In this document: positions 1 through 64,000 of the stretch, piece by piece
Layout of the letters: each line of letters opens with the position of its first letter
Numbering within the stretch: the first letter of the stretch is position 1
Origin: Isoetes taiwanensis
Lineage: Eukaryota > Streptophyta > Lycopodiopsida > Isoetales > Isoetaceae
DNA length: 64,000 bases
NCBI GenBank assembly: GCA_021234155.1
Contig: JAJEKV010000072.1
Coordinates: 248,001 to 312,000 of the forward strand
Direction of reading: 5' to 3'
Made by a program: the position numbers and the translations under genes
The notes under the pieces: model-generated
Told to the model about the DNA's origin: nothing
Database searches by the model: none
What the model saw: only the letters and a program-made list of their open reading frames with translations

Positions 1-1474
1 GAAGCAAAAATCCCTAGGGCCTCTTTGGGTTGCCTTTTTTTTTGGGCTCACGGAAAAAGAGATGACATAGTTTCGCGGAAACCATTTTACCGAAGGATAA
101 GCCGAAATGTTTAAACAGACAAAATGGACGAAAGCCTCTCCTTGCGCCATCATCACAAAAAAATGTTTATAGTAATGGAAAAGGAGCAGGCCTTGCGACT
201 CACGAGAAAGAAAGAAAACTTAGGAGGAGATGGATGGATGCATCTTAGGCGAGAACCATCTAACAAAGTGCAATCCGGATCCATACATAGATCCTTAGTG
301 GAGCCGTACAACAGACCATTAGCAAGAAATGCGGTATAGTGATGTTGAAGAGTGCAACATGGATTTGGCGTGGTTTTGTTAATTATGTCGGGGACTCTAC
401 GCACCGCAGGCCGTATCAATTTTTTTCTCAAGCATGGCGCACACCCCATTATTATTCTGTTATGTTCCTATTGTCATTTGTCAGGCCAATGCATAATGAA
501 TTGAGCACAAATGGTATTCCCCTGCCAAAACCACAAAAATGGCAAGACATTAATCAAAATAATGCCTATTTCCTGTTTAAATTTGTATTTTAAGACTACA
601 AATTCGGATGCATTTGCAAGGGGGCTTTCCAAAGACATGAATTGATTTCAAGAAAGACAAACTTCAAACATAAGCTGCTTGGAGTTATTCTAAATTTTAC
701 AAACGAGATAAGCATCTATTCTATATTTTTTAAAATACGACCGTGGAGTAGACCCCCGATTACGAAATATGTTTTTTGCTAAATCCTTCTTTGTTATTGT
801 ACCAATCGATTCATGAGGCAATTTGGGTTTAGGATCGAATCATACCCTCCGGTATGTAGTAATCTATAAGACAAATTATTAAGAATTAGCCGGAATAATC
901 GTCAAATGAATCTGAAGGCAAAAGCATGAAACAACTCACTGCTATAATAATACTATTCCTAGTAGCTACACACAAGTTTTTGTTCCCAAGTTACTTGCGA
1001 ATAACCTCCATAATGTCGATGGTCCGCGGAAGGAACAAAATCAAGATGTTTATATGCATAGGTTGAATAGAGTTCTTGATGCAAGCGAGGAACATAAGCA
1101 TGCAAGCTCCTTTGCATAAAAAATCGACATGCAATAATAGTGGAATCCCAAGCAACAAACTAACACACGCAAAAGATCTTGATGGTCTAGAAGCTCTTTG
1201 CACAAACACAGTAAGAAAAAATGAAGCTCGGATCTCTAGACAAAGAAAAAAATGAAGTAAGATATATTCTTTTCCACGGATATGGATTATCAAACCAAAG
1301 AGCAGCCGGGTTCTCAAACTTTCGGACTTTTTTTTTGAGAAACATCTTCCCTTTCCATCGAAATGCAAGATGCTATTTTGTCTAGGATTTTCCCCAATCA
1401 TCTCATTTGAGCGGCGACGTGTCAATAGAGGCGGTTATGACGGTGATGATTTAGGGTTCGATGGTCTTTGAACC
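1..1474. other. No recognisable gene
   Basis: AT-rich sequence with only short open frames in several phases. A 144-codon open frame on the minus strand (991-1425) matches no family I recognise and has a low-complexity, Leu/Phe-rich composition, so I do not call it. The right end may include the 5' part of the LINE that follows, because reverse-transcriptase-like sequence is first readable near 1478. Confidence 0.4.
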
Positions 1475-3763
1475 TGAAAAGAGCCAAATGCCCAGGTTTG
1501 GATGGTTTGCCAATTGAGTTTTTCAGGAATATTGGGAATGGTGGAGCCACATGTGTGTGATTCTTTTTGTGACTTTCGGCAAATTTTGCTTTGGATAGAA
1601 TTCTAAACACCGATGCTATCTCACTCTTCCTCAAGGTCAAGGACCCTCGGACTATTTTAGGCTGGCTGGCCCATCACTTTATTGTCATCGTATATAAGTT
1701 CTTCGCCAAGGCTTTTGCAGAGCGGGTGAAGGACATCTTGGCAGAGTCCATCTCAATAACCCAATCGGGTTTTCTTCCAAAACGATGCATTCTAACAATA
1801 TTGTTGCTGCTACGAAGGAATCTATTAGGCACGTAAGCAAAACCTTTCAGTTGTATATTAAGCTTGATTTTGCAAAGGCTTATGACAGTATTAGCTGGGA
1901 ATTCATGCGTCGATGTATGCTAAGATTGGGATTTGGGGAACAATTCACATCAGATATTATGAAGCTGCATGTCTCTGCTCGGGCGACTATTATGTTCCAT
2001 GGTGAGCCGTCAGATGCTTCTCACTCGGTCGTAATATTCGCCAGGGATGCCCTTTAGCACCATTGCTTTTCACAATTGTTGCAGTTGTTCACCGTTGCAA
2101 CCACAGAGGGACTTCTCCATGGTCTTGCAATGGAGGATGGCACACAAGGGGTTTGCAATTAATATGCAGATGACACGTTCCTCTTCCTAGTCGCTATTGT
2201 TGAGAATCTTGCAGCTGCCAAATTGCTCTTAAACACTTTTTCACTGGCTTTTGGTGTCTTTGTGGGGTGGCAGAAATGTACAGATTTATGGACATCGGAT
2301 ACTTCGGCTCCGGCATGCGTTCATGATTATCCACAAAAATTACGTGCCATGGATATGCCATCAAGTTGTTATTCCAATTGGCATCCATGTTATTATGGAG
2401 CTGCATGGGAGGAGATCATTAAGAGTTTAAAGAAGCACTTGTTTTGGTGGTCCACTGCAAAGTTGTCTCTTGTGGGTCGCAGTGGCCAAGTCAGTACCCA
2501 TGTTTATATGGCATCCTTACTACTAGCCCCACAGATCAAAGTATGTGAGCTCATTGCAATAGTTCGGAACTTTATATGTGCGGGTACTGAGGAAGGTGTT
2601 GTGATTAAGGTGGCTTGGTCGAAGTGCATCCTTCCAAAATGGGCAGGTGGTCTTGGTTTTCGCCTTCTTAGACAAGCTCTTGGTCATTATATCCCTCTAG
2701 GCAAGAAGGTTGTCAAAACCAGTCCTACCTTGGGCATTATTTCAGATTCTACAGCCTTTTCCAAGTGCTTTTCCATTTTTCGTGGCTTGTTGATAATGGA
2801 AGGCAGTGAAACATCTTTTCTGGCCATGCCCCTCTATCCACACCCTATTGGAGACTCCACGGTGGTGGACACCCCTGCCTCCAGATCCCTCAGCACCACC
2901 ATTGGCAGCACCAGTTCATCTCCTTACATGAGAGGCGATGGGTTCTTGCAGTGTTGTCTCTATGCAAAGATGGTATGAAGCGGGGCGCCCTCTTTTGTCT
3001 CGGCTTGAATTTCGTGCAAAGTCCTCTCTCGTTGGGATGTGTCTCTATGGGAGAAGATCAGGAAAATTTGCCTCTTATAGTGCAAATTGGTGTTCTTTGA
3101 AAGGATGTCATGGATTTGTCATGAAAATATTCACAAAGGCAAGCACTTTGTTAGTGGGATAGGTTGCTCCATTCTAAAGTCTCTGCACTATGGGGGGTAG
3201 GTTATCCACAGGTGCCCACGTGTTAATGCCTTCCGACATCGCTATGATCCTGCCTTTCAGACGTTGAGACTGTTGAGCATTGTCTCTTTGATTGTCTAGA
3301 GGTTCAACCAGCGTGGTCCTGGCTACAAGGTTTGTTTAACAGTATATTGGACTACCGATGCATCCTCTTAGCATCCGATCCCAACGCATGGCCTCCAGCT
3401 AAACAGAGGGCATTCCATCTTGGTTCCAGTTGGCTCCTGTGATCGATATGGGAGCATCGCAGACACCACATCTTTCAGGGCATTTATACATGGTGTTTAT
3501 GGCGGTAGCCCAGAGAAAGATACTGACAGCCCTATGAGTGTTCCTCCCTTGAAGATGAAATGATGGACGCATCTAGATTCAGTATCTTCGAATTGATTCT
3601 TATCATTAGTCTCCTATTCTGGAGTAAGTACATTGTGCTCCAGGCTCTGCTCTTATGGCATCTTTTTGTGCTTACACCGTTAGATGAGACATGTAAAATT
3701 TGTACTTTTTATCTGATTAATAAACATTTTGGCTTTCATCCTTCAAAAAAAAAAAAAAAAAAA
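1475..3763 (+). mobile_element. 5'-truncated L1-type LINE (LINE-A), decayed ORF2
   Basis: Non-LTR retrotransposon remnant that copied itself by target-primed reverse transcription. Reverse-transcriptase blocks appear in order across three frames: the PGLDGLPIEFF block near 1490, LPKVKDP near 1630, QSGFLPKR near 1765, the catalytic LDFAKAYD near 1864, and YADD at 2163-2174. A KWAGGLGF block follows near 2637, then a degenerate C-terminal zinc-finger region near 3210-3330. The element ends in a run of 19 A (3745-3763). The endonuclease and ORF1 are absent, so it is truncated at the 5' end. The many frameshifts and stops make it old. It shares the block before its catalytic YADD motif with the nested LINE at 49567-51544, so the two belong to one family. 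I found no target duplication. Confidence 0.85.
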
Positions 3764-4099
3764 CAATCCAGCACTTTGATTTGTAAAGAGGAATTAGGGC
3801 TTTGACCAGAAATAACTTATGCTCCTTGTTTAAGGAAAGAGCAAAACCATTAATTATATTGTCATTAAGGCACAAGCTCGGGGGTGTGGCTCAGAGGACT
3901 TGCAGAAGGAATATAGATGCAATCGTAGATACATAGTCATAGACGATCCAAATTAGCTAAAGGTCGTTCCTTTTCCAAAAGGTTTTACTATATATAATTC
4001 ATTAGCCAATTCAAAGAGGGCATTGTGTTGATTCCTAATCCAGAAATCCCGAATATATCCTAGAGAGGTTATCCAGTTGGACGAACAAACTGGAAAGAA
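3764..4099. other. No recognisable feature
   Basis: Spacer between the LINE-A poly(A) tail and the copia gag remnant. It may hold decayed copia sequence, but I see no motif. Confidence 0.3.
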
Positions 4100-4899
4100 T
4101 CAGAGTCTGAGCCCGGTTGAGTGGTGAATGTGCCAGAAGCTTATGTTTTGTGCCAAGGATTGGCTGTAAGATATTTTTTGGAGATGTTTGTGTTTTTGCT
4201 TTGCTGAACTTTGCAGGAGGACAGATGATTCATAAAAACTGCCTAGAATTTCCAGCAGCTCAGGTATATGCTTATGCTTCTCAGTTTCAAAGATGAAATG
4301 ATAAAAGATATTATTGATAGCTTTGGATAAAACCCCTGCAATATCTAGATCAGCAACAAGATTATCAAACTTATTAAAAAAGTCTGATGCTTCCCCATCT
4401 TCATTATATTTTAAATTTCTCAATTCCTTCTTCAAAACATCTATTCGTGAAGAGCTTTTGGTTTCATAATGCTTAAGCATATAGCTCCACATTAGGGGAC
4501 ATACCTCTAAGTTTCAGTAGTATAGTAGGTCCAACTTTGCTTGTGATGATGCCCCTTGCTTCCTTAATTTTTGTAGACAACAAACTCGAAAATGCTACAA
4601 TTCCACGTGCACCTGATGTTGCTGCAATAGACCTGCTGTCAGAGGCTTCTGAGTTTGCATCTCCACCTTCTCCAACAACTAAACTTATAATTTTGCATTT
4701 GCATTGGCTGCACCTGCACTAGTAGCAGATTGTTAGGATCAACAAGTTCCCACAAATCTTCAACATCCAGAATATATTTAATTTGGTTTTTCCAGACTTG
4801 GAATCCAGTTTCTCCATTACATACTTTAACTGCACTCAACAATCCTGCACCAAACCTTGTTGCCTTCTTTCTGGCTCTGATACCAAATAATAGCAACAA
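4100..4899 (-). pseudogene. Ty1/copia gag remnant
   Basis: Remains of the capsid protein of a copia LTR retrotransposon. The N-terminal piece (4899-4639) contains the block G-x-F-x-x-W-K-x-x-I-x-x-x-L followed by DLWELVDP, the usual start of plant copia gag. The second piece (4492-4100) contains [20 protein letters not shown] and FDNLVADL, as in the UBN2/copia gag domain. The two lie in different frames with stops between them. No protease, integrase or reverse transcriptase is visible to the left, so the element is truncated after gag. The primer binding site overlapping the right edge supports the orientation. Confidence 0.7.
4871..4885 (-). other. Primer binding site for initiator tRNA-Met (copia remnant)
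   Basis: The plus strand reads CTGGCTCTGATACCA, identical to the last 15 bases of plant initiator tRNA-Met. The minus strand therefore carries the TGGTATCAGAGC primer site standard for plant LTR retrotransposons, just upstream of the gag remnant. Confidence 0.85.
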
Positions 4900-5354
4900 G
4901 ATTAACTAGACAATCATTACATTCCTTAGAATAAACTTGATTCTTGTTTATTCTACACAACAATTGAGTGCAATTTTCACAACTTAGACCATTATTGCAA
5001 GATACAATACATGTCACTATTCTCACAATTTCGACAGCTCGAGCCTGCTTTTATTCTAAAAACAGCTTCATCAAAATCATACTTAACTTCATTTTTCATC
5101 CTACTTATATTTCTAGAATCGAATCGGCTGCTTCGGCTCAGTTCCGACCTCTAAAGACTTTGTATCCATTGCCTCCATGCTCTAAGAAGCTTTTTATAAA
5201 TTCAAACATTATTTGCCTCTTCTTTTATTGCGCCACGACATATTTTCAATTTAATACTTATGCCTTTTTACCGTATCACACAATTAACCTATTTGAAATA
5301 TTCAAGAAAACCATTAAACATTTAACCTTAGATTTAGTTTTTCAATTGCATTCT
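4886..5354 (-). other. Probable 5' LTR remnant of the copia element
   Basis: By position, the sequence right of the primer site should be the 5' LTR of the minus-strand copia element. It is AT-rich and C/T-skewed. No second copy is present in the window, so its ends cannot be set. It stops where the next LTR begins near 5355. Confidence 0.4.
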
Positions 5355-5906
5355 CGTGGCTCCCATAATCTATACGATGCTCCCATCGTATAAATACGGG
5401 AATTCCCCTCCGTGGCGACTACATCACCATGGAAGGCCCTGTCTAACTCAGACCACTTCGGCCCACCTCCTCCTCTACGAAATCCTATACAACAGAAGCG
5501 TACATACATGTTGACGGTCAAGGCCTCAAGATAACAGCAGACATAGATATAACATGGCGTTGGCTGGTATAGAACAATGGCTAGAGTAGTCCACTCCATC
5601 TGACCCTCATGTGCACACTTTGCAGATAGGCTGAAACATGCTATGCACGGTTGTAGCCTTACGGAGACGCAATCTCATGGAATCACCCTATGAGACTACT
5701 CCGGGTTACATCTCCCCAGGTCCGATGAGGCAGGAAATGGATAATCCCCCTCCAGGATCACAACGGTTCCATGGGTGTGCTAGAGGATACGTGCCACTAG
5801 GTGCACACGCGTCCGTACCCGACTTTAACCCCCCAAAATCTATGGACCGCCTCGGCGCACCCATCGAGCCCAGGAGTGTCTGTTATTTGGTGTTGAACCA
5901 CATTAT
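5355..5906 (-). repeat. E2 left LTR, first part
   Basis: Aligns along its length with the start of the right LTR (23704 onward): both carry ATCTATACGATGCTCCCATC and the block ending TTATTTGGTGTTGAAC. The first bases are decayed, CGTGG for TGATG. About 140 bp present in the right LTR (about 24290-24431) is missing here. Confidence 0.85.
5902..5906. repeat. 5-bp target site duplication of E1, left copy (ATTAT)
   Basis: ATTAT precedes the E1 5' LTR and recurs at 19084-19088 directly after the 3' LTR. Five bases is the expected length for Ty3/gypsy integrases. Confidence 0.95.
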
Positions 5907-7480
5907 TGTGACGTTCAGCCGCGATTATACGCTCGGGGCGTACATTGTATGCGCCACGTCAGCGTACCGCCACCCCGATTGGCGTGTACGCGTAGCGGAT
6001 AACGGTAAAAAGTAGCCCTAGGGGGCAACTTGCTAGGAGTGTTCATATATTATTAATGTGCACATGTGCACATTAATGAGGGCACACCTTTCCATGTTGG
6101 CATATTTTGCCACCTAGCCACTAAAGGCAAGTGGGGCCTTTCCAATTATCCCACATGCCAAATTGGGTAATTGGAAACCCTAGCCTAAACCCCATGTCTA
6201 TTTAGGGTAGGAAAACCTAGCTTGCTAGTTTTTTCGTCCTTAGGGTTTTAGAGCTGGGTTTTGGCTGCCCCAGGGAGCCAAAAACCGCCTCCCGTGAGAC
6301 GCAAGCCGTGCGCCATCGGTTTCCACGAGATTGATCAGCTCAGCCGGGGATGGTTGAACTTCGGGTCGGGGAGGAGCCACTCAAGGATCAGGTATTTGGT
6401 CAATTTAATAGCTTAAACCGTCTTCTAGTCATAGAATCAGTAGGTTTAGACTATTAAATTGCCCATAGTAGTTATCTAGATCTTAGATCTCGGACACTAA
6501 CTAAAGAACCTAACTCTATGATTGGATCTAGTTCTTTAGTTCTTCTGTGATATATTTGGATGATGTATTTCTGTGAACTCCTTGTATTGGGAAGGGGGGT
6601 AGAGGCCCTAAAGCTTGTAGTTGATGCTCCTAGAGTAGCCTCTCTAGCACACTGTAGATTCGGCCTGTGTACAAGAGCCACACCTGGTTGTGGGTGAAGG
6701 GGCCAGACTGGCTAAGAAGGAGATTCATGTCCTGATTCTTGAACGATCCCCCTGGTGTGTAAAGCCTACCGGGGATCATTGTGACTAGGTCTGATGGCTT
6801 ACCACTGAGTGCGGGTAAGGCATGGGCTCGACACCCGTGAAGTGGTGTACACTTTCCAGTGGGTCAATCCGAATACAGGCAGTGGCCCCTCTAGTCACCT
6901 TGAGTTAGCATGTAGATCTCTGGAGGGAGTGATCCCTACCTGCCCCATCGCCAGGCGGGAGGATGAGACCGGTGAATAGCCCCTTCGGCTATGCATCCGA
7001 ATTTCTGATCCAGGTCCCGACACTTTTCAACCTACTCGCAAAGTGTGCACGGGGAGGGGCGGATGGAGGGTGGACAACCCTATGCCATGTTCTTATGCCG
7101 GCCAAATCCATTGCCATGAATTCTCGGTCCCAGAACGAACTCGGAGACCCAAGCCGCCCGGTTATCCTTTGAGTCCGAGCCTTGGGTAGAATCCCCTATG
7201 TGATGTGCTGATCTTTGTCTATGCAGAGATATGAGGAGGACCATCCGCCGAGATGGTCCTGAGGATGTTGATGTATGTGCTACCGACATGTATGTTTACG
7301 CCCGCAGCCTAGGTAGGCCCCGAGGAGGCGGGGGTAGAATGACACCTTCACTCTTCCCACTGAGACTCGTTACGGGTGCAGTGATATGTGGAGGGCCCTG
7401 TATCAGCATGGAGCTGGTGTGGGGGAAGAACTCCTGTTTGTATACGGTGAGTGCACCGTATACGAGTAGGGGACGTCACA
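5907..7480 (+). repeat. E1 5' LTR (1574 bp)
   Basis: Starts TGTGACGTTC and ends GGGACGTCACA, so the terminal 8 bases form a perfect inverted repeat. It matches the 3' LTR along its length with long identical stretches, for example more than 50 bases from about 6391. Differences cluster in short CG-rich segments. It contains a perfect 26-bp palindrome (6052-6077). The LTR should hold the promoter and poly(A) signals for the full-length RNA; I could not fix a TATA box with confidence. Confidence 0.93.
6052..6077. repeat. 26-bp perfect palindrome in E1 5' LTR
   Basis: The two 13-base halves ATTAATGTGCACA and TGTGCACATTAAT form a perfect palindrome. It is conserved at 17657-17682 in the 3' LTR. 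It could extrude as a cruciform or bind a dimeric factor; its function is unknown. Confidence 0.9.
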
Positions 7481-7481
7481 G

Positions 7482-7493
7482 TGGTATCAGAGC
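7482..7493 (+). other. Primer binding site for initiator tRNA-Met (E1)
   Basis: TGGTATCAGAGC begins two bases after the 5' LTR end (one spacer base) and is complementary to the 3' end of plant initiator tRNA-Met. It is where minus-strand DNA synthesis starts. Confidence 0.95.
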
Positions 7494-7683
7494 AATGTTC
7501 TTGGAGACCAAGAGCAAAGCACTGACCATGTTCCCAGTAGTACTAACTTGATAGGATCCTCAAGCCTCGAAAAGTGGGAAAAATTTTTTCTCACCTTTGT
7601 AGTTATGCTAAGCTAGTAACAATTAAGTGAATTGAATTTAACAAGATTAAAAAGAATGAGCCAAAATTTTTTCCAGTGAGGTG

Positions 7684-8044
7684 GTCTCATTTCCGCTGGT
7701 GCATAAAACTAACTTTTTGTTTTGAAGCGAGGCGCAAGCTATGAGACATCGAGCCAAGAACACCAAAACATGATGAATTTGAGATAAATAATGTGGTAAG
7801 GCTAATTCTAAGGTAGGAATTAGTTAGAATAGCATGTTTTAATTACCTAAAAACCCTAGAAATGTATGAGATCTCACACCGCTACCGTCGCAAAAACTAA
7901 ACATTAGTATTGGAACGAGGCTAAGGCGTGAGACCAATGGGTAGAAAAAGTCTGAAATAAGTATAAGTTTTAGATAAATTGGTGCCTTAGCATGTTAAAC
8001 AGAGCAACTTGAGTTTTGACCTAAAATTCCCCAAGCTATAAATA
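7684..8044 (+). promoter_or_regulatory. Internal promoter A: paired inverted-repeat elements and TATA box
   Basis: TATAAATA lies at 8037-8044, about 104 bp before the ATG of the histone-like gene. Upstream are two similar elements of about 64 bp (7684-7747 and 7872-7934). Each opens with a TCTCA-type motif, has an A-rich middle (CATAAAACTAA or CAAAAACTAAA), and closes with TGAGAC. The same pair, better conserved, precedes the second internal TATA box (9494-9560 and 9691-9756). A TATA box and spaced repeats inside the element suggest that the histone-like gene has its own promoter, separate from the LTR. Function is inferred. Confidence 0.65.
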
Positions 8045-8147
8045 GATATAGAACCCCCTCATTTTTTTTCGTCCAAGCCCTAGAAATCCGCTCTCCCCAA
8101 TTTAGGCGATCTTTCGGCGCTTTTATCCGATTGACGATCCGTAAAAC

Positions 8148-9360
8148 ATGGCCCGAACCAAACAGACCGCAAGGAAGCGTCGCCCAGGCGAAACCACCAG
8201 CGCCACTGAGGCAGAGATCATTCGGAAGATGCCGTGAGAGGCTCGCAAGAGGGGGTCGCTCGCCGGACGAAGAGCAAGACACCTCCTTCATTTGATCGAT
8301 GTCTTCAACCGCCAGTGGAGGAGGGGCGAGGCCACATCTCCAAACTCCATGGACGGCGAGACGAGGGAGGTGTATGAAGAAATAGAGCGGGGAGATCCGA
8401 CAAAGAGGAACAAGCGCTGATGAGCAAGTGACGGGTTTGGAGCCAGGTGGAGGTAGCGGTGACCTTAGAAGATTCATCAGAAGTACGAGCTGCAAGTAAG
8501 AGAAGGGAGGACAAAAAGAGGAAAAAGGAAGGAGGAGGAACAAAAGACAGCAGAAGAAAAGAAGGAAGCAAAGGGAAGTTCGTGGCTGGCATAAGGAGAA
8601 CAAAGGACCGCCCGCCAAGGAAGAGGCGAACCCCAACATTATCATCAAGGAGCTGCAACTTTGACGAACCCCCAAACCCTTAGGCGACTCTTCCGATGAA
8701 GACTTCAACCCTAACAGCTGCAGGTGGAAGCTCTTCCAAGCACCCAGCGGCCGACGAAGTACACGAGCAGCCGGCACTGAAGCAACCCCACCAAGACCAA
8801 GTGCGTAAGCCCCCGAATACCGGCATGGGATAGAAAGAAGCAACCACACCCGCCGGGAAGCCTACGCCACCAAGCGTGGTGAAGATTTATGAGAGGAAGA
8901 TGAGAGAGCACCAGGCCTACATGAAGAAATGGGAGGCCTATAACAAATATTATGAGGAAAAGCGAGGGGTTAAGTTCGCCGAGGGGGGCGACCAGCGGCG
9001 GCAAACCTAAGGCCGCCACCACCGAAGCCCAAAGGTTCCCCAAGCCGCCACCCGTGAAAAAGCGGATAGGAAGGAGGTGGAGAAGAGCGTTAAAGGGAGA
9101 TTAGACACTTCCAGCCAAGAAGCCGGTCTCCTAATCCCCGTGCCCCCTTTCGGTTGGTGCGTGAAGTTATGCGTGAGCCTATAGAAACGGACTTTAGAGT
9201 CACGAGGCAGGCGCTTGGCAATGCAAGAGGCGGCTGAGGCAAAGATAGTGCAACATTTTGAAGATTCAACACTGCACTATCCCGCCAAGCGGGTAACCTT
9301 AATGCGACAAGACATGAGTCTTGCGACCGCGTAAGGGAGAATATAGAAACTTTGTTGTAA
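8148..9360 (+). pseudogene. CENH3/CENP-A-like histone H3 variant encoded by E1 (frames broken as read)
   Basis: Histone H3-family protein of about 400 residues. The start reads MARTKQTARKRR, whose first ten residues equal those of histone H3 and include K4 and K9; S10 is replaced by R. A charged region of about 310 residues follows, with a Lys/Arg-rich nuclear-signal-like stretch near 8490-8570 and an acidic DSSDEDF near 8680. The C-terminus is an H3 histone fold: LLIPVPPF (9128-9151), RLVREV (9151-9168), MQEAAEA (9221-9241), FEDSTL, AKRVTLMRQD (9284-9313), then LA and a basic tail. LLIP..PF, TLMRxD and an 18-residue gap between RLVREV and MQE match plant CENH3 rather than canonical H3 (LLIRKLPF, TIMPKD, 17 residues). 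One in-frame TGA (8235) and several one-base shifts interrupt it. The usual N-terminal helix of the fold is not recognisable. The N-terminal tail is much longer than in known CENH3. Confidence 0.8.
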
Positions 9361-9493
9361 ATAATTAAAAATTTTGTAATATAGAGCAATTTTGTGTACC
9401 TTGATGACATAAACTTGAGTAATTAGAGCAAATTAATAAGTTTTAGCTTTTATTTTCAGTGAAATAGGACATTTGGGAGCCGAGAGACATGAT

Positions 9494-9963
9494 GTCTCAC
9501 GGCTCAGCGCCTCGTCATAAAACAAAAGTTAGGATTGAAGCGAGGTAAAGGCTGTGAGACCTAATAAACTTGACCAAAACAGCTCCAAATTGACCAAATA
9601 AGGGGTGGATTACGCCTAATTTGGTGAGCCCATCACCCTTACACCATTAGTTTACCCAAATTGGACACCTTTAATCGAAATGGGACTGATGTCTCCTTGG
9701 CTTCGCGCCTCGTCGCATAAAACAAAAGTTAGGATTGAAGGCGGCAAGTGTGAGACCTCTTACCAATTCTTCACGGGACTTGTCAAAGTCACCTTCAACC
9801 CTCTTGCATAGCATCTTTTAGGTAACCTAGCCTTGTTCAAGCATCTCCTATAGTCCTCAAACTCCTATTTTGACCTCGGATAAGTTAGAATTACCCAATC
9901 CTAGGAAATTTCCAAGTCATCCAAAAATTAGGGTTTCCCCTTTTCTATAAATAGACCCGTCAC
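9494..9963 (+). promoter_or_regulatory. Internal promoter B: paired inverted-repeat elements and TATA box
   Basis: TATAAATA at 9956-9963 lies 106 bp before an ATG (10069). Two upstream elements (9494-9560 and 9691-9756) share an identical core, CATAAAACAAAAGTTAGGAT, flanked by GCGCCTCG on the left and GTGAGAC on the right; the first begins GTCTCAC, so its arms form a perfect 7-bp inverted repeat. They resemble the pair before promoter A, so the two promoter regions look duplicated within the element. The stretch 9361-9493 is the AT-rich 3' flank of the histone-like gene. Confidence 0.6.
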
Positions 9964-10068
9964 TTCTCACATAGCACCCACCGCAAATCTGCTCCTGCCC
10001 TTCTAGCCCGATTTCCTAACTCCCCGAGGCTCTTGCAACCATTTGTTACCTTCTTACGCAATTAATCA

Positions 10069-11660
10069 ATGGCAACTTCGATTTCGAGAGATGGTGCAGG
10101 CGCCCGGTAGCTCATCTTCTTGGCGAGTAGGCGTCGACCAAATCTTCAGATTTTTCGGGAAGGAGGTAGGCGTCAAGCAACCTTGCACGCGACCCCAGCT
10201 TATAGTAGAGTCTTGGCGAAGTTCCAAGCTAGGGTAGAACCCAGCGCTAGTGCAACTCCCTCCTTGTATAGGATATTTTGTTCCTAGGCGGGTCCCTGCT
10301 TGGCGGCATTAGGCGATGTCAGAACATCGCCAAATACCTCACAAACAAAGCGCGACCGCCTTTTGAGCCAATGGTCCTAGCTGTCAGCGCGGGACCAAGT
10401 ACTTCTCTTTCAACACCGCCACGGCAATCTTTCTCACCCTGCCGTCGAGAACATTGTGGGGAAACCTCTATTCCCCATGGGCGTGGATCCATTAGCCGTA
10501 GCGGCGGAGAACAACGGCTCCTCACCGCGGTATGAGCGGGGGGGCGGGGGAAGGGAAGGGAAGAAGACTCGGATGAACAGGGAACTGGGAGGAGGAGAAA
10601 CGATGTTGAGCTCGACCCGCCGAGAGGGGCGGCGACAAGCAGGCTGGGAGTGGCAAGACTCGAAAGAAGCCGCGCAGACTCACCAGTCGCCACCCCCCTC
10701 GGGTTAGGCATCACAAGCCCGGCTCCCATTATCGTCCGAAGGTGAGGAGTTTCTACCCCTGGCGACATTCAAAACCTCCGAAAGTGCGGGAAAGGGAGTG
10801 CAGGCCTGAAGAGTTGCTGCACCAACTCCGGAAGAACGGACTTGGGCGACTTCATCGTCCAGGAGAGTCGACTTTCCCCTCCAAGTAAGGGAAGCCGACA
10901 CTTACGGGAGAGTTTACCTCAGACATCCAAGCCTACAAACAACATCAGGAGATCATGGAAGCGGACAAAGGTGAGAACAAGCTACCGGCCGGAGGAAGAG
11001 TTCCTTGCTCTCGGGGAGCAGATGGGGATCCGCTATCGACCTCAAACATCCTAAGCGGCAAGCTGGGTCCAAGCGGGGAACCTCCCGGGATAGGGGGGGC
11101 GAATTCGACCTCGGGGAGGGCTTCGGCCTTGATCCAAGGACTCTGGGGGAGCTCACCACGGTGGAGGTTGATGATTTGGAAGGCGGAACCGCAGAGCTGG
11201 ATACCGAGTGGCGAGGACCCATCTCGCAACGACATTGTGGTCATTACGCTATTACACGCCATTCGATGGATGGAAGAATAGCGGTTATCCACCGCAAGTT
11301 CACCCCCAGGCGAGGAAGGAGTATCGTTGGCGATTGCACTCTCGGGATTGGCCGGCATGCACGGCTACCCCTTAACACCGAGTATGCAATCCCGGTGAAA
11401 AGAGCGGTAGCACTCGGCGTCTTCGACTTAGCCATACCTTCTGGCGGCGGGCAAGGCCATGTCGTGTGTGACGGCCTACACCTCCCACCATGAGAATAGA
11501 AGATTTAGCAAGAGCATTCTGGGGTGGATCTCCGGCCAATGTCCTTAGGAACTTGGGCCATTCGATTGGGAACAGCCCAAGTGAAAAAGTTCTTGGAGGA
11601 TAATCCATCTTACAAGGCATCCTTGGCGAAGTGATTAGCGGTAGTTGCAAGTTCTTGTAT
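10069..11660 (+). pseudogene. Second internal unit of E1, product unknown
   Basis: The ATG at 10069 follows promoter B and opens a frame starting MATSISRDGAGA, which is soon interrupted. Coding character continues in changing frames for about 1.5 kb. Readable pieces include PEELLHQLRKNGLG near 10807, DIQAYKQHQEIMEADKGENK near 10922, DPRTLGELTTVEVDDLEGG near 11130, and DIVVITLLHAIRWMEE near 11231. I recognise no domain and saw no histone fold. The segment is GC-rich and ends before an AT-rich stretch (11660-11720) that could carry a poly(A) signal. It may be an accessory protein, a gag extension or a captured gene. A TATAAATG at 11700 might start a third unit; this is weak. Confidence 0.45.
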
Positions 11661-11806
11661 TAGTGTAATATAAAATATAAATATAACATTCTCTTGCACT
11701 ATAAATGTTTTGTTGATACATTTTGTGTCCCCTCAACCATGCCAACAAACATAAATAATGCAAGAAAGCAAGGAAAACTAACCATGTAGATATGAACCAC
11801 TTGTGT

Positions 11807-13192
11807 ATGCAGCTAGAGGCCTGGCCTTGAGAGAGAGCGACAAGCTACTTCGGGAACTTCTGAGGGAACAGAGCCCGCCCGAGGCCACGCCCGGCAAGGA
11901 ACACGCTTGAAGAGTTTGGACAAATGACTCTTAAGAAGAAATATCGCTTAAATGAGGACAGACCTCTCGAGCGGATAAAGGCCTTGCTAGCCGCATGGCG
12001 AGGAGCAGGTTCGGTGGGTAGCTCTCAACTGCCGCCAAGCATCATTTCGAGGAACGGTAGAGACAGGGAAGAGGAGCAAGAGAGGAAGGTCCCCGGCTTG
12101 GACTCCTCAGGCTCAAGCTCGGTCGGACTCAGGTTCCGAGGAAGAAGAAGAGAGAACCAAGTCCGAAAGCGGCGAAAGGCGGAGGAACCACCCGGAGGGA
12201 CGACAAAGGACACAAGAACCTCGACTACCGTAAGAAAGTAGACTCTGCATTGGGAAATGTTTGGAAGGCCGGGAAGCTCGAGGCAATTCTCAAGGCAGAA
12301 CAGGTGGTCGCATGGAAGCGAGGAGGCTTGGCTTGACGAGATGAGCGAATCACGGCAATGCCTATGGTATGAAGGATAAGGATAAAGGCGGGGTGGCAAC
12401 AAATAACTCAAGGGAGCAACGCATTTGGTGGAAGGGCTATGCCAAGGCTCATGGCTTAAGCGAGGGGATGCTTGCGTGTTCAAGAAGTTTGCTAAAGCCT
12501 TCAAGCGCCATTACGTTCCAAGAGAGCACAAGTCCAGCATGATGCAGTAGTTCTACAGGTTGCAGCAAGGCAACAAGTCAATCTTAAATACAATGGAGGA
12601 ATTTATGAGGCTAAGGTTTTGTATGTGCCAAAGTTAGGTGAGAAGCATGCGTGGAAAGCTACATTGAAGGTCCGAATGAGGGAGATCCGCGTAAGCTTGT
12701 AAGGGCAATAAACCCTAGAAGCGGTATCGGGAAGGCGGAGTCCAAGGCAATAAGCTTGCAAGGGACAGGACCTCGGGGAATGAAGGGCGAGGCAACAGAT
12801 ATTACCAAGATAAAGGCAAAGGCAAAGCGGCGTTTTAGCAGGAGAACGGCCGGCCCGGGACCAGCTAGAGCCCCATATAGTGGCAATCAAGGGAAACAGC
12901 GGGGAAGAAGCGAGGTGTCCTTCAAAGACAAGCGGGAAGGGTCAAACTACTCCAAAGCGGTCGCGATCCTTTCGCAGGAGCCATGCCCAAGAAAAAAGAG
13001 AGCGAGTGCATAGAAAGCGGCTTTGCTTCAGGTGTTTCCAGCCGAGGCCATAGGGCGGCAAACTGCCCATATGTCATGAGTGCAATAGCGCGCGAGTTGG
13101 GAGATTGGGACACTAGGACCCGACGCGGCGGCGGCGGCGAGGAGGCCCGCGACTACATTCAGGGGGTGAGTGTCATATCTTTGCCGCAATAG
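11807..13192 (+). pseudogene. E1 gag (capsid and zinc knuckle), frames broken
   Basis: Structural protein that packages the element RNA. A basic N-terminal part (readable 11924-12241) precedes a retrotransposon-gag capsid segment near 12480-12615, with FKRHYVPREHKSS followed by RLQQGNKSI and MEEFMRL, the usual pattern of PF03732-type capsids. A basic linker follows. A CCHC zinc knuckle then reads in two frames, CFRCFQ near 13027 and GHRAANCP near 13045. The frame changes several times. The start is uncertain: ATGs at 11807 and 11924 are both possible. Confidence 0.7.
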
Positions 13193-13199
13193 ATCACAG

Positions 13200-15099
13200 A
13201 GCAAGCGAGAGCCCGGTATAAAGTAATTTCCACCGATGGGAAAGGCCAAGGCCAAGTCATTTATAGTCCTAATAGATTCGGGGAAGTAGCCATAACTTTG
13301 CATCTCGGAATGGTTCAAATGTTGAAGTTGAAACCATTAAAGTCAAAGCCAAGGCCCGTTGTCTTAGCAAGTGGAGCGATAAGGCGCGGGCGGCGGTAAA
13401 AGAATCAACTTTGACATCGACTTGCTTAGGGGATTAAGATCCGGATGGGGGCGGAGGTAATGAGCATCGGCAAATATGACTTGATAATAGGTATGGGTAC
13501 CTTGGACCAGCGAGGGGCCATTATTGATTGTGGAAGCGGAAGGTGACCTTCCCAACACCCGACGGCAAGATCATTGAGATAACAGGTAAAGAAGTTGTCC
13601 CCATCATGCGGTGTATGTCTTCTAAGCGGTGTTCAAGTGCATCAAGAGTGGCGGTAGCATACATCTTCAAGCTTGAGATTAGTGAGCGAATTGGAAGGAA
13701 GCAAAGAAGACAAGATGCTCGGCAAGTTGCCGAGGCAAATAGCTAAGTTGATCACGGAGTTCCGATCGATCTCTTTCGGATGAGATCAAGCAGCTCCCTC
13801 CTTATAGGGAGTCGAGTGCGAGATAGCACTTTCGAGCAGGGAACAAAACCGACAAGCAAGGCTCCATATAGAATGACAAGCGAGGAGTTGCCGGACTAAA
13901 AAGCGATTCGGGGAGCTGCTTTCGACCTAGGTTTCATTAGACCTAGTGTCTCGCCGTTTGGGCGCCCATTCTTTTTGTCAAGAAGAAGGATGGATCTTTG
14001 AGAATGTGCATAGACTATAGGCGGTTGAATAAGCACACCATTAAGAACAAGTATCGCTTCCAAGATCGAGGCGACTTGATGGATCAGCTTCAAGGAGCAA
14101 AAGATCTTCTCAAAATCGACTTAAGGTCGGGGTTATCATCGAGATACGGATAAAGGAGGAGGATATCCACAAGACCGCCGGGGGCCGTGGTATGGGCATT
14201 ATGAGTTCCACGGTGATGCCTTTCGGCTTATCAAATGCCCCATAGCGTTCATGAGGCTCATGAGCGATATCTTGAGGAGTTCCCGGACACCTTTGTGATT
14301 GTTTTCTTTGATGACATTTTGGTGTATAGCAGATCCTTGAAGAGCACGTGCAACACTTGAGAAGGGTGCTAGAAGTTGAGGAGGCACGGTTATGCGCCAA
14401 GTTGCCGAAGTGCCACCGCCTTGAGAGAAGGTGGAATACCTTGGTCATGTGATCTCGGAGGAAGGCATCTCGGCGGACCCGCCAAGATTGAAGCGGTGAT
14501 TCGGTGGGGCGGGCGCCGAAGAATGTGCGCGAGGTCAAGTTTTCTCGGTCTAGGGTACTACAGGAAGTTCGTGAAGAACTTTGCTAAGATAAGCAGCCAG
14601 ATTAACGGAACGACGAGGGCGAGAGAAGGTGAAAGATTGGGTAGAGCATTGGCACAAGAAAGCCCAAAAGGATTTGAATTGTTGAAGGAAGCTTTAACAA
14701 CAGCCCGATCTCTTAACCCTAGGACCCGGAGAAAGATAAGCTTGTAGCAAGCGGATGCGAGTAAGATAGCTACAGTGCGGTGCTTATGCAAGAAGCGTGT
14801 GGTAGCGTATGATTCGGGGGAAGATGAGCGGCGCCCGGGGCGCTACCCAACGCGCCGCGATCGAGGGAATTGCTTGCGGTTGTCGGGCGTTAAGAATATG
14901 GAGGCACTACCTCTTGGGAAGGAAGTTCCAATTGGATACCGACCATCGAGCCTCAATATGTATTCACATAACCACACCTCAATCTGAGGCGTGGAGATGG
15001 ATGGAGTTCCTCGAGGAATACGACTTTGATATAGTCTACAAGCCGGGGAAACTCAATGTGGTAGCAGATCGCGCTTTCAAGGCATCCCCCGACAACTAG
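13200..15099 (+). pseudogene. E1 pol, part 1: protease, reverse transcriptase, RNase H
   Basis: Domains follow gag in gypsy order. Protease: the FIVLIDSG active-site block near 13258-13282. Reverse transcriptase: [20 protein letters not shown] (about 13964-14025), then MPFGLSNAP near 14216, and the catalytic FFDDILVYS with the Asp pair at 14310-14315; FLGLGYYRKFVKNF closes the domain near 14541. RNase H: its end, YDFDIVYKPGKLNVVADR, lies at about 15019-15072. Every block is clear, but frames switch about every 100-200 bp through small indels. The enzyme copies the RNA genome into DNA in the virus-like particle. Confidence 0.85.
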
Positions 15100-15249
15100 A
15101 GTGCATTGCAGCGCAATTTCGGCGCTCTCCGGCGACTTTGGTAAGAGGATTGAAGAGTCCTTGCCAAGCGGATGTGGATTCGAGGGAAGTATGGGCAAGC
15201 CTCTCTAAGGAGGCTAGAACGGATAAAGAGCGGGAGGCCTTCAAGCATT

Positions 15250-16635
15250 ATAAGAAGGAAGGCAACCTGTTATACCATAAGAACAAGTTGTGCGTGCAGA
15301 ATCATCAGGTGTAAGGAAGTTGATCCTCCATGACGCACAACAGCCCAATAGCTGGCCATGCGGGATTCATGAAAACATATTTCAAAGCGCTTGGCGGCTA
15401 TTATTGGCCAGAATGAAGAAGCAAATAGCTCGCTACATCAAGGAATGTCAGCTATGCCGCCAGACGAAGGCCGAGCAGCTTCGAATTCGGGGGCATTAGA
15501 GCCATTAGCGGTGCCAAATGCTAAGTGGGAGGTAATCAGCATGGATTTCATCACGGGACTCCCAAGAACGGCCGAGAGGCAAGGATGCCTTGATGGTAGT
15601 GGTCGACAAGTTGTCAAAGATGGCACATTTTGTGCCTTGCGGGACCACCAGTCTGGCTATGGATACTGACAAAGCTCTTCACCAAAGAGATCTTAGGGCT
15701 TCATGGCATGCCAAGGAGATTATCTCAAAGCGAGGAGATCCGAAGTTCATGAGTGCCTTTTGGCAAGACCTCTTTGCGACAATTCAGACCAAGCTATCCA
15801 TGAGCACGGCGTATCATCCTCGGGCCGGATGGCGGACGGAGCGGACCAACAGGATCTTAGAAGACATGCTCTGAAACTATGTGCGGAATAAGCAAAGTAT
15901 GTGGGAAGAATTTATTCACTTGGTGGAGTTTGCATACAATAGCACCAAGCGGGGAATCGTCCCAAATGTCGCCATTTATGATCAATTATGGCTATCGGTG
16001 CCTAACTCCGGACACTTGGCACAACCCGTGTCAAAAGTAGAAGTTTCGCAGCCGGATGTTGGCCGATATGCGGCGGCTTCGTGGAAGAGGTTGAGGGTAT
16101 CCGCTAGCAGCAAGAAGTCGACAAAAGAGCATCACGATAAGCATCGAGCAGTAAGAGAGTTCAAAGTTGGAGATGATGTATGGCTCAAGATAAAAGGTGA
16201 AGCGGTGGCTTCGGGATTGGCAATTGCAAGAAGCTTGCTCCAAGGTGGGCTGGACCCTTCGGAATAATCAAGAGAGTAGGTAATCAATCCTACAAGTTAG
16301 AATTGCCAAACACACCTAAAGATTCATAAGGTCTTCCACGTGAGTTTGTTGAAGAAGCATACTCCAAATCAGACGAAGTTTTGGACACTCCAACGTTGTT
16401 GGAAATGACGGAGGAGCAGCTGGAAATAGTTCCAGAAATGATTCTTGATAGAGCTTTTAAGAAGACAAGGAGGTCCGAATTCCTCATTTATTTGGTCAAG
16501 TGGAAACACTTACCGATGGAAGACGCCACGTGGGTACTTAAGAAGGATTTGGTAAAAGCGGTACCCACGGTTTATGGAGCAATGGGGCCGGCAAGGTCAT
16601 CTCGAAGAAATCGCTCGGGCATGTCGACGGCGTAG
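15250..16635 (+). pseudogene. E1 pol, part 2: integrase with C-terminal chromodomain
   Basis: Integrase inserts the cDNA into chromosomes. The N-terminal zinc-binding domain is visible as GHAGFMKTYF near 15354 and CQLC near 15448. The catalytic core shows the first Asp in MDFITGLP (15541), the second in RGDPKFMSAFWQDLF (about 15731) and the Glu in TERTN (near 15838). The C-terminal chromodomain reads FLIYLVKWKHLPMEDATWVL (about 16480-16540). It belongs to the chromovirus class that contacts histone H3 tails and steers insertion to particular chromatin. This matters here because the same element encodes an H3-like tail. Frames are broken in the core; the chromodomain frame (16381-16635) is open. 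Confidence 0.87.
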
Positions 16636-17500
16636 GTTAATTCTTGTATAGATTAATCTACGCATGCAACCTATGCTTGGTATGGGTGCATCTATTTGCC
16701 GTTGGAGATGATGAGACCACTACGGTGATCTCTAGGGCGTGGTGTAATGTCAATGTAGGCATGACCGCGTTTCCGCTTGGGCGAGTGGAAGGTAGATTAG
16801 AAAGTCTACTTCTGTCCCCACGGAAGGAGACGGCCTCGAGAGAAAAGAGGTCATTAAGGAATGCATTGATAGGAAAGCACCTTTAGCCCCATATATGCTT
16901 TGATAGGAGGAATCCATCCTTCACGCCCCCTTGAGAGAAGGATATCCTCCATGCCCAGGCAACTAGAGGTGTAGGCATGAGCGGCATATGGGCATATAGG
17001 CGCTGTCTCCCGGCCATTATGGAAGATTCATCCTCTTCCCTCGCCCGGGGAGATTAGCCATGCATTCATGTAGATAGGTGGGGTGGTCACCATATAACCA
17101 AAATTTATTAAACAATTAAAGCGGTACTAGCGTAGTGTCGGCCTGCCGAGGCGGTAGAGAGCTCTGGGGAGGGCAAGGAGGTCGAAGTTATCTAAGACTT
17201 ACAACACAAGTTTTGTTGGAATGTGTTGCAAGGAATGAAGAGTACCTCGGACGATAATTATAGATATGAAATGCTGAAATTTTGTCTAACTTAACATAGT
17301 GAATAACTTGTTAATGGTGTTATGAATTGATAAGTATTCCATAATATAATAACGTAATAATGTTCTAAAAGTAATTACCTTAGAGTAATCGCGATAAATG
17401 TATAAAGATTATATTGTAGGTATCACGTTGATTGCGAGGTTGCGGGTTAGGAAGATCCCAAGGTGGGGAGACCCCGATCTTTGCCGAGACGACATCATTT
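16636..17500 (+). other. E1 3' untranslated region
   Basis: About 865 bp between the chromodomain stop and the polypurine tract. A short open frame at 16644-16886 has no recognisable domain. A second copy of the polypurine motif, AAGGTGGGGAGA, lies at 17460-17471, about 40 bp before the functional one. Confidence 0.6.
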
Positions 17501-17501
17501 C

Positions 17502-17514
17502 AAGGTGGGGAGAA
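17502..17514 (+). other. Polypurine tract of E1
   Basis: AAGGTGGGGAGAA lies directly against the TGTGG start of the 3' LTR. It primes plus-strand DNA synthesis. Confidence 0.92.
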
Positions 17515-19083
17515 TGTGGCGTTCCGGCCGATATCGCTCCGGGGCGTACATTTATCTTGCCCGCCACGCGTACCGCCACCCCGATTGGCGGTATGCGCCA
17601 GCGGATAGCCAGGTAAGTAGCCCTAGGGGGCAACTTGCTAGGAGTGTTCATATATTATTAATGTGCACATGTGCACATTAATGAGAACACACCTTTCCAT
17701 GTTGGCATATTTTGCCACCCTAGCCACTAAAAAGGCAAGTGGGGCCTTTCCAATTATCCCACATGCCAAATTGGGTGGTGGAAACCCTAGCCTAAACCCC
17801 ATGTCTATTTAGGGTAGGAAAACCCTAGCTTGCTAGTTTTTTCGTCCTTAGGGTTTTAGAGCTCAGTTTTGGCTGCCCCGGGCCAAAACCGCCTCGAGCA
17901 GCGCCCAAGCGAATTCGCCATCGGTTTCCCTGAATTCGATCAGCTCGGCGGGATGGTTGAACTTCGGTCGGGGAGGGAGCCACTCAAGGATCAGGTATTT
18001 GGTCAATTTAATAGCTTAAACCGTCTTCTAGTCATAGAATCGTGTAGGTTTAGACTATTAAATTGCCCATAGTAGTTATCTAGATCTTAGATCTGGGACA
18101 CTAACTAAAGAACCTAACTCTATGATTGGATCTAGTTCTTTAGTTCTTACGTGATATATTTGGATGATGTATTTACGTGAACTCCTTGTATTGGGAAGGG
18201 GGTAGAGGCCCTAAAGCTTGTAGTTGATGCTCCTAGAGTAGCCTCTCTAGCACACTTTGTAGGTCGGCTGTGTACAAGAGCCACACCCGGTTGTGGGTGT
18301 GAGGGGCGGACCGGCTAAGAAGGAGATTCATGTCACGATTCTTGAGCAGTCCCCTGGTGTGTAAAGCCTACAGGGGATCATTGTGACTAGGTGCGATGGC
18401 TTACCACCGAGTGCGGGTAAGGCATGGGCTCGACACCCGTGAAGTGGTGTACACTTTCCGGTGGGTTGGTCCGAATCACGAGGCGGTGGCCCTCTAGTCA
18501 CCTTGAGTTAGCATGTAGATCTCTGGAGGAGTGATCCCTACCGCCCCATCTGAGGCGGGAGGATGAGACCTGGGAATAGCCCCTCGGCTATGCATCCGTG
18601 GGAACTCTGATCGAGTCCCGACACTTTTCAACCTACTGCAGCAAAGTGTGCAGGAGGGGCGGATGGAGTGGACAACCCTATGCCATGTTCTTATGCCGCC
18701 CAAATCCATTGCCATGAATTCTGTCCAAGAACGAACTCACGGAGACCCAAGCCGTCGGGTCATCCTTTGAGTCCGAGCCTTGGGTAGAATCCCCTATGTG
18801 ATGTGCTGATCTTTGTCTATGCAGAGATATGAGGAGGACCATCCGCCGAGATGGTCACGCGGGATGTTGATGTATGTGCTCTTGACATGTATGTTTACGC
18901 TTCCGCAGCTAGGTAGGCCCTGAGGGAGACGGGGTAGAATGACACCTTCACTCTTCCCACTGAGACTCGTTACGGGTGCAGTGATATGTGGAGGGCCTTG
19001 TATCAGCATGGAGCTGGTGTGGGGGAAGAACTCCTGTTTGTATACGGTGAGTGCATCGTGATATCAAAGTAGGGGACGTCACA
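17515..19083 (+). repeat. E1 3' LTR (1569 bp)
   Basis: Begins TGTGGCGTTC and ends GGGACGTCACA. It matches 5907-7480 with long identical AT-rich stretches and clustered differences in CG-rich segments. The 26-bp palindrome is kept at 17657-17682. The right target duplication ATTAT follows at 19084-19088. Confidence 0.93.
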
Positions 19084-19748
19084 ATTATGGCATCCACAGC
19101 CCGGTGCTCTTGTGCACAGGCTTACATCTAATGGGATTTGAGGGGTTCTAAGTAGAAGCATATCTAATCCTAGATGGCCTTTAGGTCTCTATCCCCTTTT
19201 ACCCATACAACACAGGAGGAACAGAAAGAGAGCATTCATATCCGATGCATCCATCATAATCTCATCTACAACATAAAATAGAGAGACTAATCATCCGTCT
19301 AACAAGCAAGGATTAGTTCCTAACTAGAATCTCAAGCTAATGAAGCCTATTAATTGGTATCTGAGCTAGATCTTCCATCTCTCAGGTTCTTCATGCCATG
19401 CTGGTTGAATAAGATCCTCCTCCTTCTCCAACCTCCCCAAATCGAATTGGGGCAAATTGGGGGTGGAAGCCCCAATTTGGGTGTCCCAAGTTAGCAACTC
19501 TCCCTTGTCCAATCGATTTGGGCCAAGTGTCAATGCTAAATTACTTATTAAGTAATTTAGTATTTTAGCCCTTTTAATACTAGGTTAAGCCCTAAATTTG
19601 AATTAGGGTTTAGGGTTAGGTTTCCACCTTAATAATTAATGATTGACATAGCTAACCTTAGCTTATGAATAATTAATGCACCATTAATTATTCATGGTGA
19701 CATGTCATGTATTTATACCCAAAAGGTATATAAATACGTGGAACATCA
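19084..19748 (-). repeat. E2 left LTR, second part
   Basis: Starts with the right copy of the E1 target duplication (ATTAT) and continues the LTR interrupted at 5906. It aligns with 24463-25141 of the right LTR (GGCATCCACAGCCC onward) and ends GGAACATCA. A 12-bp-stem hairpin, GAATAATTAATG-CAC-CATTAATTATTC-like, lies near 19668-19694 and recurs near 25059. Confidence 0.88.
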
Positions 19749-19750
19749 TA

Positions 19751-19768
19751 TTCTCCCCACCTTAAAAA
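19751..19768 (-). other. Polypurine tract of E2
   Basis: On the minus strand this reads TTTTTAAGGTGGGGAGAA and lies two bases from the LTR boundary. It confirms that E2 runs on the minus strand and that the left LTR is its 3' LTR. Confidence 0.85.
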
Positions 19769-20480
19769 GATGTTGTCCTCAAAGATCAAGACTACGATTG
19801 CTTTGGGCCAACACATGACATATTGGAAGTAAGTGTTGCCACCTTATAGAGGTAACACGAGATTATAAGTCATAGAGAAGTTGTCATGTTCAAAGTGATC
19901 AAGTTTGAAATGATGCGTAATGTGCAATTCATAACTGTGCGAGAGTTGAACGGTAATTAGTTTGAGCAACGTTATGTGGAAAGGAACACAACGAATTATG
20001 TTGTCCTCAGCATTGGTGTTAGGTGGTTAAGTACAAGGAGAGTTAAAGGAAGATTGAACGGACTTAGATAGGTGATATAAAAGATACATATATAGATCGT
20101 GCATATGACCATCATTTAGGACCATAGTCGGTCAAAAATCGACACTGTAGATATAATATATAAGGAGGCACAACATTGGTTCTAGGTAGACCTAGCCTCT
20201 AGGGCCTAGCAATGCAACTAGAAAACACATATCAACAAGAACATGGGCCTGTAATGGCCTTAAAAGCTGCGCAGTACCAAGGTAAGCTTTCGGTCCCTTG
20301 AGAATCATAAGACATCAGTATTTACAAAATAATTTATATGTTGTGGTTGAAGAGACCACCCCTTTTGAAGAAGAAAAATGAAGAAGGGAAAACCTATCAT
20401 GCCTAAGGTTTGTCATCTGTCTCGGCGTAAGGAATGGCAATCTTCCCATTATAGCCATAGATGAAGGTGGCCTATCATGC
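19769..20480 (-). other. E2 3' untranslated region
   Basis: Internal E2 sequence between the pol remnant and the polypurine tract. No gene or motif recognised. Confidence 0.5.
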
Positions 20481-20905
20481 CTATATGCCCATCCCCATTC
20501 CTAGGCTTGCATGATGCCTGCCGGATCTAACATTCTTCGAGATATCGGCTGGTGGCTGTGGCGCACCCCGTTTCTTTGAAGCCAGTGGTGAAGATGCCGT
20601 TGTTGGCGCATGCCTGACGTTGCCATAGGACGTAGTCCCATCAAAATCCCTCTCGAGGACTGATGTTGTATGCTCCTTTGGTAAGTGGGTCCACTTAACC
20701 AAGTAGGACAGATGATGAGTATTGCTTGTACGCATGATGGAGAAGAGCGTGTGGAACTAGTTCCACTTGCTTGTCCGTCATATCTAAGAGCATTTAGAAT
20801 CTATATAGTATCTTAGAATCAAATGTATACTTCTCCAAAAGGCTTACGTGAAGGATGTTATGGGCCTTCAGAGACCTGAATCCTCCACAGAAGTTTGCAT
20901 GTCGA
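20481..20905 (-). pseudogene. E2 pol remnant: integrase tail and chromodomain
   Basis: On the minus strand, HNILHVSLLEKY (about 20860-20825) is the typical segment after the gypsy integrase core. The chromodomain follows as SYLVKWTHLPKEHTTSVLER within the open frame 20735-20481. It resembles the E1 chromodomain (LVKWKHLPMEDATWVL) but is more decayed, with HTTSV where most chromodomains keep DATWE. Stops lie between the two pieces. The catalytic core, RNase H and reverse transcriptase are absent upstream, so E2 suffered a large internal deletion. Confidence 0.75.
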
Positions 20906-20989
20906 TGAACACGTGTTGGGGTCAACTATAACCATTAGACATCAAATACCTGACGGTTTGTGGAAGTCTCACTGTTACATTCGTGGTGA

Positions 20990-21700
20990 TGAGTTCCGCA
21001 GTGGTTGGAACTCTTTTGGAATCCATGACTACTCCCTTCTTTATTTCATTATATCACATTATATCTAATTTAGAAATCATTCTTTATTCACAGACTCATT
21101 CTAATCATATTAACTTCTTTTTTATAGGTCGATTATACTCTCCCTTCACTTTACAATTTCTTTTATTACAGTCTGCCCTAATTTAATTTTGTATCAAATT
21201 TTTTTCTTATTTTGTTGCAGTTTTAACAACTCATATATTGCTATCCTCTCTTTTATATGTCCATCACATTTATACTTATCCTTTAATACACTTATATATA
21301 TTGCATTATATCTCACGTTTTTACATATATATTTTAACATTAATTACGCACACACGTTCTTCATCATTTATTATTCATAACCTTTTTATAATTATAATTC
21401 AAGTCTCGTTACTCCTTCAATAGTTTGTATAACACATACATAATTATATTTTCCATTCTTTTATATTTAACACTGCATTCACTCTACACTTTATTATATC
21501 AAGATTTATTTTCCACCATATTTTGAAATACTTTTCTTCTTTTGGCTATCTCCCATCTTTCCACACTCACGCTGTCTACCTTAACCATACTTTACATCCA
21601 CACGTATACACATATTAATCCATTAGTTATATCCATACATTTGTCATACATGCGGACATTCTTATATTTACATCGCACAGATACATCTCACAGAGACATT
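20990..21700. other. AT-rich, G-poor tract inside E2
   Basis: The plus strand is very rich in T, C and A and almost lacks G, in contrast to flanking sequence. Open frames here are low-complexity (Tyr, Ile, Ser, His-rich) and do not look like genes. It may be a foreign insertion or diverged element sequence. I could not find its ends. Confidence 0.5.
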
Positions 21701-23176
21701 CTATGGGGTACCGTTAAGTTGACGCCACCTAGGTCGTTGTCCACCTGTGCTATGGCCATACGATCTTCCTATGTTATGAATAGGGTGTCCATGGCGGAAG
21801 CATCGAAAGCATGCCTGGTCCTTCTTGAGCCTCTTATATAAGTTTGTTATCCCATTGAATCACTAAATGTTAAGCGACCCAGAAAGGTGTGCTTACTAAT
21901 AATGCTTAAATATCCAGCTTATGAAAGGGATATCACTTTAGAAGTGTAGGTTTCGACAATGGTGGCCAAGATATAGAATGTTTATGCTATAAGCTAGAGG
22001 ATGAATGGCGTATAACGACACAGATCCATAAACTACAGATTATAAAATTACGCATGCATTGCGTTTCGTAAGGAGGTTGACGTTCCTGAGGCGTGCATCA
22101 ATGCAAAGTGTCTTCTGTAGGTGCAAAGGGCACCGAATAGAAGACTAGACAATAGTGGGAACCGTAGTAATATACCCACACGACAAGTGTGATACAAGGG
22201 GAGGTTGAAAGTTGTTGTAAACAACATTTCAAATACAGGGAAGTTGAATGGACACTTTGAGTAGCCCAAAGTGTGGAATATGGACAAGGTAGGTGCCCAA
22301 TGAACGTCTCACCAAGGAGAATGTGCTCCGGACTTAGTACTCTGTGTGTATCTCGAGGAGTAGCTCCGCGTTGGTATATGCGTACTAGGACCATTTAATG
22401 GTATAACAACAAAAGGAAAGGGTGTGTAAGAGAACTTTTAGTTCACAGTCCGTATGAATACGAAAATAATGAAGATAAGAGTTCTTATAGTAGACTTTAA
22501 ACATGTCCATTAGGAACTTAGGGTGGCATCTCTCACTTTGGAATTTGTGACTACAGCTTGAGGATCAAGTCGAACTAGGGTTAGAGAGTCTAAAAAGTGT
22601 GGTGCCAAAACCACAACATGTATATGGTACAAGATAAATAAGTCGAGAAAATATGTTTGCGACAACAAGAAGTTGAATTTTCGGTGGATAATATCATCCA
22701 CTATATTGTTATACAGGAGTGGATTATAACACATGTTATATATCACATAATAACAAGGTAGTAATCGTGGATGTTGGAAGGATTTAGTAGTATCAAATAC
22801 TACATTAGTGAGGATGTCAAGGATGTCGACTATGACATTCAGATGTATGTTATATTGGAAGATAGTAGAATATTCATACAAGTCAAGTGAGTCTGATTAC
22901 TAGACATAAGTCTTACTATAAAAAACAGAGATACTGTTGGTTAAGTAGAACAAGAGACTATTGTATTCATTAAAAGGAAGTTTACTATGTTGGTAAAGGG
23001 TTTGGCTTGATGGTGGGAGGTCAACGGTTCAAGTGTCTATAATATAACTTTGTTAAAGAGTTGTTGTGCAAAGAAAAAAGAATACTAGATGTGTATAACA
23101 TATATGAAATATATTACATTTAAGGAAGCTTGGCGTGGTGGTAATTGCCTAAGGTTGGAGTTGGAAGGTTGTGAGT
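21700..23176. other. E2 internal sequence without recognisable genes
   Basis: Decayed internal sequence with short open frames in several phases. None shows a gag or pol motif that I can name. Confidence 0.4.
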
Positions 23177-23443
23177 TCAAATTTCGGTTGAGGGGACAAA
23201 AGAAAAGATATTTATATGGTGAAAATATAATGGAATTTTTAAATGACAGAAATTTTTATATGCGAAAAAAATATTGGGGCGTGATGGGGAATTTTGGAGC
23301 TTCTTTTTGAATTCTAAGACGCTGTTTTGCCGATCACACCCCTTTTGCTCCTGAGCCCGTTTGTTTTTGTTTTGGCGCATCCCACCCATGCTCCTTGGTC
23401 CATTGGATTGTCCCGGACGCGTTGGTGCAAGAATCGCCTCCAT
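23177..23443 (-). pseudogene. Possible start of E2 gag
   Basis: The open frame starts at 23443, about 245 bp from the primer site, where a gag start is expected. The first 45 residues are Gly/Arg/Asn/Gln-rich (GGMRQNKNKRAQEQKG), as in gypsy gag N-termini. No capsid or zinc-knuckle motif follows. The assignment rests mainly on position. Confidence 0.35.
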
Positions 23444-23687
23444 CCGAGTTACCTAGAAAAAAGTTATAGCCCGTGGAATCAAGAGACCTCGTTCTCCCAA
23501 CTTAGCATAACTCTATTCTAATAACTCACACGTTAATCCCTAGCTAGCTTATTTCTCCCATAACTAGGCCAACACTCATGCTACCTTGGAAGTTGAAGTA
23601 GTTTATCTTAGATTAAAGTCCCCTACTAACTATTGATCTAACGAGTTAGAATATGGCCAGTGCTATGATTTGGTCCACCAAAATCAT

Positions 23688-23700
23688 GGCTTTGATACCA
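23688..23700 (-). other. Primer binding site of E2
   Basis: The minus strand reads TGGTATCAAAGCC, one mismatch from the initiator tRNA-Met primer site, three bases from the LTR end. Confidence 0.85.
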
Positions 23701-23703
23701 CTA

Positions 23704-25141
23704 TGATGCTCCCAGAATCTATACGATGCTCCCATCGTACAAATATGGGGAATTCCCCTCCCGTGACGACTACATCACCATGGAAAGGCCCTTCGTCTAA
23801 CTCAGACCACTTGCGATGAACAAGTGCCCGGGTGAGGAACACGGAGGTGTCATTCGGCCCAAGTCCGCTATGGGAATCCTATACAGCGGAAGCGTACATA
23901 CATGTTAGCACCTAGCAATCATACATAAAATAATATACCATCACGAAGGGTGGTCCATCCATCATCATCATATACATGGCAATACAAAGTACACCGGCTA
24001 GAGTAGTCCACTCCATCGCCCCTCCCCGTGCACACACTTTGAGATAAAACATGCTATGGCGCGGTTGTAGCCTTCCGGAGATGCAACCTCATGGAATTAC
24101 CCTATGAGGCTACTTCGGGTTACATCTCCCCGGTCCAATGAGGCAAGAAGGGGATAATCCCCCTCCAGGATCACAATGGTTCCATGGGTGCGCTAGAGGA
24201 TACGTGCCACTAGGCGCACACGCATCCGTACCCGACTTTAACCCCCTAGAATCCATGGACCTCTTTGGCGCACCCATCGAGCCCAGGACATCCATATAGG
24301 CACATTTCCATGCGGCCCAGGAGGTGTCAGACCTATACCTGGCCCCAACGCGAGGACCGACTATAAGCCTAGCACACTGTAGGAGCCCCAGTAGCCACGC
24401 TCAGCAAGGCTCCGCCCCCACTTCACCAATTGTGTCTGTTATTTGGTGTTGAACTACATCGTGGCATCCACAGCCCGATGGGCTCTTATGCACAGGCCGC
24501 ATCTAATGGGATTTAAGGGGTTCTAGCTAGGAGCATATCTAATCCTAGATGGCCTTTAGGTCTCTACCCCCTTTTACCCATACAACACAGGAGGGACAGA
24601 AAGAGAGCATTCATATGTGATACATCCATCATAATCTCAGCTAGACATAAAATAAAGAGAATAATCATCCATCTAACAAGCAAGGGTTAGTTCCTAACTA
24701 GAATCTCAAGCTAACGAAGCCTACTAACCGGTATCTGAGCTAGATCTCCCATCTCTCAGGTTCTCCATGCCCTGCTGCTTGAATAAGCTCCTCCTCTTCT
24801 CCAACTGCCCCCAAATCGAATTGGGGCAAATTGGCCCTAATTTGGATGTCCCAAGTTAGTAACTCTCCCATGCCCAATCGATTTGGGCCAAGTGTCAATG
24901 CTAAATTACTTATTACTAAGTAATAAGTTATTACTTATTACTTAGTAATTTAGTATTTTAGCCTTTTTAATATTAGGTTAAGCCCTAAATTCAAATTAGA
25001 GTTTAGGGTTAGGTTTCCACCTTAATAATTAATGATTGACATAGCTAACCTTAGCTTATGAATAATTAATGCACCATTAATTATTCATAGTGACGTGTCA
25101 TATATTTATACCCAAAAGGCATATAAATATATGGAACGTCA
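23704..25141 (-). repeat. E2 right LTR (5' LTR), uninterrupted
   Basis: Starts TGATGCTCCC and ends GGAACGTCA. It is about 1438 bp and aligns with both parts of the left LTR. Because it is uninterrupted, its segment around 24449-24470 shows the E1 target site before insertion (GAACTACATCGTGGCATCC against GAACCACATTATGGCATCC). A large palindromic tract of TTACTTATTACTAAGTAATAA type at about 24903-24956 is expanded relative to the left LTR (about 19538-19562). Confidence 0.88.
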
Positions 25142-26047
25142 CATGCATACCCTTTATGGATAACTCCAACTTGCAAACCGTCATTCAACTTATACGTTGT
25201 GTGATGAACATCAACACAATAAATTCTACATTGCCTTTGTGATATCTCCAAGTCGTTACTCAAGAATAGCTCAGACCTAAAAATTGATATAGCTCTCAGA
25301 AAAATATACATCTTCTGCAAAAGCCTATTGCCAAATCAAGGAAGGCGGAACTAAAAAATGCAATTGCCTACTTGACATCCATCTTTAAAGAGTTTCTATG
25401 GACCTTGGAACATTTCTGCTTGATGAGGCTTTTGCCAGGAGCCATATAGGTACTTTATTCTTCTGCGCCAGTCTGCAGTGCACTACATCCAAACATCTGA
25501 GCAGTAAAGGTGATGGTTACATAGTTCAATTTAAAGTTTTCAGATAATGTATGATGTATCACGAAATCAAAGCCAGGCAGACAAAATGTTTACTTGATAT
25601 AAATAATAGAATGGAATAGACGAAACATGTCTTTGAGCCAAAAAAGCCCCAAATAGGCATATATTCATCATAAAAAAAATGAAGTCAAAGAGTCAAGTGG
25701 AGGGCCAAAAAGACCCGCGTTTAGAGAAATACTTTAGACTGCCCTCACCCAAGAAAGGAGTGAGGCTTACAAAATGGAGGCTAAGAAATGGTGTGGATTC
25801 GTCGATAGGCAAAATCGTTCAGGATCGTTTCTGGCATGCATTGATCTAGTGAGGGCAGAATAATAACTAATTATTTAACAGCCTAAAATGAAAGTATTAA
25901 CACACAACAAAAGCAATGGTCAAGATTGCACACAAACTTTATTTATGTATAGAAGATATATTGACATGGATATGTGAAAACCTTAGGCCAAATGCCCAAA
26001 ACACACCATGGTCCTTTCTAGATTAATACACACATAGAAGTTTGACT
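25142..26047. other. No recognisable gene
   Basis: A minus-strand open frame (to 25320) running into the E2 LTR reads like ordinary protein (QRQCRIYCVDVHHTTYKL), but I recognise no family and see no extension. It could be a fragment of a host gene interrupted by E2. Confidence 0.3.
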
Positions 26048-26401
26048 CTATATGTGAAAAATAGCAAGCAACATTAAATTGAAAGGTTCCTTGCTAGTCA
26101 TATACCTGTATCCACATGCGATGGTTGTGTCTATCTCCCTTATGCAAAGATACAGAAGATGCCAAATATGTCCTATAGTAGCATGGCACCCCACCATAAT
26201 GTCGTTTACTTGTGCATTCATTAAACACAAATTAGAGTTGATACCTTGAAAGGCCAAAATCCTATAACTAGTATGCTCCTGTATTTTCATAAGGAAAATA
26301 AAATTCATGTTTTTTGCCATAGAGTTTAAATTATCTCCCTTATGCCAAGATACAATTCCTATTTGAAGTAGGACCATCGTGGGTACTGTTACAGACCACA
26401 C
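26048..26401 (-). pseudogene. LINE endonuclease remnant
   Basis: The open frame keeps the pattern WHKGDNLNSMAKNMNFIFLM. This matches the endonuclease start of the minus-strand LINE at 39272-45130 (WQKGDSLNSVAVDMDLIFLM). The rest is eroded. It is an old, isolated copy of the same LINE family. Confidence 0.65.
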
Positions 26402-27344
26402 CTATGATTTGAACCTTTTCATTCTCAGAAGCCTTATTACAGGTCTTCTTCAGATATAACAAGGTTTACAATTCTAAAACCATTTGAAACTACTACAATT
26501 CCCACAAACCAAACTATTAGCAGTGACAAATAATTTCAATTTACAATAAGAAAGACAAATGGACACAACTTACTCAAATAGCCTGAGATGTTACCTAGTC
26601 CACCAAAACCAACTTAAAAATCCTTTGTCAGAAGTTACACCAATAACTTCTGTAATCAAAGTTGAGTTCACAAAAACTAGAAAAAGATCCATTCAAACGA
26701 ATTCACGGTAGTTCACTATCCAACCGAGTCAATTGATGCTAAATTCTGGCAAATTATGCAAGCAGTGGACAATTGGCAGATTCTCAATCAATGATTCATA
26801 AATCTGGGCTAGATCATAAGCTTGGTTATCTAAGGAGCCATAAATTGATTGAGGCTATTAAGGCTTAAGAACCGAATAGAGGAAAGGGCTGATTCTTGAT
26901 TCTAGGTTGCAGGGCAATCCGGTACAGATTCGATCAGCCATGTTTGCAATCGCTGAGTTTGTTAGTCCATGTGTTATTGTAGCAATCTAAGAATAGTTGC
27001 CCTTGTCCTAAAGTACTATAATGCCCCATGTTCCCTTTTAACTTAAATTGATTTATAGCTCTATTGTTTATGTTAACTATAACCTTTAATGTAGTAATAA
27101 TATCTTGCCTTACAAGATATTATTTGAACCATCAAAACATATATAATGCAGTTTGTGATTTTCCCTATCTTAATATTTTGTTGCCACGTTTTTCTTAAAG
27201 ACCTCCGATGTTGGCTGTAAGCTGTCGCGACCTCCTATGCCAGATCAAAGTACATCCACCACTAACAACAAGCGTGGTTGGATGCGTGGAATTAAATGCG
27301 CCGGCAAGCATGACGATCGCGGGGGTAGGGAGGGGGGGAGGGGG
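26402..27344. other. No recognisable feature
   Basis: AT-rich sequence with only short open frames. A G-rich run occurs near 27319-27346. Confidence 0.4.
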
Positions 27345-27640
27345 GCTTGATGGTTTTGCTTGACTACGTGTTGCGGTGTCTGGGCGGATTTGGGAAGACC
27401 TATCATTTTACGGAGGTTGCGAGGCAGCACGAATCTTTACATGAAAATAATTTTTCTTGATGTTTTGCTTGACTCTATGTCGCGGCGTGCGAAGGGGATT
27501 TGGGGCAAAAATAATTCTTGATGTTTTTGCTTGACTCTACGTGTTGCTTGGCGTCTTGTGAATTTGGGGCGAGAAGACCTATCATTTCTGGAGGTTGCAA
27601 GTAGCACAGATCTTTACATGAAAATAATTTTGATTAGAGC
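27345..27640 (+). repeat. Tandem repeat, about 2.5 copies
   Basis: Units of about 115 bp begin with a TTGATGTTTTTGCTTGACTC-like segment (near 27348, 27460 and 27518). The first and third continue through AGACCTATCATTT and GATCTTTACATGAAAATAAT; the middle copy is shortened. The repeat is degenerate and has no open frame. Confidence 0.7.
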
Positions 27641-29302
27641 ACAAGCTATATTCAACAACATCTTTTTTGTGCAGGGGGCAATCAATGGCGGATTGTTGAA
27701 GAGCTTGGTATTTCTTTTGTTAAAAAAGAAGAAAGGTATTTTTTCAATGAATCACAAAGCAAAACAAAAAGTGGATCATCCAAAGGCACGATAGCCTAGA
27801 AATCGGCTCGATTGGAACAAGAAACTTCGGACGAGGCATTTGTTTGGTTGCGGAGCAAAGAGAACTGCAAATTGGCTGATCAATTTCGGCAACACACTAC
27901 AAATACGTACATGCAAACTGCCTTGGATCCCTCATTTTGATTAAAGCCTCTCCTCTCTGGTTTAGCGACTTTCTTTCGTTTACACTCTGCGAATTGGGAT
28001 GGCAAAATCGCATTTATCAAAACCGCCCTTCAATCTTCTCGAAAGGGCCTGTCTTGCCCCGCTACCTTTCGGCATCTGCTCAAAAGGACCCTTGCCATGC
28101 CTTGCTCACGCTAGATGGAGAAAGGGAAGCGGGTACCACGCGACCAAGATGCACAAAGAGGTGGCTTCTTGCTCGTAAGCGAGAGATGGGGGAACATAGG
28201 CTGCGAGCGCAGGCGGAGCAATTTGTGAGATTATTATCGTAATCCTCAGTTATTTTTTTTTGGAACCAAGAAGGCGGGAGAATCTTGGACATTACCCATG
28301 AATGAGACCGGACTTTTTGTCTTTAATAAGTTTGATAATTTAGGGCTTCAAAATGTTGTATTGAAGAGCATCGTTAATGTCCACAATGTAGTAATGAATG
28401 ATTGCTATTCATAGTGACACGTGTTCCTTTGTAATCTCAAGAAGCTTTTCGAGAAAGTGGGCACGATACCAATGGCTTAGACTTTCTTAAATGGTCAAGT
28501 TTAAATTTTGGAAAGAGAAAAATAGTTATAGAAATAGCTAGACATTGGGAGCGAGTAGTTTTATGTAGGAAAATCTTAAGAATTTAGAAGACATATTTAA
28601 TGCCAACCCATGTTAAAACCTCTAAATGTTGCTCCATTTCTTGTAGGTTGAAAGAACTTGCGGAATCTCAAGCAAAGATAGTTTGTGTTAATTCTTCTTT
28701 TGCGCCAAGTAGCTTAGACAAGTGGTTTCATTTACACAACGTCGAACCAAAGAAATGTTCACGGCCCCCCATTTTAGCTGATAAATTTCTTGTAGGTATT
28801 ATAGGTTTTCCTTTGCCCTTTTTAGACTAGTCCAACTCGTGCATGCAAGGTACCAATCTCCTAGAATTAAATCCTATAGAGCTAACTTGGCGGCTCCTAA
28901 GCATGTTCTATGGAATTGATATAATTGGCAAAGTGAACAAGAGAAGCATGCCTATGCTGGAAAGTTTGGTCTGCATAGGATTGATTGATGGTCTGCCGTG
29001 ATGCATATATTCAAGCGCATCAAGGAGTAAACCATGATATGCTGTTTGACTTCCATATCATGCTCATCATTTTACGATCACATAATATTTGATGGATTCT
29101 CAACAAGCTTTTAGAACTGAAAGAGCCTTTAAACCACTGATTTTTTCTTTGCTTGTGGTTGTAGTTTACGATTTACAGTAAGTTAACAAATCCTGATAAT
29201 GATAGCGTAATGTGGGACAACCACAACATCAATGGGAAGTGCCTATATTGAATGCACAGGTGGCTGAGTGCTGCATTTGTCTTACTTTGATGGGAAAAAA
29301 TA
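27641..29302. other. No recognisable gene
   Basis: Mixed-composition sequence. An open frame at 27937-28242 (plus) is Arg/Leu-rich and matches nothing I know. Flanking stretches are AT-rich. Confidence 0.35.
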
Positions 29303-31520
29303 TCAACAGACAATTTGATCAAAGCAGCGGCTGCCTACTTCCCTATTATCATGTGTTCTACAAGCAGAAAGCAAACTTGTCCAACCTGTAATATTAGTTT
29401 GTACAGAGGACTGAAGTAAAGCTTCAGCCTCCCAAAGAAAACCTGCACGACTCAGCAAGTCCACAATACAATTCAAATGAGAATTAACTGGCATAATACC
29501 ATAACAATTTGTCATTAAATTAAAGAACCAGCGACCTTCATCTACCAGGCCTGCTCGGCTGCATGAAATGAGGATGCTAGCAAATGAGGCCTCATCTGGA
29601 TTTAGACCCTCCCTTTCCATTTTTTCAAAATATTGTAGACATGAAGGGCCATCCCCATGCTGGGCAAATCCAGCAACCATTGTATTCCATGATACCATGT
29701 TCCGACTCGACATTTTGTCGAAAACTTTGTAAGCTTCCTCCAGGCAACCACATTTGGCATACATATCAAGAAGAATGTTTCCCCACAATAGTATCTAACT
29801 GTGCTCTGCACTTTGTGATTTGTTAGGCGGAATTAATCTGCCTTGCTCAGTTGCACCCATCACAGCGCATGCTTTGAGGACACTTAAATATGTGGCTTCA
29901 CTTGGCTTGATGCTTTCTTGCATTTTATCAAAACAATGCAAAGCAAGCATCCCTTCTCCATGCTGGGAATATCCTGCAATAATGGCATTCCATGAGGAAA
30001 CATTTGGCATTATACCTTCTTGCTGCATTAAAACAAGATATTTCTCAGCCACTGGACCTTGCCCATTGTGACTGTATCCTGCAATTATGGCATTCCAGGT
30101 GATTATATTTCGATACTGCGTACACTGAAAGATGGTGTATGCGTCATCTGAACTTCCACATTTTGCATACATATCTACCAATGCACTCCCCATAACAACA
30201 TCCAGTTGGATCATAGATTTCATGATCTGCGCATGAACAAGCTTTTCCTTTCTCCTTTAATCCAACAACTGAGCATGCTTTCATGATGTTTACAAATGTT
30301 ATATTGTTTGGCATTATTTCAGCCTCTTGCATAGTTTCAAAGCATTCTAGAGCTAGATGAGCTGTGTCACCATGCTGAGAATATCCTCCAATTAGTGCGT
30401 TCCATGATTCTATGTTTGCTTTTATGCCTTCATGTTGCATTTTCTCAAAGCATGTTTTGGCCTGAAGGGTACCTTCATTCAAGGAATATGCTGTGATCAT
30501 TGCATTGAAAGATATAACATCTCTATCAAACAACCTAGTAAAGACTATGCATGCTTCATTCAAATACCCACAAGTGGCATACATATGGATCAATGTACTT
30601 CCAATAGAGACATCCAAATGATGTCTGCTTTTTATAACAGCCCGTGAACGATCCTGCCCACCTCAACTGCTCTCATATTGGCACATGCTTTTAAAATGCT
30701 ATAAAATGTCACTTTATCTGGATCTATGCCTTCCTGTTGCATCCGATCGAAACATTGTAACGCTAATTGATCATCCCCATGCTCAACATATCCACTCAAA
30801 ACTGCATTCCAGGATACCACATTTGGCTTTAAGCCTTCCGTTTGCATTTGTTCAAAATATTTTTAGTGCCAAATGGCTATTTCCACACAAGGCATATCCG
30901 AAATAATTGCATTCCAAATTACCACATTTTGAATAGTCAATCTGTCAAAAACTTGGCATGCATCTCCTAAGGCTTCGCACATAGCATACATATGGACGAG
31001 GGTGCTTCCCATCACATCATCCAATTGGAGTTTGTTAACAATGCCCTCAGCGTGTATAATCCTTCCATGAAACAGCAATTTTTCATCATGCAAGACTTGA
31101 GGACAGCAACGTATGTATATGCATCAGTTCTTATTTCCAATATGTGCATTCTGTGGTACAAGTCAAGAGCTGTACAACATTGCCCCAGCTTAGCATTTGT
31201 TAAAATGATTGCAGCCCATGTGTATGAAGTTGGTTTCTCTATTGCATCAAATGCCCAATTAGCTTCATATAAACTCTTATGGCAAGAAAAAATCCGTATG
31301 AGATGATCGCCTAGAACAGAAATTCTATCCAACCTGTGAAGAATAAGAGACCGAGTCTTCTACCGCATTCTAAAGATTTCCGCTTCTCAGCTTCCGTAGA
31401 AGGGAGTATGCGCTGTTTCTTGTCATAACAATTCCTTGCTGTTGCATAATCTCTGCGGCTTCTAATGCATCATCCAAGAATCCCATCTCACAAAGTTTGT
31501 TAAACTCCTCAAAGAAACCT
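29303..31520 (-). pseudogene. PPR protein gene, PLS type, multiply frameshifted
   Basis: Pentatricopeptide repeat proteins bind organellar RNA for editing or processing. At least twelve repeats are readable on the minus strand in consecutive pieces: 31516-31340, 31332-31012, 31093-30863, 30847-30632, 30617-30144, 30223-29795, 29788-29303. Typical blocks are GSTLVHMYAMC, NVVSWNAVLSGYVEHGD, MQQEGIDPDKVTFYSILKAC and VDMYAKCG. The last part, WTSLLSACRTHDNREVG, belongs to the E motif; the frame then stops after FDQIVC, so the rest of E/E+ and any DYW domain are missing. Each junction needs a frameshift. There is no sign of introns. It lies 3' of the TDP2-like gene on the same strand. Sequencing error could explain some shifts but hardly all six. 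Confidence 0.85.
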
Positions 31521-31974
31521 ATGTATTCTCATCATATCAGGCAACGCCATATTTCAAAAATGAAAACGCAAGGGACTACAGAAAACCATACCATTTTACC
31601 CCATTTCCATGCGATATGAGGAAAGAATCGTCTGATAACAGGCGACAGTGATGGCGGAAGCTTGTTATCATAATGCAAAAGGAACTCAAAGCAGATTGAT
31701 TGGTTTGGTATCGGCTGGCCATGAGAGACCTGCCGATGAAGAGTAAATCTATTCGTCTCTCTGATAGATGCACACTTTCGACTGACATGGAAGAGACCAT
31801 AAACCGTAAACCTCTTAAGTGCAATTACGTTGTCGAGTTTTAAATCTCTGGTTGAACCTTTTTTAGATGTCAAGTTTTTCAAAGCACGCTACATCTGATT
31901 GTTGTTGTCATTTTTGGGGTATATGGACAAAATGACAGAACCCAAAAGAAAGAAAAATGGGAGAAAAAACAACG

Positions 31975-32096
31975 GGACATCTTCGTTTTACAGCCCTCGC
32001 ACCCACCTGATGTGGCACAGATCCAGACCACACAATCTGGACATCAAGGGCTAGAATAATGCCACGTCAGTGGGGGCTGCAAAACGAAGACTATCC
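31975..32096. mobile_element. Mutator-type MITE, 122 bp, with 9-bp target duplication
   Basis: The left end GGACATCTTCGTTTTACAGC and right end (reverse complement GGATAGTCTTCGTTTTGCAG) form imperfect inverted repeats that extend for about 40 bases to TGGCA. Identical 9-bp flanks, AAAACAACG, lie at 31966-31974 and 32097-32105. A 9-bp duplication with long terminal repeats is typical of Mutator-like elements. It has no coding capacity and sits between the PPR remnant and the TDP2-like gene. Confidence 0.88.
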
Positions 32097-32387
32097 AAAA
32101 CAACGTTGATGAAATGGGCTTGTGACTCATCAGTTGACTTAACAAATTAGTTCATCCATTAAAAGCAGAAGTTCTACTTCAAAAAGCCACTAAAAAGTAC
32201 ATATTTACATTCTCTAAATTTCATTTCTACAGCTGACCAGAAAAAACTTCTAATCTGTAAAAGCCGCCAAGTTCACTCAGAAGATTGGTCAGCCCAAAAC
32301 AAAGAAGGGTCCACATCAGTGTTGTTCCTTCTCAAACATGATCACATCAACAAAACTCTGATGGTGAGCATCCCCTCTCTTCTTCAT

Positions 32388-34228
32388 TCATGGAACAGGG
32401 ATCTTTTTTGCTAATTTCAACAGTAGACCATAGTGATCACTTGGTAAGACTGGTAGAGTAATGAGCTGTTTTTGCTTTCTGATTGACTTCTCTTTCTGAT
32501 AAGTTAAACCTGCAATTGGACTGGTCCCAACCATATCAATGCTCTCAACATCAAAATCATTTAAGTGACAAAATATCCTATCCAAGCGCTTCTGCAAAGT
32601 CCGGTTTCCAGTCAGCATCTGGTTTGTACGAGTATCATATGTCAATCCTGGCTGTAATTAAAAGGAGAAACATAAGTCAAACAATTTCAATGATAAAGAA
32701 AGAAGCTAAAAATTCCAAAATTGTACCTGGTCAGGCCGAAGCTTAAGCCATGAGTCAAACCAGTCCTTTTCAAGTGGGGAGGGGCCATCTAACTTGTCAT
32801 CCCAATTCATGTCGCCTCCGTAGATGACATTTGGAAAATCTTTAAGTTTAATGGCTTCATTTGCTTGGAAAACACGCTCTGAACTATACATCTGATTCCA
32901 TGTAGGAGGTGCAGGGCATGGACTTTCCAAATGTGTTGTTGCCACAACTAACTGTACATTATTTCCCACATTCAAATCAGCCAGACAAAGCTCTCTTCCC
33001 ATTACTGAGTTTCGGAAGGGATTGCGATAAAATGCAGCTACCGGAAGCTTGCTTAACTGAGGAGCACACAGGCAAGGGTACAAATGTTAAAACGTGCAAT
33101 ATAATTTCTTGCACAATAAAGAATGTCCTCAAACCTGGATACAGAAGTAAGCGCGCTTCAAAGCAAACTCTGGTGTAACAGAACACTTGTAATTACGCCA
33201 CCAGGTCGATTCTTGAAAAATATTGTATATATTAGGAGTAACTTCCTGCGACGAACAGTCTGATGGAATCAGATAGACACTTCAAATCAAAGAAAGTGAG
33301 AGAGAGTTTGCTCATTATTAAGAGAAATAATAGTTCAATCATTATTGGATGCCTTTATTTTCATATTCCAAAAGAATTTATCCATGGAACTTCAGAATGG
33401 GGTTTATGGTATAGTAGACAACACAAAATATGAATATCAAGGGTTTCCTTGATCACTAATATCATTTACTCAAGAATATGAAAATGCAACTATATGCCCC
33501 GTCGATTACTTTCAACTCCCCCATTCTTATCTGCCATAGAAAGAGGGGGAAAGGAGGTCGACTAAAAGTAACCTGGAAGCAGATCACATGTGGTTGATGT
33601 TGCAAAATGAGATCCCCAATAGCACTCATTCTTGCACGCATCTCAAGATCCTCACGAAACCATACATTGTATGTTAAGAAAACTATTTGAGGTACAGATG
33701 CCACTGCTTCCTTTGATTCAACTAGAGCTAAAACAATAAGCAGTAAATTTTCAACCTCGAGGGATTTGAACTGATTAAAAAAAATCAAACTTTTTAAAAA
33801 GCCTTAAAACTATACTTACCTGGGCGAGAATCAGACTCCATTTGTCTAGAGATTCTCTCCGTATGTAATTGTTTGAGCAAGGAGTTAGGCTGCTGCTTCT
33901 CTGGCTTGCTTTCTTCTGAAGCCACATTTTCCTTCGAATCCGAAGCTGCATCAGGAACTTTCCGTTTCATACTTGTGGACCTCAAGGGTTTGAAGGTAGA
34001 ATCTAACCGAGGTGCCTCTTCATCCGCAGCTCTTTCTGCCCCACACATTTGGCAATTGCCAAGCTTTTCGTTGGCAAATGTACACACAGAACAATTCCAG
34101 CGAAGAGCTACGATTTCTCGAGGTGGATTATGAGAGTGAGAATGCCTTGCTTCAAGACATATTTGACAAGCAGCGGATATTGGAGGATTGAGAAATGTGC
34201 ATGAGCTACATGCCCATTCCGAATCCAT
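32388..34228 (-). CDS. Tyrosyl-DNA phosphodiesterase 2-like protein with two RanBP2-type zinc fingers
   Basis: Predicted 422-residue nuclear enzyme of the exonuclease-endonuclease-phosphatase fold; TDP2 enzymes remove topoisomerase II adducts from 5' DNA ends. Exons: 34228-33820, 33727-33573, 33245-33135, 33056-32727, 32651-32388. All four introns are GT-AG and phases join without a stop. Two zinc fingers have Cys 7/10/21/24 and 46/49/59/62; a Lys/Ser-rich linker follows. Catalytic blocks are TYNVWF (155-160), FQEVT (187-191, Glu189), GGDMNW (305-310, Asp307) and SDH (406-408), equal to the TWN, LQE, GDxN and SDH motifs of the family. Exons split the FQE motif exactly. I chose ATG 34228 because the first finger follows at once; an in-frame ATG at 34303 would add 25 residues. 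The architecture resembles plant TDP2-like proteins. It looks intact. Confidence 0.93.
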
Positions 34229-34344
34229 TCTTCTTTGAAAACTGAGAATCCTCGGAGTAGGGCAGAGTGTTGCCGCTAACATGTGGGAAAACAGATTCAT
34301 CATATAAATCTATAATAATATATTGGTTAAAATTTTGCATATCA

Positions 34345-34418
34345 GGTTTCGTGGTGTAGTTGGTTATCACGTCAGTCTAACACACTGAAGGTCTCCGGTT
34401 CAAACCCGGGCGAAGCCA
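34345..34418 (+). tRNA. tRNA-Val, anticodon AAC
   Basis: 74 bases. The acceptor stem GGTTTCG pairs with CGAAGCC (one T-G pair), with discriminator A at 34418. The anticodon stem TCAGT/ACTGA encloses the loop CTAACAC, giving anticodon AAC. The T loop is TTCAAAC. A-box TGGTGTAGTTGG and B-box GGTTCAAACCC are intact. There is no intron and no encoded CCA. It lies 117 bp upstream of the TDP2-like start codon, in divergent orientation. Confidence 0.96.
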
Positions 34419-34499
34419 TTTCTTATTTCATGAGGTCTTCTTTTGTTGTGATTTTTGTTTCGCCTTTATAATGGTTTATTTTGGTGATTTTTCTTTTAT

Positions 34500-34773
34500 T
34501 TCCATTGAAAGTCTTGTCTTTGATGAGATGTTTTATTTCCATCGATCTTTTGGAGTCTTTATCTTTGTGTAATATAGTTTTTGATTCATGTAATATATTA
34601 TTTTGGTGATTTTTGTTTTGTTTCCATTGAAAGTCTTGTCTTTGTTTTGTTTGTTTTGTTTCCATTGAAAGTCTTGTCTTTGTTTCCATTGAAAGTCTTG
34701 TCTTTGATGAGATGTTTTATTTCCATCGATCTGGAGTCTTTATCTTTCTGTAATATAGTTTTTTATTCTTTTT
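34500..34773 (+). repeat. Short tandem repeats between tRNA copies
   Basis: The unit TTCCATTGAAAGTCTTGTCT recurs near 34500, 34622, 34660 and 34684. A longer block, GATGAGATGTTTTATTTCCA to TAATATAG, is duplicated with a 184-base offset (34522 and 34706). The block continues right up to the first tRNA pseudogene. Confidence 0.8.
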
Positions 34774-34847
34774 GATTTTGTGGTGTAGTAGGTTATCATG
34801 TTAGTCTAACACACTGAAAGTCTCCAGTTCAAACCCAAGCAAAGCCA
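34774..34847 (+). pseudogene. tRNA-Val pseudogene, copy 2
   Basis: Same length and anticodon loop (CTAACAC) as the intact tRNA, 429 bp downstream. The acceptor begins GATTTTG, with a C-A mismatch, and the T stem has two mismatches (CCAG against CCAAG). The B-box is damaged, so transcription is unlikely. Confidence 0.85.
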
Positions 34848-35520
34848 TTCCTTATTTTTTTGAAGTCTACTTTTGGTGTGATTTTTGTTTTGCTTTTATT
34901 TGTTTATTCTGGTGATTTTTGTTTCTATTTTATTGAAAGTTTTGTCCTTGGTGTGATTTTTGTTTTGTTTTCCTCGGAAATCTTGTTTTGGTGTAAATTT
35001 TGTTTTGGTTTTACAAGTATACAAGCCGCTCTATCTTTCTGTCGGGTTTGATAATACATGGGGGTTTGCAGGGCCTTTTTTGTCAGAAATCTTGAGTGTG
35101 GTTTCCCATGGGTCAAGAACTTCAAGGTTTTCTCAATGTCAGAGCTACAGATCTTTTGGTTTGAGAATCTTTTTCAAAGCTACAAATCTATTAATTCATG
35201 AAACCTTTTTTTTCTTTTTGGCACGAGGGGAGAGGGTGTGAAGATTTCCTAAACTTACCCACTAATCTAACTCCTATATGAACGAAGAGAAACCTTACTT
35301 TAGAACATGAATATTTTTTATTAATTCCAAACAGGTATTTCTCGGAGGATCTTGTATTCACATGAGCTCCCCATCTAGATAAACTCGAGTTACAAACCTT
35401 GAAAGTAATGCAAAGCTATTTCTTGAAAATCAGGTTTTGGATCTGGAGCGTGCTAAAAAAAGAAGAACTGGGGTTAGTTTTTTATGTGTAAGGGTAAATC
35501 TGATTTTTTAAAACATATTT
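34848..35520. other. Spacer between tRNA pseudogenes
   Basis: T-rich sequence with further degenerate copies of the ATTTTTGTTTTG repeat seen upstream. No gene recognised. Confidence 0.5.
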
Positions 35521-35596
35521 GATTTCACGATGGCATAGATGTTATCCTTTTAGTCTAACACATTGAAGGTCTCTAATTCAAACTCGAGTGAAGCCA
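35521..35596 (+). pseudogene. tRNA-Val pseudogene, copy 3
   Basis: More decayed copy. It keeps AGTCTAACACA around the anticodon and ends GAAGCCA, but the D arm and T stem are broken. Confidence 0.75.
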
Positions 35597-35631
35597 TTCT
35601 TCCTTTTTGTTGGATATTTTTTTATTTTTAG

Positions 35632-35820
35632 CAGGCTTGCCTTATCTAAGGTACAAGGATTGCTAGTTGCAATTCTAGCCTATCCATGTGGTGTGACACA
35701 TTAGCCAAATTTGAGCTATGATTTTTAGCAAGCTTGCCTTATCTGAGTTATAAGGATTGCTAGATGCAATTCTAACCTATCTACGTGGTGTGACACATCA
35801 ACCAAATTTGAGTTATGTCG
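35632..35820 (+). repeat. Direct repeat of about 95 bp, two copies
   Basis: AGCAGGCTTGCCTTATCTAA starts copy one (35632) and AGCAAGCTTGCCTTATCTGA starts copy two (35728). Both run through GTGGTGTGACACAT and ATTTGAGYTATG. A third partial copy (ACGTGGTGTGACACATC) lies at 35937-35953. Confidence 0.8.
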
Positions 35821-35953
35821 TAATAATTTTTCCATATAAAGCCAGGGAAATTAGACATTTCCTTGGAATTTTCCTCGACCCGTTGTTATGTCTATCTTTG
35901 ATTTTTTTTTCTTTTTTTTCTTTCGGAATTAAGTACACGTGGTGTGACACATC

Positions 35954-36879
35954 TTTGAACTATGTCATTAGATCTTACAATTCTCCCATCTAAGGCCAGG
36001 GTAATTAGATATCGTCTATGGCCTTGCCATTTGGAAGATGTTGCAAGCCTTTAGCGACATTATAACTAATACTGGGTATGTTTGTACTGGTACCTCATTC
36101 GAACTCTGATAGCATCATTAAGCTGCAACAAGTGCTGCACCCATTGTTCCAAAGAGATGTTCCTCAAAGGTTGTATAGATTTTTGTAGTACTCTTCTATA
36201 AACATCATGGAGGTAGAATATTTCTTATTGATGCTCCGCAGTGTACCGTGCCTTACTGCCTTTGAGGAAAGTTTGTATTGATTACCTGTGACCTGAAAGT
36301 GGGATCAACTACCTACTTGAGCCAGCGTTTAAGTTTCTTACATTCAGCATCGAATCATTTGTTGCGAAGAAAGCTGGCTGAACGTGAAGACCTTCTTATG
36401 CATCTTTTCTCAAAACATCACTTTGCAACATTCAGAAGGACGGTGGCCAAATTGTCAGTCTGTTGCTCAAAAGCTGCAAAATTTTCAATAGCTCTTTTGT
36501 TAGCAGCTGGACATCAGATTCTGCTCGATCGTAATCAAAGTGAAACTGAGGCATATGGAAGGTACTTGGCATTGGGGTTGATGATCTGAATCCTCCAATT
36601 CATCTTTGTTGTCTATTCCCACCTGCAGATGCGTGAGAAGGCCTAAATCTTGCTCGACCATGAGCAATAATCTACAACTTTGGATCCGCCCCGATTTTGG
36701 TATCGACAAGTGTTGGAGGGGAAAGATGGCCATTGTGCGAGATCATTGAGATAAGCAAGTCAAATATGTTGTACATCTGAAGCAATTACCTTCTTAACCG
36801 CATGACTAGTCAATGAATGGCTCCTGCCTTTCAACATGTGTGGCCAAAAATCTTCGGCTCATGATGCAATCACTACTGC
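35954..36879. other. No recognisable gene
   Basis: Open frames on both strands (36278-36589 plus, 36500-36733 minus) show no family features. Confidence 0.35.
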
Positions 36880-37060
36880 TGGTAGTACTATTGCAACCCC
36901 TCGAGGCATTGTTGCTACTGCAACCCCTTGAGGTGTTGCTGGAATTGTTGCTCATGCAAACCCCTAGGGGTGCTACCACTATGCTGCTCATACAACCCAT
37001 CGGAGTGATGCTACCACTACTGTTTGTTGTTGTAACCTCTTGGGGTGCTATTAGTGCAGC
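36880..37060 (-). repeat. Degenerate GTTGCTACTG/CAACCCCT minisatellite
   Basis: Imperfect units of about 35-50 bp containing GCAACCCCTYGAGGNNTTG recur at least five times. On the minus strand they encode Ser/Asn-rich sequence and may be the repetitive C-terminal end of the coding remnant to the right. Confidence 0.6.
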
Positions 37061-37089
37061 ATCTTGATTTTTGTGGTGGTTGTTTTAAT

Positions 37090-37702
37090 AGTGCATTAGG
37101 CCATGGCGATCATCTCCATAACTTCAGCTGTGACATAATCCTTAATCTCCCGCTCAATTCCCTCCCTGTCCTAGAAAATGATGTCCATTTTGGTTGACAT
37201 CATGGCTAGATGAGCACGGAGGTGTTGGAATCGACCATCTAGTTATTGTGTGTGGGTTTTCATGCCAATAACGCATTGCTTTTCTACAACCAATTGCTTT
37301 TTCAGCAATGCAAATATCGAAAACTATATCTACTCTGCCAAACCTACAAGATTAAGTGTATTTTCCTCAACAGTTGCCTGGATTTTTTTCCAGATTCCTT
37401 CTGATGCTCGATGCATTTGTTGCTTTAAATTCGGTGTCATCTTTGCTAGATTTGAGTACTGACCATAAGTCTTCCTAACCAAGTGTGTTGCACGTACCTT
37501 TTCCACTGAATTGATTTTCAAAGGTAGACTTGTTAGCCTCGCTTATGTCATCCGTCTTGTAAATTGGTATGGAGTCTATGAGATCCTCCAATATAAGCTT
37601 CGTTGTTATCTTTGGTCACGGCTTATCTTTGGTTTGTAAGTATGTGGGCTTCCTCATTTATGCACATGCCCATGAAATTTGGAGAGGAAACTGGGGTCGA
37701 CA
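37090..37702 (-). pseudogene. Unknown protein-coding remnant
   Basis: Coherent protein-like sequence on the minus strand, starting at a possible ATG near 37702 (MSTPVSSPNFMG) and broken by stops and shifts. Readable blocks are KLILEDLIDSIP, then TYGQYSNLAKMTPNLKQQMH in the open frame 37521-37330, KKQLVVEKQCVIGMKTHTQ and GIEREIKDYVTAEVMEMIAM. The composition is charged and probably helical. I do not recognise the family; it may be a transposon-associated accessory protein. Confidence 0.5.
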
Positions 37703-39271
37703 TGTTGATACTTGAGGGGTTCGGGGAAGGAAATGGAAGGAGAGGGAAACTAATGTTTATGGCCCTTAGAACCTCTACAATTTATGGATTGAAATTTAAG
37801 TGTAAAAGGTGCTCATCCTCAGTGGTTGGCATGTGGGATTTGGGGGTTTCCATCTTGTGGGTGGGGACCACGGCCTCTTGGTCTCCCTAGGCGTTAAAAA
37901 TATATTCTATTCTATTCATCAAAAGTTATTTTGGGCGTTAGAGTGCCTTCTTTCTAGCTATTATTATTCAAAAGGATGGGTTTAGCATTATTCAAAGGAT
38001 GGATTTTAGCATCAATGACATGTTTTGTCATAGCCGAATAGCATCATGTGCAAATGCAAACCACTACATTCTTAAATGATCCTATATTATAATGTTATTT
38101 TGTAAATCTGGATTTGGATCAGCCCTACATCCTAGAGCCACAAATGACGACTACATCGAAGGGTTCAAATTTAGGTTTGCTTTTCGTTAAGCAAGCCAAT
38201 AATGAATGGAACAAAGGAGGGGCGTCGCCTTATTATGCAAGTTCTAAAAAGGGGGCAGATCTAGGGCATATTTAGCCCGCGATATGGCATGGCAATGGGT
38301 ACACACATGTTAGCCCAATGCTTTTTTTTTTTTGCGATGGCACCGATCTATATGTAAAATTAAAGCGAGGTGTCGGACCTTTAGTAGGTGCATAAAAAGG
38401 ATTCCAAAACCTTCCTTAGCTCACTTGGTTGCTTCTCTTGAGGGACAAGCTTATTTTATGGCAACTCTTGCTGATCACGAGTTATATATTTTAATTTTAC
38501 GTATCTTTTTGTAGGATTGTTTTTCGTATCTTACGTACCTTTTAATTACGATATCCCAAGTGTTTTCACTGCAAGCTTCCTGATGGTGCGTGCCATTTAG
38601 CCTATGCATGTTGAGCTCTAGGACCCCTCGAAGGAGGTAGTAGATTCTTTATGTTGCAACGGGATGGCAGACAATTTAAATCAAAGCCTACATCTGCAAA
38701 ATTCAGATACAAATACTACAAATAAAATGAATTTATAGAAAAGGATATGAAGCGGAGATATATTTTCAAATTACGGCATGTTGAATCTAGCTCAAGCACG
38801 TTAGCATATGCTTAAGATCCCAGCCCATGCTATAAATTTCAAAGGAGGTGCTTATTATTTGAGGGGGATTGATTTTAGGGTAGCTTTTCGGGGTCTCCTT
38901 CATTGTCATCTTTCAGCAGATCTGAAACTGCAGTCTTTTGCAATAATAGAGTCACAATATCTCCTTCTCATATTTTGCAGCAATGTATAATGGCCTGCAG
39001 ATTCTGTCTCCAGTCAAAGCATGAATATTGGAAGAAATTCATTTGAAGGATCAATAGCCGTTGGTGTAGATCGGAAGCGTAGCTTGACCATGGAGAAGAT
39101 TCAAACAACCATTTTGGTTCATGGGCGGACTAAGGCATTCTTCCTTGGTTTTACTTCACCATTTTCTTGCAAGGCTAAATCCGGGAAGAGCATTTAGGAT
39201 AAACTATCGTTTGGCGTAAGCTCGTTCTTGATTTTGCATGTAACAAATCATTTTCTTTTGAAAGATGGCAT
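37703..39271. other. No recognisable gene
   Basis: A run of 12 T at 38322-38333 is followed by a 60-codon open frame (38332-38514) with plausible but unknown protein sequence (KPSLAHLVASLEGQAYFMAT). It may be a small gene fragment. Confidence 0.35.
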
Positions 39272-39335
39272 AGGAAGGAAGGAAGGAAGGAGGGAGGGAG
39301 GGAGGGAGGGGGAGGGAGGGAGGGAGGGAGGGAAG
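39272..39335 (+). repeat. (GGAA)n/(GGGA)n microsatellite at a LINE 3' end
   Basis: About 64 bases of GGAA then GGGA units. It lies where the 3' tail of the minus-strand LINE is expected and may be its tail. Confidence 0.9.
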
Positions 39336-39957
39336 GTTGGTTCTTTTATCGTCCAGCGGAGGCCAATCGGCCTTTGGGACCCAAATTACCACGGGTGCGA
39401 CAAGCGTTGCTACGGATTAAAACCCCCTTAGGGAGGAAAAAGCGTCGCGGCAACAAGCCTGGCGGCAGGTGGTACAAATATACATATACACATGAATTCC
39501 GGGCACCTCGGGTGGGGGGGGGGGGTAGAGAGTGAGATCCAAAACCTCACGGAGGTAGGAGCCAAGGGATCGGCCCGCCGGCGTCTGCAAGAGTAGCTTC
39601 GTGCGGTGAGCGGAACCGGGTCGCACCAAGAGAAGAATAGCGAGCCCGAATCGACTATAGGCTGGACAGCTCTGGAAGGCATGGCTTTCATCCTCAACAA
39701 CCCCCAGGGGGCAACACTGACAAAGCCTGTCCTGGCGCGGCTCTCCAACCCACCGACCTGTCTCAAGCCGAAGATGGTGGGCCCCCGTTTGAATGGACGC
39801 AATGATCCTGCGCTTCTTCATGGGCAACTGAGAATGCAAGTAGAGTTGTGGGCCTCGAACCAGAGTGGGGTTTATGTGCTGTTTGTAGTGTGCCATCTTT
39901 ACCTGTTCCAGAGCATGGTGGTCCCAGAGCTTCCCCAGGAAACAAGAGTCCAGGTAC

Positions 39958-40559
39958 CAGGGAATAAATTACTAATCGTATATTTCTTATTAGCCAGAAT
40001 GACTTTAGCTAAACTTGCTCGATATTAATCCCAAAACTTTCTGTGATTTAGCTAAACTGTACACATTTTTCCTCTCATACTTTCTAGCATTTAGCTAAAC
40101 TAACCCAAACATCATCCCAAAAATTTCTATGGTGTGCCCAACAAAAAATATTACGGCAAATTACTATACATTTTTTCAATATATTCCACTCATTTTAGTC
40201 ATTTTCTTTGTGAAAACATTCTAAAACAATGCTAATTAGCAAAGTCTAGGACTCAAACTAATCCATAATGCTATAAATTAAACTACTAATCATATATTTC
40301 ATATAAACTAGAATGATGTTAGCTAAACTAGCCCAAAATTCATTCTGAAAGTTTCTATAGTTTAGCTAAACAATACAAATTTTTACTCTCACTTTCTAGC
40401 GTTTGGCTAAAGAGCTCCAGGGTTGGCGCAGTCCCGAAAAAAGTTAAGCTAAAATTATAATTTTTTTCTCAATTTTTTCCATTTACTTTAGCCAAATTTT
40501 TTTGAAAATGCACTAAAAAATCGCCAAATAGCTAAGTTTAGCCCTTAAATTATTCCATG
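39958..40559. mobile_element. hAT-type MITE, 602 bp, with 8-bp target duplication
   Basis: Starts CAGGGAATAAATTA; the right end, read on the other strand, starts CATGGAATAATTTA. Both flanks carry CCAGGTAC (39950-39957 and 40560-40567). An 8-bp duplication and CAGGG-like ends are typical of hAT elements. The interior is AT-rich and made of two related halves, both containing TTTAGCTAAAC, TAATCRTATATTTC and TTTCTAGCRTTT. No transposase is encoded. Confidence 0.88.
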
Positions 40560-43500
40560 CCAGGTACCCCCTCAGCCTATCCCGTGGCGTGCGTATTGCA
40601 CTGGATGCACCTATGTCTACGTTCAGTAGCGCCCGACCCAGCGAGCTCTCTTGTCCTTCCAACAAGCCCTGAGTCGTTGCGGGCTCATCGCCATAGTGTA
40701 AGCCAAGTGCGGGAGCCGAGTGTCACCCATGCTGGCCACCGTGTCTATCGAGGGCCGCATGCTGCAGGGGCATGAATCCTGCAACAAGATCTGATATGGA
40801 ACTGAGGGCTTGACCCTAAGTGCCCGCGTCAAAAATGCCTTCTGGACCTGCTCTAAGTCGTTTCCAAGTTGCCAAAAGACACCTTTGGGCCCCACACCTC
40901 GACCCCATCTGAAGAAGCTGGCTCCACCCGATTGTTCGGAACAAATGTATTTGGTGGCCCTGATCATCTGACTCGCTTGTGACTATTGTTTTGCATTGCT
41001 ACGGTGGCTTTCCAACCTGCGATCAGAAGGCGAATGGATGCATCCCAATACATTGAGGAGGGGTAGGTACTTGTAATTTGGATGTGACCTCTACCATCAC
41101 CCAGCGATAAGTGAGCAGGAGGTGCTTTGGATGGCGATGAGGAGGATATGAGGACCACCTTAGTCTTGGCCAGGTTGACACGCATGTCCGTCGCTGGCGG
41201 GGAATGTGTCGGGGGCATCTAGGTGCCTGCATGCCCTCACGGTGTATGGGCCAAGAGGTCCACATCATCCGCATAGATGGCTGTCCGGATGACCTGGTGC
41301 AAGAGTTGTATACCGTCCCCCCATTGGCGACAAGCCCGGGCTTCCAACTGGTCAATGTAAAGTCCAAAGAGTGTGGGTGAGAGAGGACAACCTTCGCGTA
41401 ACTCCAATCTTCTACTTGGAAAATGGCGTCCTTAGGTTGCATGCGGCTACATGCAGCTCTCGTATAGTCCGTACCTGCTGCGTTCTGCAGATCCATAGGA
41501 GCCCCGAAGATGGTGCAACCTCGCCTACAAGCGGGGTACTATGTCGAAAGCTTTTTGCAAAGTCCACAAAGCAGCCGATCTGAGGTCCTCCCGATGGTTC
41601 CGGTGTTGTCCTCGACGAGGGCTCGAGTGTGAAGATGTGATCAATGGTCGAATGTCGGGTCGGAAGCCTGCACAGGTAAAGTGCCGACTTCCGGCGCCGC
41701 CCCCATCAGTTTACCTTTGTTCGAGAATGCCGCCGCGGCTTGGCAGGCTCTTGAGAGGTGACCATGATAGTTGGTGGTGGGCTGGGCGATTGTGGGTCCC
41801 ACGCCTTGTAGATCGGACAACCCTGCTTGTGGTCCATGGCCGGGAAAAACCCTCTTGCGGGCCTGTTGAGCGGTCACGGCAAGGGCCGGGCACCATGGCA
41901 CATCACGCCCCTTGATCAACTCGGGGCCGTCCAAGTCTGTTGCCTTCCCATTAGCCGGTAGCTGCAGCCCTCGCCGACATCTTCTTACGTGATCACCCGG
42001 CGGTGAGCCCGTATTCGCGAGGGCATATCTGTAAAGGTGTTACGGGGGATCATAAAGGCATTTGCGTCTTGCTCCTATTACCTGCCATTGATGTTCCGTG
42101 AAACGTGGCGGCTGCGCGAGTATCTGCGCCCGAAAGTTCGGTGGGCGTCGATGGTGAACATTTCTCCTTGGTGCCTTGCGGGGTACCTTGCCTTTGTTTC
42201 CTTGAGGAAAGCACGGTAATGGCTGGTGGCTCGAGCTTCGTGTGTCGATCCACGATGAGGGCGGAATCTTGGCGTTTCGCGTTCCTTACGCTTCGGCATC
42301 AAACCATCATTCTGGCGGGAAGGTTTGCGGCCTGCGAGCTCGGCATGGGGAGGTCTCCCAAAGCATCCATCCCGCCTGCTTACGAGGAGCTCAACCGGCT
42401 GGTCGGTTTCTTTGCTCCGGTGTGTGGGCCAGAAGCTGTCGGGAGGGCTTTGCGAGCATGTCGGCGTAACCCTCCGCCTACTCATAATCCAAAGCGCAAG
42501 CCGAGGGTTGGCAAAGATCGGGCATCGGGGGCTTGAGCGAGCTGGCCGGCCCACTTCACATAGAGTGGGAGGTGATGTCAGTCCGGCCTCCCTCGTCCCA
42601 TTTGTCGTCTTAGGCGTGAAAATGGCTGACAAGGTATACATCCCCGCCGCGACCACTATGACATAATCCACGACACTGGATTCAGCCCGCGATTGTCCCT
42701 GTCGCAAGTGTACCCATGGGAAGAGGGCCATTGTGGTAGGCCATTGCATATGGCGGTCAAAGATACCGCGACATCCGGGAGCAATTATGCGCGGCGGTGG
42801 TGGGAGATCACATCATCGAGTCGCCGTGTGCAAAAGCCGCCTTTACGGGGCGTAAGCTAACGCAGCCGTCATCCGAGGGGGTCCGGCCGCATGGCTGTTC
42901 CACCCTGTCCCGTGCATTGAAGTCTCCAAGGAGCATGACTACGCCCATCCACTTGTCTTTGCTATATGTCATCATATAGATCGACATCTCGGGTCCATTA
43001 CATCCACCTCGGTGGGCGTGATAGAAGGGACTCTGCATGGGAAAAGTAGCAAGCAACTAGGAGAGAGGATCTCCGCCCGGTGGTGCACTCGGATCCACAA
43101 GTAGCGGTTATATGCATGTCCGGTCTTGGAGGGAAACCAAATGTGCCAAGGCTACGTGTGTAGCGAGCAACCCCACCATGCCCACGTCTCCCTGTACAAC
43201 CATTGAACACTGAAAAATGCTGGTACCCTGGCAGATCGGGCAGCCTGTGGCCTGGGTGTTCCCATGTCTCCATGAGGAAGATGAGGTCCATGTCCACAGC
43301 TACTGAATTGAGGCTATCGCCCTTCTGCCACGGGAAACCCCGACAGTTCCAGACCACCACCCGGAGGCACAATTCCTATTGAGCGGTCGGAGATGCTTGT
43401 GTAGTGTGTGTCACGGATGGACCAGCAGCGGGAGCAGACTGAGTTGCGGGGGCAGACTTCGGACAAGCAGAAGCGGAGGCAGCAGGGATGGATTTGGGTG

Positions 43501-45130
43501 GCGGGGGGAGGCCAGAGTTGTAGGGCAGATTGCGGAGGATCGGGGAGGCGGAGGGCGGCCGGGGGGTAGCATTTGGTCGGCAGTGCAGCTGCGGCATTTG
43601 GTCGATCCAGCGGCGTCCCGACCTGGCGAACTCCCTCCTGCGTGCCTCCTGTTGCACTGGAGTAAGATCCCGGCTCACATACAAAAGATGTGCCCTTGAT
43701 GGCCCTGGCCTGTCGCTGTTATGGCCTCTCGAACTTCGTGCATCACTTAGCGAAGTGAACACCTACGACTCATTTGTGGCCTAGTATTTGGACCCCTGCC
43801 GGGCTGGTCGCATAACACGAAGCCGAGTCTGGACCAGAAGCGTCATGCGTCCAAGGATACGTATTGTGTATCTTCGGGTGAGATTCTCTCCAGCTCTTCG
43901 GCAAGCCCCAAACTACCAGTTGTTGTGGCTCGTGCGCTGCGCTCCGGAGCTCAGCGTCCGGTGAGGACGCCGCCCCTACGGCCTAGTGGTGACGCAGCGT
44001 GATGATGGGCGCGGCGGGCGGGGCTGCGAGACGTTCGAGTTGACCCGGGTGACCCGTTGGCGTCTTGCGGGTTGTTGGGCTTGCGATATTTGGTGTGTCA
44101 TGTGCTGCGGCTTACGTTTTTACGAAGTGCGGGCTTCGGCTTTTGCAAGGCTTGGTCTGTCTTGCCATCTCGGCGTGTGCGGTGCGCGTAGTTGTTCATG
44201 CGCCCTGCCTAGAGGCCCTTGCCTTCTTTGGGCAGCGACAGTCGGAGACTCTGCATTTCCGGTCCGTCCCAAATCCTTCTCGAGCTTCAGCTCGGTGCTA
44301 TCGGTTAACTTCCAAGGCGACTGCAGCGTTTGTCTTCGCGGCGGTAGCCTCCTCAACTTCAAGCGGGGTGTGGCTTTGTGCGGCGTCGTGCCATGGCATT
44401 GGCCTCATCAACCTCGATCACGGGGGAGGCGTGATTGCAAGTGTCAGCGCTCTTCGGTCCCTGTCTGTCTCGTAGCATCCGGGTACCCATGCGAGCTGCA
44501 TATCCCGCGAGCACTTTTGCCGGTCTTCTTTGTCTCTTAAGTGCACCAAGCGGATCTTTGTCGTCCGGTGATGTGCTTGGGTCTCCAACTTCGGTGATCA
44601 TTTGTTTCACTATCACCAGCATGCGCAACCCATTGGGATGTTGCGGACTCCATCTCCGTCTCGGGCCCAATGCGGGCACTATTAACCTCAACCCGGCTTG
44701 GATGGCGGCCCAAGGTTACGCCAATGGAGGGGGGCCCTGTGGGGGCTTTGGCGATAACCGGCTGCCGAGCGGCTGGCTGTTCGGGCCTTGGCCCGGGCCT
44801 CCTTCTTCATGGAGGATGTCTCTCCCTTGTCCACTGCGTCTGCACGGGGCCGCTTCCTTGGTGGCCCTTCTTGGTTTTCCCAGGCGGGGCTCGGCTGCGG
44901 GGAGGTCGGCTCGGTATCTTTGGGGTTTGCCGAGGTGGGGTCTTTGTAGTCTGTGGAAGCTCACTGCTAGGGGGTGAGTCTGCGGACAACTTGGTACATA
45001 TCCAGCCATGGTGGGGGCATAGTACGTCAAAGCAAGGTTTAGGCTATGGCAGGGGCTTGTCAGGTCTGACAGGGCTAGGCAGGCTATGGCAGGGCTGTGG
45101 CCAGGCTAGGCAAGGCCAAGAGGCAGGGCA

Positions 45131-45583
45131 TTTGCTTTAACAAAGACAACATTCCTTGTCGAAAGCTTTTCGAGAGTTTGGAGGAGGGTTTTGTTTCTAG
45201 ACTACTGGCATTGTCTCCTACGATTTTGAAATTCACAGAATTCCAAAACAGATTGATCACAACAACAGGGTTAGCATACTACGATTTTTTGCCAAGAACC
45301 TCTGTAATTAGCATACCACGATTTTCTGCTTCAAGTGGTTATCTTGCTAAAATACAAGTGAGTAGATATATTTTGTGTTTGGTTTTAAGGCTACTCTTTC
45401 AAAATCGGGCTGGACTTAACTCTTTGCAGATCTATAAATATCCACATTACAATGTAGGATGTCTTTACTGGAGATATTCGTGTTCAAGAGAGCTACCTTT
45501 TTTCCATTATAAACGGTTAATAAGCTATCATGACCGCACTGTTATAATCTATACTGGAGGCTGTCATAAGAAAAGTTCCCCAT
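45131..45583. other. Short region without recognisable gene
   Basis: A plus-strand open frame spans it but matches nothing I know. It may be intronic sequence of the glutamate dehydrogenase relic to the right. Confidence 0.3.
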
Positions 45584-45650
45584 GAAAGTGAATTCATTCA
45601 AGCAGTTCATGCAGTTCTTCTTCGAGCCAATTCTTGCAAAAAACCCACAG

Positions 45651-45970
45651 GGTAAAAGCATGTTAGGGTGTCCCTTAAAAAGTATTATTTAGTGACCAAA
45701 AAAGTACCTAAAAAGGTAGCCAAGACTGGGTACTAGGTACCTGTATAATATCTCAATAGAAGGTATGTTTTAGAACTTTCTATATATATATTGGTCTCCG
45801 ATAGCATTATCTTTATCTTAACTTTGAATATTAACATGTCCTTGACTTTTATTTTGGATTTTTGTATTAGTTTTAATGAAAAGAAAAATGAGAAAGTACC
45901 CAGTTCTGAAGTACCTAGTGTATGTACTTTTGCAGGTTCCAAAAGTGGTACACCCTAACATGCTTTTACC
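45651..45970. mobile_element. MITE, 320 bp, perfect 21-bp terminal inverted repeats
   Basis: Begins GGTAAAAGCATGTTAGGGTG and ends with its exact reverse complement. CCACAG flanks it on both sides (45645-45650 and 45971-45976), an apparent 6-bp target duplication. The interior is AT-rich and non-coding. The superfamily is unclear, since 6 bp fits none of the common plant families well. Confidence 0.88.
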
Positions 45971-46095
45971 CCACAGTAGACATGTGATGTTTTCGTAATG
46001 CATGTGTATTTTGCTCTTTATTTTAAAAAGCATTTTCAACTACATTTGGTAACTTTCATCATTAGCTCCCTAATGGTCTTTTGCACCAGGTATGA

Positions 46096-46413
<318 letters not shown>

Positions 46414-46705
46414 TAATCTGAGTGTCATAAAATTTCTTGCACTTGAACATGTAATAAGGTATTGTCAAATTCCTAGTCTCGCTTGGGTTTTTGCTAGAAA
46501 GTGTCTAAACTTTGAAGAATGCTTTAACACAACTTCGTTTAAGGGATGCAAAGGCATGTAGTGACTTGATCCAAAGGGAAAAAGTGACAGTGAGGTAGCA
46601 ATTCAAAACATTGGGATGAAAAATCTAGATTTCTACAAGTCCTATGGCGAGCCACACTTGGTAGAACCGTATATCTATTAACTTCCACATATGTTGATTG
46701 TGTAA

Positions 46706-46717
46706 GTCAGGTTAGGC
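46706..46717. repeat. Target site duplication of LINE-C, left copy
   Basis: GTCAGGTTAGGC recurs at 55595-55606 directly after the LINE poly(A) tail. Confidence 0.9.
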
Positions 46718-46902
46718 GGAGAAGGCGGGAGGCGCTCTCCATGTAAGGTTACGTTTCTTGCAGATCAACTGCCTGTCACTTCTCGAATCCATCCCATCCC
46801 CCCAGATCAGTCCAGCCTCGAACCTCTCAAAGGTCACATCCCTAATTCGTCTGTCTCTCTTCCCCAAAAGACTGCACCTGCAGTCCCCCATAAATCTGTC
46901 CC

Positions 46903-49127
46903 ATGGCCGTACCAAAGGTATCCTTCACCCCAAAGGTTTTCCCGAATGCAACAAGAGCGCTCATCCCTGATCCAAAGGACTTCATACAATTCGGGAGTCT
47001 AGATATGGCGGCATTCACCGCATGGATGCTTCAGAATCAAGGAATTCCAGAATGGGATAACATTACTCGTGAAGAAGAGCCGGAACTGCCGAGACCTGCT
47101 GCACCTATCTTCACGAACCCGGAGTGGATGAACATTCTCCGACAGCAGAAGTTTATTCATGCTCCAGACGAAGATTTCACCAAAGGTATTAAGCTGGATT
47201 TTCAATCCACCCGAAACAAACTTCATCTTCTACATAAAAATGCAGTTATTGGTTGGACGGAAAAGGAAGGATTCAACCTAAACGAAATAGCCAAACAAAT
47301 ATACTCCCTAAATAAGAATATGCAGATTGCATCTATATATTGGTTGCAATTTCCTTTCTTCATGGTTGAGTTGACATCCCAGGAAGCTGCTCTTGATCTG
47401 CTGAAGAAAAACCGAATCATACACAAAGGATATCAAATCAAGTTCCAGAAATGGGAATATCATTTTGATCCTACCTTCCCCAAGTCCCTCCCGGTCACAG
47501 TCTTCATGCAACCCCACGGTCTCAACCCCATCTACTGGAACAAGGACTGCTTCAAAGCAATCTTCAATACCATTGGCCATTTCATCTCTGCAACTTTCCG
47601 ACCAGACAGACCACCATTGTTTACGTCCAAATTGATTTGCTCAAACCCATTCCCCGAGAAGTGACCTATGTTGATCTGTTTGGAACTAACCGGGTGCTGC
47701 AGCTGAATTGGAGTGGCCTCCCACCGGACTGTGGCATCTGTGGGAAAATGTTCCATGGAGGTGGCAGGTGCATCCCGAGGAGTAACAGTGGAGATTCAGA
47801 GGATACACAAAGGAACGGAAAGTATCAACCTGACAGAAGAGTGCGACAGGCACAAGAAAACGGACATAACTGTGACTATGGCCCCCAAAAGGATAAAATG
47901 GCCATGGATTCTGACAAACCAGGGAGACACACGGAGCATAAAGAAAACTATAGAAAATTACAGAGGAAAAGACAAGATAGGGAACGTATCAGGCAAGCTA
48001 ATTGGGACCTCTCGCAAAGGATACTGTAGGCTTTTGAAGAGAAGAAGGAGGGGAAAAAATCAGCACAGCGGACCTTCAACACATACAGCAAGGGAGTTTC
48101 ATTTGCGGAAAAGGACCAGTTTGCTAAATTCAACAAAGATAGCCCACCAAACAGGATATATATTGAGAGAACCCGAGAGTTAGAGACACTGGTAACAGAG
48201 TTACACCCAAGAGGAAACACAACAGAAGGGTCTCACACTAACATGAACCCGAATCAGGAAGGACCTCAGACCCAAGATTTAAGCACTGCTAGTGAAAAGG
48301 ACAGGACAGAGGCTGAAACAACTCAAACAGAAGATGTATTCAATTGGGAAGACTATGATACAGGCAATAGGTACAGTCTGCTTAATACACAGGAAGCCCA
48401 AGAAGACTCAGAGATACTGAATACTTCTGATACGCCACAGGGAAGGACACTAACCTCCCCGAATAAACACAGGAAAGGAAGTGAACTCAAGGAAGATCTG
48501 GGAAGAAAATCACAGTCTGAGTCAGGACACTCTTTGGAAATTGTATCTCGGTCTGAAGCCACTAATTCCATTGCACCATGTCAAACCAGCTCCCCAAACA
48601 ACTCCCCAAACACCTCACCCCATAGCCAAATACCCTCCACACAGCAGAATCAAGAGCATGCTGAGGATAATGTCTCATTTTTACAGGCTTTCATTCATTG
48701 TAAAGATGATGGTAGGTATGCTGCTTGTGTTGAACGTTTTGTTGCAGAGGCTTTGGAGGAATATTTAGGAGAGCAAAATCAAGGAGCCTCAATGGATGAT
48801 AAAGATGCTTCTGTCCAGGTAAGTATCCAATCCCTCAAGGATTTGAATATTACAGACCCTGGATCCTGTGTTTCCAAAGATAGAAGAGTGAGTTGCACAC
48901 CAATACTCTCTAAATTCTGGGCCACAGTAGAAGATGAGATAGGAATGACAGAAAATGAGGACCTAGACAGCATACCTAAGGATTTGGACAAGCTTAGTGA
49001 CTATCTATGTGGAAACATGACAGACTTTACCCCCAATAGAAAATCTAGGAAGCAGAGAAAGATCTATCAAAAAGATCCCAATTACAATGGGCCTGCTTCC
49101 AATACAAGGAGGACCAAATCCTGTTAA
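46903..49127 (+). pseudogene. LINE-C ORF1 (RNA-binding protein with zinc knuckle)
   Basis: ORF1 proteins of plant L1 elements bind the element RNA. The first 254 codons are open. A one-base shift near 47615-47640 leads into the continuing frame (LLKPIPREVTYVDLF), and a zinc knuckle C-x2-C-x4-H-x4-C follows at 47730-47771 (CGICGKMFHGGGRC). A single TAG at 48027-48029, probably from CAG, interrupts the basic region. The last 295 codons (48243-49127) are open, Ser/Thr/Gln/Glu-rich and probably disordered. The order resembles plant DUF4283 plus zinc-knuckle ORF1 proteins. The ATG at 46903 has a favourable CCATGG context. Confidence 0.85.
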
Positions 49128-49164
49128 AAGGTCTGCCCAATAGCTGCTTGCCCATTCACTCAAA

Positions 49165-52100
49165 ATGAAGATCATTTCTTGGAATGTCAGGGGAATCAAA
49201 GGCCCCATAAAGAGGAGATTCATTGCTTTGGCCAGAAATTACAAAACAGACCTCCTTATGATTCAAGAGCATCACTTACCTCAATTTGAAGCCTCCAATT
49301 TAGGGGGGTGGATACACAAAGGAGCTGGATCAGCTTATACTATTGCTGATGGCACCAAAGGTGGTCTAGCTATGTTCTGGACCACCCTAAATGTTGTCTC
49401 ATCCTATTGTAGTCCTTCAAACAGATGGCACAGCATATCTATTGATATGCATGGTCAATTGCTGGGAATAATAAATGTTTATGCTCCCATAGAACCCAAT
49501 GAGAGAGCCCCAATCTGGGAGGAAATCAAACATTGGATGGCTATCCAGAACAATACAAAAGACTGGGCGACAGTCTTTTGTGTCTGCTAGGGCGACAGTG
49601 AAGTGTCAGGGTGAGACCTCTTCAATCTTCTCGGTGGGCCGAGGCATTAGGCAGGGATGTCCGTTGGCCCCCTTCTTGTTCACTATAGTGGCAGAAGCTC
49701 TCTCGCAGCTTTTTCAGGTGGCAATTGCTGACAATGTGGTGCAAGGTCTCCGCATGGATGATGGGTCGCAGCAGGTTTGCAGTCAATTTGCGGATGATAC
49801 ATTCCTCTTTCTTCATGCAGACGAGTCCAATCTCCAAGCAGCCAAGAATATTTTGGATGCCTTTTCTTTAACCGGGATGCTTGCTTAAGCGGTGAAGTGC
49901 TCGGCCATGTGGGTGCTGGAGGAACCTCCTCTGCGTGGTTGAGTCGGTTTTCACGGGCTCTAAACACCGCCACACCGTACCGCCAAGGCTGTTAGGGCAT
50001 ACCATTTGGCTTGGACATTAATGCTAGGGCAATTTGGCGGGAGACATTCTGAGAATCTTAAGCGACATTTGAATTGGTGGAGGGGAAGTAAACTCACCAT
50101 GGCTGGTAGGATTACGGTAGCTAAGTCGATTGCTCAGTAGCACTCATGTTTCTGCTTGACCTCGTGCATACTTGCGCGAGAAAAGTGTGGTTAAGGAGTT
50201 GGATGACACCATTCGCAATTTTGTTTGGGGAGGGAATGAGGGGGGCTACGGTGAAGGTCGCATGGTGGAAGTGTGTGCGTCCCCGCAGGACGGCAGGGGT
50301 TTGGGTATGCTTGATGTGTCGTTGCACACGCGAAGGTTACAGTGTCAAAATTCATCGGGCGGTTGTTGCGGAGAACCAAATCCCGAGTTTAGCTCTGTTG
50401 GCACGATCACCGTCACTCTATTGTGTTTAGGAAGCCAGCTATTCCGGCTCAGTTGCCGTGGGCTCTGTTTGAGGATTTGCGGCCATTCCCTCATGCCGCC
50501 TTTTCTTAAGGGTCTCCCGAAGGCACGGAAGGTGGTCAAGGTTCTCTTTCATTGGACCCTAGCAGATGTATGGTAGCCTCATCGCCCTTTCTCGGGTACC
50601 CTTGGACTCTGCATCTCCCTTGGCCTCTTCCTTACACCCCAGTATTTTCGGCGCCCGATGGATTTGCGGGGGCTAACATCCATCCGTGACTGGTATTGGG
50701 AGGGTCATCTGGCGCCATGGGAGTTTTTTAAGGAGAGATTTGGCCTGCGGCGGTGGGACATACGGACTTGGGCCAGAATTGCCAATGCTATTCCATTGCA
50801 GTTGTCTTCTCAAGTCAATCGGCGTTTGGAAGTCGAGCATAGTGGACTTGATGCATCTCGGTTTGTAGCATCGGCTTATGGGCTCCTAGCGCTTCAGGAC
50901 ACGTTGCCGCCTTCGGATAAGTGGTCACTTAAGCTTCCAGGGAGTAAGTGGCCCGCCATGTGGAGGTGGGCATGGAATACATTGCCTCCTCCTAAAATCC
51001 GTACCCTTTTGTGGCAGATCTTGCACCGTAGCCTCGGGGTGAATGTCAGGAGTCCACGAGGTTCAAGCCTCGTAGCGTAAACATGCCCTTTATGTGGGAG
51101 GCGGCGTGAGACCATTGAGCACCGCTTTGTCCTATGCACGGAGGTAGGGGCAGCTTGGTCTGGGTGAGAGCCCTCTTTGGGGCTTCATTATGCGATCGAA
51201 GATTCTCTTGGGAGTCCTTCCTAGCAGTGGGGGCGTACAAGCCAAGCGGCGTTTCATTTATCTGAGAGCTTGGCTTTTGTGGCTGATTTGGAAAAGGCGG
51301 AGAGCGAAGGTCTTTCAGAATGCAGTGCTTAGCCCTTTTCGGTTGGTTCCAATCTTGAGGCATAAGTTGTGGCAGGCGTACCAAGTCTCAAGCTTGTCTG
51401 GCACAGTTAAGCGGGAAATTTGGTCGACATTCCTACAGATTGTGGATCATGATGGGCGCTTCATTTCTTAGCACCACACTTATCATTGTACTTGATCGCA
51501 TTCTAGTGGTTTAATATATTCTTATATTCTTCAAAAAAAAAAAATACAAAAGACTGGATCTTGGGTGGTGACTTAAACAATACCCCCCATTGGGACCTCA
51601 AATTAGGAAAGAAAATCAATATGTCTAGAGTAGAGAGAACAGAATGGGATAATCTCTTGCATGATACAAACCTGCTGTACATTCCTTCAGCCAATGCCAA
51701 ATACACTTGGTCCAATAAAAGAGAGGGAGCAGGGAGAACCTACTGTACTTTAGATAGGTTTTATGTTACAAACCTAAATATTCCCAGTCTGGATAACTGC
51801 ATAGTCACAGGTGATGAAGGAAATATTCTGTCAGACCATTTCCCTCAAATTATGGATTTTCCAGACACTCATAGAACCTCCAAACCTACCAATTCCCCCT
51901 TCAAATTCAACTGCTCCCTCCTAGGGAACTCCAGTTTTACCTCAGAGTTCAGAAGTTTTTATCTTACCCAGCATGCTGTGGGGAGTCATCAATCTATGAG
52001 AGAATTTAGCAATAAACTTAAGCCTGCAAAAACTGGATCAAGGAATGGGGAAAGGCTAGACAGAGAAAATGTATTGAAGAGAAGAATAACCTCCTAAAGG

Positions 52101-54985
52101 AAATGAAAGAAATCAGGCAAAAACTCGAGATCACTCCTCTATGTGCTAACCTGCACAAGCAGGAAGTCCATCTGGAAAATAGTATCAAAGGCATTGAAGA
52201 AAAAGAAGCAAAGGGTATGGCCTTAAGGGCCAAAATCTGTCATTACAATAAAATGGATATAGGCAGCTCCAAATATTTCTTCAGAGTGGCTAAAAACAAA
52301 TTAATTAATAATGCTATTACAGTTCTGGAAAAAGAAAATGGAGAGAAAATAGAAGATGAGAGAAACATTAAAACAGAGTTTCTGGAACAGTACAAAAATA
52401 TGTTCAAGGACACCCAACACAATGCTCAAGAAGAGGAGAATATGAGCAGGTTCTTCAATAACATTCCAGAAACCATTCCTATGGAGGAAGATATGGATGG
52501 CTACCCTGATGAAAAAGAGGTGCTGCAAGTCTTGAAAGACATGGAGAAGGGGAAAAGCCCAGGGCCAGATGGCTTTCCCCCTGAATTCTTTTTGGCTTTC
52601 TGGGTGATCATGAAAGAAGACTTTATGGAGTTCATTAAAGGAGCTTGGGATGCAGCCTCTCTTTACCCGGCATTCAATTCCAGTTTTATCACCTTAATCC
52701 CAAAAGTAAAAAACCCCAGCAAAATAAATGACTGGAGACCAATATCTTTGACAAATACTACCTACAAAATCATTGCAAAGTTGTTAGCCTGCAGGATTCT
52801 CATGCACCTCCACAAATCAGTCAGCAGCTGCCAGTCAGGTTTTCTATCTGGTAGATTTATTCTTGACAATTACATTGCTGCCAGTGAAGCAATACACTGG
52901 AATAGACTGTCCAGGCAAAATTGTATGCTGCTCAAATTAGACTTTAGAAGAGCCTATGATACTATAACCTGACCCTTCTTAAAGAAAGCAATGGCACATA
53001 TAGGTATCCATCACACTCTTATAGACAAAATCATGGCTCTTAACAGTCTTGCTTCCTCTAGTCTGGTTATAAATGGTTCCCCTAGCAATTTTTTCCCTAT
53101 CAGAAAAGGGGTCAGACAAGGATGCCCTTTGGCTCCATATCTGTTTCTCTGTGTAGCAGAAATGCTCACTAGAGTAGTCCAAGGTTTGCAAATGCAAGGG
53201 TTGATTCAAGGAATTCAAATGCCAGGGTCGGACAAACAGCTTACTATAATGCAATATGCCGATGACACCTTTATTCTTCTAAAAGCCAATCAGAACAGCT
53301 TCAATGCTCTCCTGGATAGTATACAATTTTTTGCCTCTGTCTCAGGAGTCCACCTTAATCTGAACAAATGCAGTATTTTGTGGGAGTGCCCTTCAGATAA
53401 TATAGACACTAAGGGAATCAAGGTCAATCCTGCCAATCAAGCCATCACTCTTCTTGGTCTCCCTCTAGCTATCAATCTTCCAAACAAAGAGGTCTAGAGA
53501 CCTATAGTAAATAGAATCAGGAAAAAACTTCTATCTCTCTCCCCCACCCTATCCTTTGCTGGCAGAGTTCTGGTTGCCAATGTTGTGCTGGCCAGCACCC
53601 ATGTCTACTTCTCTTCTGCCCTCATTGCAAACAAAGAAACCTACAATGACATCGAAAAATGTCTAAGAAAGTACATTTGGAAAGGTATGCATTTTGTTAG
53701 ATGGGAAGAAATCACACATAGTAAAAAGGAAGGAGGTCTGGGCCTGAAAATTCTCCAAAAACACAGTCAAGCCTTAGGGGCCAAGTATGTATGGAAAGCA
53801 ATAAATGGCTGGAATTCCCCAGCCATGGAGTTTATCAGATACTGGCTGCAGATTAGCAGACCCTTTGGGATGAAAAAATATGCTCACCACATCCCTGATT
53901 CTATTTATTATCAATTTAAGTGTGCCCCCAATACTTCCCCACTTATGAGGAAAATATTTGAAGCATGGAACTTAGTTGCAGAAGGAATCGACCACAAGGA
54001 GATCAGCTTTGACAGTGCTAATTTCTCCCTTTTTTGGTCACCTATTTTTGCTAGAGAGAATGAAGTCTGATGGGCTCTCAAACACCCCCAAATATGGAAG
54101 AAATGGAAAGAAGCAGGGATAACTCAACTTCAACATCTGTGGGATGGGGACAAGTGGCATAACTGGGAATATATAAAGCAGGTAATAAATGGCAAGAAAA
54201 TAGACAAAATGATCTTTGATACCATTATGAATGTTGCTAGCAGTCAAAGTGAATGCACGGCCCCCAAGAATCCAGACTGGCATATAATGAACTCTGATCA
54301 TTATAAAGTGGCTTTAGGATATAAGGTGCTGGCCTTAAACAAATCCTTCATTCAGGCTACCAAATGGCATGTACCAAACAAACACCTCATAAACATATTG
54401 AGAAATAATTGGAAATCCTATTCTCAACCTAAAGTGCAAGTGTTTATCTGGAGAACCATCCATAATGCTTTGCCCTCAAACTGTAATATGTTTGAAAGAT
54501 GCAAGGATCTGCAGGACAACCCCAAATGTAAGCTCTGTGGAGACAGATCTGAAACCATAAATCATATGTTTGACTGCCCCAAAATCAGGGAATTTTGGAG
54601 GTGGCTTGATACTTATCTGAGATCAAAAGGCCACAGTCTAGGCAACTGGGCCAATATTATGGACCTCCTCAAGGGATCAAATAGATTTTTAAACACTATC
54701 AGGCAGACTGCACTATGGATCATATGGAAACACAGGAATAGGGTCAATTATTCAAATCAAAGGGTGGATGTTGCATGGATGAAAGTAGCTTTCCAAATTG
54801 AGATTTCCAAGATTGCCATGGCTCATAAGAACAGTAAACAAGATAAATATGATAGTACTTGGTTGTCAATAGGGAAATTTGTTGGTTTGCACAATATCTT
54901 TGTTTGTGATGATATGCTCATCCCTAATGATCATTTTGTGATATTCAGAGCTGCTGATTGCCTTGACAACGAGGATGAACTGTAA
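49165..54985 (+). pseudogene. LINE-C ORF2 (endonuclease, reverse transcriptase), interrupted
   Basis: ORF2 nicks DNA and reverse-transcribes the element. It starts 38 bp after ORF1. Endonuclease: MKIISWNVRGIKG, IQEHHLP, GGDLNN (just after the insertion) and SDHFPQ (about 51833). Reverse transcriptase: PGPDGFPPEFF (about 52560), LKLDFRRAYDTIT (about 52935), RQGCPLAPYLF (about 53113) and YADD (53257-53268). Zinc finger: CKLCGDRSETINHMFDCP (about 54530-54583). LINE-D sits between codons for Trp and Ile at 49566/51558, and the host frame resumes exactly after it. One frameshift near 52022 and stops at 52972 (TGA), 53495 (TAG) and 54068 (TGA) interrupt it. Each stop can be explained by one G-to-A change in a Trp codon. 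Confidence 0.88.
49567..51544 (+). mobile_element. LINE-D, 5'-truncated LINE nested in LINE-C
   Basis: About 1.98 kb inserted into LINE-C ORF2, flanked by 15-bp duplications AATACAAAAGACTGG (49552-49566 and 51543-51557) with 12 A before the right copy. It begins inside the reverse transcriptase: IRQGCPLAPFLFTIVAEALS (about 49647), FADDTFLFL (about 49792), then the region after the fingers and a CPLCGRRRETIEH zinc finger (about 51083). Several frameshifts break it. It is the same family as LINE-A at 1475-3763 (shared MDDGSQQVC..FADDTFLFL pattern). Confidence 0.92.
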
Positions 54986-55403
54986 GCCAAACTTCCCTGA
55001 CTTGTCAAATTTTGCAGCAGCTACAGAGATTTTCAATAACCAGCAACTCTGGTCTCTATCACCAACTATTGACCAAGATCTGGCAAAACTGAAACCCTTC
55101 ATGCTAAACGGCTACCAAGCTCATATCCTTGACAGATTTCTTTTCTGCTATGAGAGGCTGCTTACTGATGATCAATTCTCCCAATTCAGAGACATGTTCT
55201 ATCACCATAAAGCCTTGCAAGATGCTCACGGAGAGGCTTTGATCCTTTTCTCTGAAACAGCCCCTCTTTGGTTTTTTGCTTTCCCACCCGAATGGAATGA
55301 CATTGGTTGGCAGGTGGATCCAGTGGCTTCGGATTTGGTGATCATTGATGAGGAGGAGACTGATTCAGACTTTGATTTTATAGTTCCAGATCCTCCACTC
55401 TGA
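54975..55403 (+). CDS. LINE-C ORF3, unknown acidic protein
   Basis: 142 codons, fully open, starting MNCKPNFPDLSNFAAATEIF. The ATG overlaps the end of ORF2 by 11 bases (ATGAACTGTAA), an arrangement that could allow reinitiation after ORF2 termination. The C-terminus is acidic (IIDEEETDSDFDFIVPDPPL). The middle is rich in aromatic residues (GQAHILDRFLFCYERLL-like, WFFAFPPEW). I recognise no domain. It lies inside the element, before the poly(A) tail, so it belongs to the LINE. It is undamaged although ORF1 and ORF2 carry stops. Most plant L1 elements have only two ORFs. It may be a real third protein or conserved 3' sequence that happens to be open. Confidence 0.6.
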   Translation: MNCKPNFPDLSNFAAATEIFNNQQLWSLSPTIDQDLAKLKPFMLNGYQAHILDRFLFCYERLLTDDQFSQFRDMFYHHKALQDAHGEALILFSETAPLWFFAFPPEWNDIGWQVDPVASDLVIIDEEETDSDFDFIVPDPPL

Positions 55404-55648
55404 AATCGACCGAATTACTGCTGCAGCTGGGTTTCTCTATGTACAAAGGTTTCTGATCCAAATTTTGATGTTATACATATGCGTGCTAAAGGCACAATCA
55501 TGAGAGCCTATATGGTTCCCATATTTTCTGATGTAACTACTTGATGAGTAATATAAATCTTCCTTTTCTCCAAAAAAAAAAAAAAAAAAAAAAGGTCAGG
55601 TTAGGCAAGATAAAGATAACTGGCTGGTTAAAGATTGCAGATCTGACT

Positions 55649-55690
55649 TATTACTACAAGAAACTTATCACGGCGGCCTTGGCCGCCGCG
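55649..55690 (+). repeat. CACTA-like end with 18-bp palindrome
   Basis: TACTACAAGAAAC (55652-55664) resembles the CACTACAAGAAA ends of CACTA transposons. It is followed by CGGCGGCCTTGGCCGCCG (55671-55688), a perfect palindrome of two 8-base arms around TT. No second end is visible nearby. Confidence 0.4.
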
Positions 55691-55725
55691 AACGTTTCTC
55701 TTCACCAACTTATCTATACGTGCTA

Positions 55726-56390
55726 GAACATGCAGGATTTGAACCTGCACTTTTTTTTTGGCCCTGTGTCCAGTGCCCGCACGATAGAAGGATGCTGACC
55801 ATAACGACTATAGGATGCCCTTTTTTTTTTGACAATCATGTCATGCAACAATAGCCAATGGGTTTTGAACCTGGACAAGGGGACACCCATATCCAATGGT
55901 CTAACCACCAGGCTATGATCACCATGGCATAGATCATCCATGCCACCCAATAATGGTCAGTGGGATTTGAGCTTGGACAGGGGACACCCATATCCAACAG
56001 CCTAACCACTAGACCACTACTGCGATAAGCACTTCTCATAGATCAATCATGCCACCCATCGATAGCAAGTGGGGTTTGAGCCCGCCACTTGAGCCTGGGC
56101 GGGGAATACCCGTAACCAGTAGCCTAACCACTATACTGCCAATGCGATAAGCATTTCTGCTATGTAAGTAAAGGGAATCCCATAGTAACTATGTAGCACG
56201 TCGTCTATTGAACAGGCTATATATGTATAGGTATGCACATGTGCTTTATTGTTTTGAGATGGATATCTCATTTCCTTCCTTTTTTTTCTTTTTTTTTAAC
56301 CACCCAATGATAGTCAGTGGGTTTTGATCCTGGCTAGGGGCCACCTATAACCAAAGGATTTACCACTAGGCCATCACCGCGATGGATGGT
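55726..56390 (-). repeat. Cluster of five tRNA-derived repeats
   Basis: Five degenerate units read as tRNA-like on the minus strand. Each carries a B-box-like GGTTCAAAWCC (plus-strand positions near 55735, 55859, 55970, 56072 and 56317) and an A-box-like segment of TAGYNTGGTGGTTAGAC type. Units two to four are adjacent, with a period of about 100-110 bp. Short T runs at unit edges are A tails on the minus strand. They look like amplified SINE heads or decayed tRNA genes; none folds as a full tRNA. Confidence 0.6.
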
Positions 56391-56426
56391 TTTTATTTGT
56401 TCACTTTGATCAAACATGGTCGAGGG

Positions 56427-56698
56427 AAATCCCGTTATAATCAAACAGCACATCATGTATCACACGGGCAGGTAATAATACCTGTTAAAGTATAGGAAAA
56501 GTATCTTATTTGAAGTCCAGTTGACTTATGACGTACTTGCTTAACCTGTAACTGAAAAGGAAAATCTTGTTATAATCAAACAACACGTCATCTATCACAC
56601 GGGCAGGCAATAGTACCTGTTAAAGTATAGGGGAAGTACCTTATATGAAGTCCAGTTGACTTATGACGTACTTGCTTAATTTGTAACTAAAATGCAAG
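56427..56698 (+). repeat. 136-bp tandem duplication
   Basis: AAATCCCGTTATAATCAAAC starts copy one (56427) and AAATCTTGTTATAATCAAAC copy two (56563). The copies agree at about nine of ten bases, through CAGTTGACTTATGACGTACT. No open frame. Confidence 0.88.
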
Positions 56699-56884
56699 GA
56701 AACATGTTTGTGATACCGCCTTACTTGAACTCCAGTTCTCTATCATTTTCCTGTGGAAGGGTAATGAGGGAGTTATATGCAACCGCCACTTACTGCAGTG
56801 GTGGAAATTCCTTCAAATTTGTTAGCAAGGTAACACACATACAATGATATTTGTATGATATGCTAGAGGAAATGTACCTTTTTG

Positions 56885-59640
56885 TTAGAGTAGCTCCTTG
56901 TAGATGACGTTCAAAGTACTTGTGGTCGTGTTCTCTGGGGAGAGGAGTATTAGCAGGTCTTGTCTGTTTCATACACGGGTAAAGGCCGTATATAACTGGC
57001 CATGTGCAAAGACATTCATGAGCAGATCAATGACCACTCGATCCAATGTTAAACCCTGACAGCTATTAAACGTGGTACGATAGTCGGAGTGGTAATTGTC
57101 GTCGATGAATAGTCCATGGGTGGTTTTCTGGTTGATAGAAGAAATCTGTTTTGGAAATCGGGTACATGTTCCCTTCTGGATCACCTAAAACCCTCACCAT
57201 TACAAACTTCTCATGCATCGATTCAATCACAACTCTAGCATTCTTCACAAGTCCCTTCTCCATGTCTAATCGTTTCATCACATGACATATCGCCCCCACC
57301 TTAAGTGTGAGTTCATGATTGGGAATCCCAGAGTGTGTGAAATTATTCAAGAAATCCGATGTTGCGTAGGGATGGTCATGAATAAGTTGGTCTTGTTCGG
57401 TTATATGATCATGGTTGTAATACAACTTATCCTGGTTAGGAACCCTGTTTAAGACCCGACCATTGAAATCGTCAACGTGCCTGTTGATTGGAGCGAGGGA
57501 AATTCGTTTGTTACATTCGATTGGATCGTGGAGGATATTTGTTGGATAGAGGAATTCAACTGTATCTGCAATGTTTGTAGTTATGTTGAATAAATCCAGT
57601 TCTCCCCAATATTGTCAACAAAATGCATGAGCTCTGGATCTCCTGCATTTCGTATTGGTTGATGCAACCTCAACACGCGAAAGACTTTCCATAACGACGA
57701 TGATTTTATAGATGCACTGAATGCTGCAATCCCCTCCCCCCCACCCTTTACTACAGGTGCGACTTGCCTAAAATCACCAGCAGCTATGAAATGTTTTCCA
57801 CCAAAAGGAAGACTGTTTCCACACAGTCGTTGCAACACATGATTTACGCTTTCTATTACGGCCTTATTGGCCATTGGAAACTCATCCCAGATAATGACCT
57901 TAGCCGCAGCGATGAGTTGTGTTGCTCCTGAATCGGGGTCTAACATCGAATGTAGCCCAGCATTATTTTCAATTACAGGGATCTGAAATAGGGAATGTGT
58001 CGTTCGCCTGCCTGCATATAGTCGGGCTGCCAGTGCTGTTGTACCACATGGAAGGACTATGCCTCTGTTGCTGCGTATGAGAAAGCATATGCATTTCAAA
58101 ACAAATGTTTTCCCTGTGCCAGCTTTTCCATCTACAAATATAGGGCCATTGCTTAGAGGAGATTCCAACAATTGTTTTATGAAATGAAATATTTCTAGTT
58201 GGTTATCATTCATCATACTTGACATTTGAAGCATAGATTCTAGGTACGATACGTGGTCAGAAAAGTTTGCTAGCTCGTGCATCACATCTCTGCCAATACG
58301 ATGTTGCAATTGCAACCCAAACGCCATGATGTTAGTCCCATGTTGAACGAGAATATTATTGACTAAGTGCAGAGATTCATTGAAAGCAATTACATCATCA
58401 TTTGGATATTCGTCTAATAAGTCAAGGCTCATAGGCACCTGAAACTTGGTCCATAAATTGACTGCTGGTCCCTGATCAAGTATTAACATGGCAAAAAGAA
58501 AACGTAGCTGCGTTGGACTCAATGATAGAGAAGTTGCCTCTTCCATAACTAACATTGCTTCATTGTGTGCCGCAAGCAAACCCCCCGTTTCTGCAGCCTG
58601 TTGATATATCTCATAAGTTTGATCATTAACCCTCTTTAATTCATCTCACGTCCTGGCCGGACGGTGCAACAAAATTTGTCTTAAGTAGAACGCCTCGCCG
58701 ACCTTAGGTAATAGTAAACGTATTCTACATACTAATGGTTGTCTAATCCTTTTCCTCACGATGCTTTGTGTAATTCCTTCTTGCTCTTGTTCTACATATG
58801 ATCCAGATTCAGATGCTAACGATGGGTTAAAGGGTGTTAACGTATACTGTTCGTAGTATTGAATATAAGTCAGCGTATCGAATACATGATCAGGCGGTCG
58901 TAAGAAGTATCGGTCCAACAATGATCTTGTATTTGGTCGCAATAGATGCAAAGGTAGACATTTAACAGCAAGGGACTTGTTCGTTATGTCGTATGACATT
59001 ATTATCCAAGATGCCTCCATGGCCGAAAGGTATCGTGCCCTTAAGTACTCACATATCTCATCTCTAGGAACCGATGCAGTAGTATGCGTCTGCGGAATGT
59101 TTTCAGAGCAATGACTTGTATTGAGATTTGTATGCTCACCACTCGCTTGTGTATCTCGTGTGATTGGAACTCTCTGTTGATCAAGGCCCGATGACATCTC
59201 CGTGTTTGTATGCCTCTCTTGAGTAATTTGGAATCTTGCAGTATCAAAGCCCTTATATATGTAACCATAGAGATAAGAGAAGACATGCACGGTGGATGCG
59301 ATGTCAACCATAATATGCCAATCGAGTTCATGAAGCAAGAATGCATTATATGGAACTATCCACGCGTCATCTACACTCCTCCTCCTATATTGCACGTACC
59401 CTTTTGAGTCAAGGTGTGTCGTTGGATTAACTAGTTTTGGATAGTTATAGCAGCAAGAAGCACCACGTGGGGAGCATCTATTAGAATGTCTATGAATCAT
59501 AAATTTTTGGACATGCGCTCGAATAATTGGATCACTTGGTAGTTCTGCAGATATAATTTCATCACACATTCTATTGGTATATCTGGTTCGGTACGTAACA
59601 CAAGATGCGAATCCGGTAATCCTCGCTTCTGAAACTCTAC
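56885..59640 (-). pseudogene. Helitron Rep/PIF1-type helicase, N-terminus missing, frames broken
   Basis: Remnant of the rolling-circle transposase of a Helitron. The Rep-linker part (59640-58646) shows YNAFLLHELDWHIMVDIAST, YGYIYKGFD and CEYLRARYLSAMEASW. The helicase part (58579-57581) has Walker A GKAGTGKT, Walker B IIWDEFPM, GDFRQVAPV and LHQPIRN. The end (57425-56885) has NSCQGLTLDRVVIDL, QLYTAFTRV and a final IYKELL stop. Breaks: an in-frame TGA near 58646, a shift near 57585, another near 57070, and a TGA near 56957. The HUH nuclease domain is absent: the frame meets a Helitron 3' end at 59656. No intact copy is needed to account for it, so it is not active as read. Confidence 0.9.
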
Positions 59641-59655
59641 TACTGTTATTATATA

Positions 59656-59684
59656 CTAGAAACGTGTGCCCGGCGATGCCGGGC
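59656..59684 (-). mobile_element. Helitron 3' terminus (hairpin and CTAG)
   Basis: On the minus strand the stem-loop GCCCGGC-ATC-GCCGGGC (59684-59668) is followed by eight bases and then CTAG, with T next. This is the standard Helitron 3' end inserted between A and T. The Helitron it ends would extend to the right of 59684. It lies exactly where the Rep coding sequence to the left is cut off. Confidence 0.8.
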
Positions 59685-62600
59685 ATTTTCATGGACGCAT
59701 GACTAAGTAGACCTAATAGAGTTTGTAGGTGGAATAAATAGTTGTAAATATAATTGTTAATGTAATGGAGTGCCAAGTGTAAAGCATTATAGCAGATCCA
59801 ATGCATAGTGGAGTGTAGCGGGAAATTGGATATTAGCATTGTAAGCACATGAATTGTAATTGATGTGTGCGCATGTGCATGCGTGTGTGTTTGTAGTATC
59901 TAGTCTATATACTGATTGATGGTGAAAAACGTTCTTGTAAAAATCATATTGTCGCAACATATAAATAATAGAGTCAAAGTTGTAGAACAATAGATAGGGT
60001 TTGTGGCTGTTGTTCAAGATCATGAAAGATGTTTAGCAATACTAAACATGTTTAGCAATACTAAACATATGTGCAACATACATTCTAATGTGTCTATATG
60101 ATTATATGTGGAGTCTATAATAAATGTGTGGAAGTTGTGGAAGTGTCAATTGACCAATCATTCTTTCGAGTTGTGATTAATTTAATGAAAAACCTTATAT
60201 TGGCATTGGTTAAAAACCTTAAAATGGCACTAAAATTTGTGTAAAAAAGGCTACTATATATGCAAAATCAAGTAATAAAAATATTGATGCAAAACCAAGT
60301 AATAAAAAACATTGATGCAAAACCAAGTAATAAAAAACATTGACTTGGAGAGTTTTAACAAACAACTATTAATATAGAATGGAATGGAATAATATTTTAT
60401 CTTGAGAGCTAATAGTGCCAATATAGAATGGAATAGTACTTTTATCTGATCACTAATTCAGGTTTCAAAATCAGTGAGTGCAAGAAGCAACTTGTAAGAA
60501 ACGTTCTCTCTATTATAGACGTGTTTAAGATAATGTGCTCCACACATTTCAAAGGAATCAAATGTCATGGTATTGAGGGCAAGATGACATGCAACAGCTG
60601 ATATATACTCGAATTCCATAAGGCTCGAAGTTGGCATCCATTTTCAAAATTGCTTGCTATTTATGGGTGGGTTTGAAGATGCTTTTTTTAATTTGTCTGA
60701 ACATGCGATCAATGAGTGCAACCTCTATTACGAACCCTAAATAATAGAATTCAACGATGATTGAAGACAATTAAAATAATGAAGCCTCTATTGAAATTAG
60801 CATTTGAGTATTTTGAGCAAGAAGGATTCAGACCTCTGCAATAATGTTGAACCAACTTTAAAATGGATATGAGCCTTCGCTCCACTGCAAAGGCTCTCAA
60901 AAAGGCTCTCCTGCAAACAAAATTATAGCTTAGTCTAATTGAGGATGCTAGATGTCACAAATAAAGAGCAAAACGCAAGTAAAAAACACTTCATGCACAC
61001 TTAGATGATCCACATCATAAAGGTAACATAGTCAACCCTAGCTTTTCTACGCCAAGCTCCATTGGAATTAAGGACATGAAAGAAGCTAATAAAGCCCCTC
61101 AGTCAGAATCATGAGCTAATTTTTGAACCATGACAAAAGAAGCCAACCAAGAGCTCCCCAGATTCCATGAATGCGCTTAGGCTTTCAAAGTTTTTGCGGT
61201 GTAAGCGAATAGGAGACAACACAAATCCATGCATGAGTTTCCCCATATCAAGAAGCTTTTACAGCCTAATGCAGAGGCTGCCTAAACATATATAGCTCTA
61301 TCATATCTCACTGTCTCTCAATTTCTCCACAATATCCTGCAAAATAAACCATAGCATCTTATGAAGGTCTTGAGCTTAATATATCTATCACCAAGCATAT
61401 GAGATTTAGACACAGGCTTAACAATGTTGAACAACACTTGTCATGATAAATATTGTAAAGCCTCGTCACCATATACATCAATACATAGATATACAACATT
61501 TGTCATCATGATAAATAAGTTTTTAAAGCTTCATCACCATATACATTAATACGTAGATATACATCAACGAAATACTCCAATACATGGTTTATGCATACTT
61601 TCATTCCGTTCCATTATTTTTAGAGTTATAGAAGAATTAACTTACGAAGGCAGGAACCAAGGTAAGATCATTTGTCAGCAAAACATATCGCATACTCTCT
61701 ACCAACTGCAAATATGTTTCTCATATATTTAACTCTCTCTACAACTTGTTAGTGAATAGATCTCTTGACAACTTGTGTGCTTCTACTTTTAGGCTAGAAA
61801 GGTGTCGTATACTCATTAGTCTGCTACAAAGAATACATGTATGCTATCTTATGAGCCCTTACAATGCTTTCTCAAATGTCCATTCGGAATGTAAATTAAA
61901 TCATAACAATGAAAAGCAAAGCACCATACAAATCGTGCAGTTATATCCAAATGGGACAATGTGAATAGAAAAGGTTCTTGATTAATACCTAAGAACTTGG
62001 AAATACGACTTTTGATTACACAGTGATTCAATCTTAAATGTTATCATAATTTCACAGTGGCATGAGATAGCCAATTACAGTCACCTCAATTCAACTCCCT
62101 AACTCTATAATGAAACTGACATTCTAATAGATGTTTATTAAATCCACTAAATGTTAATGGCATTCACCATGCCAATGCATAGCAGGAGGTCTTTTAGATT
62201 GGGTTCAAAAGGCTCCAACGTATTCTCCAAACAGTGATTCCAAGGGGCAATAAGATACTTTTGTTCAAGAAACTCTTTTGATCTATTTTATGTTGATATG
62301 CAGATGTGAAAGCCTTGAAATGAAGAACGAACTAACTTTATAGAGAGAGATAATTACCTGGTTCTTGGATTGCATATCAGATCATTGTAAAGTATCAACA
62401 ACTTCAAAAGCATTGCTTCATAAACCTTGCAGATATGTCAAAGCACTTGCAGATTCCCTTCTTGTGGTAGGCAATGCCTGTGTTTACATAATAAAGCACC
62501 AGTATTTATGAGATGAATATGGAACACTGGGTTAACTGGATTAAAACAATCGTTTGAGACTAACTGTAAGAAAACTTGATCTACACGAAATACCCACAAC

Positions 62601-64000
62601 AAAAAATGGAACAATCCGTTAACCAGCTGCAGAAAATAAAATGACAGCAAATCTGACCACGAACAGAAACACAGACAATAAATACAAATTTGGAGTTCCA
62701 AAGAACCTGAAGGCTGGAAGTGAACCGAAAAATTAGGACCAATATTTTAAATGATGAATAGTGCCGAGGAAGTTGGAAATGCCAGTTATGAAGCTGGAAT
62801 AGCATGGGCTGCAGAGCATATACCTTTTGGGCAATGTAGAGAAAATACACTATGATTACATACTCTAACAAATATTGTACTTACAAAGTTGTCGACCACC
62901 GGATCATTGCAGCCACATTACAAATGATCTTGCAAAAGGGACATTGATCCAGCTCTTGCGTCTTGTGCCAATATGGGCTCTAGCATTCTCACAATAAATG
63001 GTGATGTCAAATTGACATGGAGCCTAAAAAGTAATGGATGAAGTAATGAGTCACGAGAATTGAGGCCCAAATTCGGACCTTATCAAGCGGCTCAAGTACT
63101 CACAAAGAGCAAAGAGGATAAGGAGGGGAAGATTATACATAACAAATAGACATCCCTTGAATCAAAGAGGCTCCGACGAAAAGATCTGCCCTGGATCTTA
63201 TTGGTCTCTTGATTGGCATGGCTTCATCTTTTGATGCACGGCATGCTAGCTACAAAAGTATGTTATTTATTGACGTAAACAAATCCATTAGATGGTTATA
63301 GACTTCATTACCGATTGCAACCATAAGACCTCATGATTGACGGCTCTCATACTCTAATGATACCAAGGATTGATATCAGGGATTGAAAAGAACAGCAAGG
63401 TATATGTCTATCCTGTAATTGATGTTAAGCCCGCATAAGAAAAGGATCTTAAACCTGTAGCTCCAAATGGCAAACTCCAGTTGCTGCTTCTCAAACCAGG
63501 ATATGAAGCCTTCTTACAAAAATAGTATGCATACCTCGAGAAACAAATTAGATGATCAGGAAGCTACAACATAAATGGACAAAGACCAGCATAACCCAAC
63601 CATCTATAATCAGAAGCTACTGAGTGCTGCACTTGGTTTACAGCTGCATACTGGCTTTGAGAATGTCTCAAGACAGGGAGCAAAAATAGCTAGCCAGAAA
63701 AAATAACATCCTTTAATAGCCAGCACAACAACTCAACCTTAGAATGATAAACAGAATTAGAAGCTGGATCTCATAAATAAACCTTGCTAATAAGAAACAA
63801 TAATTACCAAGTTCCTTGTGTCCAAGTCCTAGACATTATTGCAAGCTTGCAAATAGAGTACAGGAGGAAAAAATCCACTCACCAGATACTGTTGTTACTA
63901 ATCCCGGTCTGGAATCTCTAAGCAAGAACAACAGTATGCCTTTCTATATATCTACTCTCATGCATTGTACCCTTTATTAGTCCAACTAATAAATCAGTTA
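59685..64000. other. AT-rich region, probable Helitron interior, no gene recognised
   Basis: No convincing coding region on either strand. Small features: two adjacent hairpins ATGTTTAG-CAAT-ACTAAACAT near 60029-60068; a repeat of about 28 bp in three copies (60260-60342, ATGCAAAACCAAGTAATAAA); a direct repeat of about 65-70 bp (61437-61498 and 61499-61568, both with CACCATATACATYAATAC). A minus-strand stretch near 63000-62880 looks exon-like, with a GTAAGT donor-like site, but is not identified. If the Helitron ending at 59656 is large, this may be its body; its 5' end is not in view. Confidence 0.4.

Follow-up and report, generated by a model that had tools for sequence, protein, structure and literature searches.

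It has been reported that hAT DNA transposons with histone H3-like ORFs occur in Dothideomycete fungi, where, as in the E1 family described here, copies of an H3-like coding sequence have arisen through a transposable element (PMC3538342, PMC6710886). In the cited passages of these papers, Pyrenophora has 26 H3L genes, whose product has an altered tail and fully matches neither H3 nor CenH3, while Pseudocercospora has 784 H3-like copies, mostly truncated and RIP-inactivated. However, the fungal H3 carriers are DNA transposons, and the same passages describe neither an LTR retrotransposon nor a long fusion protein (PMC3538342, PMC6710886). In an orchid Ty3/gypsy element, a host domain was likewise gained as an extra ORF, but the domain is an m6A demethylase (ALKBH5-like) instead of a histone, and the cited passage likens the case to Ogre elements (PMC9289625). 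Classified plant chromoviruses have a Ty3/gypsy pol with a chromodomain and a tRNA primer site in common with E1, whereas the H3 ORF and the ORF2 that E1 carries before gag are extra to them, as far as the cited part of the classification extends (PMC6317226). Viral histones are similar in that the gene for a core histone is carried by a virus or mobile genome, but the carriers covered in the cited part of the review are DNA viruses, and the words 'retrotransposon' and 'retrovirus' are absent from its main text (PMC9145170); a 2026 review on the capture of genes by plant elements does not have 'histone' in its main text (PMC13317346). One published title ties a retrotransposon to centromeric histone chromatin; to judge by that title, the element uses the host CENH3, whereas E1 encodes a histone. 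Among the matches listed in open PMC papers, there was no retrotransposon encoding a core histone; H3-carrying transposable elements are already known as fungal DNA transposons. If retrotransposons do keep a core histone of their own under selection, a mobile element would shape nucleosome identity, beyond reading it, and H3-carrying chromoviruses would be a natural test of integration targeting, silencing and histone variants in a lineage with little-studied chromatin.

Anatomy and setting of E1

The window is a stretch of 64,000 nucleotides from Isoetes taiwanensis, whose published genome comprises 1658.30 Mb in 204 scaffolds and 909 unplaced contigs obtained with Nanopore, Illumina and Bionano; 'histone' is absent from the consulted text of the genome paper (PMC8566536). 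The features of E1 in the window are as follows:

5902 to 19088, plus strand: E1, a complete LTR chromovirus, recognised by its LTR pair, primer-binding site, target-site duplication, gag-pol homology and chromodomain
5902 to 5906 and 19084 to 19088, plus strand: left and right copies of the 5 bp target-site duplication ATTAT, flanking E1
5907 to 7480, plus strand: 5' LTR (TGTGACGTTC...GACGTCACA), matching the 3' LTR
7482 to 7493, plus strand: primer-binding site TGGTATCAGAGC, also found in the relatives L043 and L045
7678 to 7940, plus strand: two imperfect hairpin repeats (GTCTCA..TGAGAC type) 5' of ORF1, weak as structures because their fold z-scores are -0.96 and -2.15
8036 to 8046, plus strand: TATA-like motif CTATAAATAGA before ORF1, weak alone because 1.73 chance matches are expected per window with 1 mismatch allowed
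8148 to 8177, plus strand: MARTKQTARK, the histone H3 start, by translation; exact in 8 of 10 fetched relatives
8148 to 9360, plus strand: ORF1 cargo, with an H3-like tail start, a charged middle of about 300 residues and an H3 fold
9094 to 9331, plus strand: histone H3 fold in two frames, by Pfam Histone and PDB matches
9494 to 9764, plus strand: two more hairpin repeats 3' of ORF1 (first z -4.30, second z -0.19)
9945 to 9955, plus strand: second CTATAAATAGA, before ORF2
10069 to 11500 (approximate limits), plus strand: ORF2 region between ORF1 and gag, frame broken
12169 to 16593, plus strand: gag-pol homology to other H3-carrying chromoviruses, by sequence alignment
14806 to 15096, plus strand: RT_RNaseH domain (Pfam E 4.6e-8)
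16330 to 16632, plus strand: open frame with a chromodomain (PF00385, E 2.5e-8)
17515 to 19083, plus strand: 3' LTR, matching the 5' LTR

E1 is an LTR chromovirus (Ty3/gypsy), with an LTR pair whose ends are of the TGTGACGT...ACGTCACA type, a target-site duplication, a tRNA primer site, which we take to be of the iMet type, and the domain order of such elements. RNase H, integrase and chromodomain follow one another, by homology, as in the pol of L010 and L013, two loci of the second group of H3-carrying chromoviruses described below; the integrase core itself is weak in the E1 window piece (E 0.072). Identity of the E1 gag-pol to other H3-carrying chromoviruses is 25-39% over long alignments and 59% over 135 residues at the 3' end. 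Terminal inverted repeats and a hAT transposase do not characterise E1, which has LTRs and gag-pol.

None of seven pieces of the ORF2 region matched Pfam at E<=0.01, a weak match being that to DUF937 (0.066). The ORF2s of L013 and L018, also a second-group locus, are 44% identical to each other, have no clear Pfam match and gave no tblastn match in the 64-kb window. In addition, four related hairpins stand before ORF1 (7678-7752 and 7864-7940) and before ORF2 (9494-9560 and 9681-9764), of which one alone clearly beats shuffles in folding; downstream of each pair come TTTTGACCT and CTATAAATAGA, which gives the appearance of a duplicated leader or promoter module. At the position of the TATA-like site, TATAAATA is found in all ten fetched relatives. 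In the leaders of L016 and L018, a fold of about -42 kcal/mol (positions ~1400-1700 in the ORF1 orientation) lies beside CCCTAACCCTAA stretches upstream of ORF1, and these leader sequences differ from the E1 hairpins.

Another repeat encloses E1, and a second, E1-free copy of that repeat lies at ~23.7-25.1 kb; the halves around E1 correspond as 5359-5875 to 23708-24288 and 19088-19751 to 24462-25144. A fragment on the minus strand at 20640-20871 corresponds to the 3' end of the L010 pol, in the chromodomain region (tblastn E 4.8e-9).

ORF1 in the window copy and across the E1 family

A preliminary description of this DNA had placed a frame with MARTKQTARK between the primer site and gag, and an ordered H3 fold downstream on the same strand; both were found. 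At 8148-8177, the H3 start is followed by RRPGETTSATEAEIIRKMP and a stop, the frame from 8148 reading MARTKQTARKRRPGETTSATEAEIIRKMP before it ends; the remainder of the H3 tail beyond ARTKQTARK is absent from ORF1, and the ORF1 frame of the window copy is broken several times. The fold occupies two same-strand frames at 9094-9331, REIRHFQ...RLVREV...QAL and AMQEAAEAKIVQHFEDSTLHYPAKRVTLMRQDMSLA. The piece 9094-9234 matches positions 40-80 of the Pfam Histone profile (E 1.2e-3, under the curated cut-off) and the piece 9185-9331 positions 81-118 (E 8.1e-6, slightly above the curated cut-off), so that two unjoined pieces take up consecutive profile positions, in order and end to end; the remaining seven of the nine window pieces tested gave no Pfam Histone match. 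A read-through of the window fold joined by X reaches 8.6e-18; because the choice of frame for this join used knowledge of H3, the histone claim rests on the unjoined pieces and on the relatives. Of the 951 candidates in a protein search with the raw window frame, none reached E<=10; H3 and CENH3 were not told apart when the window pieces were run in BLAST; and none of 108 pattern matches in viral contigs was confirmed.

When window positions 8030-9480 were searched against the whole genome (1,658,258,908 bases, 1,110 contigs), 1,950 candidate places were obtained, of which the best 40 were scored. At least 1,448 of 1,451 bases were covered at all 40, the window included, and the segment therefore belongs to other family copies, at full length at each of the 39 other scored places (83-89% identity to the window stretch). 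The ten best places after the window were fetched as relatives. One of them is open across all 403 codons and has a complete, ungapped H3-type fold, which profile searches placed in the H3 family above chance (Pfam Histone E 2.1e-28; PDB H3 E 2.6e-26); a second has 422 open codons, but its frame does not include the true start, and the rest each have a break in the frame. Both relatives inspected upstream have the same primer site and LTR end there (L043 and L045), and downstream of them, at the expected distance, long frames resembling integrase were seen by eye (L044 and L046). Among the 40 best places of each search, ORF1 precedes the integrase/chromodomain segment by 7.07-7.32 kb on the same strand in at least eight pairs, including the window. 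The integrase segment has 6,414 candidates and ORF1 has 1,950, and therefore not every element need carry an E1-type ORF1. To judge from these sequences, an H3-family histone is a recurrent and apparently selected cargo of the E1 chromovirus family.

For the substitution comparison, nine relatives and the window copy were set against the open copy as reference, and a difference was counted as isolated when no other lay within 3 bases and it was away from indels. Isolated differences comprised 107 synonymous and 56 non-synonymous changes in the N part (pN/pS 0.14) and 27 and 6, respectively, in the fold (pN/pS 0.07), and no single-change codon was turned into a stop; with all differences counted, pN/pS was 0.38 in the N part and 0.78 in the fold, and the values of 0.14 and 0.07 come only from the isolated-difference filter, which rests on clusters being read as assembly errors. 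The contrast between filtered and unfiltered values fits real selected changes mixed with clustered errors. The differences between the E1 LTRs comprise 74 transitions and 75 transversions; they form 54 clusters (random mean 115) with 10 isolated substitutions, and 41 of the 54 clusters lie near CG (random mean 18, maximum 28). Clustering and CG excess were also present, more weakly, in both controls, namely a part of E2 (44:11), with 37 clusters against 53 at random and 9 of the 37 near CG against 3.5 at random (maximum 10), and a second E2 stretch, with 29 clusters against 43 at random and 20 of the 29 near CG against 12.7 at random (maximum 20). Decay of E1, which was first assumed from the frameshifts, was doubted after the LTR differences were seen to be clustered, near CG and about as rich in transversions as in transitions; in the window copy, the frameshifts resemble assembly errors more than they do decay, and such errors in repeats would be of the Nanopore type. 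Because the E1 LTR differences are possibly uncorrected long-read errors, reading frames and LTR ages drawn from this assembly should be treated with caution.

As for the openness and purifying selection that the preliminary description proposed to look for in other copies, one of ten is fully open and the isolated pN/pS is low, but most copies are frameshifted and the unfiltered fold value is high. These same frameshifts, in the window copy and in most of the ten relatives, together with the fold value of 0.78, are what would be seen if ORF1 were a mere passenger, either a decaying captured fragment useless to the element or an assembly chimera; such an origin is highly improbable in view of the 40 full-length places (the best 40 of 1,950), the open copy, the low ratio of isolated changes, the error-like LTR differences and the existence of a second group.

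Affinity of the fold to H3 and CENH3

Plant CENH3 has a longer loop 1 with a Trp in it, as well as motifs of the LLIP and TLMR.D type. The preliminary description had taken the cargo for a captured CENH3 with which the element could mark, find or build centromeric chromatin, and had counted an extra loop 1 residue from the 18 residues between RLVREV and MQE. This count did not survive: the frame from LVRE to QEAAEA is open in five of the ten fetched relatives (broken and unreadable in the other five), and all five have the canonical H3 spacing, with a loop 1 of H3 length and no insertion, whereas the 18-residue spacing of the window copy arises because the span crosses a frame break. The column of the loop-1 Trp is occupied by Val in the open E1-family copies. 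Motifs of the LLIP and TLMR.D type are present in the family, TLMR being shared with Arabidopsis and not with rice.

The CENH3 references were two segments only, from Arabidopsis and rice, and the host's own CENH3 was not found, so that the comparison is between the E1 family, these two segments and H3. Four columns agree with both CENH3 references against host H3 (the P of LLIP, the A of APF, and T and L at loop 1/alpha 2), others are shared with one of them (H and F of EIRHFQ, V, E, S, L and R), and seven agree with H3 against both, one of the seven being the gap column of the missing insertion; overall, the fold is identical to host H3 at 52 of 88 positions and to each CENH3 reference at 47 of 88. 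In the ML tree, the open E1-family copies group with the two CENH3 references (UFBoot 95, best likelihood). Forcing the family together with second-group or with host H3 is about 7 log units worse (AU 0.067 each), and in a first set of trees AU was 0.0486 for the second-group H3 placement; KH and SH values are about 0.09, so that placements with H3 are not firmly rejected. In a tree without CENH3, the family branches among H3 with weak support, and long-branch attraction is possible behind its grouping with CENH3. Among PDB matches, S. pombe Cnp1 chains stand first for the second window piece, while for the open protein H3 comes first and CENP-A is absent from the best 60 of 174 matches. This ranking says little on H3 versus CENH3, because the Arabidopsis CENH3 reference also finds an H3 chain first and CENP-A chimeras second and third; among the 60 best chains listed for it, none is identical to it.

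It can be seen that a chromovirus encoding an H3-family histone and the LLIP and TLMR motifs stand from the earlier reading, and that the loop-1 insertion does not; the loop-1 Trp of plant CENH3 is absent too, and the tree inclines to CENH3 (UFBoot 95) with H3 placements borderline. The columns shared with the CENH3 references, the best likelihood and the Cnp1 matches favour capture of a CENH3 that would act on centromeric chromatin, but the H3-type loop 1, the seven columns and higher identity on the side of H3, the unrejected H3 placements, the lack of CENP-A among the best PDB matches, slight as its weight is, and a reference set of two segments make it unlikely. The E1 cargo is better described, from its sequence, as a divergent H3 variant, possibly derived from CENH3.

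A second group of H3-carrying chromoviruses and the possible role of ORF1

A genome-wide Pfam Histone search gave 8,705 candidates, a number that is not an element count because the family spans all core histones; the best 150 were scored. The eight best histone loci fetched are plain H3. From the lower-ranked matches among these 150, 20 loci were picked for frames of at least 400 aa, a choice that therefore favours conserved folds. In all 20, an open frame 403-494 aa long contains an H3 fold, which is terminal in 19 and ends about 22 residues short of the end in L023; the protein measures 411-459 aa in the 18 loci with a recognised start Met. The fold is identical to host H3 at 80-86 of 96 residues, and the second-group folds form one clade separate from host H3 (UFBoot 90). 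Matches to 'histone H3' in such a genome call for caution, many of them being ORFs of transposons. Three loci were scanned for domains: in L010 these are gag, protease, RT, RNase H, integrase and chromodomain, whereas L013 shows gag to integrase and L018 protease to integrase before the fetched piece ends in each case. Thirteen of the 20 loci have the primer motif upstream of ORF1, and LTR pairs were found in L010, with the duplication CAATC, and by eye in L022, with the duplication GTGACC. Pooled pN/pS, from the 21 of 190 pairs with N-domain dS<0.8, is 0.22 in the N domain, 0.26 in the linker and 0.062 in the fold. The AlphaFold model of a second-group ORF1 was of poor quality (mean pLDDT 57.5, and about 50 or lower in the histone part), and a fold search with it returned nothing from PDB at E<=0.001.

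The N parts of the E1-type and second-group ORF1s do not align, the fold alone aligning, and relative to host H3 the E1-family fold has a single change in common with L010, at column 18; two acquisitions are therefore likely, not proved. Among L010, L013, L018 and L022, gag-pol is 87-96% identical, while ORF1 is 40-45% identical in all pairs except L010-L013 (71%), as if the second-group ORF1 evolved fast or were exchanged. Such divergence beside a conserved gag-pol might be expected of a host-interacting protein, and with the tail start that is exact in eight of ten E1 relatives it would suit an anti-silencing decoy, in which H3K4/K9 modifiers, chaperones or H4 would be tied up by the ARTKQTARK tail or by the H3 fold and silencing of the element blunted in this way; this role is rather doubtful, the tail being absent from the second-group ORF1s read. 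It is decidedly unlikely that the H3 fold serves like a nucleocapsid and packs element cDNA in the particle or pre-integration complex instead of host chromatin: a DNA-binding fold encoded upstream of gag would agree with such a function, but the gag of L010, L013 and L018 has weak zinc-knuckle matches of its own, and we know of no H3 that packs DNA without H4.

The E1-family ORF1 is probably an N-extended H3 variant that would be deposited as a variant nucleosome and serve the element from within chromatin. Behind this reading stand the element anatomy, the recurrence of the ORF, the fully open copy, the low isolated pN/pS and the distinct second ORF1 with an H3 fold. Conservation of the fold suggests that the ORF1 protein would pair with host H4 and be deposited as a variant nucleosome. 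Its most likely use would then be as a tether or address, the tail and extension recruiting host factors or the integration complex to chromatin containing the ORF1 protein; or the DNA of the element itself might receive nucleosomes that silencing treats differently. The chromodomain reads LEIVPE...KWKHL in both E1 and L010, and of the three aromatic positions for methyl-lysine (methyl-H3K9) reading two are presumably missing. In principle, these aromatic residues of chromodomains read methyl-H3K9, according to the cited part of the source (PMC6317226). Because two of the three apparently are not there, a histone partner of the element's own could, as a conjecture, fill the targeting gap. More tentatively, it is possible that two chromovirus groups, each with its own H3 variant and probably by separate acquisition, build nucleosomes identified as their own, for use as an integration address or a silencing shield, and that one of the variants may descend from CENH3.

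Elsewhere in the window, PPR-like open frames were seen by eye on the minus strand at 29303-30662, and two tandem tRNA-Val (AAC) predictions lie at 34345-34848, the first alone passing the Rfam threshold.
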